A stretch of 64,000 nt of DNA from Vitis vinifera. Lineage: Eukaryota > Streptophyta > Magnoliopsida > Vitales > Vitaceae. The stretch spans positions 34,951,501 to 35,015,500 of the forward strand of contig NC_081822.1 in NCBI RefSeq assembly GCF_030704535.1, in the 5' to 3' direction. The position numbers and the translations under genes were made by a program. The notes under the pieces are model-generated. The model was not told the origin of the DNA. It saw only the letters and a list, made by a program, of their open reading frames with translations, and did not search any database. How positions within the stretch are numbered: position 1 is the first letter of the stretch; each line of letters begins with the position of its first letter. Of the stretch, positions 1 through 64,000 are shown piece after piece.

Positions 1-591
1 TATCTAATTTCATACGATATGTTATCATTTTTTAAAATTATCTAATTCCATTACAAATCTCATGATATATTCATTCAATCAAGTATATTCTAAGTTTCGT
101 GTTTAAAAAAGTCAATCCTTAATGATTTCGTTTACAGAAAGTGTTATTCATAATTTAAATTTTATATAAAAATTTAAAACTTTTGAATATTTATATTCAA
201 TTAAAATATTTGAAAATTTAAAACTTTGACCATTTGTATTCAATTAGAATATTTGAAAATTACAAAAAATAAAATAAAATTCAAGGCCTAACTATTTTCA
301 TGGTCCTATACTATTTTTTATTTTTAATAGAAAACCATCTCAATTCAAATGTGGAGAAGATTGAGTTCACGAATCTAATAAAGAAAAAAAAATTGTTGAA
401 AAGGTAAATGGTAGAATTATTAGGTCAAATAAACTGTGGAATCCCAATTAAGAATTCCAAAAAGAATATGGTTGTTTTATAAAGTGATTTGAGAATTGAT
501 CCATTGTTTCTAACTTTCTAACCACAAACAATTTTCTGTCAACAGCTCAAAAATGTCCACAACTCTCACTTAAAGTCCTAAAAGGCTCCTT

Positions 592-622
<31 letters not shown>

Positions 623-3190
623 ATGGGTCCATTATTTCTTACTTTCTAACCACATAGAATGTTCTGTCAACAGCTTAAAAATGTCCACAACTCTCACTTA
701 AAAGTCCTGGAAGGCTCCTTTCTCTTCTCTCTCTCTCTCTCTTTCTTCACATGGGTATTGCTTAAAGTATAAGCCAATTTGAAAAATGTTTTGCTATCAA
801 GATGGTTCAAAGCCTTGGAAAGTGGGTGATTGAATTGAATTATTGTTAAGAAAAAACTAGAAAGTAGGCGTTCAACATGCACAAGGATCCATCAAAGGAA
901 ATAAACCATTTTTCTATCAAATATATATATATATATATATAAAGGGGAGAGAGGAATTGAATTTGAGGGTTGTACTTTGAATGCCATAAATAAATAGAAA
1001 TTGCTTTCTTTATTGTATATTATTCATTGCCCACGAGCAAGGACTCAATGATAAGGACTTGAGATAGAACGTAATTTTAATATTAAATTTGGATTAAATT
1101 TAAACTCTATCCATGAAGTATAATTGAAAAACAATTTTTAAAAATTATTATTTAATGTTTTGTAAAATAATAATATATTTGAAAAACTTAAATATTCTTA
1201 GTTTATTTTTTATATTTTTAAATATAGTTTAAAATTTGTTTTATTTTTAATTATTTTTATGTTTATATAATTATCTTTTAAAACAATCATCAAAATAGTT
1301 AGAATAACTTCATCTTTCATGATTAATTATTTCTTATTCTAAGAAGTTCTTTTTTTCTCTAAAATAATATAGTGAATAGATTATATATAATTAGAGATAA
1401 CAAATTGATACATCTTAATGATGTTTTCATTTTGAGTATTGGGGTTTGAGGTATAAAAGGATCGTTATGGTAGGTTTTGGGCTGTAGTAATATTAATTTA
1501 TATATAATTTCGTACTTAAAAATTTAAAATTAAATATAGAATAGTGAACTCTTTATAAAGAAATTGTCTTTTTAAACGGAATCTTGTGAATTAGATTTTG
1601 AGTAAGTGCTTATACGATCTTCCTTTATTCAAATAATAATATAAAATAAATTTAACTTTTATTTTTAATAAAAACCATTTGTTTGAAAAAGGGAGATTTA
1701 AGTCTATGAGCCATAGATGATACCTGAATTTACTTAGTGTTGGTTATTGTGGGAGAGTTAACACTCGAAAACTTGGTCCTCATAAAAAGTCCTAATGATT
1801 TGGTCATAGAAGTTAAAAAAAATTGAGTACATGAAACATTATAAATTAGGAAAAATGGTTTAAAAAGGTGAATAGTAGAAATATTAGGTCATTGAGAATA
1901 GATTCATGGTTTCAACAACAAACCATGTTCTGCCAACAGCTTTAAATGCCACAAATTTCACATAAATACCTTACAACCAAACAGCCCCTTTTTCCCTTTT
2001 TTTTTTTTTTTTTTTAAAAAATCATGATGTTTTCTTAAATGGGTTATTGCTTAAAAAGCAAGCCATCTCTGATTGGAGGTTGGTAGAATTTATCTGACAG
2101 TCGAGTGAGAATATCAGACCTGGGTACTTTATCCGCTGCATTCACTTGACGGTTGTCCTTTTGCCCACCCAGCAATTCTCCCCTGTTAAGAAAAGGACAT
2201 TTGCTCTTTCACTTAGATAATTTCCACTGCGGTTCAGACCACATTATTATCCACGTGTCATTTTATTATTGGATTTCTCATAAATAGTCAAGGTATTAGA
2301 TATTTTCTTTCAGCTGCATCCAATTGTTATTTGACACGTCATGATGTCTGTAGGGCGAGGAACATACTTGTGTTTAGATAATTTTGCGACACTAGGCGGG
2401 TCGGGTTTCCCCTAATTATGTTATCAATCAGAATTCGGGTAAAATTAGATGGTAATAATTAAAAAAGAAAAGTAAAGAAAAAAATAAGAGAAATATCGAA
2501 AAAAAAAAGTATGTTTTCATACATTAATATAAAAATTATATATAAAAATTAAATTTTATAGACTCACTTATAAAAAATAAATTTATATTATTGAAATATA
2601 ATACTTGATAAAAAATAATATTTTTAAAAAAAAATACATAAAATGTTAATTATTTTTAGATAATTAGTTAAAATTTGTATTTTATAAATCCGGATATTAG
2701 ATTTTTTTTATATTCTATTTGTTTTATTTTTTCCAATAAAAAAAGGGTAAAATCGCATTCCTTAATTATTTTCGTTTTCCTTGCCATTTATAAGATATTT
2801 ATAAATAAAATAAAAATTAAATTTTAAATTTTCATTTTTCCTAATTTCCTTCCCACTAAATTAGCCATAGGGATTGTTTAAGGTAACTTTTTAACTTCCA
2901 TATCTCACAATAATAGGAATAAAATTGATTTACATTTAAAAACTATATTTTAAATATATCTTTAATTAAATTAAAAATATTCATGATATTTCAAAATTTT
3001 TTAACTAAAATATTAATCTTATTCCCTAATTGTCACTTGATAAAATCAATTTTTAATATTTTATAGAACAAATTAATATGATTTTATTTTTTTTTAAATA
3101 TTTTTTTAATTCAAACCAAAATATAGTAAGAGATAGGAAATAGTGATAGAGATGGTACATAGAGATTGGTTTGAAGAGAGAGCATCAACT
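1..3190. other. AT-rich gene-free spacer
   Basis: I see no gene here. The stretch is AT-rich with short homopolymers, a CT microsatellite near 593-621, an AT microsatellite near 920-940 and a T run near 1999-2016. Short open frames on either strand lack codon bias, domains or splice context. The last few hundred bases are the presumed promoter and 5' UTR of the gene that starts at 3323. Confidence 0.7.
501..757. repeat. 128 bp tandem duplication ending in CT runs
   Basis: Two adjacent units start at 501 and 629. Both contain 'CTTTCTAACCACA', 'TGTCAACAGCT' and 'TGTCCACAACTCTCACTTAA' and end in a CT microsatellite followed by CATGGGT. A weaker third relative lies at about 1890-2075, with the same order of motifs and the same 'GGGTTATTGCTTAAA'-type end. 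No coding potential is visible. Confidence 0.7.
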
Positions 3191-3322
3191 GCCTTCATTT
3201 GTGGGTAAACCAATCCAAACTGCCACTCTCTTTCTCCGTTTTTCTAGGGTTAGGGTTTCAAATTTTGACGGAGAATTTTGATCCTCCGACACCCACCACC
3301 CACCTCCCACCTCCCACCTCCC

Positions 3323-6012
3323 ATGGAGGAATCAGTGGACTTGCAAGACTGGGAGCTTCTCCACGGCTCCGACTCCGAATTGGTTATCTCGCCGGTTTCA
3401 GCTCAGAAGTTGAGCGAGTTGGAGGGAATTGAAGGAGATTCTGAGGGTATGATAAGGTCCGATTACTTCTCTCTGGATTCGCAGGGGAGGTACGAGAGGC
3501 CTGTTGATGTGAGCGAGGAGGGCTCTATTGAGTCGGACAATCCGAGTTGGATTGATCCCGGGTTGGAGACTCGGTACGAGAGGAAGGATATGGGGGAGTT
3601 TTGGTCTGATTCGGGGAGTGATCGGTCTGATGAACGCAAAATTGTAGATTTTGATGCGAAAAATGAATTGGGTTTGGGAGAAACTGAGAAAACCAAAGTG
3701 GGGTTTGAAGGCGAGAGTGAGAATTTGAGGAAGCTCTGGTCCGATGAGCGTAAATCCAGTGATTTTGATGTGAAAAATGAGTTGGGATTAGTGGAAACTG
3801 GAAAAAGCCAGGTCGGGTTTGAAGGGATTGGGGAGATTGGAGGTGAGAGTGAGAATATGGGAAAATTCGGATTTGGGTTGGGGAGTGATTTGTCTGATGA
3901 TCGTAAAATCAGCGATTTTGATGCCCAAAACCAACTGAACTTTGTGGAAAGTGGGAAAAGCCAAGCGGGCTTTGAAGAAATTGGAGAAATTGGAGGTGAG
4001 AGCGAGAATCTGGGGAAATTTTGGTCTGATTCAGGTGGAATTGGATCAATGGAGAACCAGCTTGGGAAATTTGAGGAGGAAAATAAGGAGGGTGTTGATG
4101 GTGGTGGGAAGAAACGAGATGTTTCTGAGCTTTCAGGCGAATCAGATGGTGGAAATGAGTCGAAGGTGGAGATGGAAGGAGGAGGAGACCAAAATGATAA
4201 TGAGAATGTAGGAGCCATTAAGGAAGTGGAATCTAAGGGTGACAAGGAGTTGAAGAGGAGGGTGGTGTGGTGGAAGGTTCCATTGGAGTTCTTCAGATAC
4301 TGTGCTTTCAGGGTTAGTCCTGTTTGGTCTTTCTCGGTGGCAGCTGCCATATTGGGCATTGTTATTCTAGGAAGGAGATTGTATAGGATGAAGAGGAAGA
4401 GCAGGAGCTTGCAGCTCAAGGTTACTGTGGATGACAAGGTCAGTCATTTCTTTGAGTGTAATTTGTCCTGCTAATTCGGCTGTTTTTATGCTATTTTAAA
4501 TTTTGGTTAATTTCTTATGAATTGAACTGCTAGTTATGCTTCATGTCATGCTATTGCTTAAAGGCTCTGCTTGATTTATTTGGCAATGGTAGAAAAGAAC
4601 AAATTATGATTATTAGTATTATTTTCTTTTGTAATTTAATATCATCTTGCCTAATATTTGTGACATGAAAAACACTAATTCACATGGATTGCTTAGCATC
4701 ATCTTGCCTAAGACATGCAACAAGAATACTGCTACTTCACACAGATTGTTTCTCTGTGTAGAAACAATTTTAGTGAGGGGTTCATGTGGTTTGGCTTTTT
4801 TCTTGATATGCACAATTAAACAAAATCAAACAGGAAGTATAAAACTTGAAAATTTGTTGTGGTTTTCTTTCCTTGGATTTCTGAAGATGATTTTGTATTC
4901 TAAATGTTTATTTCCTTGAAGTGAGACGTTTCTGGTTTGTTTTATTCTACTCATGTTACTGATGTGGTAGAGATTTCCTTGGCTGGTTTTGATTCCTGAA
5001 GGGATCTTCTTCAGGAATTTTTTATTTTTAATTTCTTCTTTTTCTAATAAAACTCTGTTTCAAACTCAAACTTTTTTACCGATTAAGCTTTTTTAATTAG
5101 CCATCTTCTTTTTATTTCCTTCTCATTATTGTTTTGTACTTTCTTAAAAAGGAAAATTTGACTGAAAATTCTTGCACTGTTTTTCTTCTATTAGCATTAT
5201 GAACTGCAAATCTCAAGTTGAGTGTGGCGAAACCTAACATGGATGAAAAACTGTCATTTTGGATTTTTTGTAAAGAAGATGACCTGATTACAAATGCTTT
5301 AAATTGAGTTTAAAATGGGGTTTCCTTTTTAATATTTCAAATTTTGTTTCTGAAAAACCTTTAAAGAACAATACTTCTGTTTCATTTTTCCCATGTTTTC
5401 TCAATTATTAATAAAACCAGTATGAATAGAAATCTGATGCCTGCAGTAGAGTGTAAAACTGAACAATACTTTCATACTCACTTGTAATTAATCAATATTA
5501 GGATGTTTAATTTTGTAGACAGAATTGAATTCCTAGATTAGTAGGTGAATCCCATGGGAGGTTAGATTCTAATAGTGATGACTATAGCATGAGTGGCATT
5601 TTTTCTAGGCAGAGCTGGATCAAACATGTGAAATTGTCCATTGAAATAGTGGAATGATATAAGGAGGTCCCTCATATGCTTTACCATTAGCTCTTCTCTT
5701 TGAAAATATGCTTGAGGTAGGCTGAAAAACACCCTATAATCTTCCAGAAGTACAAAGAGGCACTTGAGAAGGTTCTAATTTTTATCATGCTACTTCTTAT
5801 TTGCTTATAGCCCTTTGGTCATACTTGTGTCTGTTTTAATGCATTTCCAACTCTGTCTCTTTTCCTATTGATATCTGCAGAAGGTGTCTCAGTTCATGAG
5901 CCGTGCTGCACGTCTGAACGAAGCATTCTCAGTAGTGAGGCGGGTCCCCATTATCCGACCCGCCCTGCCAGCTGCTGGGGTGAACCCATGGCCTGTGATG
6001 AGTCTGAGATAA
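3323..6012 (+). CDS. acidic single-pass membrane protein (DUF6821-like), two exons
   Basis: Coding exons are 3323-4438 and 5881-6012, with a GT-AG intron of 1442 bp between them. They join in phase 0 and give 415 residues. I chose the ATG at 3323 because it sits in a good plant context (CCATGG) and because the 15 residues upstream in frame are only a translated CCACCT repeat. Residues 1-310 are acidic, Ser/Gly-rich and probably disordered. They contain three tandem copies of a ~45-residue unit starting near residues 105, 143 and 194, with the shared core KxxDFDxxNxL...E..K...GFE. A basic patch (KRR, ~311) is followed by a transmembrane helix at about 334-350 and a very basic segment (RRLYRMKRKSR). 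Exon 2 encodes a conserved-looking basic C-terminal tail. The N-terminus DWELL resembles a WxxL ATG8-binding motif, which is only a suggestion. The family name comes from memory of plant proteins with this layout; the function is unknown. Confidence 0.82.
4439..5880 (+). other. single intron of the acidic membrane protein gene
   Basis: The donor GTCAGT follows GATGACAAG, and the acceptor is the pyrimidine-rich TTTCCTATTGATATCTGCAG. The interior is T-rich with nothing else recognisable. Confidence 0.85.
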
Positions 6013-7270
6013 AAAGTATTTATTGTGATATATAGTTAGATGGTGGGGGGGAAGCAGTGTGTTCCAACAGGGTCAAGTCTTAAGATTGCATGTCCTTACA
6101 GCTTTGCTTTGTATTAAAACCAAGAGATTTCCAGCCTTTTCTTTTGTGTATGAACTCTGAAGGTTTTAAGAAACATGAACTACATTTCGTGTTTGTGTAA
6201 ATTTCCAGATTTAGTTTGCTTCAGTGTCTAATTTTTCTTCTCATTTTTCTTCCTCTTGGTCATGCCATGAGCAATGGATTTTGGGTTTCTTTTTCTGAAA
6301 GATATGTGTACTAATGATGCCATGAGGAAAAAGTGGCCTTTTATGTATGGCTTTGTAATGTTTTGGGAAAAGAATCTTCAATGGGAAACTACAAAAGGGG
6401 AAGAAATGAGTTTGTATGTGGTGAATGCTCTAAAATACTTGTATGGTTCAACCTTATACTTCAAAAACTGCTTTCAGGTAGAGTTGTTAAACTTAGCGTT
6501 GAAATCCACCGCCCCATGTGGGGATGGCGTCTTAACTTGGGAATGGTATATAATTATATTTTACACAAGTCAAATTACAAGGAGTTTTCTGATTCTTTAT
6601 GGTATCAAAAAGCACCTTCCCTTGTATAGAAGTGGGAAGATTAATAAAATTTGGCAACCTGTTGACATTGGAAAGTGTTGGGGCCAACCTGGGAAGTGTT
6701 TTCCCAATAAGTGGCATATGGTTTTGGGTTCAAATCCTTACTTGATGGTGGATGTTGCAAGGCGGTTAGCATTTTAAGGTTTAAGTCTCCATGGAGAGTC
6801 CTTAAGGATTTGGCCATGTAAAGTTGCTCGGTTATTAAAAAAAAAAAAATTGAATTTGTTTTCTACTTTGGCTGAATTTTGTTTTATTTTGTTTATACAT
6901 ATATATTAAGGGCTGAAATAGCAAGTTTAGTTTTGGTATCTTAGAATTCCCCTGGAAGTTGTAACTAATTGATACCTTCACTTGAAAGTGGGTGTTGATA
7001 GGTATGTTGATTTGGAGGCTTGATTATTCTTTTGTTAGTTTAGAAAAATCTTTCTTTAAGGCTCATATATACATCTTGAATGAAAAAAAAATTTAAAAAA
7101 ATGTGGAGAATTTATTTTTATTCTTAATTTATATATGAGAATTATTGGAAAAACAATTACATAAATTACATCACCCAATTAGTTAGATCATCGAACGACA
7201 AAACCAGGAATTCAATTGGAAGAAAATCCCCATCTATGACAATAACTTATTTTAAGAATAAATTTTCAAA
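6013..7270. other. 3' UTR and gene-free spacer
   Basis: This covers the downstream region of the acidic membrane protein gene and AT-rich DNA up to the palindrome boundary. A 167-codon open frame at 6274-6777 has no domain, no codon bias and no splice context, and I do not regard it as a gene. Confidence 0.6.
6640..6852 (+). mobile_element. possible tRNA-derived SINE relic
   Basis: The segment holds a B-box-like GGTTCAAATCC at about 6727 with an A-box-like AAGTGGCATATGG shortly upstream, and it ends in a 13-base A run at 6838-6850. This order (pol III boxes, body, A tail) suits a short SINE. I cannot find a convincing target-site duplication, so the 5' end is a guess. Confidence 0.25.
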
Positions 7271-8786
7271 AAAACTATTTTCCAAAAAAATTCTTGAATG
7301 TTTTTTTAAGGTTAGAAACTACAACCATTTCCAACCAAACAGACCTTAAAAATCTCTAACAGGTAGCAAATTATTTATTTATTATACTCATTTTAAATCT
7401 TTAATTAAAATAGGGGAAATAATAAAACAAAGATTAATAAAGGGTTCAATTTTGGATAAAACTCTCAAAATAATGTTAATAATGAATATTAAAAAAATAA
7501 AATTTATAAAAATAAAGCCTAGTCAAGCAATAAATATAATAGCCAAAAAGTTATTTATATTAAGGTTGTAGTTTATAAATGTGGTTTCTAAAATTGAAGT
7601 CATAGTTTCCAAATTTATATTGAAGCAACAATTTATAGATGTAGTGCAATATCCCCAATGATACATTTTTAAGTGTTCATTTGATGCAAAATGAATAATA
7701 CCTGCATGTTTGAAAGCAAATTAATACAAATGATATCACAATCAATTCTAAATTCTCCCTTATTTATTTGTCTAACTTTACAAGGAATATTCATAATCTC
7801 GAAAATGTTATATTTATATAAGGGCGATTATAACGTCTGGCTTCAAACAAAAGAACATCAAATATACTTAAACGTAGTAAAAAGAAAAAAAAAATCATTT
7901 GATATATAAATTTTATGTTCCATTTTAGAACTAAACTAAAAATAACTTCTATATAAAATATGAAAATTAGTAGTAACTTTTATATAGAAGATGAAAGTTT
8001 TAACACGCTCAAATTAAAAATGTAATAGTTTTATAAGTTGATTAAAAAAAATTAAAGTACTAAAAAATCTTTTATTACCTCAAATTTTAAAAAATTAAAT
8101 TAAATTTTAAAATCAAGACAAAGTCATGCTTTTTAAAATTATTTAACCTTTATATAAATAATATAATTAATTAATTTTTAAAAATATATAAAAATAATTT
8201 ATTATTATTATTTTTTTCTCTCACTCCGTTTCAAGAAAAGAAGGATGTGTTGTCCATTCACAATTATTCACAAGTGAGTTGGGACTCGTCTAAATTCTAT
8301 AAATTCAAATTCCACCTTCATCAAAATCAGTAACTCTGGAAATAATTTGGCAACTTTGTAATCAAGACAAACTTTTACCAGCTGCAGCAAAGCCAATTTC
8401 ATCTCATAATGAAGATAACCCAGAAGTCATGACATAAAATTCTGTCTGAAAATCTGGATGATCAACTGAATCCAGAGCCCCATACTCGTATAAAAGCAGT
8501 TTGCTTTCTGCAAAAGCTTTTATCAGTTCATCTCTGAGTTGTAAAATGAAGTCATTCCAGAAAATGAAGCCATTTTGACAATGGGATTGACATTTCTTCA
8601 TCAAATCTTTCCATTAATGGCTCAGTTCTCGAAGGTAAAATGATTTCAAGAGATACCCTTAACGAGAAACTCAAGGATTATTCATGAAAGTTTTTGAATA
8701 TTTGGACAGGTTTGCACAACAAGGCACAAGGAAACTTCCCTTTGCATGAATTTTAGACAGCTCGGAAGATTTGGTGGGGAAGAGAA
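7271..8786. other. downstream region of the left MOCS2A copy
   Basis: AT-rich DNA without a gene. The part near 8400-8786 is less AT-rich and is probably the 3' UTR of MOCS2A, which is transcribed leftwards. A 66-codon open frame at 8404-8604 (mirrored at 23608-23808) has no recognisable domain. Confidence 0.55.
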
Positions 8787-9107
8787 TTAGCCTCCACTTA
8801 TTGGAGGTATGATGGCCAATTCGTCTCGGTCCTTGACAACAGTGGACTCAGGTGTGTACTCCTCGTTCAATGCCAGGACCATGCATCCACGAATCTCCTC
8901 CAATCTCGGGAATTTGGCAACAAGCTTATTTAGACAGTCATGGGCTGTGCTACCCGATGGCACCTCCATTGGCATATCAGTGAGGCCACCTGTAAGATCC
9001 CGAGCTCTTGCAAAGAACAGAAACTTAATCCCAACAGAGGAACCGTCGCTTCCCTTGTTTGTACTGTCCACCGTCTGACTCTCTTTTTCTCCTCCCTTGA
9101 CTTCCAT
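8787..9107 (-). CDS. molybdopterin synthase small subunit (sulfur carrier), left palindrome copy
   Basis: This 106-residue protein is the cytosolic sulfur carrier of molybdopterin synthase. In the known pathway its C-terminal Gly-Gly is adenylated and thiocarboxylated by the MOCS3/CNX5 enzyme. It then gives sulfur to cyclic pyranopterin monophosphate in a heterotetramer with MOCS2B/CNX6. What is visible: a ~25-residue polar leader, a beta-grasp domain from about residue 27 ([14 protein letters not shown]), the segment [14 protein letters not shown], the core VLALNEEY and the ending IPPISGG. Length and ending are normal for plant CNX7. Coding is in one exon; a GT-AG intron (9119-10267) lies just upstream in the 5' UTR. 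The protein is identical to that of the right-arm copy, and the two genes are divergently transcribed with the transposons between their promoters. Confidence 0.92.
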
Positions 9108-9118
9108 GGCAGAAAATC

Positions 9119-10267
9119 CTGCTCACCAAGTTGAAAGGAAGTTAAAAACCATGATAGGGTTTGAGCTTTCAGAACCACTAGGGAACTATTTTAAGTGCAG
9201 AATTTCCTAATTCTTACAATTAAAACCCCACAAATGACACAAATGCAACAATTTCATCTTTGATTGCCAGATTTAATATCAACAACAACTTGACATATAT
9301 GCAGGGCTTTAACTCCTCTTCACTCTCATTTTGAGAAGGTTCGTTTTGGAAGAAGGGGACCGATTCTGATCCAAGGTCTAGTTGGTCCAGATTCTAAAGG
9401 TGAAATTCTTGCCAGGGCGATGGAGAAACTGGTGAAATTCTCATCCAGACACTAAAATTCCCCAATACCATTATGGATACTAGATGTGAATCTCTAAGCT
9501 TGTTACAATCTCTCTGGAAAGACTGAACCTGGATTCCTATTTAAGAAAAGCATACTTGATAAATTTCTTTTCCTCACCAGCCAAGATCAAAATGTTTCCT
9601 CACATATTTTGGCAATCTATTCAAGGACACAAAAAATTATCCCTAATTAATCCGATTTCCGCGAAACAACAAAACATCAACCTGCAAATCTAGTCAATTG
9701 CTACACAACAAATTTCTCAAACGGCTCTTCAATATTTCACCTATTAGTGTGTTCAATGACAAGAAATGAGCTAAAATGAAAGGTACCCATATCATATATG
9801 TCCGGAAAAACTAGATTGAAAGTCCTAAACAATCCAAATAACAGAGATAATGAATTGATAAGACACACAAAATGAGAGAATTTATGGGTAGAATTCTAAA
9901 CCACTGTCCAGTCAAAAGCTGATAACAGTACAATCATCAATCCAACATAATAGAAAAGTATCATCTGAAAATCAAATCACAGTGTATTCAGTATAATATC
10001 ATTCCATCACTCGATAACCCCCTATTGAGTTTCAGCACCACCGCCATCAAACAGTTGGCGGGCATCACCCGATCACAATTCTCAGTTATTTCTCATATGA
10101 CTACTTCTATGCATCATCAAACACTCAGGAGAACTCCAACCATGACCGAAAGTCAAGAAAATCACAAGCTTTAATCCAAAAAAATAATCAAAACCTAAGG
10201 TTTAATTCAAACGAAATCCAAAAACCCAATTCAAATAACCAAAGAAATGGATTGAAATTCAACCAAC
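9119..10267 (-). other. 5' UTR intron of the left MOCS2A copy
   Basis: Read on the minus strand, the donor GTTGGT follows TGGAAGTTGAAG and the acceptor is CTTGGTGAGCAG, 12 bases before the start codon. The intron is inferred from splice signals alone. The interior shows no other gene. Confidence 0.55.
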
Positions 10268-10620
10268 CTTCAACTTCCAGATGAAAATAGAATTAGAATC
10301 TCTTTTTATCTGCAGAAATTTGGAAGGATTAGGGTTAGTTTAGTTAGGGTTTTCAACCAAAAATATCCAATCAGAGATTCAGAAGAGATGAGGCATGTGA
10401 AAATTGTGATTTAATTTTGGGCGGTCAAATCCCAAGGATATGTGTTTGGATCCCACCAATCAAATCGCCTTATCCCAAAGAAATTTCCATGCTTGAAAAG
10501 GTGACCCTGTGTCTCTCCAAACATACCGAAACCCAATTATTTTCCGCATTGATGCTAAGCCAAATTCTTAGAAGTTAGGACCTGTTTGGCGACAAAAACG
10601 ACACCTATGTTGAAAAGTAT
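10268..10620 (-). promoter_or_regulatory. promoter and leader exon of the left MOCS2A copy
   Basis: On the minus strand the leader region contains AAAACCCTAACTAAA and TAACCCTAATCC at about 10320-10360. These are telo-box elements typical of plant housekeeping promoters. No clear TATA box is seen. The transposon end starts directly upstream, so the promoter available to this gene is at most ~350 bp before transposon sequence begins. Confidence 0.5.
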
Positions 10621-10621
10621 A

Positions 10622-10761
10622 GGCCTGTTTGTTTAGTGTTTTCAAGAACTGTTTTCTGTTCTTGAAAACAAAAAACACCAAAAACTTGTTTGGTTGAAAG
10701 AGTCATTTTTGTTTTTGTTGTTCCCCGTGTTCTCAAAATGGCACTATTTAGAGAACAACAA
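10622..10761 (-). repeat. Harbinger right-end segment (140 bp), outer left copy
   Basis: This segment is the reverse complement of 16035-16174 without a mismatch that I can see and is also mirrored at 21451-21590. It starts GGCCTGTTTGTTTAGTG and ends GAGAACAACAA. It contains a 13 bp stem (10637-10649 with 10658-10670) around an 8-base loop. I read it as the split-off end of the outer, interrupted Harbinger copy. The first base of the terminus (10621) is A instead of the G seen at the other ends. Confidence 0.8.
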
Positions 10762-11311
10762 GGGCCTGTTTGGTTGCTGTTTTTAAAAACTGTTCTGGAA
10801 AACAGTTTTTGAGAACAGTTTTTAAGAACAGTTTTTAGTGTTTTTAGAAAAAAAATTGTGTTTGGGAACTGAATTTTGAAAAACAGTTTTTGTTCTCAAA
10901 AACAAAAAAAACATGTTTGGCTTAGTTAATAAAAAAACATGTTTGAAAGATGTTTTTTTTTCTTTTTCAATTAATAAAATATTTTCTTCAAGTAACTTTA
11001 TATTATAAATTTATAAATATTTTTAAATACACATTTCATTTAAATTTAAAAAATTATTTAATTTTAAATTTTTTATATAAGTTGATAAATTATTAAAAAT
11101 AAAATAAAATATGATGTATGTATTTCACATGGGTCTTTTGTCCATCCTACTTTTACAATTATAAATTAAATTTATAAGCAATATTTAATCATTAGAAATT
11201 AAAACAAACATCACATAACACTAATGAGAACTAGTTAAGTTAACAAATATATATAAATTCTAACAAAACACTAAAGTGTTGACAAATATTAAAAATTAAA
11301 AATAAGACAAG

Positions 11312-12633
11312 TCATGGATTGACATTAATATAATTTGCCCACATCACTTCAGCAATTTGATCTCTACAAGCTGCCATAGCTGCTGCACTCTCATCTGATA
11401 AATCAATTGAATGGTTTCTGCTACTTGTGCTCTCTTCTTCACCTTCGATTGAAAGGTCTTCTACCTCATATTCTCTAAACAATTGATCATTTCAAGTTGA
11501 TAGACGAATCCAATTATGAAGGGTACAACATGCAACAACAATTGATGGTTGCCTACTTGGCTTATAACAAGGCATCATCCTTAATATTGGAAATCGGGTC
11601 TTTAAAACACCAAAACATCTTTCAATAATATTTCGAAGAGATGAATGTCTATAATTAAAAAGTTCTTTATACCTGATAGGTTGATTATGTCTACCCCGAT
11701 ATTCTTGTAAATGATATCGCTCACCTCGATATGGTGGCAAAAATCCAGATATACAAGGATAACCAGAATCAACTACATAATATTTTCCTTCACTTGGCCA
11801 AGGAAAATTGACTTCTGGTCTAGTCAATGCATCTAAAAAGACACGTGCATCGTTTGCTGTTCCTTCCCAACCAGCATAAACAAATGTAAACATCATGTCA
11901 AAATTACATGCACACATAACATTTTGTGTTATAACTGTTTTTCTACCTCTAAAACTGGTTTGTCTATCAGCTGGGACCCATGCACTAATATGAGTGCCAT
12001 CAATTGCACCAATACAGTCCTACAACAACAAACATTTATTATTATTAAGGAAATAAATTAAATAATCGTCATGAAATTCACATTTATAAATATTTTTTTA
12101 TAAACTCTTACCTTAAACCATGGAAAATATTTAGGATTACTAGCAACATATGAAGACACCTCATTGGTCATATTGTTAGGACATATGAGAATTTTTCCAA
12201 GTCGACATAATGCACGTCTAACTTCTTTAAAGTGTCGAGCGACAGTCTCTGTGGAGTGTTGAAAACGGTCTGCTACAACCCTCATTCTCACATTATGTCC
12301 TACGATTAGTAAGAACATAGCCACTGCCTCTTCAACTGTGACAAATCGTGTATCCTGTAAGTTTTCATGTCTCTTAAGATGATCACAAAGGTTCATAAAT
12401 GTTTCTTTATCCATCCGAAATAGTTCATAGCATGTCTAAGGATGACCTTCTATCATATCTCTTACAAATTGTGCACCACTTAACATTGATGTCCTTTGAG
12501 GTGTCTTGCATAAAAATATTTCCTCATACTCATTCATAATGTGAGCAATAAAAATTTCATCTAAATCATCACCCTCTTCAGAAGATGAAGTTGAGTCATA
12601 TAGTTCACCACTGCTTGTGTTATTATCATCCAT
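11312..12633 (-). pseudogene. Harbinger DDE transposase (ORF2), left copy, two nonsense codons
   Basis: This is a HARBI1/DDE_Tnp_4-type transposase in two exons (12633-12112 and 12019-11492, GT-AG intron). The N-terminus is acidic (DSTSSSEEGDDLDE), followed by a helix-turn-helix-like region (VRMRVVADRFQHSTETVARHF). The catalytic triad is visible as D in DCIGAIDGTH, D in YYVVDSGYP and E in NIIERCFGVLK. Exon 1 carries TAG at 12438-12436 where the right-arm copy has CAG (Gln), so this lesion is unique to the left copy. Exon 2 has TGA at 11494-11492 in both copies, after HNWIRLST. Beyond it the frame stays open for another 59 codons to 11312, so the stop is probably a CGA-to-TGA change. The enzyme is probably not functional from this copy. 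Confidence 0.85.
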
Positions 12634-12833
12634 TGGTTACTACATAAAACAAATGAACTCACAATATAAAATAGCACGAAATGAATATTAAAGTAGTTAT
12701 AATATAAGTTTCATAACCATAAATAACATCCATACAATGACAAACTAAAGAGCATGGTAAAAGATTCTAACCAAAAGATAAATAGTACATATTACAATGT
12801 CATCATAATAGTTATGCATCCAAACATTCACAT

Positions 12834-13859
12834 TTAAAGTCTATCAAGCCATGCCATTTTCCTCTCATCAGACATATTCATAAATATCTCTCTCCACTCC
12901 GGCACTGTGAATTTCTCAACAGCTTTTAAATATTTGTCATTATCTAACAGTTCAATGGTTTGTAAGGCTGCCATGCACCTTGTTATGCTAAAATCAGTGG
13001 TACCTCCACTAGTAGCTTCACTACTAGTTCCACTCTTATATCTGTCCACTCTAGCCAATAATGCCTCAGTTCTAGCTCGAGATGTTTCTGTTCTAGCCTT
13101 TGATGCCTCAACCCAAGCTTTCAAAGCATCTCCCATTTGACTTAATCTGGATTCTTTCTTACCTTTACGCTCTAATAGAGAATCAGTTACACGCTTTCCA
13201 GAACGGGTGGTCACTCCTCCTGCCATTTCTGGTTGTGGAGGATCATCAGGGATCTCAGTATCTACATCCACATGCACTCCACCATGTTCCAAATTGTCAT
13301 CCATCTCATCTTCATCATCAGTGTTTGGTGGATCTTGGGTGGAAGAGTAGTGGAGGGCACCGGTTGCTGTTGATGGATTAAAGATCAATCCCAACAAGTT
13401 GTAGTTTGGGCATCCCTTTGAGCGGAATCTTTTTGCATTTGGGTGTGCCTAATAGAAGGAAAAAAAAAATTCACTCTTAGTGTTTACCAAATATTTAAAT
13501 TAAAAAGTAATTGGTTTAAAAGTTATTTTTACCCGAATGTAATTTTGCCAGGTTTCCTCTAGAGCATGCACTGTGTTAGTTTCAGCATCCCAACCAAATC
13601 CAGTATGCTTTAAAAGATCAGAGAACTCACGGTGCATTGCACGTAGTCTATTAAACTTTTGTTTAAGCTGCTTCAAGTTGAAATTTCTTTTCCCTTGACT
13701 ATTGACCTCAAGTAAGATCCTTCTCCATGTGTTGGTACTAAATGTACCACTATCCATGTTACCTTTATTAACTTCATTTACCATGACGTCAATAAAGATT
13801 TTCTCTATATTACCTCTCCATGTTCCTGCATCCTCAACATCTGTTATCTCAGTTGTCAT
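12834..13859 (-). CDS. Harbinger ORF1, Myb/SANT-like DNA-binding protein, left copy
   Basis: Exons are 13859-13533 and 13448-12834, with a short GT-AG intron, giving 313 residues. Residues ~10-105 form a trihelix/Myb-SANT-like domain of the Myb_DNA-bind_3 type, with conserved tryptophans (W14, W46, W75, W88, W104) and the run FNLKQLKQKFNRLR. An acidic linker, a basic segment and a C-terminal helix follow. In PIF/Harbinger elements this protein binds subterminal DNA and helps nuclear import of the transposase. No disabling change is seen. The single homopolymer length difference between the arms lies in its intron. Confidence 0.85.
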
Positions 13860-15060
13860 CTGTACAATCCCATCACAAATAAGAACTCTATGAGGAGACA
13901 GCTTTTAAAACCACCAATAGAACTTAAGGCTATGTTTAAATGAGAATTAAGATTGTTGACGTATAGTGTAGTGTATAAAAATATGAAAGAAAAATAAATA
14001 AAAATAAAAATAGATTTGATATTAATTAGATTTTAAAGACTTTTTTTTTTTAGTTTTTATAAAATTTGAAACAAAAATTGGGGGAAAAAAATGAAAGAAA
14101 AGTAAGTTTGATTAATTTTATATTTGATTAATTTTAAAATTAAAATATTTTTTTATATTTTTTTAAAATAAATCAAACATGATAAAATCATTTTTATTAT
14201 TTTTTATTGATTTAATATTTAATTTTATTAAAAATTATAGTATATTCTATTAAGATGAGATAAAAAAAATTTAAAAAGAATTAATTTAATATTTATAACT
14301 AATCTAAATAAAATAAATAAGACATCAAAATAATTTAATATTTTAAAAAGTTTGATTTCAATAATTTTGATTTCAATAATGTTAAAAAATTAATTTTTTA
14401 ATGTTTGATTTACTACAAAAATATACAATTAAAATTAATTAAAATTTATATATTTTAAATTATATAATCATATGAAAAAATAAAAATAAGTTTGAAGTAG
14501 TATATAGAAAATAATTTAATAATTTTGATTTTATTTTTAAATTAGTAATTTATAGAAAATAATTAGTAATTTATTATTAACTTAAAATTATTTTAAATTA
14601 ATTAAGATGTCATTTTGTATCTTTTTACTCTAGGTAAAAATTTAAGTCAATTTTTTATTTTTAAATAATAATATTAATATTTCAAACAATTTCTTTAAAT
14701 ATGAAATAATATTCTATATAGAATAAAATATGACTCCTATGATAAATAATGTTTTTTATTTTTATATTAAATGTTTTTTTAAGTCATAAGTATTTTTAAT
14801 AAAATTACTGAAATAGGCATGAAAAAAAAACTTTTATTAAGATTAAAAAGGAGCTTTGAAGTTATTAATTTACTTGATTAGGGTTAATTTGTTTAATGAA
14901 AATTAATTAATAAATAATTTTGTAATTATGTGAAAGTAATTTAAAGAATATTTAAAGTTAGCATGATTGAATAAATGGTTAACAAAAATTGTAGAAAAGT
15001 AGCAGAGAATCCAAAACTTTAGGGAATAAAAAAAAAAAATCAAAAGCAACCTATTATATT
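13860..15060. other. AT-rich non-coding interior of the Harbinger element
   Basis: Very AT-rich DNA with long A and T runs and no coding potential, upstream of ORF1. It is mirrored at 17153-18353. One arm difference (14694) lies here. Confidence 0.6.
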
Positions 15061-15236
15061 TAACCCCCAACTCTTAAGGTCTGTTTGTTTAGTGCAGCAT
15101 CCATACAGGCCCTTAGCTAGAAAGGGAGCAAACTCGGTTTCTGGAGGGGATTCCTTTAGCTTGGGCAGCAAGTTGGAGGGGGGAGAGAGAGCGTATTGAG
15201 AGGAAGGTGATTTTTTTACAGCAACCTATTATATTT
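15046..15236. repeat. 16 bp direct repeat bracketing a ~160 bp insert inside the Harbinger body
   Basis: GCAACCTATTATATTT occurs at 15046-15061 and again at 15221-15236. Between them is a block (15062-15220) less AT-rich than its surroundings, which contains the 36 bp TTA-flanked miniature described separately. The repeat could be a target-site duplication of an insertion or the trace of repair synthesis. It is mirrored in the right arm. Confidence 0.5.
15077..15112. mobile_element. 36 bp TTA-flanked miniature with Harbinger-type ends
   Basis: The 36 bases begin AGGTCTGTTTGTTTAGTGC and end GCATCCATACAGGCCC. They are flanked by TTA at 15074-15076 and 15113-15115. Both ends resemble the GGGCCTGTTTG terminus pointing inwards, and TTA is the usual PIF/Harbinger target duplication. 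It looks like two element ends with almost nothing between them. Mirrored at 17101-17136. Confidence 0.45.
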
Positions 15237-16034
15237 TCCTGCACTTCTCTTTACATTGCTTTTTCTATTTCTGCGGATGAACTCAAGGGTGTGTTTGGAT
15301 TTGAAGAGGAAAGGTGAGTCTGGATGAGAGAGAGGAAGAGCAGATCTACAGAGAGAAAAGGTTCTTGGTGATTCAACACCTCATCCTCTTCTGATTCTCT
15401 TTATTTTTTCCATTTTCCTTGAGGTATTTCACCCGTCAAGACTCAAGCTTGGATTTTCCCGTTTGATTTCCATGTCTTTAAGTAAGGTTTTTGTTTTTTT
15501 TTAACAGAACAACTCAACAAAAATCAAAACGGGAAAAAATCAGGAATTTTTGGGCTTATTTTCATTCTCGTTTCCTAGTTTTCTCAGCATCCAAACAGGA
15601 AAATATAAACGAAAAAAAAAAACTAACAGGTGATCAAAAAAATCTCAGATCTCATTCTATTTTCATTCTCGTTTCCTAGTTTTCTCAGCATCCAAATAGG
15701 AATATATAAACGGGAAAAAAAGAAACTAACAGCAGGTGATAAAAAAAAAATTCGAATAACATAACTGATATCTCTTTATCAGATCTAACATTTCCCTCAA
15801 CAAATATTGCCAAAAAAAACCTATTTTATTAGATCTATAAAAAATAACTTCAACATCTGTGGAAATTACCTTTGTTTCTTGCTGGAGATGTCGCGACTGT
15901 GCTGGAGAAGAGGTGCCGCGACTGTGCTGGAGAGAGATGAGAAAGGGAAGAAAAAGAAAAACACGGAGAACAGATGTGTTTTTTGTTCTTTAATTTTGTT
16001 CTATAAACAGTACAAAAACGGGGAAAACAACATT
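15237..16034. other. non-coding right third of the Harbinger element with a ~100 bp tandem repeat
   Basis: The short open frames in this block lack any domain. Two direct repeats starting at 15558 and 15659 share ATTTTCATTCTCGTTTCC, TCTCAGCATCCAAA and ACTAACAGGTGAT-like ends. A second small duplication near 15885-15925 repeats CGCGACTGTGCTGGAGA. Three of the six arm differences lie within 15848-15944. Mirrored at 16179-16976. Confidence 0.6.
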
Positions 16035-16037
16035 TTG

Positions 16038-16175
16038 TTGTTCTCTAAATAGTGCCATTTTGAGAACACGGGGAACAACAAAAACAAAAATGACTCTTTC
16101 AACCAAACAAGTTTTTGGTGTTTTTTGTTTTCAAGAACAGAAAACAGTTCTTGAAAACACTAAACAAACAGGCCC
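16038..16175 (+). repeat. asymmetric spacer at the palindrome centre = transposon right end
   Basis: These 138 bases are the only part of the central 17.7 kb without a mirror partner next to the axis. They are identical to 21452-21589 and to the reverse complement of 10624-10761. The last base is the exact terminus of the inner Harbinger copy, so the right arm starts directly at a transposon end. Confidence 0.88.
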
Positions 16176-18353
16176 CAAAATGTTGTTTTCCCCGTTTTTG
16201 TACTGTTTATAGAACAAAATTAAAGAACAAAAAACACATCTGTTCTCCGTGTTTTTCTTTTTCTTCCCGTTCTCATCTCTCTCCAGCACAGTCGCGGCGC
16301 CTCTTCTCCAGCACAGTCGCGACATCTCCAGCAAGAAACAAAGGTAATTTCCACAGATGTTGAAATTATTTTTTATAGATCTAATAAAATAGGTTTTTTT
16401 TGGCAATATTTGTTGAGGGAAATGTTAGATCTGATAAAGAGATATCAGTTATGTTATTCGAATTTTTTTTTTATCACCTGCTGTTAGTTTCTTTTTTTCC
16501 CGTTTATATATTCCTATTTGGATGCTGAGAAAACTAGGAAACGAGAATGAAAATAGAATGAGATCTGAGATTTTTTTGATCACCTGTTAGTTTTTTTTTT
16601 TCGTTTATATTTTCCTGTTTGGATGCTGAGAAAACTAGGAAACGAGAATGAAAATAAGCCCAAAAATTCCTGATTTTTTCCCGTTTTGATTTTTGTTGAG
16701 TTGTTCTGTTAAAAAAAAACAAAAACCTTACTTAAAGACATGGAAATCAAACGGGAAAATCCAAGCTTGAGTCTTGACGGGTGAAATACCTCAAGGAAAA
16801 TGGAAAAAATAAAGAGAATCAGAAGAGGATGAGGTGTTGAATCACCAAGAACCTTTTCTCTCTGTAGATCTGCTCTTCCTCTCTCTCATCCAGACTCACC
16901 TTTCCTCTTCAAATCCAAACACACCCTTGAGTTCATCCGCAGAAATAGAAAAAGCAATGTAAAGAGAAGTGCAGGAAAATATAATAGGTTGCTGTAAAAA
17001 AATCACCTTCCTCTCAATACGCTCTCTCTCCCCCCTCCAACTTGCTGCCCAAGCTAAAGGAATCCCCTCCAGAAACCGAGTTTGCTCCCTTTCTAGCTAA
17101 GGGCCTGTATGGATGCTGCACTAAACAAACAGACCTTAAGAGTTGGGGGTTAAATATAATAGGTTGCTTTTGATTTTTTTTTTTTATTCCCTAAAGTTTT
17201 GGATTCTCTGCTACTTTTCTACAATTTTTGTTAACCATTTATTCAATCATGCTAACTTTAAATATTCTTTAAATTACTTTCACATAATTACAAAATTATT
17301 TATTAATTAATTTTCATTAAACAAATTAACCCTAATCAAGTAAATTAATAACTTCAAAGCTCCTTTTTAATCTTAATAAAAGTTTTTTTTTCATGCCTAT
17401 TTCAGTAATTTTATTAAAAATACTTATGACTTAAAAAAACATTTAATATAAAAATAAAAAACATTATTTATCATAGGAGTCATATTTTATTCTATATAGA
17501 ATATTATTTCATATTTAATGAAATTGTTTGAAATATTAATATTATTATTTAAAAATAAAAAATTGACTTAAATTTTTACCTAGAGTAAAAAGATACAAAA
17601 TGACATCTTAATTAATTTAAAATAATTTTAAGTTAATAATAAATTACTAATTATTTTCTATAAATTACTAATTTAAAAATAAAATCAAAATTATTAAATT
17701 ATTTTCTATATACTACTTCAAACTTATTTTTATTTTTTCATATGATTATATAATTTAAAATATATAAATTTTAATTAATTTTAATTGTATATTTTTGTAG
17801 TAAATCAAACATTAAAAAATTAATTTTTTAACATTATTGAAATCAAAATTATTGAAATCAAACTTTTTAAAATATTAAATTATTTTGATGTCTTATTTAT
17901 TTTATTTAGATTAGTTATAAATATTAAATTAATTCTTTTTAAATTTTTTTTATCTCATCTTAATAGAATATACTATAATTTTTAATAAAATTAAATATTA
18001 AATCAATAAAAAATAATAAAAATGATTTTATCATGTTTGATTTATTTTAAAAAAATATAAAAAAATATTTTAATTTTAAAATTAATCAAATATAAAATTA
18101 ATCAAACTTACTTTTCTTTCATTTTTTTCCCCCAATTTTTGTTTCAAATTTTATAAAAACTAAAAAAAAAAAGTCTTTAAAATCTAATTAATATCAAATC
18201 TATTTTTATTTTTATTTATTTTTCTTTCATATTTTTATACACTACACTATACGTCAACAATCTTAATTCTCATTTAAACATAGCCTTAAGTTCTATTGGT
18301 GGTTTTAAAAGCTGTCTCCTCATAGAGTTCTTATTTGTGATGGGATTGTACAG

Positions 18354-19378
18354 ATGACAACTGAGATAACAGATGTTGAGGATGCAGGAACATGGAGAGG
18401 TAATATAGAGAAAATCTTTATTGACGTCATGGTAAATGAAGTTAATAAAGGTAACATGGATAGTGGTACATTTAGTACCAACACATGGAGAAGGATCTTA
18501 CTTGAGGTCAATAGTCAAGGGAAAAGAAATTTCAACTTGAAGCAGCTTAAACAAAAGTTTAATAGACTACGTGCAATGCACCGTGAGTTCTCTGATCTTT
18601 TAAAGCATACTGGATTTGGTTGGGATGCTGAAACTAACACAGTGCATGCTCTAGAGGAAACCTGGCAAAATTACATTCGGGTAAAAATAACTTTTAAACC
18701 AATTACTTTTTAATTTAAATATTTGGTAAACACTAAGAGTGAATTTTTTTTTCCTTCTATTAGGCACACCCAAATGCAAAAAGATTCCGCTCAAAGGGAT
18801 GCCCAAACTACAACTTGTTGGGATTGATCTTTAATCCATCAACAGCAACCGGTGCCCTCCACTACTCTTCCACCCAAGATCCACCAAACACTGATGATGA
18901 AGATGAGATGGATGACAATTTGGAACATGGTGGAGTGCATGTGGATGTAGATACTGAGATCCCTGATGATCCTCCACAACCAGAAATGGCAGGAGGAGTG
19001 ACCACCCGTTCTGGAAAGCGTGTAACTGATTCTCTATTAGAGCGTAAAGGTAAGAAAGAATCCAGATTAAGTCAAATGGGAGATGCTTTGAAAGCTTGGG
19101 TTGAGGCATCAAAGGCTAGAACAGAAACATCTCGAGCTAGAACTGAGGCATTATTGGCTAGAGTGGACAGATATAAGAGTGGAACTAGTAGTGAAGCTAC
19201 TAGTGGAGGTACCACTGATTTTAGCATAACAAGGTGCATGGCAGCCTTACAAACCATTGAACTGTTAGATAATGACAAATATTTAAAAGCTGTTGAGAAA
19301 TTCACAGTGCCGGAGTGGAGAGAGATATTTATGAATATGTCTGATGAGAGGAAAATGGCATGGCTTGATAGACTTTAA
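18354..19378 (+). CDS. Harbinger ORF1, Myb/SANT-like DNA-binding protein, right copy
   Basis: Exons are 18354-18680 and 18764-19378 (GT-AG), giving 313 residues, with the same protein sequence as the left copy as far as I can see. The Myb/SANT-like region is followed by an acidic stretch (NTDDEDEMDDNLEHG) and a Lys/Arg-rich segment around GKRVTDSLLERKGKK that could act as a nuclear signal. The exon 1 ATG follows a pyrimidine-rich ~50-base leader. ORF1 precedes ORF2 by 200 bp on the same strand, the usual arrangement for this family. Confidence 0.86.
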
Positions 19379-19578
19379 ATGTGAATGTTTGGATGCATAA
19401 CTATTATGATGACATTGTAATATGTACTATTTATCTTTTGGTTAGAATCTTTTACCATGCTCTTTAGTTTGTCATTGTATGGATGTTATTTATGGTTATG
19501 AAACTTATATTATAACTACTTTAATATTCATTTCGTGCTATTTTATATTGTGAGTTCATTTGTTTTATGTAGTAACCA

Positions 19579-20900
19579 ATGGATGATAATAACACAAGCA
19601 GTGGTGAACTATATGACTCAACTTCATCTTCTGAAGAGGGTGATGATTTAGATGAAATTTTTATTGCTCACATTATGAATGAGTATGAGGAAATATTTTT
19701 ATGCAAGACATCTCAAAGGACATCAATGTTAAGTGGTGCACAATTTGTAAGAGATATGATAGAAGGTCATCCTCAGACATGCTATGAACTATTTCGGATG
19801 GATAAAGAAACATTTATGAACCTTTGTGATCATCTTAAGAGACATGAAAACTTACAGGATACACGATTTGTCACAGTTGAAGAGGCAGTGGCTATGTTCT
19901 TACTAATCGTAGGACATAATGTGAGAATGAGGGTTGTAGCAGACCGTTTTCAACACTCCACAGAGACTGTCGCTCGACACTTTAAAGAAGTTAGACGTGC
20001 ATTATGTCGACTTGGAAAAATTCTCATATGTCCTAACAATATGACCAATGAGGTGTCTTCATATGTTGCTAGTAATCCTAAATATTTTCCATGGTTTAAG
20101 GTAAGAGTTTATAAAAAAATATTTATAAATGTGAATTTCATGACGATTATTTAATTTATTTCCTTAATAATAATAAATGTTTGTTGTTGTAGGACTGTAT
20201 TGGTGCAATTGATGGCACTCATATTAGTGCATGGGTCCCAGCTGATAGACAAACCAGTTTTAGAGGTAGAAAAACAGTTATAACACAAAATGTTATGTGT
20301 GCATGTAATTTTGACATGATGTTTACATTTGTTTATGCTGGTTGGGAAGGAACAGCAAACGATGCACGTGTCTTTTTAGATGCATTGACTAGACCAGAAG
20401 TCAATTTTCCTTGGCCAAGTGAAGGAAAATATTATGTAGTTGATTCTGGTTATCCTTGTATATCTGGATTTTTGCCACCATATCGAGGTGAGCGATATCA
20501 TTTACAAGAATATCGGGGTAGACATAATCAACCTATCAGGTATAAAGAACTTTTTAATTATAGACATTCATCTCTTCGAAATATTATTGAAAGATGTTTT
20601 GGTGTTTTAAAGACCCGATTTCCAATATTAAGGATGATGCCTTGTTATAAGCCAAGTAGGCAACCATCAATTGTTGTTGCATGTTGTACCCTTCATAATT
20701 GGATTCGTCTATCAACTTGAAATGATCAATTGTTTAGAGAATATGAGGTAGAAGACCTTTCAATCGAAGGTGAAGAAGAGAGCACAAGTAGCAGAAACCA
20801 TTCAATTGATTTATCAGATGAGAGTGCAGCAGCTATGGCAGCTTGTAGAGATCAAATTGCTGAAGTGATGTGGGCAAATTATATTAATGTCAATCCATGA
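19579..20900 (+). pseudogene. Harbinger DDE transposase (ORF2), right copy, one in-frame TGA near the end
   Basis: Exons are 19579-20100 and 20193-20720, intron GT-AG. The open part encodes 349 residues with all three catalytic acidic residues (D of DCIGAIDGTH, D of VVDSGYP, E of IIERCFGVLK). In contrast to the left copy, exon 1 is open throughout. TGA at 20718-20720 ends the protein after HNWIRLST, and the same frame continues for 59 codons to a second stop at 20898-20900 with a typical acidic tail (REYEVEDLSIEGEEE). The loss removes the tail but no catalytic residue, so residual activity is possible but unproven. Confidence 0.84.
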
Positions 20901-21450
20901 CTTGTCTTATTTTTAATTTTTAATATTTGTCAACACTTTAGTGTTTTGTTAGAATTTATATATATTTGTTAACTTAACTAGTTCTCATTAGTGTTATGTG
21001 ATGTTTGTTTTAATTTCTAATGATTAAATATTGCTTATAAATTTAATTTATAATTGTAAAAGTAGGATGGACAAAAGACCCATGTGAAATACATACATCA
21101 TATTTTATTTTATTTTTAATAATTTATCAACTTATATAAAAAATTTAAAATTAAATAATTTTTTAAATTTAAATGAAATGTGTATTTAAAAATATTTATA
21201 AATTTATAATATAAAGTTACTTGAAGAAAATATTTTATTAATTGAAAAAGAAAAAAAAACATCTTTCAAACATGTTTTTTTATTAACTAAGCCAAACATG
21301 TTTTTTTTGTTTTTGAGAACAAAAACTGTTTTTCAAAATTCAGTTCCCAAACACAATTTTTTTTCTAAAAACACTAAAAACTGTTCTTAAAAACTGTTCT
21401 CAAAAACTGTTTTCCAGAACAGTTTTTAAAAACAGCAACCAAACAGGCCC

Positions 21451-21590
21451 TTGTTGTTCTCTAAATAGTGCCATTTTGAGAACACGGGGAACAACAAAAA
21501 CAAAAATGACTCTTTCAACCAAACAAGTTTTTGGTGTTTTTTGTTTTCAAGAACAGAAAACAGTTCTTGAAAACACTAAACAAACAGGCC
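21451..21590 (+). repeat. Harbinger right-end segment (140 bp), outer right copy
   Basis: Mirror image of 10622-10761 and identical to the centre spacer. It joins the left-end terminus of the outer element (21450) to the host MOCS2A promoter DNA that starts TATACTTTTCAACATAGG. In the copying model it is part of the duplicated flank and not a native end. Confidence 0.8.
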
Positions 21591-21944
21591 TATACTTTTC
21601 AACATAGGTGTCGTTTTTGTCGCCAAACAGGTCCTAACTTCTAAGAATTTGGCTTAGCATCAATGCGGAAAATAATTGGGTTTCGGTATGTTTGGAGAGA
21701 CACAGGGTCACCTTTTCAAGCATGGAAATTTCTTTGGGATAAGGCGATTTGATTGGTGGGATCCAAACACATATCCTTGGGATTTGACCGCCCAAAATTA
21801 AATCACAATTTTCACATGCCTCATCTCTTCTGAATCTCTGATTGGATATTTTTGGTTGAAAACCCTAACTAAACTAACCCTAATCCTTCCAAATTTCTGC
21901 AGATAAAAAGAGATTCTAATTCTATTTTCATCTGGAAGTTGAAG
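21591..21944 (+). promoter_or_regulatory. promoter and leader exon of the right MOCS2A copy
   Basis: Mirror of 10268-10620 with no difference found. Telo-box-type motifs AAAACCCTAACT and TAACCCTAATCC lie at about 21858-21883, shortly before the inferred leader exon, which ends at 21944 (donor GTTGGT). The intron then runs to 23093. Confidence 0.5.
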
Positions 21945-23093
21945 GTTGGTTGAATTTCAATCCATTTCTTTGGTTATTTGAATTGGGTTTTTGGATTTCG
22001 TTTGAATTAAACCTTAGGTTTTGATTATTTTTTTGGATTAAAGCTTGTGATTTTCTTGACTTTCGGTCATGGTTGGAGTTCTCCTGAGTGTTTGATGATG
22101 CATAGAAGTAGTCATATGAGAAATAACTGAGAATTGTGATCGGGTGATGCCCGCCAACTGTTTGATGGCGGTGGTGCTGAAACTCAATAGGGGGTTATCG
22201 AGTGATGGAATGATATTATACTGAATACACTGTGATTTGATTTTCAGATGATACTTTTCTATTATGTTGGATTGATGATTGTACTGTTATCAGCTTTTGA
22301 CTGGACAGTGGTTTAGAATTCTACCCATAAATTCTCTCATTTTGTGTGTCTTATCAATTCATTATCTCTGTTATTTGGATTGTTTAGGACTTTCAATCTA
22401 GTTTTTCCGGACATATATGATATGGGTACCTTTCATTTTAGCTCATTTCTTGTCATTGAACACACTAATAGGTGAAATATTGAAGAGCCGTTTGAGAAAT
22501 TTGTTGTGTAGCAATTGACTAGATTTGCAGGTTGATGTTTTGTTGTTTCGCGGAAATCGGATTAATTAGGGATAATTTTTTGTGTCCTTGAATAGATTGC
22601 CAAAATATGTGAGGAAACATTTTGATCTTGGCTGGTGAGGAAAAGAAATTTATCAAGTATGCTTTTCTTAAATAGGAATCCAGGTTCAGTCTTTCCAGAG
22701 AGATTGTAACAAGCTTAGAGATTCACATCTAGTATCCATAATGGTATTGGGGAATTTTAGTGTCTGGATGAGAATTTCACCAGTTTCTCCATCGCCCTGG
22801 CAAGAATTTCACCTTTAGAATCTGGACCAACTAGACCTTGGATCAGAATCGGTCCCCTTCTTCCAAAACGAACCTTCTCAAAATGAGAGTGAAGAGGAGT
22901 TAAAGCCCTGCATATATGTCAAGTTGTTGTTGATATTAAATCTGGCAATCAAAGATGAAATTGTTGCATTTGTGTCATTTGTGGGGTTTTAATTGTAAGA
23001 ATTAGGAAATTCTGCACTTAAAATAGTTCCCTAGTGGTTCTGAAAGCTCAAACCCTATCATGGTTTTTAACTTCCTTTCAACTTGGTGAGCAG
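21945..23093 (+). other. 5' UTR intron of the right MOCS2A copy
   Basis: Donor AAG|GTTGGT and acceptor GGTGAGCAG|GA are inferred from sequence. The interior is T-rich with no gene. Confidence 0.55.
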
Positions 23094-23104
23094 GATTTTC
23101 TGCC

Positions 23105-23425
23105 ATGGAAGTCAAGGGAGGAGAAAAAGAGAGTCAGACGGTGGACAGTACAAACAAGGGAAGCGACGGTTCCTCTGTTGGGATTAAGTTTCTGTTCTTT
23201 GCAAGAGCTCGGGATCTTACAGGTGGCCTCACTGATATGCCAATGGAGGTGCCATCGGGTAGCACAGCCCATGACTGTCTAAATAAGCTTGTTGCCAAAT
23301 TCCCGAGATTGGAGGAGATTCGTGGATGCATGGTCCTGGCATTGAACGAGGAGTACACACCTGAGTCCACTGTTGTCAAGGACCGAGACGAATTGGCCAT
23401 CATACCTCCAATAAGTGGAGGCTAA
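23105..23425 (+). CDS. molybdopterin synthase small subunit (sulfur carrier), right palindrome copy
   Basis: Same 106-residue MOCS2A/CNX7 protein as the left copy, including the essential C-terminal GG that is thiocarboxylated. The start ATG is in CTGCCATGGAAG and follows the inferred 5' UTR splice acceptor by 11 bases. A second in-frame Met at residue 45 would delete the first beta strand and is unlikely as a start. The gene has an intact promoter, leader and 3' region, so it is a full-length duplicate and not a retrocopy. Which of the two is ancestral cannot be read from the coding sequence. If the right junction at 24941/24942 is the recombination scar, the left copy is the native one. Confidence 0.92.
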
Positions 23426-24941
23426 TTCTCTTCCCCACCAAATCTTCCGAGCTGTCTAAAATTCATGCAAAGGGAAGTTTCCTTGTGCCTTGTTGTGCAA
23501 ACCTGTCCAAATATTCAAAAACTTTCATGAATAATCCTTGAGTTTCTCGTTAAGGGTATCTCTTGAAATCATTTTACCTTCGAGAACTGAGCCATTAATG
23601 GAAAGATTTGATGAAGAAATGTCAATCCCATTGTCAAAATGGCTTCATTTTCTGGAATGACTTCATTTTACAACTCAGAGATGAACTGATAAAAGCTTTT
23701 GCAGAAAGCAAACTGCTTTTATACGAGTATGGGGCTCTGGATTCAGTTGATCATCCAGATTTTCAGACAGAATTTTATGTCATGACTTCTGGGTTATCTT
23801 CATTATGAGATGAAATTGGCTTTGCTGCAGCTGGTAAAAGTTTGTCTTGATTACAAAGTTGCCAAATTATTTCCAGAGTTACTGATTTTGATGAAGGTGG
23901 AATTTGAATTTATAGAATTTAGACGAGTCCCAACTCACTTGTGAATAATTGTGAATGGACAACACATCCTTCTTTTCTTGAAACGGAGTGAGAGAAAAAA
24001 ATAATAATAATAAATTATTTTTATATATTTTTAAAAATTAATTAATTATATTATTTATATAAAGGTTAAATAATTTTAAAAAGCATGACTTTGTCTTGAT
24101 TTTAAAATTTAATTTAATTTTTTAAAATTTGAGGTAATAAAAGATTTTTTAGTACTTTAATTTTTTTTAATCAACTTATAAAACTATTACATTTTTAATT
24201 TGAGCGTGTTAAAACTTTCATCTTCTATATAAAAGTTACTACTAATTTTCATATTTTATATAGAAGTTATTTTTAGTTTAGTTCTAAAATGGAACATAAA
24301 ATTTATATATCAAATGATTTTTTTTTTCTTTTTACTACGTTTAAGTATATTTGATGTTCTTTTGTTTGAAGCCAGACGTTATAATCGCCCTTATATAAAT
24401 ATAACATTTTCGAGATTATGAATATTCCTTGTAAAGTTAGACAAATAAATAAGGGAGAATTTAGAATTGATTGTGATATCATTTGTATTAATTTGCTTTC
24501 AAACATGCAGGTATTATTCATTTTGCATCAAATGAACACTTAAAAATGTATCATTGGGGATATTGCACTACATCTATAAATTGTTGCTTCAATATAAATT
24601 TGGAAACTATGACTTCAATTTTAGAAACCACATTTATAAACTACAACCTTAATATAAATAACTTTTTGGCTATTATATTTATTGCTTGACTAGGCTTTAT
24701 TTTTATAAATTTTATTTTTTTAATATTCATTATTAACATTATTTTGAGAGTTTTATCCAAAATTGAACCCTTTATTAATCTTTGTTTTATTATTTCCCCT
24801 ATTTTAATTAAAGATTTAAAATGAGTATAATAAATAAATAATTTGCTACCTGTTAGAGATTTTTAAGGTCTGTTTGGTTGGAAATGGTTGTAGTTTCTAA
24901 CCTTAAAAAAACATTCAAGAATTTTTTTGGAAAATAGTTTT
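23426..24941. other. downstream region of the right MOCS2A copy
   Basis: Mirror of 7271-8786. The first ~400 bases are probably 3' UTR; the rest is AT-rich and holds no gene that I can support. Confidence 0.55.
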
Positions 24942-25457
24942 GCATGATAATACTCAAATTCAACCCGATGTTTAATTGCTTTCACTAAATATTTTTAATA
25001 CTTAAGTTAAGATTGGGATAAGTTTTTACACCTTTACCCAATTTAGGTTGAGTTCATTTCAACCACTTCAAGTCACACTTGAACTTTGTTGGACTCTGTG
25101 GAAGATTAACGATGAAAAAATAGAAAAACAAGAAAGAAGAACACTGGAACAGGAGAAGGTGATATTCACTATGTTAAAATTAAGGTTATATAAGAGGATA
25201 TTTATATTAATCTTTAGGAATGAAATTCTAAAAATACCCTGAATCGATTTAATATTTTTATAATGTTTATTATTTTGTCAACTTAAATATACCTTGAATT
25301 TGATTTCATTATAATGTTTATTATTTTACATAATAATAGTTGTTTTTTTTTTCTAATATCAAATTATAATCATATTGTATAGTTTTTTTAAAAAGAAGAT
25401 ATGAGTTTTTTTTTTAAATTTTTATTATTATTTTGAAATTTTGTCTTATTTATTATT

Positions 25458-25458
<1 letters not shown>

Positions 25459-25512
<54 letters not shown>
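25459..25512. repeat. AT dinucleotide microsatellite
   Basis: About 26 uninterrupted AT units. The paralogous site at about 45970-45990 has only a few. Confidence 0.9.
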
Positions 25513-25513
<1 letters not shown>

Positions 25514-25544
25514 TTTTTAAAAACCACTGTGGATGACTTTGAGT

Positions 25545-26036
25545 CATGCAACCCATGTCAATTAAATCAAGTCTAACATGATCAACCCAAGTTAACCCGA
25601 TTGAGCTAAAATTAACTTGATCAACATGAATTCAACCCAAATTTAGAAAAATGAAGTTAGCTTAGGATTAGATTGAATACTTCAAGTTAAAAGTTGGGTT
25701 GGGTTCAAGTTAGCCATCAACCCAACCAAGTTGTAATCCTACTAAAAACCATATATGATTTAATAATAGGTGTAGATCTCAAAATTTGTTCCAATTTTAT
25801 TTTTAACCCAAGTTTAACATGATCAACCCAAGTTTAACCCGATCAAGTCGAATTTAACTTGATCAACATGAATTCAACCCAAATTTAGAAAAATGAAGTT
25901 AACTTAGGATTAGATTGAGTACCTTAGGTTAAAAGTTGGATTGTGTTCGAGTTAGCCATCAACCTAATCAAGTTGTAATCCTACTAAAAACCATATATGA
26001 TTTAATAATAGGTGTAAACCCCAAAATTTGTCATAA
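25545..26036. repeat. ~240 bp tandem duplication
   Basis: Two units end in ATCCTACTAAAAACCATATA plus TGATTTAATAATAGGTGTA (about 25736 and 25977). Each contains GATCAACATGAATTCAACCC and GAAAAATGAAGTTA. The LRR1-upstream paralogue has a single unit. Confidence 0.8.
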
Positions 26037-26167
26037 TTTTATTTTTACGTTGATTTTGAGCCTAATTTTATTTTTAATTTTTAAATCTCGATTACATCTT
26101 ATATTTTTTATCCACTCACCATCTAATTATTAGTTTTCATTATTTTATATATTATTTTATTTTATTG

Positions 26168-26215
<48 letters not shown>

Positions 26216-26784
26216 TTCTTTTTCTTTTCTCTTTCCTCTCTTCTCTCTCTTCCTAACTTCCCCAACCACTCCACTACCATTTTTGGGTAGGAGGTGGCCG
26301 GATTTTTTTCCCCTTCTTCCCCATTTTATTCTACCTTTTTCATCCACCCACTCGAAGAGACACCAACTGGCCCCATTTCTTTTCCTCCATTTTTTTCGCT
26401 TCCTCTTTGCTTGCTCTTCCTCCTACACACTCCACGACTCCACCCAAACTTCATTTATTATTATTATTATTATTATTAATTTCTCTCTCCCATTTCTTCT
26501 CCACACCACTTCCCATCATCAGTAGTCTGTGTTGCCATTGTGGGTGGCGTGACCCCCGAAGCCATTTCTAAGGTCCCTCCATCCCTATGTTGTTCTTTCC
26601 ATTTTTTGTTTTTTTTTTTTATCTTTTATTTTATTTTATTTTATTTTATTTTATTTTTGTTTTTCAAAAAGCTATCACCCATCATCGCCGTCGACAAGAC
26701 CACCGACTAGTCGTCGCGAGTGAGCCATTGTCGGCTAACAACATTTCCTCTTTTATCTCATTCTCTCACTTTCCCATCACACTC

Positions 26785-26820
<36 letters not shown>

Positions 26821-27224
26821 ATTTGGGCTAAATTAATTGATAATTTATATAGTTGTACTCATTTGAATTATTTAATTTTGATATGATATAATATTGTGGT
26901 ATATTTTGGATGTGGATTTACATATTAAATTCAGTTTATTTTGGCTGTGGATTTAGGTTTACATATTAAATTAGACTTGAATTATGAGATAATAAATTTA
27001 GGCCTAATTTAGGTTTGATTAATTGAACTTATATTTTGGCTATTAATTTGAAAATTTTATATTATGACCTATGACATGTAAGATATTTGTATTAGGTTAA
27101 ATTTGCTAATTTAGGCTCATTTTTAATTAATGAAATTTATTGAAAGTTTGAATTTGGGTTTGAATATTTATTTTGAATTTTGTAAATTTTTAGATATTTA
27201 CATTTTTGTATTTTTGTTTTTGCA
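26037..27224. other. low-complexity gene-free region
   Basis: TTA trinucleotide runs at about 26165-26213, 26452-26477 and 26787-26818, a TTTTA run at 26620-26655 and CT-rich tracts. The three open frames here are translations of these simple repeats. The last bases, TTGCA at 27220-27224, are the target duplication of the copia element that follows. Confidence 0.7.
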
Positions 27225-27477
27225 TGTTAAGCTAACCAAATTCAGTTAGGAAGTTAGCTAACCTGTAACTATGGTCAGTTAGTAACTAAAGTCAGTTGGT
27301 AACCAAAGTTAAACTCCAGAAGTTTTGATATAAAAACAAATGTAAATCAATCAGATGAGTCAGTGAAAAAGCAAGAATACATTTCAATTCCAGAATTTCC
27401 AATACTCTGTTTTCTCTTCGTCATACTCTGTTTTTCTACTTCAGCCCTGTTCTCTTCATTTTCTCTTCAACAAAACA
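27225..27477 (+). repeat. 5' LTR of the outer copia element
   Basis: 253 bp, TG...CA ends, preceded by TTGCA and followed directly by the primer-binding site. A TATA-like GATATAAAAAC lies near 27330. Confidence 0.95.
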
Positions 27478-27509
27478 TGGTATCAGAGCTCCATTGACAC
27501 ACGTCCAAA

Positions 27510-29984
27510 ATGGTTACTGATCACATCGATTCCTTTGCACCAGAGATGTCCTCACAAGGACTCCAATCTCCGGCAAGAAACTCGTCGGAAGTTTCCTCAA
27601 TTCTTACGGGACAAATTTCTTCTACACTTCATCCGATCTCAGTGAAGCTAGACAGGAACAATTACACAATATGGCGACCTCAGGTATTACCAGCAGCTAG
27701 AGCACATCGACTGGATCAAATTCTCATTGGTAAGGTACCAAAACCTCCAAGATTCTCTCAATCAACATCAGTTAATTCATCTCAACCTGCATCCAATCCA
27801 GAATATGATCAATGGGTGATTTTAGATCAATTCTTGTTGAGTTGGATTCTTGCTTCCATATCTGAAGCCATGTATGGTCATGTGGTTAATTGTCAAACAT
27901 CAGCCGAAGTATGGAGTGTTCTTGAAAAACTTTTTGTCTCGAATTCAAAAGCAAGAACTCTTCAACTACGGTTCATGCTACAATCATTAAAGAAAGGTGC
28001 TCTAAGCATAAATGATTATGTGCTGAAAATGAGAAACATAGCAGATATGCTCTCTGCCTCTGGAAAACCTGTACCAGATGAAGATTTAATTCTTTACATC
28101 TTAGGTGGATTAGGACCAGAATTTGAAACAATTGTTGTGAATATTACATCTAGATCTGAGGCAATATCTCTACAAGAGGTCCATTATCTGCTACAAAGTC
28201 ATGAAATTCGTCTTGAGCAACTTTCAGCAGCATCTGTTATTGATGTTCCACCAGCAGCACATATTACAATTGGAGGTGTTCAAAACTCTAACACTAATGA
28301 TGGACAGTTCAAAGACTCAAGCAGCAAGAATTTTCGTCCTAGAAATGTATGTAATCCACAAACTTCAAGAATTGTTTGTCAATTGTGTGGAAAAATGGGA
28401 CATACTGCTATGAAGTGCTTCCACCGTTTTGATGTGTACTTCCAATCTCCACCACATGCACAAAATCAACAGTTTTCATCTCTTCATCAACCACAACAAC
28501 CTCAACTTCGGCCACCTCCACTGCATCAGCCTCAATATTATTCCATAGGGCCACTGGTACCATCACGTCCGATTCAGAATTCACACCAACAACTTGATTC
28601 AACAAACACTTCTCCTCATGCCTATATTGTTGCTCCGGATCTTAATTCAAACACTTCATGGTTTGTTGACAGTGGTGCTACTCACCACATGACCACTGAT
28701 TCCAATACTCTTGATGTCTTTGATCACTACTCTGGCACAGGTAATGTTGTGGTGGGCAATGGACAAACACTAGATATATCTAGTGTTGGTCATACTTCTT
28801 TTCCTTCACGTAAATCTTCCAAGTCATTGCATCTTGCCAATGTACTTCATGTACCTCAGATCACTAAAAATCTTATCAGTGTAGCTAAATTCACTCAAGA
28901 TAATGATGTTATTCTTGAGTTTGACTCTCATTGTTGTTTTGTTAAGGACAAGAAGTCCAGAGAGATATTACTCCAAGGCAACCTTAAGGAAGGCCTATAT
29001 CAGCTGGATATCTCCAAGGTCTCATCTAACCGGCAGTTTGTAGGTTTCTCTGAAGATACAAATGTGTTCCTACCTCATCTAGCTACTACTCCGTCTACTG
29101 TCAACAAACAATCAGTTGCTCCATCTGTTGGATATAGCCTGCAAGTAAATAAAATTGAGTCTACAAGGTGTGTAGAAGACAACAACACGGGTGTTGGACA
29201 CTTGTGGCATCAAAGATTGGGTCATCCATGCAACAAAATTGTGTCTCTAGTACTTGACAGATTGGGCATTAAATCCAAGCTCCAAAATGAACTCAATTTT
29301 TGTACTGCTTGTCCTTTAGGCAAGGCAAAACAGTTTCCACTCCCTACCACTATTAATAAAACACAAGTTCCATTTGAACTAGTTTTTTCAGATGTGTGGG
29401 AACCTGCACATACAACTTCATGTGATGGGTACAAATATTACATTGCATTTGTAGATGCTTTTACAAACTATACTTGGATTTATCCCAGGCAACAAAAGTC
29501 CCAAGCAACATCAATTGTCTTGCAGTTCATAGCATTGGTAGATCGAAAATTTCCCACCAAACTTAAGTGTCTACAAACAGACTGGGGTGGAGAGTTTCGT
29601 CCCCTTCAATCTCTTCTGCAGAAGAAAGGCATCCTCTTCCGTCATCCTTGTCCTCATGTTCATCAACAAAATGGGAAGGTGGAGCGAAAGCATAGAAGCA
29701 TTGTAGAAATTGGATTGACTTTGTTGGCTAAGTCTCAATTGCCATTTACTTTCTGGTGGCATGCCTTCTCTACAGCAACTTACCTTCTCAATAGACTACC
29801 AACTCCAGTTCTCCATTGTAAGACTCCCTATGAACTCTTGTTTAAATCATCACCTGATTTTTTATTCTTAAAGACCTTTGGCTGTGCTTGCTATCCGTAT
29901 CTCCGACCTTACAAAAACCATAAACTAGAATATCAGTCAACTCAATGCACATTTATTGGATATAGTCTCTCCCATAAAGGATAC
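27510..29984 (+). CDS. gag-protease-integrase region of the outer copia fossil
   Basis: The region encodes copia gag (UBN2-like, from the typical SVKLDRNNYTIW start), the CCHC zinc knuckle CQLCGKMGHTAMKC at about 28378-28419, the aspartic protease motif DSGATHHM at about 28668, the GAG-pre-integrase motif LWHQRLGHP near 29200 and the integrase core. It ends where the nested element begins. Such proteins form the particle, process it and insert the cDNA; here they are fossil. Confidence 0.9.
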
Positions 29985-29989
29985 CTATG

Positions 29990-31175
29990 TGTTAGCCCAA
30001 GGGTTCTCCTAATCAGGTTTTGATGATAACAAACCGTGGTTAAGTGACTAATTGCTTTAAATTGTTAAGAATCTCAGGTATAATCTCAAGGACCAAACGA
30101 ATACGGGATAAAGACCATTTGGAAGACTTGTGATCATAGGAAATGAATGTAAGATGATAGCATGAGTGCACTTAGGATGTTCATACATTTTCATGCATCT
30201 TAGAAAACTCGGTTTATTCTTTAAAACTTGATTTTCTTTAAAACCCGAGTTTTATCAAATATACCTTAGGCAAATTGACTCAAAATTGACATATTAACTC
30301 TCCTAAAGACCTTGCCTAAGTATTGGAAAAGAAAGAAATAAAAAAGGATAGGTTTTCAGGACCAAAAGGCTCATCCGGTCGAGGCTATGGCCAACCGGCT
30401 CAACCGGTTGGGGAACCGGTCGAGGTCCGGTCGAGGGAGACACAAAAACTTTCTCTCTCTCCCAGTAGCTTCCCGGTCGAGCCTCACCCTTTGTCCGGTC
30501 GAGGTCCGGTCGAGGTCCGGTCGAGGCAACGGTAACCTGCTATACATTAAATGCTCCAACGACTAGTGATCCGGTCGACCCTTTGCTCGTCCGGTCGAGG
30601 CTACTTTCTGCTGTTTTTGTCTCCCGAGCTTAGAAACCTATAAATTGAGAGCTCCTCTTCATTTATGAAAAAGAGAACAATTGCATTCAAAGCCTACCTA
30701 CCTGTTCTTGATCTAAAAAGCTCTCATCTTCCTTCTTAGTGCATTAAAACCATCAATTGCATATTCTTAGTGCACTCTTGCAATTCATCCTAGCCTTCTC
30801 TTGTACTTGAGCCTTCATTAAGCTAGGTTGAGTGTTTCATCCTTGTGTAAACTGAGTGTGAAAGCCTTCAAGTGGTACAAATCTTGAAGAGATTGTGTAA
30901 GAGCCCATTGGAGCCGGAATCCAAGTGTAAAACGATTGAAAGCTTGATTGTAGCTTCAAGTTAGTGGAACCCTCACTCGGTTAGGAGATTGAGGAGAGTG
31001 GACGTAGGCAAGGGAGTGCCGAACCACTATAAATCTAAGTTTGAATTCTCTACCTTTATCTCTTTCCTTTATTTATTTTGTGCATAAATTATTGTGTGGA
31101 AAAAGATTTTGAAAAACCCAATTCACCCTCCCTTTTGGGTATTTTCCTTAATTATTCATAGCCTTTGTTTTATCA
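29990..31175 (+). repeat. 5' LTR of the inner Sirevirus-like element
   Basis: 1186 bp. It contains a cluster of CCGGTCGAGG motifs at about 30375-30600 and ends TTGTTTTATCA just before the primer site. Confidence 0.93.
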
Positions 31176-31227
31176 ATTGGTATCAGAGCTAGACCTCTTG
31201 CTTAAGACTTAATCGTCTAAGAGGAAA

Positions 31228-32652
31228 ATGGTTATTCCATCAAGCTCATCTCAAACTGAAAATTTTTCAAAACATAGAGCTCCATTCTTTACGGGAACTG
31301 ACTATCCCTATTGGAAAGCTAGAATGACTTGGTTCTTACAATCAACTGATTTAGATGTATGGGATGTCATTGAAGATGGCCCAACTTTTCCCACTAAATT
31401 AGTTGATGGTGTTTTGGTTCCAAAACCCAAGAAAGAATGGAATGAGCTTGATAGAAGAAATTTTCAATTAAATGCTAAAGCCGTCTTTACTTTGCAATGT
31501 GCTATGGATAGGAATGAATATAATAGAATATGTCAATGTAAATCTGCTAAGGAAATTTGGAGATTGCTTGAAATAACTCATGAAGGAACAAATCAAGTGA
31601 AAGAGTCAAAAATTAATATACTTGTCCATAACTATGAATTGTTTTCAATGAAAGAAACTGAAACTATTGTTGAGATGATCACTAGGTTCACTGAAATTGT
31701 CAATGGCCTTGAAGCATTGGGAAGGGTTATAAATGAATCCGAAAAGGTGATGAAGATATTGAGGTCTCTACCCTCAAAGTGGCATACAAAGGTCACCGCT
31801 ATTCAAGAAGCTAAAGACTTGACCAAGCTACCTATGGAAGAACTCTTAGGGTCATTGATGACTTATGAAATCAGTTTGACAAAGCAACTACAAGAGAGTG
31901 AAGACAAGAAGAAGAAAAGCATAGCTCTCAAGGCTACAACCAAGGAAGAAGAAGATGTTGAAGAAGAAAAACCAAGTGAGGAAGATGATGATTTAGCTCT
32001 CATCACAAGAAAGCTAAACAAATACATGAGAGGTGAAAGGTTTAGAGGGAAAAAGTTTACCTCTAGAAGAAATCCCTCAAGAAGGGAATCCTCATCACAT
32101 GGTGACAAAGAAAAATGGGAAGAGAAAGGAGATTTGATATGCTTCAAATGCAAAAAGCCGGGACACATTAAATATGATTGTCCTCTCTACAAAATTGAAG
32201 CCAAAAGAAGAATGAAGAAGGCAATGATGGCCACTTGGAGTGAGAGTGAAGAATCTTCCGAGGAAGAAAAGGAAAAAGAAGTGGCAAACATGTGCTTCAT
32301 GGCAATAGATGATCTTGATGAGGTAAACTCTAACTCTAGTGATGAAGATATGCATGTTATTTTTGAAGAACTATATGAGGATTTTGAAAAACTTAGTTTG
32401 AAAAATAATTCTCTTAAAAAGAGAATTCAAGAACTTGAAAAAGAACTTGAGGAAGTGAAAGAAAAGTTTTCAATTGATGAAATCTCTAAAACTCATCTTG
32501 AAAAAGAGAATGAGATTTTAAGAAATGGAAATGAAATTTTGAAAAAGAAAAATGAATGGTTGACCTCCTCTCTTTCAATTTTCTCTTGTGGACAAAAGTC
32601 CTTTGAAATGATCTTAGCAAGCCAAAATGTGTTTTTGACAAACAAGGACTAG
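31228..32652 (+). CDS. gag of the inner Sirevirus-like fossil
   Basis: 474 codons. The N-terminal part (FTGTDYPYWKARM) is the DUF4219/UBN2 type of plant copia gag. A Lys/Glu-rich linker is followed by the CCHC knuckle CFKCKKPGHIKYDC (about 32140-32181), and a long C-terminal coiled coil (ELEKELEEVKEKF) follows. A long coiled-coil gag tail is common in Sireviruses. Confidence 0.9.
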   Translation: MVIPSSSSQTENFSKHRAPFFTGTDYPYWKARMTWFLQSTDLDVWDVIEDGPTFPTKLVDGVLVPKPKKEWNELDRRNFQLNAKAVFTLQCAMDRNEYNRICQCKSAKEIWRLLEITHEGTNQVKESKINILVHNYELFSMKETETIVEMITRFTEIVNGLEALGRVINESEKVMKILRSLPSKWHTKVTAIQEAKDLTKLPMEELLGSLMTYEISLTKQLQESEDKKKKSIALKATTKEEEDVEEEKPSEEDDDLALITRKLNKYMRGERFRGKKFTSRRNPSRRESSSHGDKEKWEEKGDLICFKCKKPGHIKYDCPLYKIEAKRRMKKAMMATWSESEESSEEEKEKEVANMCFMAIDDLDEVNSNSSDEDMHVIFEELYEDFEKLSLKNNSLKKRIQELEKELEEVKEKFSIDEISKTHLEKENEILRNGNEILKKKNEWLTSSLSIFSCGQKSFEMILASQNVFLTNKD

Positions 32653-32932
32653 GATTCAAATCTTCAAAGAACCAAAAGTATTTTAAAAACTATTTTGTAA
32701 AAGAATCCTCAAGTGAATGTCCTTCCACTATTTGTAACTTTTGTGGAAGAGGAGGGCACATTAGTAGTACATGTCCCTTAAGAAATGGTGCTCAAAAGAA
32801 TTCAAAAGCTAAGGTTAAAAAGGTTTGGATTGAAAAATCCAAAGTCACTAACCCTCAAGGACCCAAGAAGACATGGGTACCTAAATCAACTTGAATTCTA
32901 TTTTGTAGGGCTCAAAGGAAGATAAGTGGTTC

Positions 32933-34432
32933 TTGGATAGTGGGTGCTCAAGACACATGACCGGAGATGAATCCAAGTTTGCCTTCCTTACAAAGAGAAA
33001 AGGAGGATATGTCACCTTTGGAGACAATGCAAAAGGAAGAATCATTGGTCAAGGTAACATAGGTAATGGTACATCCTCCCTTATTGAAAGTGTTTTATTA
33101 GTAGATGGTTTAAAACACAATCTTTTGAGCATTAGTCAACTTTGTGACAAAGGTTTTAAAGTAATTTTTGAAGCATCTCATTGTATCATCAAGGATATTC
33201 AAAATGACAAAACCATCTTCATGGGCCATAGATGTGAAAATGTATATGCTATAAATATTTCAAAATATGATGGTCATGATAGATGTTTTTCAAGCATGCA
33301 TGATCAAAGTTGGTTGTGGCATAGGAGGTTGGGACATGCTAACATGGACCTCATTTCCCAACTCAACAAAGATGAACTCATTAGAGGCCTTCCCAAAATT
33401 AATTTTCAAAAAGACAAAATTTGTGAAGCTTGTCAAATGGGAAAGCAAATAAAAAACTCTTTTAAAAACAAAAATTTCATCTCAACATCTAGACCTCTTG
33501 AATTGCTACACATGGATTTATTTGGTCCTTCTAGGACACCTAGTCTAGGAGGAAAATCTTATGCTTATGTCATTGTGGATGATTTCTCTAGATACACATG
33601 GGTCTTGTTTTTAAGTCAAAAGAGTGAAGCTTTTTATGAGTTTTCAAAATTTTGTAACAAGGTTCAAAATGAAAAAGGTTTTTCAATCACTTGCATTAGA
33701 AGTGATCATGGGAGAGAATTTGAGAATTTTGACTTTGAGGAATATTGCAATAAGCATGGTATCAATCACAATTTTTCGGCTCCTAGAACTCCTCAACAAA
33801 ATGGGGTAGTTGAAAGGAAAAATAGAACTCTTCAAGAAATGGCTAGAACCATGCTAAATGAAAACAATTTGCCAAAGTATTTTTGGGCCGAAGCGGTAAA
33901 CACTTCTTGCTATGTTTTAAATAGAATATTGTTGAGGCCCATTCTTAAGAAAACTCCCTATGAGCTTTGGAAAAACAAGAAACCCAACATTAGCTATTTC
34001 AAAGTCTTTGGGTGCAAATGTTTTATATTAAACACCAAAGATAATCTTGGAAAATTTGATGCAAAATCCGATGTTGGAATTTTTCTTGGCTACTCAACTT
34101 CAAGTAAAGCTTTTAGAGTTTTCAACAAAAGAACCATGGTTGTAGAAGAGTCCATCCATGTCATTTTTGATGAATCTAACAATTCTCTTCAAGAAAGAGA
34201 AAGTGTTGATGATGATTTAGGATTGGAGACCTCCATGGGAAAATTGCAAATTAAGGACAAAAGACAACAAGAAGAAAGTGGAGAGGATCCCAAGAAAGAA
34301 GATTCACCTTTGGCACTACCTCCTCCTCAACAAGTGCAAGGAGAATCAAGCCAAGACCTCCCAAAAGATTGGAAGTTTGTCATCAACCATCCACAAGATC
34401 AAATCATTGGTAATCCATCAAGTGGGGTATGA
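32933..34432 (+). CDS. protease-integrase region of the inner Sirevirus-like fossil
   Basis: It starts at the protease motif DSGCSRHMTGD, followed by the GAG-pre-integrase motif LWHRRLGHANM and the integrase core with DxD/E residues (MDLFGPS, IRSDHGREF, QQNGVVERKNRT). A Ser/Gln/Pro-rich tail links to the reverse transcriptase region. Confidence 0.9.
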   Translation: MDSGCSRHMTGDESKFAFLTKRKGGYVTFGDNAKGRIIGQGNIGNGTSSLIESVLLVDGLKHNLLSISQLCDKGFKVIFEASHCIIKDIQNDKTIFMGHRCENVYAINISKYDGHDRCFSSMHDQSWLWHRRLGHANMDLISQLNKDELIRGLPKINFQKDKICEACQMGKQIKNSFKNKNFISTSRPLELLHMDLFGPSRTPSLGGKSYAYVIVDDFSRYTWVLFLSQKSEAFYEFSKFCNKVQNEKGFSITCIRSDHGREFENFDFEEYCNKHGINHNFSAPRTPQQNGVVERKNRTLQEMARTMLNENNLPKYFWAEAVNTSCYVLNRILLRPILKKTPYELWKNKKPNISYFKVFGCKCFILNTKDNLGKFDAKSDVGIFLGYSTSSKAFRVFNKRTMVVEESIHVIFDESNNSLQERESVDDDLGLETSMGKLQIKDKRQQEESGEDPKKEDSPLALPPPQQVQGESSQDLPKDWKFVINHPQDQIIGNPSSGV

Positions 34433-34499
34433 ACTAGATCATCCCTTAGAAATATTTGTAATAATCTTGCATTCATCTCTCAAATTGAACCTAAAAACA

Positions 34500-36010
34500 T
34501 AAAAGATGCTATAGTTGATGAAAATTGGATGATTGCTATGCAAGAAGAATTAAATCAATTTGAAAGAAGTGAAGTATGGGAACTAGTACCAAGACCTTCA
34601 AATCAAAGTGTTATTGGAGCTAAATGGGTCTTTAGAAACAAAATGGATGAAAATGGCATCATAGTAAGAAATAAGGTAAGATTGGTGGCCTAAGGGTATA
34701 ATCAAGAAGAAGGAATAGACTATGAAGAGACTTTTGCCCCCGTAGCTAGATTGGAAGCAATTAGAATGTTGCTTGCTTTTGCATGTTTCAAAGATTTTAT
34801 TCTATATCAAATGGATGTGAAAAGTGTTTTTCTAAATGGCTTCATAAATGAGGAAGTATATGTTGAACAACCACCCGGTTTTCAAAGCTTCAACTTTCCA
34901 AACCATGTTTTTAAACTTAAAAAGGCACTTTATGGTTTGAAACAAGCACCTAGAGCTTGGTATGAAAGACTAAGTAAATTTCTTTTGAAAAAGGGTTTTA
35001 AAATGGGAAAAATCGACACAACTCTTTTCATTAAAACCAAAGAAAAGGATATGCTTCTAGTTCAAATATATGTTGATGATACTATTTTTGGGGCTACTAA
35101 TGACTCTCTTTGTGAAGATTTCTCTAAGTGTATGCATAGTGAGTTTGAAATGAGCATGATGGGGGAACTCAATTACTTCCTTGGACTTCAAATCAAGCAA
35201 CTAAAGGAAGGAACCTTCATCAATCAAGCAAAGTATATAAAGGATCTTCTCAAGAGGTTCAACATGGAAGAAGCCAAGGTGATGAAAACTCCAATGAGCT
35301 CATCCATCAAGCTTGACATGGATGAAAAAGGTAAATCTATTGACTCAACTATGTATAGAGGCATGATAGGATCCTTGCTTTATTTGACCGCTAGTAGACC
35401 CGATATCATATATAGTGTATGCTTGTGTGCTAGATTTCAATCTTGTCCTAAAGAATCTCACTTAAGTGCCGTTAAAAGAATTCTTAGATATTTGAAAGGG
35501 ACAATGAATATCGGTTTGTGGTATCCTAAGGGTGATAATTTTGAATTGATTGGGTTCTCGGATGCCGATTTTGCCGGTTGTAGAGTTGAAAGAAAGAGCA
35601 CTAGTGACACTTGTCATTTCTTAGGACACTCACTTGTCTCATGGCATAGTAAGAAGCAAAATTCGGTAGCTTTGTCAACGGCGGAAGCCGAATACATAGC
35701 AGCCGGTTTGTGTTGTGCTCAAATTCTTTGAATGAAACAAACACTTAGTGATTTTAACTTATCTTTTGAGCATGTTCCTATCAAATGTGATAACACTAGT
35801 GCCATAAATATTTCAAAAAATCCCGTGCAACACTCTAGGACCAAGCATATAGAAATTAAACATCATTTTCTTAGAGATCATGCACAAAAGGGTGACATTA
35901 CACTTGAATTTGTAAGCACAAAAGATCAACTTGTCGATATTTTTACAAAACCTCTAAGTGAAGAACAATTTTCCGATATTAGAAGACAACTAGGGGTTAT
36001 TTCTCTTTGA
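34500..36010 (+). CDS. reverse transcriptase-RNase H region of the inner Sirevirus-like fossil
   Basis: Shows the copia RT signatures MDVKSVFLNG, KKALYGLKQAPRAWY and the catalytic YVDDT, then the RNase H block with ADFAGC, STAEAEY and HIEIKHHFLRD. A fossil with a few breaks. Confidence 0.88.
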
Positions 36011-36618
36011 TCTGATGTTTGTATAATGAATTCTTGTTGGAAATGCATTATGATTGCATAAATTTCATCTCATACGCATCATATAGCAATCCCTTAGAAA
36101 ATAGGTCAATTTTTGACCAAAAATCAAAATTCTCGTGGCATTGGACATCAAAAATTGGGGATTTCAACTGAAAAGAGCAGGGGGAGGATCACGAGACAAG
36201 AATATGCAAAAAAAAAATTGGAAAATGAAACCGTTGACTGTTGACCAGGCGGTCGACCGGTTGAGGAACCGGTCAACCGGTTCGTCGGGGCTGGGAGTTT
36301 AAAAGGCCCCCGCGCGTCAGTTTTTTCCACTGTTCTCTGGCATTCCTCGAAGACCCTTCATCTTCCCGCCTTCAGAGATCAGTTTGGGCTATTCCTTGGA
36401 CCGATTTCAGGTTTTGGAGTGTTCTTTGACGAGATTTGAGGCTAGGGTTTCATCTCTGGACGGATTTGGACTTCGGATCTTGACGGGTTCCTCTCTGTTT
36501 GCGCGCCATCTTCTGATTTTTTCTCCTTTCCCGCGCGCCGAGGGCTTCTTGGGGTTAGTCTTCTCTCTTTGCCTACTCACTTCAGTTCTCCAAGCATATT
36601 TCCATTTTTGGATTTTAG
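36011..36618 (+). promoter_or_regulatory. inner-element segment between pol and the extra coding region, LTR-like motif cluster
   Basis: Non-coding. At 36247-36290 it carries GGTCGACCGG and CCGGTCAACCGG motifs like those of the LTR, followed by a TATA-like TTTAAAAG at about 36298 and then a GC-richer leader. It looks like an internal promoter placed before the extra coding region. This is inference from sequence only. Confidence 0.4.
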
Positions 36619-37599
36619 ATGGCTCCTCGAAAGGAGACGGGTACTTCCAGAGCTCAGGGCAAGCGCCCTGCTGAGCCCTCTCAGCAGCCCGAGCAGACCG
36701 AGACTCGCCGAAAGGCGAGGTATGACACCGCCCTCTTCGGCTCAGTTGAGGATTATCAAAGGTACAAGACGCATTTCGCCAAGAGAAAGGTGGTTCCAGG
36801 GAGAAACATCAATTTCTTCCAACTTCAGAGTCTCGGGTTTGAGGGACTCTTCACCAGGATGGGATGGCTGCCAGTTGTGACGGTCTATGAGCCTATCTTT
36901 CCGACTTTAGTGCGTGCATTCTACTCCAGGATGACCTATGGACTTGGAGGGCCGATTAGGACTACTGTCCGAGGAGTTGAGATTGAGCTGAGTCCGGAGA
37001 GCATTTGTCGCATCCTTGACGTTACTCCCGTTGGTCTTCGAGTATATGAGGCCAAGACATGGCCTACTATCCCCGGGTTCGAGCCTAGAGAGGCCATTCA
37101 GAGGCTGTGCGGACTTGCAGATGCCCATGGGATGGGCAAACCTTCAGCACATAGCCTGACCGTGCCTAGCAGAGTCCTTCATCATATGATCTGCTCCATC
37201 CTATTACCACGGGGTGGACATCGGGACGAGGTCTCCTACTATGAGGCCTTTCTTGTCGACTCACTTCTCACCGGGAGGCGGATACATGTAGGATATGTGA
37301 TGATGAGGCATATGATGTTCTGTTGTGAGAGCACCACACGAGTGCTTCCCTACGGCCGCTTCCTCACTCGTGTCTTCAAGGATGCTGGGGTAGACTTGAG
37401 TAGAGAGACAGAGTTTGAGGCACCTAGCATCTATGACACTTATGACGAGCATTCTCTGGGGCGCATGAAGCTTGAGAAGGCCCCCGACGACTCCTGGGTT
37501 AGGAAAGCCGAGCGACAGGCCCGGGGACATGATCAGCTACACCCTGGAGTGGAGGAGGAGGACGAGATTAGAGAGATGGAGGATGGGTTGGACCCTTAG
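36619..37599 (+). CDS. extra coding region of the inner element, plant transposon-protein type
   Basis: 326 codons, clearly GC-richer than the neighbouring pol. The product begins MAPRKETGTSRAQGKRP (basic) and contains a globular region with LGFEGLFTRMGWLPVV, VRAFYSRMTYG, GVEIELSPESICRILDV and LLTGRRIHVGYVMMRHM. I recognise the pattern as the 'putative plant transposon protein' type (Transposase_32-like) often found in grape and legume LTR elements. It occupies the position where Sireviruses carry an envelope-like gene, but I see no signal peptide and no membrane anchor. Function unknown. Confidence 0.75.
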   Translation: MAPRKETGTSRAQGKRPAEPSQQPEQTETRRKARYDTALFGSVEDYQRYKTHFAKRKVVPGRNINFFQLQSLGFEGLFTRMGWLPVVTVYEPIFPTLVRAFYSRMTYGLGGPIRTTVRGVEIELSPESICRILDVTPVGLRVYEAKTWPTIPGFEPREAIQRLCGLADAHGMGKPSAHSLTVPSRVLHHMICSILLPRGGHRDEVSYYEAFLVDSLLTGRRIHVGYVMMRHMMFCCESTTRVLPYGRFLTRVFKDAGVDLSRETEFEAPSIYDTYDEHSLGRMKLEKAPDDSWVRKAERQARGHDQLHPGVEEEDEIREMEDGLDP

Positions 37600-37689
37600 A
37601 GGGACCTTGAGCAGAGAGGGCCAGAGCTTGACATTCCGGCTCCACATTAGTCGGAGGGCATTCATGTTGAGGCTACCTTCTCAGAGCCT

Positions 37690-38040
37690 ATGATGACTGA
37701 GCCATCATTTACCGAGCTACCATCTCAGGCTCCTCATGCTCCTGAGCATCCACCTTGGATGGATTTGTCGGCACAGATTAGCTCTTTCGGGACTCGTATG
37801 GAGGAGTTAGCTGTTGTTCATGATACTCGCTTTTATTCCGTGGAGGATCGCATCGATCAGTATCAGGCCGGCTTCACCTCTCAGTTTGAGCAGCTTGCAC
37901 AGAGGATTGAGCGTCTTGAGAGCCGCCAGGAGCGTCTTGAGAGCCGCCAGGAGCGTCTTGAGAGCCGCCAGGAGAGTCAGCACGAGGAGATGATGGCTTA
38001 CCTCCGTTCTGTGTTTCCACCACCACCTCCTCAGCCTTGA
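37690..38040 (+). CDS. extra-region C-terminal part with heptad-like repeats
   Basis: The 116 codons include a Pro-rich start and a coiled coil built from three tandem copies of RLESRQE (about 37908-37975), and end in FPPPPPQP. The DNA repeat GAGCGTCTTGAGAGCCGCCA is nearly exact. This lies between the globular extra region and the polypurine motifs. Confidence 0.6.
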   Translation: MMTEPSFTELPSQAPHAPEHPPWMDLSAQISSFGTRMEELAVVHDTRFYSVEDRIDQYQAGFTSQFEQLAQRIERLESRQERLESRQERLESRQESQHEEMMAYLRSVFPPPPPQP

Positions 38041-38318
38041 TTTTGTTTGGGATCCCCCTTCGTTTCTTTTTTATGTTGCCAAAGGGGGAGATATGTTAGG
38101 ATAGGGAACTTAGGAGACTTTTTCATTTCCATGCATATCATACGCTTTCATGTACTCTTGCTCTTGCTTATATATGATATGTCACTGTTATTGATTTACA
38201 TTGTCTTCTCGCTTTAAATTTCCTAAATTTTGTGTTGATTATCCCATGGTTGGTTTGAGGGGGAGATTTCTCTGTCTCCTAGATAACCAAGGTTTGTCAT
38301 CATCAAAAAGGGGGAGAT
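38041..38318 (+). promoter_or_regulatory. repeated polypurine motifs before the 3' LTR
   Basis: AAAGGGGGAGAT at 38081-38092, GAGGGGGAGAT at about 38257-38267 and AAAAAGGGGGAGAT at 38305-38318, the last directly before the 3' LTR. Multiple such tracts are characteristic of Sireviruses. Confidence 0.8.
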
Positions 38319-39543
38319 TGTTAGCCCAAGGGTTCTCCTAATCAGGTTTTGATGATAACAAACCGTGGTTAAGTGACTAATTGCTTTAAATTGTTAAGAA
38401 TCTCAGGTATAATCTCAAGGACCAAACGAATACGGGATAAAGACCATTTGGAAGACTTGTGATCATAGGAAATGAATGTAAGATGATAGCATGAGTGCAC
38501 TTAGGATGTTCATACATTTTTATGCATCTTAGAAAACTCGGTTTATTCTTTAAAACTTGATTTTCTTTAAAACCCGAGTTTTATCAAATATACCTTAGGC
38601 AAATTGACTCAAAATTGACATATTAACTCTCCTAAAGACCTTGCCTAAGTATTGGAAAAGAAAGAAATAAAAAAGGATAGGTTTTCAGGATCAAAAGGCT
38701 CATCCGGTCGAGGCTATGGCCAACCGGCTCAACCGGTTGGGGAACCGGTCGACCGGTTTCCCTTGTCCGGTCGAGGTCCGGTCGAGGGAGACACAAAAAC
38801 TTTCTCTCTCTCCCAGTAGCTTCCTCTTCCCGGTCGAGCCTCACCCTTTGTCCGGTCGAGGTCCGATCAAAGTCCGGTCGAGGCAACGGTAACCTGCTAT
38901 GCATTAAATGCTCCAACGGCTAGTGATCCGGTCAACCCTTTGCTCGTCCGGTCGAGGCTACTTTCTGCTGTTTTTGTCTCCCGAGCTTAGAAACCTATAA
39001 ATTGAGAGCTCCTCTTCATTTATGAAAAAGAGAACAATTGCATTCAAAGCCTACCTACCTGTTCTTGATCTAAAAAGCTCTCATCTTCCTTCTTAGTGCA
39101 TTAAAACCATCAATTGCATATTCTTAGTGCACTCTTGCAATTCATCCTAGCCTTCTCTTGTACTTGAGCCTTCATTAAGCTAGGTTGAGTGTTTCATCCT
39201 TGTGTAAACTGAGTGTAAAAGCCTTCAAGTGGTACAAATCTTGAAGAGATTGTGTAAGAGCCCATTGGAGCCGGAATCCAAGTGTAAAACGATTGAAAGC
39301 TTGATTGTAGCTTCAAGTTAGTGGAACCCTCACTCGGTTAGGAGATTGAGGAGAGTGGACGTAGGCAAGGGAGTGCCGAACCACTATAAATCTGAGTTTG
39401 AATTCTCTACCTTTATCTCTTTCCTTTATTTATTTTGTGCATAAATTATTGTGTGGAAAAAGATTTTGAAAAACCCAATTCACCCCCCCCCCCCCCCCCC
39501 TTTTGGGTATTTTCCTTAATTATTCATAGCCTTTGTTTTATCA
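38319..39543 (+). repeat. 3' LTR of the inner Sirevirus-like element
   Basis: 1225 bp, longer than the 5' LTR mainly through an extra palindromic GGTCGACCGG block near 38745 and a long C run near 39483-39500. Followed by CTATG. Confidence 0.93.
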
Positions 39544-39548
39544 CTATG

Positions 39549-41435
39549 TTTGCATCCTTCCGGGAAAGTTTACATTTCAAGAAGTGTTATTTTTTATGAA
39601 AAAACATTTCCCTACTCATCTCTACCAATGAATGATTCCAGCCCTACTCCACACACTTCCTCCACATCTTTCTCTATACCCCTTTTACAAACCATGTCAC
39701 AAACCTCTTCTCCTCCTTCCATGTGTCCAACTGCATCAAGACCAGTGTCCCCTTCTATACCTTCACCTCCTATTTCAGTTCCTTCCCTTCATCCCATGAC
39801 TACTCGTTCAAAGGTGGGTACAATCAAACCCAAACTACTCCCAGACCACATCACATACCTGTCTACTTCCGTTTCACCCTCAGACCAACTTCCTACCATT
39901 GTTAGTCAAGCGTTGAAAAATCCCAATTGGCACACAGCTATGGTTGAAGAATATCAAGCCTTAGTCCAGAACAATACTTGGACCTTGGTTCCCTTTCATC
40001 CATCTATGAATGTCATAGATAGCAAATGGATTTTTCGTGTCAAATATAATTCTGATGGTACCATCCAACGCTACAAGGCCAGACTAGTAGCCAAAGGATT
40101 TCAACAATATGCAGGTGTGGAATTTACTGATACTTTCAATCCAGTGATCAAAGCCTCTACTATTCGAGTTGTATTTACATTGGCTGTAACATATAATTGG
40201 GAAATTCGACAAATTGATTTCAACAATGCATTCCTCAATGGAGAAATTGCAGAGACTGTTTATCTTTCCCAACCAGCTTGATTTGTTAGCACATCTCATC
40301 CCCAACATGTTTGTAAGCTACAGAAAGCGCTATATGGTTTTAAACATGCACCACGTGCCTGGTTCCACAAGCTCAGGGAAGCTCTTCATACCTGGGGCTT
40401 CATCTCCTCCACGTCAGATACGTCCCTGTTCATCTACAAGCACAATGGCAATTTTCTTTTGTTGTTGGTCTATGTTGATGATTTACTTATTACAGGCAAC
40501 AATGCTCCACTTATTCAAACTCTTATTTAGGATCTTCAGAACAGGTTTGCACTAAAAAACCTGGGTCTTGTGAAAGACTTTCTTGGATTTGAAGCTCTTC
40601 GCACAACAACTGGTCTTCGTCTTACACAGTCAAAATACATGACTGATCTCCTCATTAAGACCAAAATGCATTCAGCTAAACCAGTTCTTACTCCCATGAG
40701 TGCAGCCCTCAAACTTCATGCAGCCTCGGGTCCTGCATTTTCTGATCCCACACTTTATAGAAGCACCATTGGTGCTCTCCAATATTTAACTTACACAAGA
40801 CTGGACATAGCGTTTGCTGTAAACAAACTCAGTCAATACTTGCAGCAACCTATTGAGCTCCATTAGACAGCATGTAAAAGAGTATTACGATATCTCAAGG
40901 GCACAGTTCATTGTGGACTGCACTTCACTCCAGCTTCATCTCTGCATCTTCAAGTATACACCGACGTAGATTGGGCAAGTTCAATTGATGATCGTCGCTC
41001 TACAACTGGCTACTGTGTGTTTCTTGGCACCAATCTTCTCACATGGAGCTCCCGTAAACTGCCTGTGGTTGCAAGATCCTCAACCGAAGCAGAGTATCGC
41101 GCCCTCGCTCATGCATCAACTGAAGTAGCATGGCTACGTTCTCTTTTTTCAGAACTTGGAATTTCTCTTGTCAACACACCTATCTTATGGTGTGACAATC
41201 AAGGTGCTGGTGCCTTAGCAGCTAATCCGGTATTTCATTCCCAAACGAAGCATATTTGAAGTAGATGTCCATTATGTTCGTGAGCAGGTGCTAGATCAAA
41301 AACTAGTGGTATCTTATGTTCCTTCTGTAGAACAAGTGGCTGACTTATTCACTAAGCCCTTGTCTATTCCCAGGATTCAATATCTGCTTACCAAGCTCAA
41401 CCTTGATGTTTCTCCAAGTTGTGCTTGTGGGGGGC
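39549..41435 (+). pseudogene. reverse transcriptase-RNase H region of the outer copia fossil
   Basis: The region shows copia RT features (VIDSKWIFRVKYN, QIDFNNAFLNGE, YVDDLLIT) and RNase H ([23 protein letters not shown]), then the polypurine tract GTGGGGGGC before the LTR. It has a few breaks. Confidence 0.88.
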
Positions 41436-41688
41436 TGTTAAGCTAACCAAATTCAGTTAGGAAGTTAGCTAACCTGTAACTATGGTCAGTTAGTAACTAA
41501 AGTCAGTTGGTAACCAAAGTTAAACTCCAGAAGTTTTGATATAAAAACAAATGTAAATCAATCAGATGAGTCAGTGAAAAAGCAAGAATACATTTCAGTT
41601 CCAGAATTTCCAATACTCTGTTTTTTTTTCGTCATACTCTGTTTTTCTGCTTCAGCCCTGTTCTCTTCATTTTCTCTTCAACAAAACA
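41436..41688 (+). repeat. 3' LTR of the outer copia element
   Basis: 253 bp, followed by TTGCA at 41689-41693, which matches the 5' flank. Confidence 0.95.
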
Positions 41689-41829
41689 TTGCATTATTCC
41701 ATTTTGCAATTTTATTGGCTGAGTACAGATTTATGACACGTGAAATATAAAATTTCATGGAAGAAAGTGATAATAAAAAAGCTATAGGAAGACATTGAGC
41801 TTGTTGTAAGTTTATTTGGGTTATTTATG

Positions 41830-43470
41830 CTTATTTGAGAACTGTTTCCTTTCTATTCTCAATAGGAAAAATAAATGAATTAATTAATCAATTAAATTTA
41901 AAAATCATGTTAAGAAAAAGAGTTATTTAATATTTAATTTCATTATAAAAAATATCAAATATAATTAAAATTAACAAGGAACTTATATATTCTAAAATTA
42001 TTTAATAAGTGAAATGAATTTGAAATAGAATATAAAAATATTTTATTAATTTTAAATTTTAAAATTTATTTTTTATTTTTTTATTTTATTTCTTTTATAT
42101 TTTTCCTCAAACTTTTTGTAATCAAACAAAAAACCACTTAATATTTGAAAGTTAAATTTTAAAAGTGCCTTCATAGTGTTAGTTGTAATACATTATTTAT
42201 ATATAAAAAAAATGATTTTACTAAGAATTTTAAAGAAATTATCAAACACTTAGTTCTGTTTTGTTGTTGTTTTTGAAAACTGTTATGGAAAACAGTTTCT
42301 AATAATAGTTTTTAAGAACACATTTTTTGTGTTTTCAGCAATAAAATTTGTGTTTGGGAACTGAATTCTAAAAAATAGTTTTTGTTATCAAAAATATATA
42401 AAAAAAAAAAGCATATTTTGTTGAGTTGATAAAAAAGTTTTATAGAATAAGTAAAACAAAAAACATTTTTGAAAGTTTTTTTTAATTAATAAAGTGTTTT
42501 CTTCCATTAACTTGATATTATAAATATATAAATAATTTTCATATACACAATTCATTTAAATTTTTTAAAAAATATTTCATTTAAAATTTTTTACATTAGT
42601 TATAATTTTTTTGAATAAATAATGGCTTTGTCACCATATGCAAGTATATTAATTTCAATAATTTAAGAAAGAAGAAAGGGTTTATGAGTGAGGATGTGGT
42701 AGTTCGGTGGAGTTCACCTTTGTGAAAACACAAAAAATAGCTAAAAAAACACAAAAAGAAGAAAAAGAAAATACGAAAAACAATCTATTCTTTTAGGAGT
42801 GAAAAAATAATGAAAACCTCTCTTTATTATTCTCAAAAAAATGGTTTTTGAGAACATAAAAAACATAAGAAAAAAAAAAACAAAAACACACCAATTTCCC
42901 CAAACAAGTTTTTTTATGTTTTTTGTTTTCAAGAACAGAAAACGGTTCTTAAAAATAGGATCCAAACATCCCCTTAATTTCTATCATGAAACACTATTTT
43001 TAAGCTCTTCCAAAATTACTCTTAAATGGGTTCTATGAAGATTTTAAAAAATATTATCAAATCGGCCTTTAGGTTTTATTTATTTATTTATTTATTATTA
43101 TTATTATTATTATTGATTTTTGGGTAACAATTTTAATATTTTCAATAAATTTATTAACCGCATGTCATTTTCTACATTCATCGTAGGTATTTTATACTCT
43201 TTAATTAGAATCCTCAGTCTCAATTTTTTTAATATAGCATATTATTTATTTATTTATTTATTGTTTGCCTATTTGTCTTACGTGGGAGGTATTTGTGGGT
43301 CATAATGGGTTACATGACAAATCAATTTTTGTCATTTTCAGTATTAAAAAAAGGAAAGTTATCGTCTTTACAGTATCCATGCAAAATGAATTATTTATTT
43401 AAAGGATTGAAGTTACTAGTTAATGATCAAATCTAATATTAATCATAAATTTTTGTCTTTAAATTATTTT
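41830..43470. repeat. downstream region of LRR copy 1, paralogous to 46300-47170
   Basis: AT-rich and without a gene. It aligns block by block with the region downstream of the second LRR gene: TTATTTGAGAAC.GTTTCCTTT, CATGTTAAGAAAAAGAGTTA, CATTCATC.TAGGTATT, TATTTATTTATTTATT and GGGAGG.ATTTGTGGGTCATA. This shows that the tandem duplication includes 3' flanks. It contains a 721 bp transposon insertion that the other copy lacks. Confidence 0.8.
42253..42973 (+). mobile_element. non-autonomous PIF/Harbinger element (721 bp) with TTA target duplication
   Basis: Flanked by TTA at 42250-42252 and 42974-42976. The paralogous region downstream of LRR copy 2 is empty at 46593-46597 (ACCTAATTTCTAT), which gives the insertion directly. 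The left end (TTGTTGTTTTTGAAAACTGT, GTGTTTGGGAACTGAATT) resembles the left end of the palindrome's Harbinger at 10762. The right end (TTTTCAAGAACAGAAAACGG) resembles that element's right end. It has no coding capacity. The terminal bases have decayed (GTTCTGTTTTG and CAAACATCCCC). Confidence 0.8.
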
Positions 43471-44005
43471 CCAAAATTTAAAAAAAAAATCTTAATTTTC
43501 TTCGATTTGTAGCTCTTGGTGTTTTTTTTGTGCTTTATTTGTTTAGTTAATGATGTAGAAAAGAGGGAAAACAACTTCAAATTATTTTTGAAAACAATAA
43601 TTTGAGAATGCGGAGAATAACTTTTAAAACACAGAAAACAATTGTCAAATATTTTAAGAGTGTTTTCTATTCTCAAGAGGAGGAAACAGTTTTTGGAAAC
43701 ACTCGCTACTTACCCTAAATTCTCGAAACAAAATTTTGTTCCCAATTTACCATTTTTGCTGCAAATTTTTCATAGAGACAGAAGAAAATGTGAAAATAAA
43801 ATGGGAAGCAAACTCACATTATCATAGCATTACTGCAACAAACAAACAACACAACATTTCTGATGGCTTCAAAACTCAAAAAAAAAAAAAAAAAAAGAAG
43901 AGAGAGAGAGAAAGAAAAAACATCTACACTACCAAACAACTCCTTACTATTATTATTCACTAAAAGCTTCCCTTATTTATTCCATTTCCACCAACCTCTT
44001 CATTT
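43471..44005. other. gene-free 3' flank of LRR copy 1
   Basis: AT-rich, with the segment 43560-43700 (GAGAATGCGGAGAATAAC, TTTTCTATTCTCAAGAGGAGG) loosely recalling Harbinger ends, and a purine run at 43877-43920. No gene. Confidence 0.5.
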
Positions 44006-45457
44006 TTATTTACTCCTTTTGCAAGCCGAAAGCGGCGACCCGCACAGGCAGTCATTGCCCTGGAACGCACTCGCTGGAAACTTCGACGGAGGAAGCCGAC
44101 CACACAAATGGTTGTGGCTCACATTCAGCTTCTCCAACCCCGTTATCCCCTCAGGCACCTTCCCGAAAACCATGCTCCGCGACACATCCAAGTACTTCAG
44201 CGTCTTCACGATTCTCAGTTTCGAGAAATCGAATCGCAGCTGGTTGCCGGAGGCCCAAAACCCTACCAGGTAATCGGTTTTGTTCAACAACTGGGTCGGA
44301 CTACCTGTGATTTCGTTTTCCGAGAGATCGATGTAGTCGTAGAAATAGGTTTCCGACGGCTTCCAATCGTCTAGTTTGAACTTGAGTCCGCATTTTGCGA
44401 GCTTCAGTGAGTAGATGATCTCAGATGATGTGACCCATTTTGGAATTGTACCGAGATGGAAATGATTGTACGATAGATCGAGTGATTCGATCCCTTTTAC
44501 GGACATTTCTGGGAAGGGATCGACGAGAAAATTGTGTGACAGATCGAGGTTGAATATTTTTGTGAGCTTTGCGAAAGTTTTTGGCACAGTGCCGGAGAAT
44601 TGGTTCCAGGAAAGATCAAGGGTATCCAATGCTGTAAAGTTACCGAGAAAATCTGGGATCTGTCCCACTAGGGAGTTGTGGCCCACCTCCAAATAGGCCA
44701 ATTTTGGAGATAAGCTTGAAATGCTGTTCGGAATTTTCCCGGAAAACTTATTGTGAGAAAGTCGGAGAATCCGGAGGTTAGAGAACGAGGAGAAGAAGTC
44801 CGGTATGCTGCCGGAGAGCCCGTTCCGTTCGAGGCTGAGAAAGGTCAAGTCCTTGAGCCGGCTGATGCCGGCTGGCACTGTGCCAGTGAGGAGGTTGCCA
44901 CCGAGTTTGAGCTGAGTCAACCCAGTCAGCTGGGAGATCGAACTCGGTATTGGCCCGCTGAACCGGTTACCCTCAAAACTCAGCGCATTGAGTTGGGTCA
45001 AGTTTCCGATATCTCGGCGAAGTGGGCCAGAAAGCTGGTTGTTTTCGATGTAAACGAACAGGAGTTTCGGCATCCCAAAAAGAAGAGCCGGAAAAGGACC
45101 CGTGATGTTTCGGAGGTTCTGCAGGTAAATTCCATCCAAGTTCTGCACTTTCACCAGAGAAGGCGAGATTGTACCGGACAAAAAGCTATTCTGTTTACCA
45201 GGTTGGCCCGTGAGGGAGAGACTCGTGACCCGGTTTCCAGACAGGCAGGTGATACCTGGCCATTTGCAGCAGTCCGTGCCGGACTTCCAGTTTTGAAGCA
45301 TGCCGGAGGGGTCATGGGTGATGGCCGATTTGAAGGCGAGGAGACCCAATTCGTCGTCCACATGGCAGGCAGCGGAGGCGGCGGTGAGGCACTGGAGGGT
45401 GAGGAGAGAGAGGAGAGAGAGGAGGAGGAAAAAGAGAGAGCTTTTCAAAGCTAACAT
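44006..45457 (-). CDS. secreted leucine-rich-repeat protein (PGIP/DRT100-like), copy 1
   Basis: 483 residues, one exon. A signal peptide (LKSSLFFLLLSLLSLLTL) ends near residue 30. Next come an LRR N-terminal cap with paired cysteines (CHVDDELGLLAFKSAI ... DCCKWPGITC), about eleven plant-type LRRs (NxLxGxIP, LSHNKFSGKIP, LDLSWNQFSGTVP) and a C-terminal cysteine cap (DCLCGSPLSAC). There is no membrane helix or kinase, so it is probably an apoplastic protein like the Arabidopsis At1g33590-type LRR proteins; the ligand is unknown. An in-frame ATG at 45511 lies only ~14 bp from a TATA box (TATAAA at 45528-45523), i.e. before the likely transcription start, so I chose the next ATG at 45457. A damaged tandem copy lies upstream at 47322-48755. 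Confidence 0.88.
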   Translation of the reverse strand: MLALKSSLFFLLLSLLSLLTLQCLTAASAACHVDDELGLLAFKSAITHDPSGMLQNWKSGTDCCKWPGITCLSGNRVTSLSLTGQPGKQNSFLSGTISPSLVKVQNLDGIYLQNLRNITGPFPALLFGMPKLLFVYIENNQLSGPLRRDIGNLTQLNALSFEGNRFSGPIPSSISQLTGLTQLKLGGNLLTGTVPAGISRLKDLTFLSLERNGLSGSIPDFFSSFSNLRILRLSHNKFSGKIPNSISSLSPKLAYLEVGHNSLVGQIPDFLGNFTALDTLDLSWNQFSGTVPKTFAKLTKIFNLDLSHNFLVDPFPEMSVKGIESLDLSYNHFHLGTIPKWVTSSEIIYSLKLAKCGLKFKLDDWKPSETYFYDYIDLSENEITGSPTQLLNKTDYLVGFWASGNQLRFDFSKLRIVKTLKYLDVSRSMVFGKVPEGITGLEKLNVSHNHLCGRLPPSKFPASAFQGNDCLCGSPLSACKRSK

Positions 45458-45519
45458 GGCGGTGGCGGTGGCTTGAAGAGTGGAAGTAGAAAATGGTATG
45501 AGCTTTCTCACTCTATGGG

Positions 45520-45530
45520 TTTTTTATACA
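45520..45530 (-). promoter_or_regulatory. TATA box of LRR copy 1
   Basis: Minus-strand GTATAAAAAAC, about 68 bp before the chosen start. It is matched by TCTATAAAAT at the same distance from LRR copy 2. Confidence 0.6.
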
Positions 45531-45602
45531 AGAAAATGGTTTGTCTCCACTCGTTGAATGAATCATTGAATCCCATCTAGAAAGAGTGCAACTTGGCGGG
45601 TT

Positions 45603-46240
45603 GGCATGATAAGACTCCAATTCAACCCGAGGTTTAATTGCTTGCAGTAAATATTTTTAATACTTAAGTCAAGATTGGGATAAGCTTTTTTTACCTTTAC
45701 CCAATTCAGGCGAGGCAAGATCTCAACCATTTTTTAAGTCTCACTCGATTTAATATTTTTATAATATTTATAATATTTATTATTTTGTCAGTAGAACTCG
45801 ATTTAATTATAATATTTATTATTTTTTATAATAATATTTATTTTTAATTTTTATTTTAAATATCAAATTATAATTATATTATATAGTTTAGTTTTTTTAA
45901 GGAATATATATGAGATTATTTTTAATTTTTTTAGTTATTTTGAAATTTTATTTTATTTATTATTTAAATTTTAATTTATATATAAGTTTTTAAAAACCAT
46001 TGTGGATGACTTTGAGTCATGCAACCCGCGTCAACTTGATTAACCCAAGTCTAACATTATCAACTCAAGTTTAACCCCACAAAGCCGAATTTAACTTGAT
46101 TAATGTGAATTCAATCCAAATTTAGAAAAATGAAGTTAACTTAGGATTAGGTTGAGTACTTCAGGTTAAAAGTTGGGTTAGGTTCTAGTTAGCCATCAAC
46201 CCGATCAAATTATAATCCTACTAAAAACCATATATGATTT
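45603..46240. repeat. upstream region of LRR copy 1, paralogous to 24942-26036
   Basis: AT-rich non-coding DNA that shares ordered blocks with the sequence next to the palindrome junction. It lacks the AT microsatellite expansion and the internal duplication of that copy. Confidence 0.8.
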
Positions 46241-46299
46241 TAATGATACGGTTGTTTTCTTTCTTTCTCCAATTTGACATTAAAATGGTAATTACCAAT

Positions 46300-46815
46300 T
46301 ATCTATGCTTATTTGAGAACGGTTTCCTTTTTATTCTCAATAACAAAAATTAATTAATTAATTAATTAAATTTAAAATTCATGTTAAGAAAAAGAGTTAT
46401 TTTATATTTAAATTTATAATAAAAAATATCAAAGAAAATTAAATATAATTAAAATTAACAAAAACCACTTAATATTTGAAAGTTAAATTTAAAAAATGCC
46501 TTGATAGTGGTAGTTGTTGTAATACATTATTTATATAAAAAAAATGATGTTACTAAGAATTTTAAAAATGATTTTAAAGAAATTATCAAATACCTAATTT
46601 CTATGAAACACTATTTTTGAGTTCTTCCAAAATTAATCTTAAACGGGTTCTAAGAACGATTTTAAAAAATATTATCAAGTCGGCCTTTAGCTTTTATTAT
46701 TATTATTATTGATTTTCAGGAAACCATTTTAATATTTTTAATAATTTTATCAACCACAAATCATTTTCCACATTCATCCTAGGTATTCAATATATAAGTG
46801 CAATCGTGAGACTCG

Positions 46816-46849
<34 letters not shown>

Positions 46850-47321
46850 ATTAGAATCCTTAGTCTCAATTTTTTTAATATAGTATATTATTTATTTATT
46901 TATTTATTATTAATCTATTTGTCTTATGTGGGAGGCATTTGTGGGTCATATTGGGTTAGATGACAAATTAATTTTTGTCATTTTTAGTATTAAAAAAATA
47001 AAATAAAATTTGGACTTTTCTTATAGTTGGAAAGTTATTGTCTGTACACCATTGATGCAAAATGAATTATTGATTTAAAGGGTTGAAGTTATTAGTTAGT
47101 GATAAAATCTACTATTAATCATAAATTTTTGTCTTTAAATTATTTTCCAACATTTAGAAGAAAAAAAAATTCTTAATATTCTCCAATTTATAATTCAAAA
47201 AGTAATTTTGTTTAAAAAGCAATTTATAGTTATTGTTTAAATTATTTTCGAAAATTGTTTTGTAAGAAAAAGTGGTCAATTGCTTCCCCCGTACTTATTA
47301 CTAACCCACCTTCCTCTTCTT
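46300..47321. other. downstream region of LRR copy 2
   Basis: Gene-free; aligns with 41830-43470. It has the empty site of the 721 bp Harbinger element at 46593-46597 and its own TA microsatellite at about 46818-46847. Confidence 0.75.
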
Positions 47322-48755
47322 TCATTTCATCGACCTTTTGCAAGGCGGAAATGGAGGGCCACACAGGCAGTCGTTGCCCTGGAACGCGCTTGCCGGAAAT
47401 TTCGACGGCGGAATCCGAGCACACAAATGGTTGTGACTCACATTCAGCTTCTCCAGCCCCGATATCGCCTCAGGCACCTTCCCGAAAACCATGTTCCGCG
47501 ACATATCTATGTAGTTCAGCGTCTTCACGATTCTCGATTTCGACATATTGAATCGCAGTTGGTTGCCGGGGGTCCAAAACCCTACTAGGTAATCCGTTTT
47601 GTTTAACAGCCGGATCGGACTACCGATGATTTTATTTTCCGAGAGATCAATGTAGTCGTAGAAATAGGTTTCCAACGGCTTCCAATCGTCTAATTTGAAT
47701 TTGAGTCCGCATTTTGCGAGCTTCGGTGAATAGATGATCTCTGACGATGTGACCCATTTTGGAATGGCACCGAGATGGAAGTGATTGTACTACAAATCAA
47801 GTGAGTCGATCCCTTTTACGAACATTTCCGGGAAGGGATCGACGAGAGAATTGTGTGATAGATCGAGGTTGAATATTTTTGTGAGCTTTGAGAAAGTTTT
47901 TGGCACAATGCCCGAGAACTGGTTCCAGGAAAGATCGAGGGTGTCCAGTGCTGTAAAGTTTCCGAGAAAATCTGGGACTTGACCCGCTAGAGAATTGTGG
48001 CCCAGCTCTAAATAGGCCAAATTTGGAGCTAAGCTTGAAATGCTTTTCGGAATTTTCCCAGAAAATTTATTGTGAGAAAGTCGGAGAACTCTGAGGTCGG
48101 TGAATGAAGAGAAAAAGTCCGGTATACCGGCGGAGAGCTGGTTCCGATCGACGCTGAGAAGGGACAAGTTCTTTAGCCGACTGATTCCGGCCGGTATGGG
48201 ACCAGTGAGCATGTTGCCGCCAAAGTTGAGCTGAGTCAACCCAGTAAGCTGGGAGATTGAACTCGGTATTGGCCCGGTGAACCGATTTCCCTCTAGGCTC
48301 ATCGCACTGAATCGAGCCAAGTTTCCGATATTTCGGGGGATCAGGCCGGAAAGCCGGTTGTATTCGATGTAAACGTATTGAGGTTTCGACATCCTGAAAA
48401 AAAAGATCCGGAAAGGGCCCGAGATGTTTCGGAGGTTCAGCAGGTAAATTCCAACCAGGTTTTGCACTTTGCCGAGAGAAGGCGAGATTGTACCGAACAA
48501 GAAGCTATCCCGTTCTCCGGGTTGGCCAGTGAGGGAGAGAGTCATGACCCGGTTTTCACCCAGGCAGTCCATACCGGACCATTTGCAGCAGTCCGTGCCG
48601 GGTTTCCAGTCTTGAAGCATGCCTGAGGGGTCATGGGTGATGGCCGATTTGAAGGCGAGGAGACCCGATTCATCGTCCACATGCCAGGCGGCGGATGCCA
48701 CGGTGAGGCACCGGAGGGCGAGGAGGAAGAGAGAGGCTTTCAATGCTTTCATCAT
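47322..48755 (-). pseudogene. secreted LRR protein, copy 2, with one nonsense codon
   Basis: Tandem paralogue of the gene at 44006-45457 with the same layout: signal peptide, Cys-capped N-terminus (WHVDDESGLLAF, DCCKWSGMDC), LRRs and the Cys-rich end DCLCGPPFPPCKRSMK. TAG at 47792-47790 replaces the serine codon TCG of copy 1 in LDLSYNHF. The same frame is open on both sides of it, so a single point change cuts the protein after ~321 of 477 residues and removes the last LRRs and C-cap. The start at 48755 (or 48752) was chosen as for copy 1: the in-frame ATG at 48791 is only ~14 bp from the TATA box. A truncated secreted product is possible; alternatively this is a polymorphic null allele. Confidence 0.85.
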
Positions 48756-48802
48756 GGTGGTGGTGTTTTGGAGAGTGGAAGTGAAGAACATGCTTTGGGT
48801 AT

Positions 48803-48808
48803 TTTATA
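48803..48808 (-). promoter_or_regulatory. TATA box of LRR copy 2
   Basis: Minus-strand TATAAA, in the same relation to the start codon as in copy 1. Confidence 0.55.
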
Positions 48809-48809
48809 G

Positions 48810-50089
48810 AAAAAAAATAGTGTCTCCACTCTACAGAGTCATTGAATGAAGCATGTCTGAAAATGTAAGTAGGGAAGCACAAAGATAAAGAAAAAAGGTC
48901 ACGTCTGAGTTAACCATGAGATATTAAGAGTGTTGGGAAAGTGTTTTTAACCTTCAGTAAACTTAAAAACATTTATTTTTCAAGCATTAAAAATATAAAA
49001 AACATTTCTCAAAATCATTATCAAACACACCTTAAGAAATGCAGAGAATATAAGTTCTGACAAACAAGGTAAACATTGCAAAGCAGCAACAATTGTGGAT
49101 TACCCCAGCAAAAATAATATGCCATGCACATTGATAAACTATGCCAGATACAAAAATACAATCACACACCAAGTAAAATAACTGACGTGGTTTTTAAACA
49201 CTAAATCAAACCATAAAACCCGGAGGATGAACTAAGAAGTCTTTCAGAAGCAAAAAGTAGCTTAGATCTGAGTTCAAGGATGCTGCCTCTAATAACAGAT
49301 TAAGGGTGCTACAACTGAAGGGGGCCTCAGGTCTGCGATGACTTTGATACCAACAATGCAGTCATAAATTCACAAGAAATGGGATTTAGGATTCAGAATG
49401 GCTTCATCTTACAAAAATCCCAATTACAGGTTCGTCTTCCAGATTTAATGTTATCAAATCTGATATACAGTGAAAAATCCTTGTACTTGTAAGATACTAA
49501 AATATAAAGCTACAAGGGTTCTTGTGGTACCATAGAATCTGTCAAGGAACTTAGCTCTATTGTTGCAGTATGATGCTCGCCAATATCTTTTCAGTACCAT
49601 GGTCTTAACCTAAGCTCTGGAGTTGCCTACTGCCATTAGCATTGTTTTAATGAGAAAGTACCCAAAACCAGTTGTCTTGGAATTACCTACCTTATTTTTA
49701 GTTCTGATGCATTCAAACTCCATCAGTTTTAGTTAGTTACGACTTGAGAAAAAAGAGAGGGAGGACAAAAGAGAAGAGAATGAATTGGGATTTTCTTTTG
49801 TTAGTTCATAAAATTATGGAGTGGAAAAGAATCAAAGACCTGCCCAAATTCTTTTCAAGTAATTGTATATATTGTGTATAAAATGTCATAAATTTGCTTT
49901 TTGAGCTTTCATGCCAAATCACCACAACTTTGGGGGTGATAATTTTTGGTATTTCCAGGAAGTATTCTTCTAATGGCCCACTTAGGCTTCTCTTTATCTC
50001 CTCTATATGCTCAAAACCTAACAAGGGGAAAAGAGATTCTGGAACTTCTCTCTTTGAGCCTTAGTCACGGTGCCTTTTGCAGATATTTC
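48810..50089. other. gene-free region
   Basis: I see no gene. The block at about 48928-49034 (GTGTTGGGAAAGTGTTTTT ... AATCATTATCAAACACACC) looks like a short MITE with weak terminal inverted repeats. The rest is moderately AT-rich without recognisable features. Confidence 0.5.
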
Positions 50090-50693
50090 TTTATATATAT
50101 TATTGCTAGAGTGGATGAGTGCTTACAGTTCAAACAACCCCCTCCAATGGGTCCAGCAAAGTTGAACTCTGATGAATATACTCCTTGGGTAATCATAGAC
50201 AATTAGGAGTGATTAGAGATCATTTAGGTGCAGTATTGAGAGCTTATTCTAAGCATGGAGAAATGGGGTTGGCCATTGAGGCTAAGAAATTAGCATTATT
50301 GGAGGGATTACCCTAGGCCTCAGATTTATGTTTATCCAATCTGTCTCTGGAAGGAGATTCTGCAACTGTAGTATCTTGGGTCTCCAAAAGAGAGACTCAT
50401 AAAAGTTTGACAACTAGATACAAAATATCATAGATATTACTAGTGATTTGGGTTGCTCCTTTTCTTAGGTTCCTCATTCGGCTAATCAAGTTGCTACCCA
50501 GTTAGCCAAACAAGGAGTGATGCGCTTAGTCTCTTATTTGGCTATTTTCTTCCCCCTTAGTATATGTTGTTTTATAATCTAGAGTACATGGGTTTTAACC
50601 AACTATTGTACATCTTCAAAGGATCGTTCGTCCTTCTTGTATTCATTTCAAATGAATGAAGACGCGTTAAATCTGTCTCAACAAAAAAAAAAA
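50090..50693 (+). mobile_element. LINE 3' relic with RNase H-like domain and A tail
   Basis: The translated pieces read LKLNSDE-like (KLNSDEYTPW), GVIRDHLGAVLRAYSK, LAIEAKKLALLEGL, LSNLSLEGDSATVVSWV and SANQVATQLAKQGV. This is the order of the plant LINE-type RNase H domain (RVT_3), interrupted by stops and a frameshift. It is followed by a 3' UTR ending in AAATCTGTCTCAAC and an A run at about 50683-50693. It is decayed and incomplete at the 5' side. Confidence 0.7.
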
Positions 50694-50969
50694 CCTCTCT
50701 TCAATTCTCCTCTCCTTTTTAACCTCTTCTTTCTTTCTTTTTTCCCCAACCCCCCACCCCCCCCTCTTTTGGGATTAAAAAATATAAATTTTATCATCAT
50801 GAAATAAATAAATATAAAGAAGGATGAGGAATCCTTCCCCCAAACACAACCAGTACACTACTTTGATCAAAAGTGAGAAGAACTATCACTCTAAATATTG
50901 ATGGAAATGCACAATTAAAAATGGTTATAAACACAAACACAAAAATTTTAGTGGGTAGAAAACCCCCTA

Positions 50970-51190
50970 CAAAAGAGATCAACTGATTGGCTTCCTATTT
51001 TGCTAACATATACATCACACAGTTAGCTGCCCAAGGAATCCAGCAAAAGGAATACCAAACTCTATCCTTCTTTTTTTCCGAAGGTATGACAAATTGCAAA
51101 TCCCCCTTTACCAGAAGGTTTGATAAACCCTTAGCTGCTTTAGGCCTTCCAACAAAGCTAATATCTCCACCTCAATGGTTAGACCAACTC
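50970..51190 (-). mobile_element. second RNase H-like LINE relic, opposite strand
   Basis: The minus strand reads VEILALLEGLK, then in another frame LSNLLVKGDLQFVIPSEKKK and WIPWAANCVMYMLAK. These match the RNase H core (LALLEGL, NLxVEGD) and the C-terminal AN...LAK of plant LINEs. It is strongly decayed. It is unrelated in orientation to the relic 300 bp away, so it is a separate insertion. Confidence 0.45.
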
Positions 51191-51317
51191 CAGCACTCTT
51201 GGGGAATGCTCCCACTAATGTTCCATAAGTTGTTGATATAAGAGAGCAAAAGTAGCATATATTTGTTTCTTAGAAGATAATGGGGTTACAGCACAGCCAT
51301 ACCACATGATAGATTTG

Positions 51318-53211
51318 TCATTTTACATCACTGAACATTAGATCATTGATTCGATCGATGCCAATATCAGCCATGGGTTCGATGGGCTGCTCATCTCCTA
51401 TTGAAGGCTCAAAGCTCATAGGTTCTCTACTGTATTCATCTGGGGAACAAATAACACCATGTTAAATTAAGAAAACTACAATTAGGAGTTAAATAGGGGA
51501 CCAAAGACATCTTGGTAAAAACCTTTCAAGCATTGTTTGGTTTATCCTTAATCAGCAGACACCTTTTAATCTTTGTTGAATTTAATTTTTTAATGACAAT
51601 AATTTTTAAGGGAAAGGGCGAGGGAGAACCTTTGCAAATTTCAAAAACATCCTCGTATATATATAACTAGAAACCCAAAGCTTACCAAACATCGTGTTTA
51701 AGGAAGTTGGAGAAGGGGTCGCCATGAAGTTGAGGCCAATGTAAAATCCCAATGCTAATACTACTGTCACCATAGCATAAGCCGGCACAGCTAAAGCCCA
51801 TTGCCTAGGAAGAAAAAACCCAATCTGTCAATTAAATAGCCCAAATAAAATCCCATGGTGAATCCCAAAGAAGGCACAAATTTCTGTGATTATAAGTTCA
51901 TAAATTCCAGGGAATTATTTCTACCCCATTTTGAAGTTGCTTGAATTTCTAAATATGCACAATTCAATTTTGTTTACTTCAACCAAGTATCACTGCAATA
52001 TTAAGTGCCGAATTACCCATACAGTTCTTTTGATAACACAAATTAGTTAGTGCTAAAAAAGATAATATTTCACTCCAAAAGGGCATAATTTCCAGCTACA
52101 GAGTTCAAAGGGGGGACTAATTGGGGGTTTCAACACTTATTACACTAATTCAGGGTCATCAAAGGCAGCATCTTACTGACCTGTTAGGATAGTAAAAGAT
52201 CCCAATAGAATGTAACCAGTGCTCAGGAACATATGCCCATACCAGGAAAATAACTGCTCAAAATAGAACAATGGAAGTGAATGAGAAACTCAAAGAACAG
52301 AAAATATGAGGTTAAATCACATTAATGAAATAATTAAAGTCTCTTCATCAGAGGCCTTAGTCTTCGCAGCCAAATAATTTTGGGGCATGATGAAGCCTAA
52401 ATATTGCAAAATGATAGATGCAACTGGGCTATAAACAAGGTGACAGTATGACACAAAAGACACAAAACTTGCATATTATAGCCTCAACATTTTTCATGTT
52501 CCTATTTTGGCTTCCCCCGCCCCGCCAAAATATAGACAAATATGAAGAACATCTAACTGGAAACAAGAGATTGAACTCACACAAAAATGGTGAGCCATCA
52601 ATAAAATCGTTAGAACCATAATGAGATTCAGCTTGTCAAGTATCCTATGTGTTAAAATGAGCTCTCTTTCTTTAGAGCAAACCTAGTGATAAGAAAATTA
52701 CCATCATTTTTAACTGGTGGATTTCGTGGCATGCCAGAAGCATCCAAGCATCCCCAAATGTTGTGCTTGATTGTGTCAACTATTGAATAACCGAATTAAG
52801 CTATGAATAAAGGTGTAGTTAACATTAATAAAACCCAGCAGTTAGAATAAAGACTCGGTGATTACGCAAGAAAAACCTTTGTTATCCTTTCCTAAGTTCT
52901 TAATTTTTTTTAGTAGGCTACTAGGCTTTGTTTCCCAACTTATTTATAGATTGAGGGAAGTTGATTAGATATGCAAACTTAACCAAAGCAATCAATAATT
53001 AGGAAGCATTAAAGATAAAGGGACCTGTAGCAACAACAGTTGAAATGGACCCAACAAATCCATAAACTTCTGCAGGCTTGGGACCATGCTCTCCAGCCAC
53101 ACCGAACCCAGAAGACTTGTCATCTGGATCTGGGAAGGACACTGTTGCCCTTCTCTGTTTTGACAGACTAAGGATTCTTCTGGGACTACTGACAGAATGG
53201 CGATCTTCCAT
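51318..53211 (-). CDS. GPI-GlcNAc transferase subunit P (PIG-P)
   Basis: Four coding exons on the minus strand: 53211-53025, 52253-52181, 51804-51686 and 51439-51318, all GT-AG, together 166 residues. The product is a small ER-membrane subunit of the enzyme that starts GPI-anchor synthesis by moving GlcNAc to phosphatidylinositol. Visible: a polar N-terminus (MEDRHSVSSPRRILSLSKQRR), the family motif AEVYGFVGSISTVVATV leading into the first membrane helix, VPEHWLHSIGIFYYPNRQWA, a second helix (AMVTVVLALGFYIGLNF), and a tail ending INDLMFSDVK. I chose the Met at 53211 because the residues conserved in plant PIG-P seem to begin there. Met at 53247 or 53292 would add 12 or 27 residues and cannot be excluded. 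A 5' UTR exon probably lies near 53780-53880. Confidence 0.9.
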
Positions 53212-53371
53212 GTCTTCCTCTTTTAAACTTCCAGGCCTCCAGCTCATGCAAATCACATTTTGATTGAGAGTTGGAACATGCAATGGATGCAATCAGAAGT
53301 CCTGTTAATATCAAGTAGACACCATAAAATGAGTGATATCCTCAATTACCTAACAGTGCATTTGATTGGTA

Positions 53372-53513
53372 GGAATCAGGGGTTGGGAATCGAAGTCTGA
53401 TTACTTCTATCCCTTCTGGAATAGCTCCTGTGCCAGATAACTATTTCCACATAAATGAGATACCCATAAAATGTGGGTATCCCATTCCTTAAGGAAGGCA
53501 AGTGCCTGATTCC
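53372..53513. repeat. inverted-repeat element upstream of PIGP (possible MITE)
   Basis: The outer arms GGAATCAGG (53372-53380) and CCTGATTCC (53505-53513) enclose an inner hairpin GATACCCA/TGGGTATC around 53459-53481. Nested inverted repeats of this size suggest a small MITE, but no clear target duplication is seen. Confidence 0.35.
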
Positions 53514-53899
53514 CCTTCCTTAAGAAAGCCAAAAATAACGAGTTCGTTCTGAGTGTGCCCATGAGCTTAGGTCTTTCTTATCAGAAACAACTTATTGACT
53601 CAGAGAACAAAATTACAAGGACAAGCCATTCTTCCAGTGAAATGGTTCAAAAACATAACTCAAATCTCACCCTCAAAGCCAATTTCCACAAAATCAGTGC
53701 CCTAGAAAGGTCCAGATAAACAAAAACAGATATGCATTGAAATGATTTTTTCCCCTAATAAAAGAAAAAGAAACCCTTGCAGAGACCTTGCCGCAGGTAA
53801 AACAACGAACTGGTATGATCAGATTTCGCTTTTGGTAGCCCTAACGTAGGCGTCTCCTCTCCTCCGTTGTGTTTATGGCCCCCAGGTTAGAACTGTGCC

Positions 53900-56250
53900 C
53901 TAATACAGGGTATGATGATGAGTGGCGCCAAGGGTTTCCAAAGGATTTTGCAGAAAATTATTAAATATAAAAGAGCCTGTTTCAACTGTTTTAAGAACAC
54001 TTTTGGGTTATCCGCCTTAAAAAATTGATTTCCATTTTCTGTTATTAAAAACCTAAAAAATATATTTAGAAAACATTTTCAATTGATTTCTCTTATTTTT
54101 TATAATTATTTCAAAATTTAATTTTATAAATATATAAAATAATTAAAATTAATATATTAGATATAAAAATTATTTTAAAAATATTAAAAATATTTCAGAG
54201 TTTAGATTTTTGTTTTACAAAATATCATACAACAGTTTTTAAAAATAGTACATAAAACTGTTTTTTAAAACTAATTCTAAAAATAATTACAATCTTACTT
54301 TTCATATTTTTCTTGAAATCAAAATTTATAAAATTCATATTATATTTAAGGCAATAAAATTTTAAATTATAGTCAATAAATATCTGCTTCATATAGAATT
54401 AGTTTAAGAAAATTAAGCCTTATTATATTTCAAAATATAAATTAAAATTTATCACTTTTTAGACTTTGTTTTATTTTTAATTTGAAATTTATTTTAAATA
54501 TCCAATATTTTATAATAAAAAAATGAAAAAGTTGTACCAAAAAAATATGTTTTTTATCCTTATTTGAAAATATATGAAAAATAAGAATTTATCTCTATAT
54601 ATTTCAACCTATATAATGTGATTAAAAAAATATTTTTCTTTATATATTTCTTTTTTTTTTTCAATGTTCCAATCAATAATTATAAATACAAAGAACATAT
54701 AAAAATAAGCTGAGAAATGTTTTTCACATTTAAAATTAGAAACATAATTTTATTTTTAAAAAATAATTAATAATTATCTTCAAAACAATAGCTAACAAGC
54801 CTTTGGTTTTCCCTTTACTACCAAATTTTTTTATTTTAAAGAATAAAAAAAATCCTTAATTTTAAAGTCAATCACATAATAAAAATACCTCATTTTAAAT
54901 CTTCCAAAATAAAAATTAAAAATCATTCCGTCGAAATAATTAAAATTTGAAATTCAAGTAAAACCATTTATAATTAAATTTTATGAAATATAAATTGATG
55001 ATATATTTTTAAATCTACGTATTTAATGGTTTTTAAATTTTATTTTGTTACCATCAAAATCGAAATTATAAAACCCCTTGATTGGTGTAATGATTTACTT
55101 TTAAGGGGCAAATCTAATATTAATATTAATATTTGTCCTCGATTTAATTTCCAAAACTTTGGGTATTTTTTTCTTAATATCTTCCCAAGGAAGGATCTCA
55201 ACAAATATTTTTCGGATGGAAAAACTTTAAGACCTCCTAGAGAGGATGCAGCGTTGCAATTAATGGTTCCGCGTTGTTCACGGTGGAACTTTAAGACCTT
55301 GACAAATTGCACCGCTATTAACGCATGTATGCGAGTAGAAAGAAAATAAAGAAAATAAAAAAGTATAAAAAAAAATTAAAATTTACGTTATGTTTTATTT
55401 TAAGAAAACATTTAAAAAATATTATAAAAAAATCTGAAAATGAATCTCTGGATAACACTGTGTCTTTTAAAACAATTAAAGAAATGCTTATAATTTCCGG
55501 ATTTTTCCTTCGATCTTTTTTTTCAACCTTATGGACAAACAAGCTAATAGCAAGTAGCAATAGATGTATCAACATTCTTTCAAACAAATTATTCAATACA
55601 AGTCATATGCAAATGAGACAACACTCCACAAACCTAATATATAAAACACTGTATCAATATAAAAGCGAAATTTTCACATACCCCTTGTCATCAATCAACG
55701 ACTAACATATATGTTGTTCTTTCAAAGATTCATTATACGCATTTCGGGTCATGCTCCAATTAATTTAATCACCATAATACAATGAAAAATATTATAAGCT
55801 CATGAAAATGTTAATCAGAAAACAAAATAAAAATGAGAGAGAATGACCCCAACTTTTTTAATATGGAAAATCTCCGAAGGAATAAAAAACCACGGACGAT
55901 CAAATTATCCATTATGAAGAAAATTTAGTTTAGTACAAGGTTTTACCTTAACTTAAGTCTTTCATCTTCTCTTATTAGACCATTTGTTTAGAACTTTCAA
56001 GTTTCAGCTACCACTATTCTTATTTAGCAAAACACTTGGAATCCACTCTAAGCTTTGATTTCGATCTTTTCTTGAGTCTACATAAAAAGAATCTTGGGTT
56101 TTACCTTAATAAATTAGATATGAGAGTAATACGAGAGCTAAAATGAAGAACACAATGAATTAACCCGTTTGAAACAAAGATTTTTAACTCTAAAACTGAT
56201 TTTCAATTCAAATCCATTAATTTTCTCACAAGGTAAACACTTCCCAATAT
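53900..56250. other. AT-rich gene-free spacer
   Basis: No gene supported. Open frames at 55026-55349 and 55325-55705 are AT-driven, without domains or splice context. 55180-55320 is less AT-rich but shows nothing recognisable. Confidence 0.6.
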
Positions 56251-57510
56251 AATAAGAGAAACTTAAAGCTCAAAAACCTAGGATTTTCTTTTTCTCATAG
56301 TAGCCCTTACCACATCTGGAAAGAGAGCTCAAGTATTAAGGATTTAAAATTCATTCAATGGTTGAGATTTGTTTGAAAAATCATGAAAATTCGCAAGTGT
56401 GATCGAAATCTGATCAATTAAACAAGACTGAAAAATTTGGGTTCAAGAAAAATTGTGACTCTTTAGTTTGATCTATCATAAATCAATCAAAATGCTTTAA
56501 TAAGAACATTTTTATCAAAATGAGACAAAAAAAAAATTGATACAGAATTAAATTTCAAAAATTAAGAGAAACTTAAAGTTCAAAAACCTAGGGTTTTCTT
56601 TTTCTCATAGTAGCCCCCACCACATCTGGAAAGAGAGCTCAAGTATTAAGGTTTTGAAACTCATTCAATGGTTGAGATTTGTTTGAAAAATCATGAAAAT
56701 TCGTAAGTGTGATTGAAATCTGATCAATTAGATAAGACTGGAAAATTTGGGTTCAAGAAAAATTGTGACTCTTTAGTTCGATCTATCATAAATGAATCAA
56801 AATGTTTTAATAAGAACATTTTTATCAAAACGAGACAAAAAAAAAAATTGATAGAGGATTAAATTTCAAAAATTAAGAGAAACTTAAAGCTAAAAAAACC
56901 TAGGGTTTTCTTTTTCTCATAGTAGCCCCTACCATATCTGGAAAAAGAGCTCAAGTATTAAGGTTTTGAAACTCATTCAATGGTTGAGTTTTGTCTGAAA
57001 AATCATGAATATTCGCAAGTGTGATCGAAATTTGATCAATTAGACAAGATTGAAAAATTTGGGTTTAAGAAAAATTGTGACTCTTTAGTTCGATCTATCA
57101 TAAATCAATCAAAATGTTTTAATAAGAACATTTTTATCAAAATAAGACGAACAAAAAATTGATAGAGGATTAAATTTCAAAAATTAAGATAAACTTAAAG
57201 CTCAAAAACCTAGGGTTTTCATTTTCTCATAGTAACCCCTACCACTTCTGGAAAGAGAGTTCAAGTATTAAGGTTTTGAAACTCATTCAATGGTTGAGTT
57301 TTGTCTGAAGAATCATGAAAAATTGGAAGTGTGATCGAAATTTGATCAATTAGACAAGACTGAAAAATTTTGGTTCAAGAAAAATTGTGACTCTTTAGTT
57401 TGATCTATTGTAAATGAATCAAAATGTTTTAATAAGAACATTTTCATCAAAATGAGACAAAAATAAAAAATAAAAAATTGATAGAGGATTAAATTTCAAA
57501 AATTAGGTTT
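56251..57510. repeat. four-copy tandem repeat, ~310 bp unit
   Basis: Units start at about 56251, 56561, 56872 and 57183, each with AAGAGAAACTTAAAG, CCTAGG.TTTTC, TCTCATAGTAG.CCC, TCAATGGTTGAG, TTGTGACTCTTTAGTT and AATAAGAACATTTTTATCAA. Copies differ by a few percent, and the last is longer by an A-rich insertion. No coding frame runs through the units. Confidence 0.92.
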
Positions 57511-58838
57511 TTATTGATCATTTTGATCAAATAACCCTAATTTTTTAAACACTTTTTAGACTAAAAGTGACTCCTAAAATTAATATATAAAAATTATAAA
57601 AACCAAAAAAAAAATTATTTTCTATAAAAATCCTCCCTTGGCTTCTATAGAAAACTAGTTTGATTTATTGGAATAGTTTCTTAGAACTGAGAAACTCTTT
57701 TATAAGAGATTTTATAAAAGTCTGGATAAATTTGTTGTAATAACTTATGATTAAAGGAAAAAAAACGTACTTATGAAGTTTAAAAAATGTGCATTCCCTT
57801 AGAAGCTATACTTTCACTTAAATAAGAAATTATCCCACGTTTAATAAAAGTTGTATAGAGCCAATATTGTCTTTTAATAGTTATGATTTCAACTTTTGCT
57901 CTCCTTTTGGCCAAAGCCAAAACCAAAATGTCCTCTCAAAAGTGACTTTCAAGACTCTTGGTTTAACTTCAACTTTGATTACTATTTAAAAATAATAACA
58001 ATAAGTTAAGGTTTGAGGTTTTTTAAAACGATTCATAAAAACAATTTTTAATTATTGCAATAATAAAATTTAATTTGAAAACTCAAACATAAAGATTTTT
58101 TTTTCCCACATTTTTCATAAAAGTTGTAATGAGTCGCTCTCAGTTGTATAAATATTATTTGCTCTAAGTTCAATGAAACATTCATAACCTTTAAATACGT
58201 TTACATGATTAAGAGAAACTCGTACATATGTAATGATAATGAATTACTTTTCCCCATATAGGTATGGGGTCGTCTCTCACATTCGAATATGAGATCGATT
58301 TAGTTTTAAAACATTACAAATGACCTATTTCCCTGATGGTATAGATATGAAAATCCTACGTATATATAATGACATGAATTTTTTTCTCTTCATGAGATAT
58401 CACAAAAAAATTGTATATTTATATTTGATGTAAAAGTTTTTTTAACTCATTTTCATTACTTATAATTATTTTTTATGACATTTTACAAAAAAGACACTTC
58501 AAATATCTTAGATTTGTTTTAAAAAAAACATCAAAATAGACTCTTAAAAGATTGTTTTTATTAAAAAAAAATTTAAATATAATTTTTTTGCAAGAAAAAC
58601 AAAAAAGAATTGTTTCCTAATAACCTCTCAACATTTTTCATTACTTCCTTCTCCCATGCTTTCTCACAAGCCCGATGCTCACAAGGCAGGTCGAGGCCCA
58701 AGCCCAAGCCCAAGCCCACATCAGAAGACCGGCCTTCCGACCAGGTCATCCCAACAAAAAAAGAATAAAAAAAGAAACTTCTAACCAGCAGAAAACAGGA
58801 ATGAAATTCTAATAGAAAGAAACAGAGAAGAAACAGAG
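57511..58838. other. gene-free spacer and SCYL2 promoter region
   Basis: AT-rich. At 58685-58715 a short run of CCCAAG repeats occurs. No clear TATA box; the 5' UTR of the SCYL2 gene probably begins within 58800-58850. An upstream ATG at 58839 opens a 99-codon frame that overlaps the main start. Confidence 0.5.
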
Positions 58839-59010
58839 GTGTGTGTGGAAAGCACCAAAATCACACCCATAAACCCCAATTTCCCAAACCTCCACCCTTT
58901 CCACCAAGTCCAAAAGCCCTACCAAAATCCAAATTTCATTATTATTACCACAGCCATAGCCATCATATTCATCTTCCTATCATTTTCTTCACTCCATTTC
59001 CATCATCACC

Positions 59011-62000
59011 ATGGCCCTCAACATGAAAACCCTTACCCAAGCCCTAGCCAAAACCGCTGCAGTGATCGAGAAGACGGTTCAGACCACTGTCCAGGAGGTC
59101 ACCGGACCCAAGCCCCTTCAGGACTACGAACTCCTTGACCAGATCGGCACCGCCGGCCCGGGACTGGCCTGGAAGCTCTACTCCGGCAAGGCCAGGGGTG
59201 GATCCGCCGTGTCGCAGCAGTACCCCACGGTGTGCGTGTGGGTTTTGGACAAGAAGGCTCTGTCCGAGGCGAGGACGCGGGCGGGGCTGTCGCGGGCGGC
59301 CGAGGAGTCGTTTTTGGATGTGATTAGGGCGGATGCGGGGAGGTTGGTGAGGCTGCGACACCCGGGGGTGGTGCACGTGGTGCAGGCGCTGGATGAGAAC
59401 AAGAATGCAATGGCGATGGTGACGGAGCCGTTGTTTGCGTCTGTGGCGAATGCGCTGGGGAGTTTGGAGGGGATTGGGAAGGTGCCTAAGGAGCTTAAGG
59501 GGATGGTGAGTCCAGATTTGAGTGCCTATTTATTTGAATTGAAGATTTAGCTAATGCCCGTATGAATTTGCAATGCCTTTTGTGATTCTAATTTGAATTT
59601 GAGTACATAGTTTGTGAATTGAAGATTTAGCAGAAACTTATTTGAGTTTGAACTTTTTCCATTTTGTGAATTCTCGTCTTAATTTGCAACATCCCCATTT
59701 GAATTGGAGTACATATTTGTTCGAATGGAACATTTAGCTGAAACCCGTTTGAATTTGCATTGCTTTTTGTTAATTCCCGTTTGAATTTGAGTATTCTTTT
59801 GTTTAAGCTGAAGATTTTAGTGGATGCCCATTTGAATTTGAATTGCTTTTGTTGAAATCCATTTGATTTTGAGTATTTATTTGTTTGAGTTGAAGTTAAT
59901 GAACCTCCATTTGAATTTATGATGTTTTTTTGTGACTTCTCATTTGAATTTAAGTGTCTATTTGTTTGAATTGAAAATTATGTGAAAAACCATTGGAATT
60001 TGCATTTTTTTTAATGTGGATTCCAATAAGAATTTGATTAGCAATTGTTTGAATTGAAGATTTAGTGAATGACCACTTGAATTTGCATTGTTTTTTTTTT
60101 TTTTTTGGGTGAATTCCCATATGAATTGGTAATCCGTTTGTTGACTCAAAGATTTAGTTTGTGCCCATTTTTTTGAATTAAATTAGAAGAATGGCCATTT
60201 GATGTGCATTGTCTTTTGTGTATAAGTGAAGGTTCACTTGAATATGCATGGTTTTGTGTGATTTGGTGAATGCTTGTGACTGACGATGTAAATTCGCCAT
60301 GGCAATGGTGATGGAGCTGTTGGTTGCTAATGCAATTGGGAATTTTGATAGTATTGCAAGAGCACCAAAAGGGGCTTAAAAAGATGGTTGTCTTGAACCT
60401 TGGCCTCATTAATTTAGCTTGAAAAACAAATGTTGTGTCCCTGATTTTTTCATTTTTCTAAGATTTTTGAAACAGATGGGGTTGATGTGGCATGTGCATT
60501 TATGTAATTGATTGACATCTCTTCTAGCTACCCCAGATTGAACTAAAGCCTTCTCTATGCAAAGAACCACACGTGTCCCACCCATGTCAGATGCGTGACA
60601 CTTGCCACATCATTGTTTTCTTGTAAACATGGAGGGGAATCTGGCGTGAGATTTCTCAACAATGACAGGCAAACTGTCAGTTGCTTGATGCTTGAGTGCT
60701 GTACTGGCTTCCTAACAAAGATGGTTAAAACACTAGGCTTGGAATGATTGTTTCTTAATTCGGGTTGAGATCGTGTTAGCCACCAACTTGAACAACCCAT
60801 TGAGTCGCTGCAGTGGATTTTGGGAATTTACATTTGAATTGAATACATAGGTATTTGGATTGAAGATTTAGTGAATGCTCATTTAACTTTGCATTGCCTT
60901 TTTGATTTAGTGAATGCCCATTGAAAAATGTGCGGTTTTGTGTGATTTAGATAATGCTTGTTTAGTTGAGTGAACAACAATTTAATTTTTTGCAATGGTA
61001 GTGGTGATGGAGCTGTTCTTTGCATTGGTTGTGGATATGATTTGAAAATTTGATAATAATACTAGGTGCCTAAGCAGCACATGGGGATGGTAGGTAGTGA
61101 TGATGAGTTTTCTTTGAAAATTGTGGATTTTGTGGAATTCTCATTTGAGTTTGAATACCTTCAAGATTTGGTGCATGCCCAGTTGAATTCGTTTTCTTTT
61201 GTGTGATGTATTGAATGCCAGGTGGATATGCATGGTTTGGGTGACTTAAGGCACACTCATTAACTAAATGAATTTCCATTTAAATTGGCATGTTTTTTTT
61301 CCCTCTCCATATTGGTGATTTTTAACCAGTGGCCTCCTAAAATTGCATTATTTTATCCATTGATTTCTTGTCTGTTGTTGGACTGATGGTATATGCTAGC
61401 TTGAGAATTTGATTGTGTAGTTATCTGTTGTGACTATATTATAAACTTCATAACAGAACCACAGTTTTCTTCTTCTCACCCTGATTTTCAATTCCTTATG
61501 TCCCCCCCAGAAGGAAATGTAAGTCAAGGTTTCTGGGATTAACTATTCTATATTCCCCACTCATCTTTTGTGGAGAAATTGTTGTTGTTCTGAGCTCTGG
61601 CATGCATTATGATTTATTTTAACCTTTGCTAATCATAAGTTACTGAAAATGTTTTTTCTGTGCAGGAAATGGGATTGTTGGAGGTGAAGCATGGTCTGCT
61701 CCAGGTTTCAGAAACCTTGGAATTTCTTCATAACAATGCTCGTCTTATTCATCGGGCTATATCACCTGAGGTTACAAATTCTGCATTTAAAAGTTATTTT
61801 TTTCCTCAAAATATGCAATAGCCAGACTGTATATAAATTTGAAGTGGATTTCCTAAAGAAACACTATTACTCTGAACTTTTATCTTGAGATAGAGAGTCT
61901 CTAATCCCTCATTGGATTATTTACTTCCCATTCATTTGACAATTGTTTTTTTTTCCGGTATCGCTTAGTTCTCTGCTGACTGCATAACATTTATCTCCAT

Positions 62001-62960
62001 AATTTATTGTTTCATGCCTTCTTATGGTTTGTCTCTCCTGGATGGAAAATGTAGGAGAATTTATGAAATCATAACTTCTGAGCCTCCTAGAACCTGAAAA
62101 GTTTATGCTTTTATGAGGAGTTGTATTATGAATTGGTGTTTGCATTTCACTGCTCGACCCTGGAGATTGTAGTTGTTCATTTTATGTTGGAACCTGAATT
62201 CTAATAACCATTTTTTGCGATTCAAGAACCTTTGGTATTGATTCTTATAGCATGCAGAATTCATTGGATGTGAATATCAAGTGCCAAAGTGTTTGTTGTT
62301 GCAGACTGTCGTCATTACTTCAAGTGGAGCTTGGAAACTCAGTGGATTTGGCTTTGCAATTTCTTCAGATCAGGCATCGGGTGATTTAGCTAATGTGCCA
62401 GCCTTCCATTATGCTGTGAGCGAACTCTTTGTTAGGGTTAATATCTATTAGTTTTTGCTTCCTTATGAACACTGTGCTTTAAAATAAGTTGTTTCTAGGA
62501 AAGTTGCTTAGAAAAAGAGTTGGTTTTAAAAATGGTTTAATGCATTTGGTGTGAATTTTGAGATCCTATGTGATTATGCATGCTGCATAAGTGATCCTCA
62601 TCTTACTTATTGGTCACTGTTTACAGCTTGAAATTCTTCTTCTTCTGCAACTTCATCATCAAAGTTTTTATGAAGTGATCATATCCTTGCACTAGAGATT
62701 TCTTTATTATTGTGTTAGAGAATGTTATATCCATGAATTGTCTGGCTATTATTTCCTGATCAATTTGGCCTGTGCAGGAATATGATGTTGAGGATTCAAT
62801 ACTGCCCCTTCAGCCAGCACTGAATTACACTGCTCCTGAACTGGTTCGGAGTAGAGGATCTCCAGCTGGATCTGCTTCTGATATTTTCAGTTTTGGATGC
62901 CTTGCCTACCACTTGATTGCTCACAAGCCTTTGTTTGACTGCCACAACAATGTGAAGATG
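59011..62960 (+). CDS. SCY1-like protein 2 (SCYL2) pseudokinase, 5' part; runs off the window
   Basis: Exons 59011-59505, 61666-61770, 62305-62415 and 62778-62960 are all in phase 0 with GT-AG introns and give the first 298 residues. SCYL2 proteins are kinase-like, bind clathrin coats and act in post-Golgi and endosomal traffic; plant SCYL2 is needed for cell growth. Here the N-terminus is helical ([17 protein letters not shown]), followed by a kinase fold with a degenerate glycine loop ([16 protein letters not shown]), VCVWVLDKK in place of VAIK, HRAISPE in place of HRDLxxxN (no catalytic Asp), SGFGFA in place of DFG, and an intact APE (TAPELV) plus [14 protein letters not shown]. The missing catalytic residues support a pseudokinase. 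The rest of the kinase-like domain and the HEAT-like region must lie beyond 64000. The start is the first ATG in frame, followed at residue 5 by a second. Confidence 0.9.
60297..60391 (+). pseudogene. decayed copy of the 3' end of SCYL2 exon 1 inside intron 1
   Basis: Parallels exon positions 59406-59507: CCATGGCAATGGTGATGGAG against GCAATGGCGATGGTGACGGAG, and GCACCAAAAGGGGCTTAAAAAGATGG against GTGCCTAAGGAGCTTAAGGGGATGG. It has a stop codon and lacks splice signals. Confidence 0.75.
60991..61092 (+). pseudogene. second decayed copy of the SCYL2 exon 1 end inside intron 1
   Basis: GCAATGGTAGTGGTGATGGAG ... AGGTGCCTAAGCAGCACATG followed by GGGATGGTAGGTAG parallels the exon end and donor site (GGTGCCTAAGGAGCTTAAGG, GGATGGTGAG). 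It contains stops and is more diverged than the copy at 60297. Confidence 0.7.
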
Positions 62961-63733
62961 GTACTCTTTGCTCTAACTTTTGACATGTTTTCCCAGGCAT
63001 TGAAGTACTTACAGCTTCAGTTCATTTTGAAACTTTTTACTTTTATGCTTCAGTTTGTTAAAAGATTATCAAACTTTTAGCCACTTTTTGCCTTTTATTT
63101 TTACATGTATAAATTTGGGAATGCATATACCCCATAATCTTTTTCTTTCTTATTCATTTCTTTTAAAGCCGCTTTATTGATGGTTTGATTGAGATGAGTT
63201 GATCTTGACTTTCATCTTTTTATACGTCCATAAGAAGAACATTTAGCTTCCTTCTGTATCTTCACCTGATTCAAGATTGTACTGACTGAATTGTACCAAA
63301 TAACTAGGAAATCATTATTCCAATGGCTAGACTTTTCTTTGATATATTTTCTATTCCTAATTGTTATGGTATAAGAAGTACTGTATTGTAAAGGGAATAA
63401 GGAATTGGAATCTCCTTGCCAATCTATGGTACATCAATGGGAGAAGAATTCCTAATTCCATCCCCTTGCCCTAACTTGATTTACTGTGCTGAAAGGAGGG
63501 CAAAATTGTCTAAACCCGTATATTTATAGTTGGGTTGAAGTCTGATGTGAATAACATTTTATGGTTAGCAATTCATTTATTTTTATATTGGCCTAGTGGC
63601 TATCTATATCATTTTGTCTGCCCATCTATCAAATTGGAATATGTCAAGAGTCAAAACTTCTGTTAGTTCTTCATGGAGCTCCAAGTTTTTGCTGTGGTAA
63701 CTTTGAAAATCTAATTTTTGATCATTCGCTGAA

Positions 63734-64000
63734 TTTTTTTTTTTGATAGGCAAAGGTCATTTATATTAATGGAGCCTAACAAAAGGGTGTACAAAAGCAT
63801 GCATGATGCATACAAGGGTGCCAAAAAGCCAAAATAAAGTGGACAGGCACACAAAAAAGCCACCATGCCTTATATAGAGCTTAACTGCTCAAGAAAGTCC
63901 ATCATGGACAAAATAATCATCTATGTACACTCTGATCCATTCAAAAAACTATACATCAAAGATTGTTTGATCGTTTGATCTACTTTTTTAGAGTTATCAA
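63734..64000 (-). mobile_element. LINE-like 3' end in SCYL2 intron 4, antisense, continues past the window
   Basis: A T run (63734-63744) followed by GATAGGCAAAGGTCATTTAT, then GGAGCCTAACAAAAGGGTGT, has the look of a plant LINE or related poly(A) retroelement read from its 3' end on the opposite strand. Only its first ~265 bases are in the window, and no coding part is visible. Confidence 0.45.

Follow-up and report, generated by a model that had tools for sequence, protein, structure and literature searches.

The double Ds of maize (state I Dissociation) is a Ds inserted inversely into another Ds, which yields inverted repeats and mixed element ends. Ac and Ds are hAT elements, with 11-bp terminal repeats and an 8-bp target duplication. 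Nested Ds elements are described as having a chromosome-breaking property (PMC3260210). A second relevant structure in maize is Mu killer, derived from MuDR, which has some 1.3 kb of mudrA on either side of a centre that could not be sequenced, and which silences its transposon family in a mode that is debated (PMC3440606). In the human Factor 8 type of rearrangement, recombination between inverted repeats gives one junction and joining with little or no homology gives the other, producing an inverted duplication together with a deletion (PMC10766186). Grapevine has its own PIF family, Pifvine, reported as elements of 5-7.2 kb with two reading frames, 3-bp TTA/TAA duplications and a recent amplification (PMC2528002).

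The window analysed here is a 64,000-nucleotide stretch of the Vitis vinifera genome. A sequence-only reading had noticed in it a near-perfect palindrome of 17.7 kb, with arms of 8767 and 8766 bp, about seven differences and a 138-bp spacer, and all of this holds (Table 1). In a BLAST of the window against itself, 7271-16037 pairs with 24941-16176 in inverted orientation over 8767 columns at 99.92% identity, with 6 mismatches and 1 gap. Global alignment resolves these as six substitutions and one indel, at left-arm positions 12438, 12501, 13460 (A10/A9), 14694, 15848, 15914 and 15944. A third copy of the segment at 10622-10761 and 21451-21590 lies at 16035-16174, where it includes the spacer (identity 140/140 bp, self-BLAST). 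The window has no RNA genes at Rfam gathering thresholds and no tRNA in a search run in bacterial setting. The palindrome was most probably built in two steps, an inverted self-insertion of a transposon followed by inverted copying of its flank with the MOCS2A gene.

Table 1. Features of the palindrome and its surroundings (window positions; G, guest element; H, host element).
Feature	Positions	Strand	Basis
Left palindrome arm, 8767 bp	7271..16037	+	self-BLAST and global alignment
Right palindrome arm, 8766 bp	16176..24941	-	self-BLAST and global alignment
Spacer, 138 bp, formed by the right end of G that lies past its insertion point in H	16038..16175	+	self-BLAST, global alignment, junction reading
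Original host flank with MOCS2A, 3,351 bp	7271..10621	+	genome searches
MOCS2A CDS, left copy, 106 aa, molybdopterin synthase sulfur carrier	8787..9107	-	Pfam ThiS; 99% to Vitis cluster P0121
H part 1, 140-bp right end severed by G insertion	10622..10761	-	100% identical to G right end
Target-site duplication CAA, left of G	10759..10761	.	G flanks with one CAA equal the uninterrupted site inside G itself
Guest element G, complete 5,414-bp PIF/Harbinger element, ends GGGCCTGTTTGGTT... / ...AAACAAACAGGCCC	10762..16175	+	ends match 11 other genomic copies
G transposase reading frames (PIF)	11492..12435	-	private stop at 12438 upstream; stop at 11494 common to H
Target-site duplication CAA, right of G	16176..16178	.	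junction reading
H part 2, the body plus left end, in opposite orientation to G	16176..21450	-	global alignment, junction reading
ORF1 (Myb/SANT) region of H	18309..19378	+	Pfam match at 18309-18713; mirror in G at 12834-13904
H transposase reading frames (PIF)	19576..20720	+	lacks the 12438 stop; has the stop common to G
Inverted copy of host flank and H right-end piece, 3,491 bp	21451..24941	-	100% identical to 7271-10761
MOCS2A CDS, right copy, identical to left	23105..23425	+	open reading frames and arm alignment
Junction of copied flank with upstream region of missing LRR gene, TT shared	24939..24942	.	sequence comparison
Upstream region of missing LRR gene ('unit 0')	24942..26047	-	pieces homologous to 45604-46252, 79-91% identity by piece
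Short non-autonomous relative, 721 bp	42253..42973	+	same two end types, TTA duplications; empty site in tandem paralogue near 46594

The inner 10.7 kb of the palindrome is an inverted transposon self-insertion, with an architecture like that of the maize double Ds. G sits inside an inverted copy of the same family, H, 138-140 bp from the end of H and flanked by a 3-bp duplication, CAA. When G and one CAA are removed, H is reconstituted exactly across the insertion site. The exact element termini, the CAA on both sides and a spacer made of G's right end show the centre to be a self-insertion, and a single fold-back event there is ruled out by the termini, the target duplication and the uneven distribution of differences. 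A separate 138-bp MITE at the centre is likewise excluded, since full-length copies have this 138-bp sequence as their right end. The target duplication of H itself is not visible, its other flank being gone, and the first G of the GGG terminus of H part 1 reads A. The junction of right end and left end at 10761/10762 occurs in both arms and in none of the 39 other left-end matches (two of them from one copy, on contig 4) among the best 40 of 1152 candidates.

The family is PIF/Harbinger, as the sequence-only reading had proposed for a body in each arm. The right copy encodes a DDE_Tnp_4-type transposase (PF13359, E 1e-25) and a second reading frame, ORF1, with a Myb/SANT domain (PF12776, E 9e-22), and the H transposase matches a Vitis vinifera PF13359 protein, P0241, at 99% over 46% of the query. 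Terminal inverted repeats of GGGCCTGTTTG stand at each end of G, and other copies have the same sequence or one with 1-2 bases changed. From the searched genome of 495.6 Mb, 14 copies were taken for closer reading, three of which (L016, L018 and L019) have no clean left end and stand outside both the terminus count and the alignment, while the short and more diverged L020 enters only the former. G-type termini were recovered in 11 other copies, some with one base changed. Identical 3-bp flanks border 8 of these 11, being TAA or TTA in 6 of the 8; the CAA of G departs from this usual pair. At the right end, 34 of 39 other matches stop at 16173-16179 (best 40 of 458 candidates), and at the left end 34 of 39 start at 10759-10763 (best 40 of 1152).

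G and H are sister copies, mutual nearest relatives among the aligned copies: they differ at 6 of 5412 aligned sites (0.11%), against 22-25 of about 5400 (0.41-0.46%) for the next copies. They also have in common three changes in the inner zone, at 12872, 13787 and 15104; each site is covered by 9 of the 10 other copies, and all of these lack the change. Polarised against the other copies, four private changes fall in G and two in H. A fold-back read cannot produce such a centre, since the spacer ends at a terminus, the duplication flanks G and the two copies have separate derived mutations. The artefact that had been raised as the alternative to a real palindrome thus falls away for the centre, and is left, as the less likely reading, for an assembly error in the outer arms.

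Those outer arms carry the host gene. A complete MOCS2A in each arm had been claimed, and the 106-aa frame indeed matches Pfam ThiS at E 5.7e-16 (read on the left copy, to which the right one is identical). The promoter would have been carried along, since the arm takes in about 1.5 kb of host DNA ahead of the ATG. Two queries bear on the uniqueness of the host flank: 7100-9300 has two long genome matches, both inside the window (best 40 of 353 candidates), and 10560-11000 places the host segment 10560-10621 in the two arms only (best 40 of 1152). All seven arm differences are confined to the inner 3.6 kb (3,600 bp, 41% of the arm; p ~0.002), and the remaining 5.17 kb further out (5,167 bp per arm), MOCS2A included, has none. 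The element part of the outer arm is not a cold spot, with 10 of 1676 sites differing between G and L011, and 6 of 1663 between G and L012. Because every difference is inner and the outer arms are identical, the pattern points to a second, inverted-copy event younger than the self-insertion. The stretch of H at 19775-21450, which is without differences, may itself have been copied from G during that event.

As the sequence shows, a 5.4-kb PIF/Harbinger element first jumped into its sister copy in opposite orientation, with a 3-bp duplication, 138-140 bp from the right end of its host; this step by itself leaves 5.28-kb inverted arms around a 138-bp spacer. We propose that DNA breakage on the right-hand side of the nest was then repaired on the inverted copy. 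The broken H body would pair with G, and synthesis would pass the left end of G, the end piece of H and the MOCS2A-bearing host flank (3.35 kb) and halt at 7271. End joining would then have attached the copy to sequence upstream of a tandem LRR gene, with an inverted duplication adjoining a deletion as the outcome. The sequence beyond the junction agrees with such a loss. There, the pieces are homologous to 45604-46252, the region upstream of an intact LRR gene, and the coding part of the tandem gene is absent; judged by the tandem paralogue, the break lies about 147 bp upstream of where the start codon would be. Part of the neighbouring LRR gene was probably removed by the later repair event, and we infer, on the basis of one paralogue, that the gene was lost together with the outer-arm copying. 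An insertion of the whole 17.7 kb at once is ruled out: no duplication is visible at 7271/24941, and apart from a single 32-bp match to a simple AT repeat the left flank lacks LRR-unit sequence. If about 5e-9 mutations are assumed per site and year, step 1 would date, very roughly, to 0.15 million years ago (six changes in 3.6 kb) and step 2 to under about 0.06 million (none in 5.2 kb). The very recent rearrangement that had been suggested is supported as recent, though not as one event: there were apparently two.

The junction at 24941/24942 is the one junction that nested insertion plus copying leaves unexplained, and here two other readings compete. In the first, only the nest is real: the assembler turned back through the G/H repeat and duplicated 3.5 kb of flank, and the outer arms are an artefact. 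That the outer arms match in all 5,167 bp and differences are seen only further in is equally expected from an assembler walking back through an inverted repeat or from gene conversion; the junction shares just about 2 bp, and a whole crossing would take reads about as long as the palindrome. Against this, a base-exact join without overlap would not be expected of an assembler, the seven differences should place long reads from either flank, and the window contains no N. The likely source assembly is described as built with hifiasm from HiFi reads at ~42x, with one gap after first assembly and later gap-free (PMC10199708). On balance we regard an assembly error as improbable.

Equally improbable is that the second step was made by transposase rather than by repair synthesis, through alternative transposition between G and H ends on sister chromatids. 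Sister chromatid transposition of Ac/Ds in maize is reported to give flanking inverted duplications and deletions, an outcome like the present one (PMC3744419), and the chromosome-breaking properties are ones that Ds gains on nesting (PMC3260210); at 24941/24942, however, host DNA is joined to host DNA, with no element end at a new target. The first break itself may still have been transposase-made: cleavage by the family transposase, as at the maize double Ds, is a plausible cause, and the inverted duplication with its presumed deletion is compatible with double-Ds-like chromosome breakage. Far less credible is a classical fold-back, by sister-chromatid fusion or hairpin priming at ~16037-16175, that made the whole palindrome at once with a spacer of arm-copied filler: long arms around a short spacer fit it, and such inverted duplications have been described in yeast and considered for humans (PMC10622511, PMC10766186), but the filler would have to end by chance at a transposon terminus with a 3-bp target duplication on both sides, and an even spread of differences is predicted where all seven are inner.

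With two steps as the preferred origin, the locus can be set beside the known systems. It has the inverse insertion into a copy of the same element, the inverted repeats and the mixed ends of the maize double Ds, but is PIF/Harbinger with a 3-bp duplication instead of hAT with 8 bp, and so is double-Ds-like in build and not a hAT double Ds proper. G and H are also both about full length, and a second event would have drawn a host gene into the mirror. Like Mu killer, it is a partial inverted duplication of a DNA transposon with a transposase gene in mirror orientation (PMC3440606); in contrast, the grapevine arm genes point outward from the centre. It resembles Pifvine-1 to -4, compared as a group, in being a grapevine PIF and in size, two reading frames and 3-bp duplication; the term 'nested' is absent from the main text of the Pifvine paper (PMC2528002). 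As in the Factor 8 type, an inverted duplication with a deletion would have arisen at long inverted repeats, but there the repeats pre-exist, whereas here transposon self-insertion supplied them, at kilobase scale. Among the titles listed in literature searches on Vitis or Harbinger palindromes, plant palindromes and inverted duplications, Harbinger self-insertion or nested Vitis transposons, none names such a structure.

Gene-bearing palindromes are often ascribed to fold-back or assembly error, and the grapevine sequence offers a simple transposon route instead: an element jumps backwards into a sister of itself, and the new inverted repeat would then drive copying of nearby host DNA. By analogy, the locus could tentatively be seen as a natural PIF/Harbinger double-Ds-like composite, preserved in the reference genome of grapevine, that acted as a rearrangement engine through its own breakage, with MOCS2A caught and its neighbour truncated, and that could silence its own family. 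If so, the long inverted repeat, read through from outside, would be a silencing locus as proposed for Mu killer, and the palindrome both offspring and brake of its transposon family. The available account of maize B73 reports no chromosome-breaking double Ds detected and suggests that nested Ds are selected against as chromosome breakers (PMC3260210). A PIF case with the outcome alongside makes this idea of selection on nested elements testable in another superfamily, by comparing cultivars that have a given step with cultivars that lack it.

Inverted neighbours are not confined to this locus. On contig 8, a match of 78% spans the equivalent of the 10761/10762 boundary, yet shows no element end there on inspection, and no inverted body of at least 100 bp was found beyond it. 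This match is a diverged inverted right end lying 138 bp ahead of the left end of a complete, TTA-flanked copy (95%), and looser inverted neighbours of the G/H family do exist elsewhere in the genome.

Comparison of the window with itself aligns 7271-16037 with 24941-16176 in inverted orientation, with one gap and six mismatches. A base-by-base alignment of the arms verifies their lengths (8767 and 8766 bp), all seven differences and a spacer at 16038-16175, and so bears out the palindrome coordinates and counts of the sequence-only reading. Two features had escaped that reading: the spacer belongs to a third copy of the stretch that the arms hold at 10622-10761 and 21451-21590 (140/140 bp), and all seven differences fall inside 12438-15944, which leaves the arms free of differences over their outer 5,167 bp.

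Location of the window and features within it
Feature	Position	Size	Remarks
Window	contig 18, 34951501-35015500		genome of 495,616,077 bases, 21 contigs
Full-length guest element (G)	10762-16175	5,414 bp	ends defined from other genomic copies
Right end of inverted host copy (H)	10622-10761	cut at 140 bp	left of G
Body and left end of inverted H	from 16176		right of G
Copia-type retrotransposon	27225-41689		254-bp terminal repeats (98.4%)
Second retrotransposon apparently interrupting it	repeats 29990-31175 and 38319-39543		1.2-kb repeats (95.9%)
Short non-autonomous relative	42253-42973	721 bp	both kinds of ends, TTA duplications
Tandem LRR genes	43988-48803		minus strand, 86% alike
LRR copy	47322-48803		in-frame stop at 47790
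Tandem array	56253-57505	310-bp unit, four times	92% matches

The limits of the PIF/Harbinger element in the arms were set from its other genomic copies. Fourteen regions were fetched from the same genome, and all 11 in which both ends could be read carry the termini of G, some with one or two bases changed. In eight of these 11 the element stands between two identical triplets (AAA, TAA, CTA, TAA, TTA, TAA, TTA, TAA). Among the best 40 of 1152 left-end candidates, 34 of the 39 other rows begin within a few bases of 10762. For the right end (best 40 of 458 candidates), 34 of the 39 other rows likewise break off no more than a few bases from 16175. The element encodes both proteins typical of PIF/Harbinger: a DDE_Tnp_4 transposase, which matches Vitis vinifera protein P0241 at 99% across 46% of the query, and a Myb/SANT protein. 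Section 9 of PMC2528002 describes PIF families of grapevine that measure 5 to 7.2 kb and have 3-bp duplications. Two fetched regions, L011 and L012, match the element at full length, and the remaining copies lack inner parts. The 777-bp stretch 14539-15315 is present in these two and absent from the other 12; within it, at 15079-15122, two terminus-like motifs face each other between TTA repeats, perhaps the remnant of an inserted element. The empty site of the 721-bp relative is visible in the tandem paralogue. Elsewhere, region L039 (contig 6, 17216500-17226400) carries at 4395-6914 two short non-autonomous family members directly head to tail, 3 bp apart.

At the centre of the palindrome, G sits within H in the opposite orientation, because removing G, whose own ends are exact, together with one of the CAA triplets that stand on its two sides restores, base for base, the uninterrupted sequence found within G at that place. 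This nest alone yields 5.28-kb inverted arms around a spacer of 138 bp, since the portion of G past the insertion point is all that lacks a mirror partner. The G/H junction is absent from all 39 other left-end rows among the best 40 of 1152 candidates. A looser case occurs on contig 8 (L042/L043, about 8596162-8601286), where a complete copy flanked by TTA has a diverged (78%) inverted right end 138 bp ahead of its left end; a search of the far side for an inverted body of at least 100 bp found none. This arrangement may go back to an older insertion, either within an inverted relative or next to one.

Of 5412 aligned sites, 6 distinguish G from H; the two nearest full-length copies differ from them at 22-25 of about 5400 sites and from each other by 0.39%. 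Polarised by the other aligned copies, four of the differences belong to G alone, one of them a stop in the transposase frame, and two to H alone. Three changes in the inner zone are common to G and H and found in none of the nine copies, out of 10 others aligned, that cover each site. A second stop (11494) is also common to both and absent from the 10 other aligned copies, at a site in the zone possibly copied by the second event. The simplest origin for such a pair is that one sister element inserted into the other.

The outer arms appear, by inference, to derive from a second event. If differences were evenly spread, the chance of all seven falling in the inner 41% of the arm would be about 0.002. 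The stretch 10762-12437, which has no G/H difference, is not a cold spot, since G differs there from L011 at 10 of 1676 sites and from L012 at 6 of 1663. A genome search with the MOCS2A stretch up to 9300 finds long matches at two places, both within the window (best 40 of 353 candidates), and MOCS2A matches Vitis cluster P0121, named from Vitis rotundifolia, at 99%. In the simplest history, H's side would have broken and the broken end paired with G, after which synthesis would have run on to 7271, copying the left end of G, then the H end piece and finally 3.35 kb of flank. The outermost 74 bp of each arm (7271-7344, mirror 24868-24941) resembles a terminus of a further short transposon (GGTCTGTTTGGTTGG..., next to TTA), which would place the palindrome's outer limit inside or beside a second element.

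Nesting and copying would account for every junction but one, 24941/24942. Here the copied flank runs into sequence that shares 90% identity with that from 45601 onward, with TT common at the junction. Counted from an LRR start codon (45457), the matching stretch lies about 147 bp upstream, and the corresponding coding part is missing left of 24942, which points to a deletion beside the inverted duplication. Inverted duplications are known in people in which recombination between long inverted repeats made one side and low-homology joining the other (PMC10766186). For the LRR genes, Vitis vinifera protein P0001 is a match at 95% across 91% of the query, and a predicted Vitis vinifera protein of 785 aa joins the two tandem genes into one.

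An assembly error confined to the outer arms keeps a small share of the probability, because an assembler that doubled back along the inverted repeat would produce identical outer arms, but the window contains no N, the 24941/24942 junction has almost no overlap and, if the source is the PN40024 assembly, it derives from HiFi data at 42x from a 99.8% homozygous plant (PMC10199708). The gap-free PN40024 assembly is given there as 494.87 Mb, with a longest chromosome of 36,684,271. The fold-back-read artefact raised earlier is ruled out as the source of the centre by the transposon termini, the target duplication and the separate derived mutations of G and H.

In maize, chromosome-breaking properties were acquired by nested Ds, with no double Ds detected in B73 according to PMC3260210, and inverted duplications and deletions arise from sister chromatid transposition (PMC3744419). 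The grapevine nest shows the architecture of maize double Ds in a different superfamily; an inverted duplication and a probable deletion lie alongside. By analogy, the break may have been made by transposase. A silencing role like that of Mu killer, the RNA mechanism of which is presented as debated in PMC3440606, is also possible for the palindrome. Since MOCS2A, ORF1 and the transposase gene of each arm are directed away from the centre, silencing would depend on transcription that enters the mirror from beyond it.
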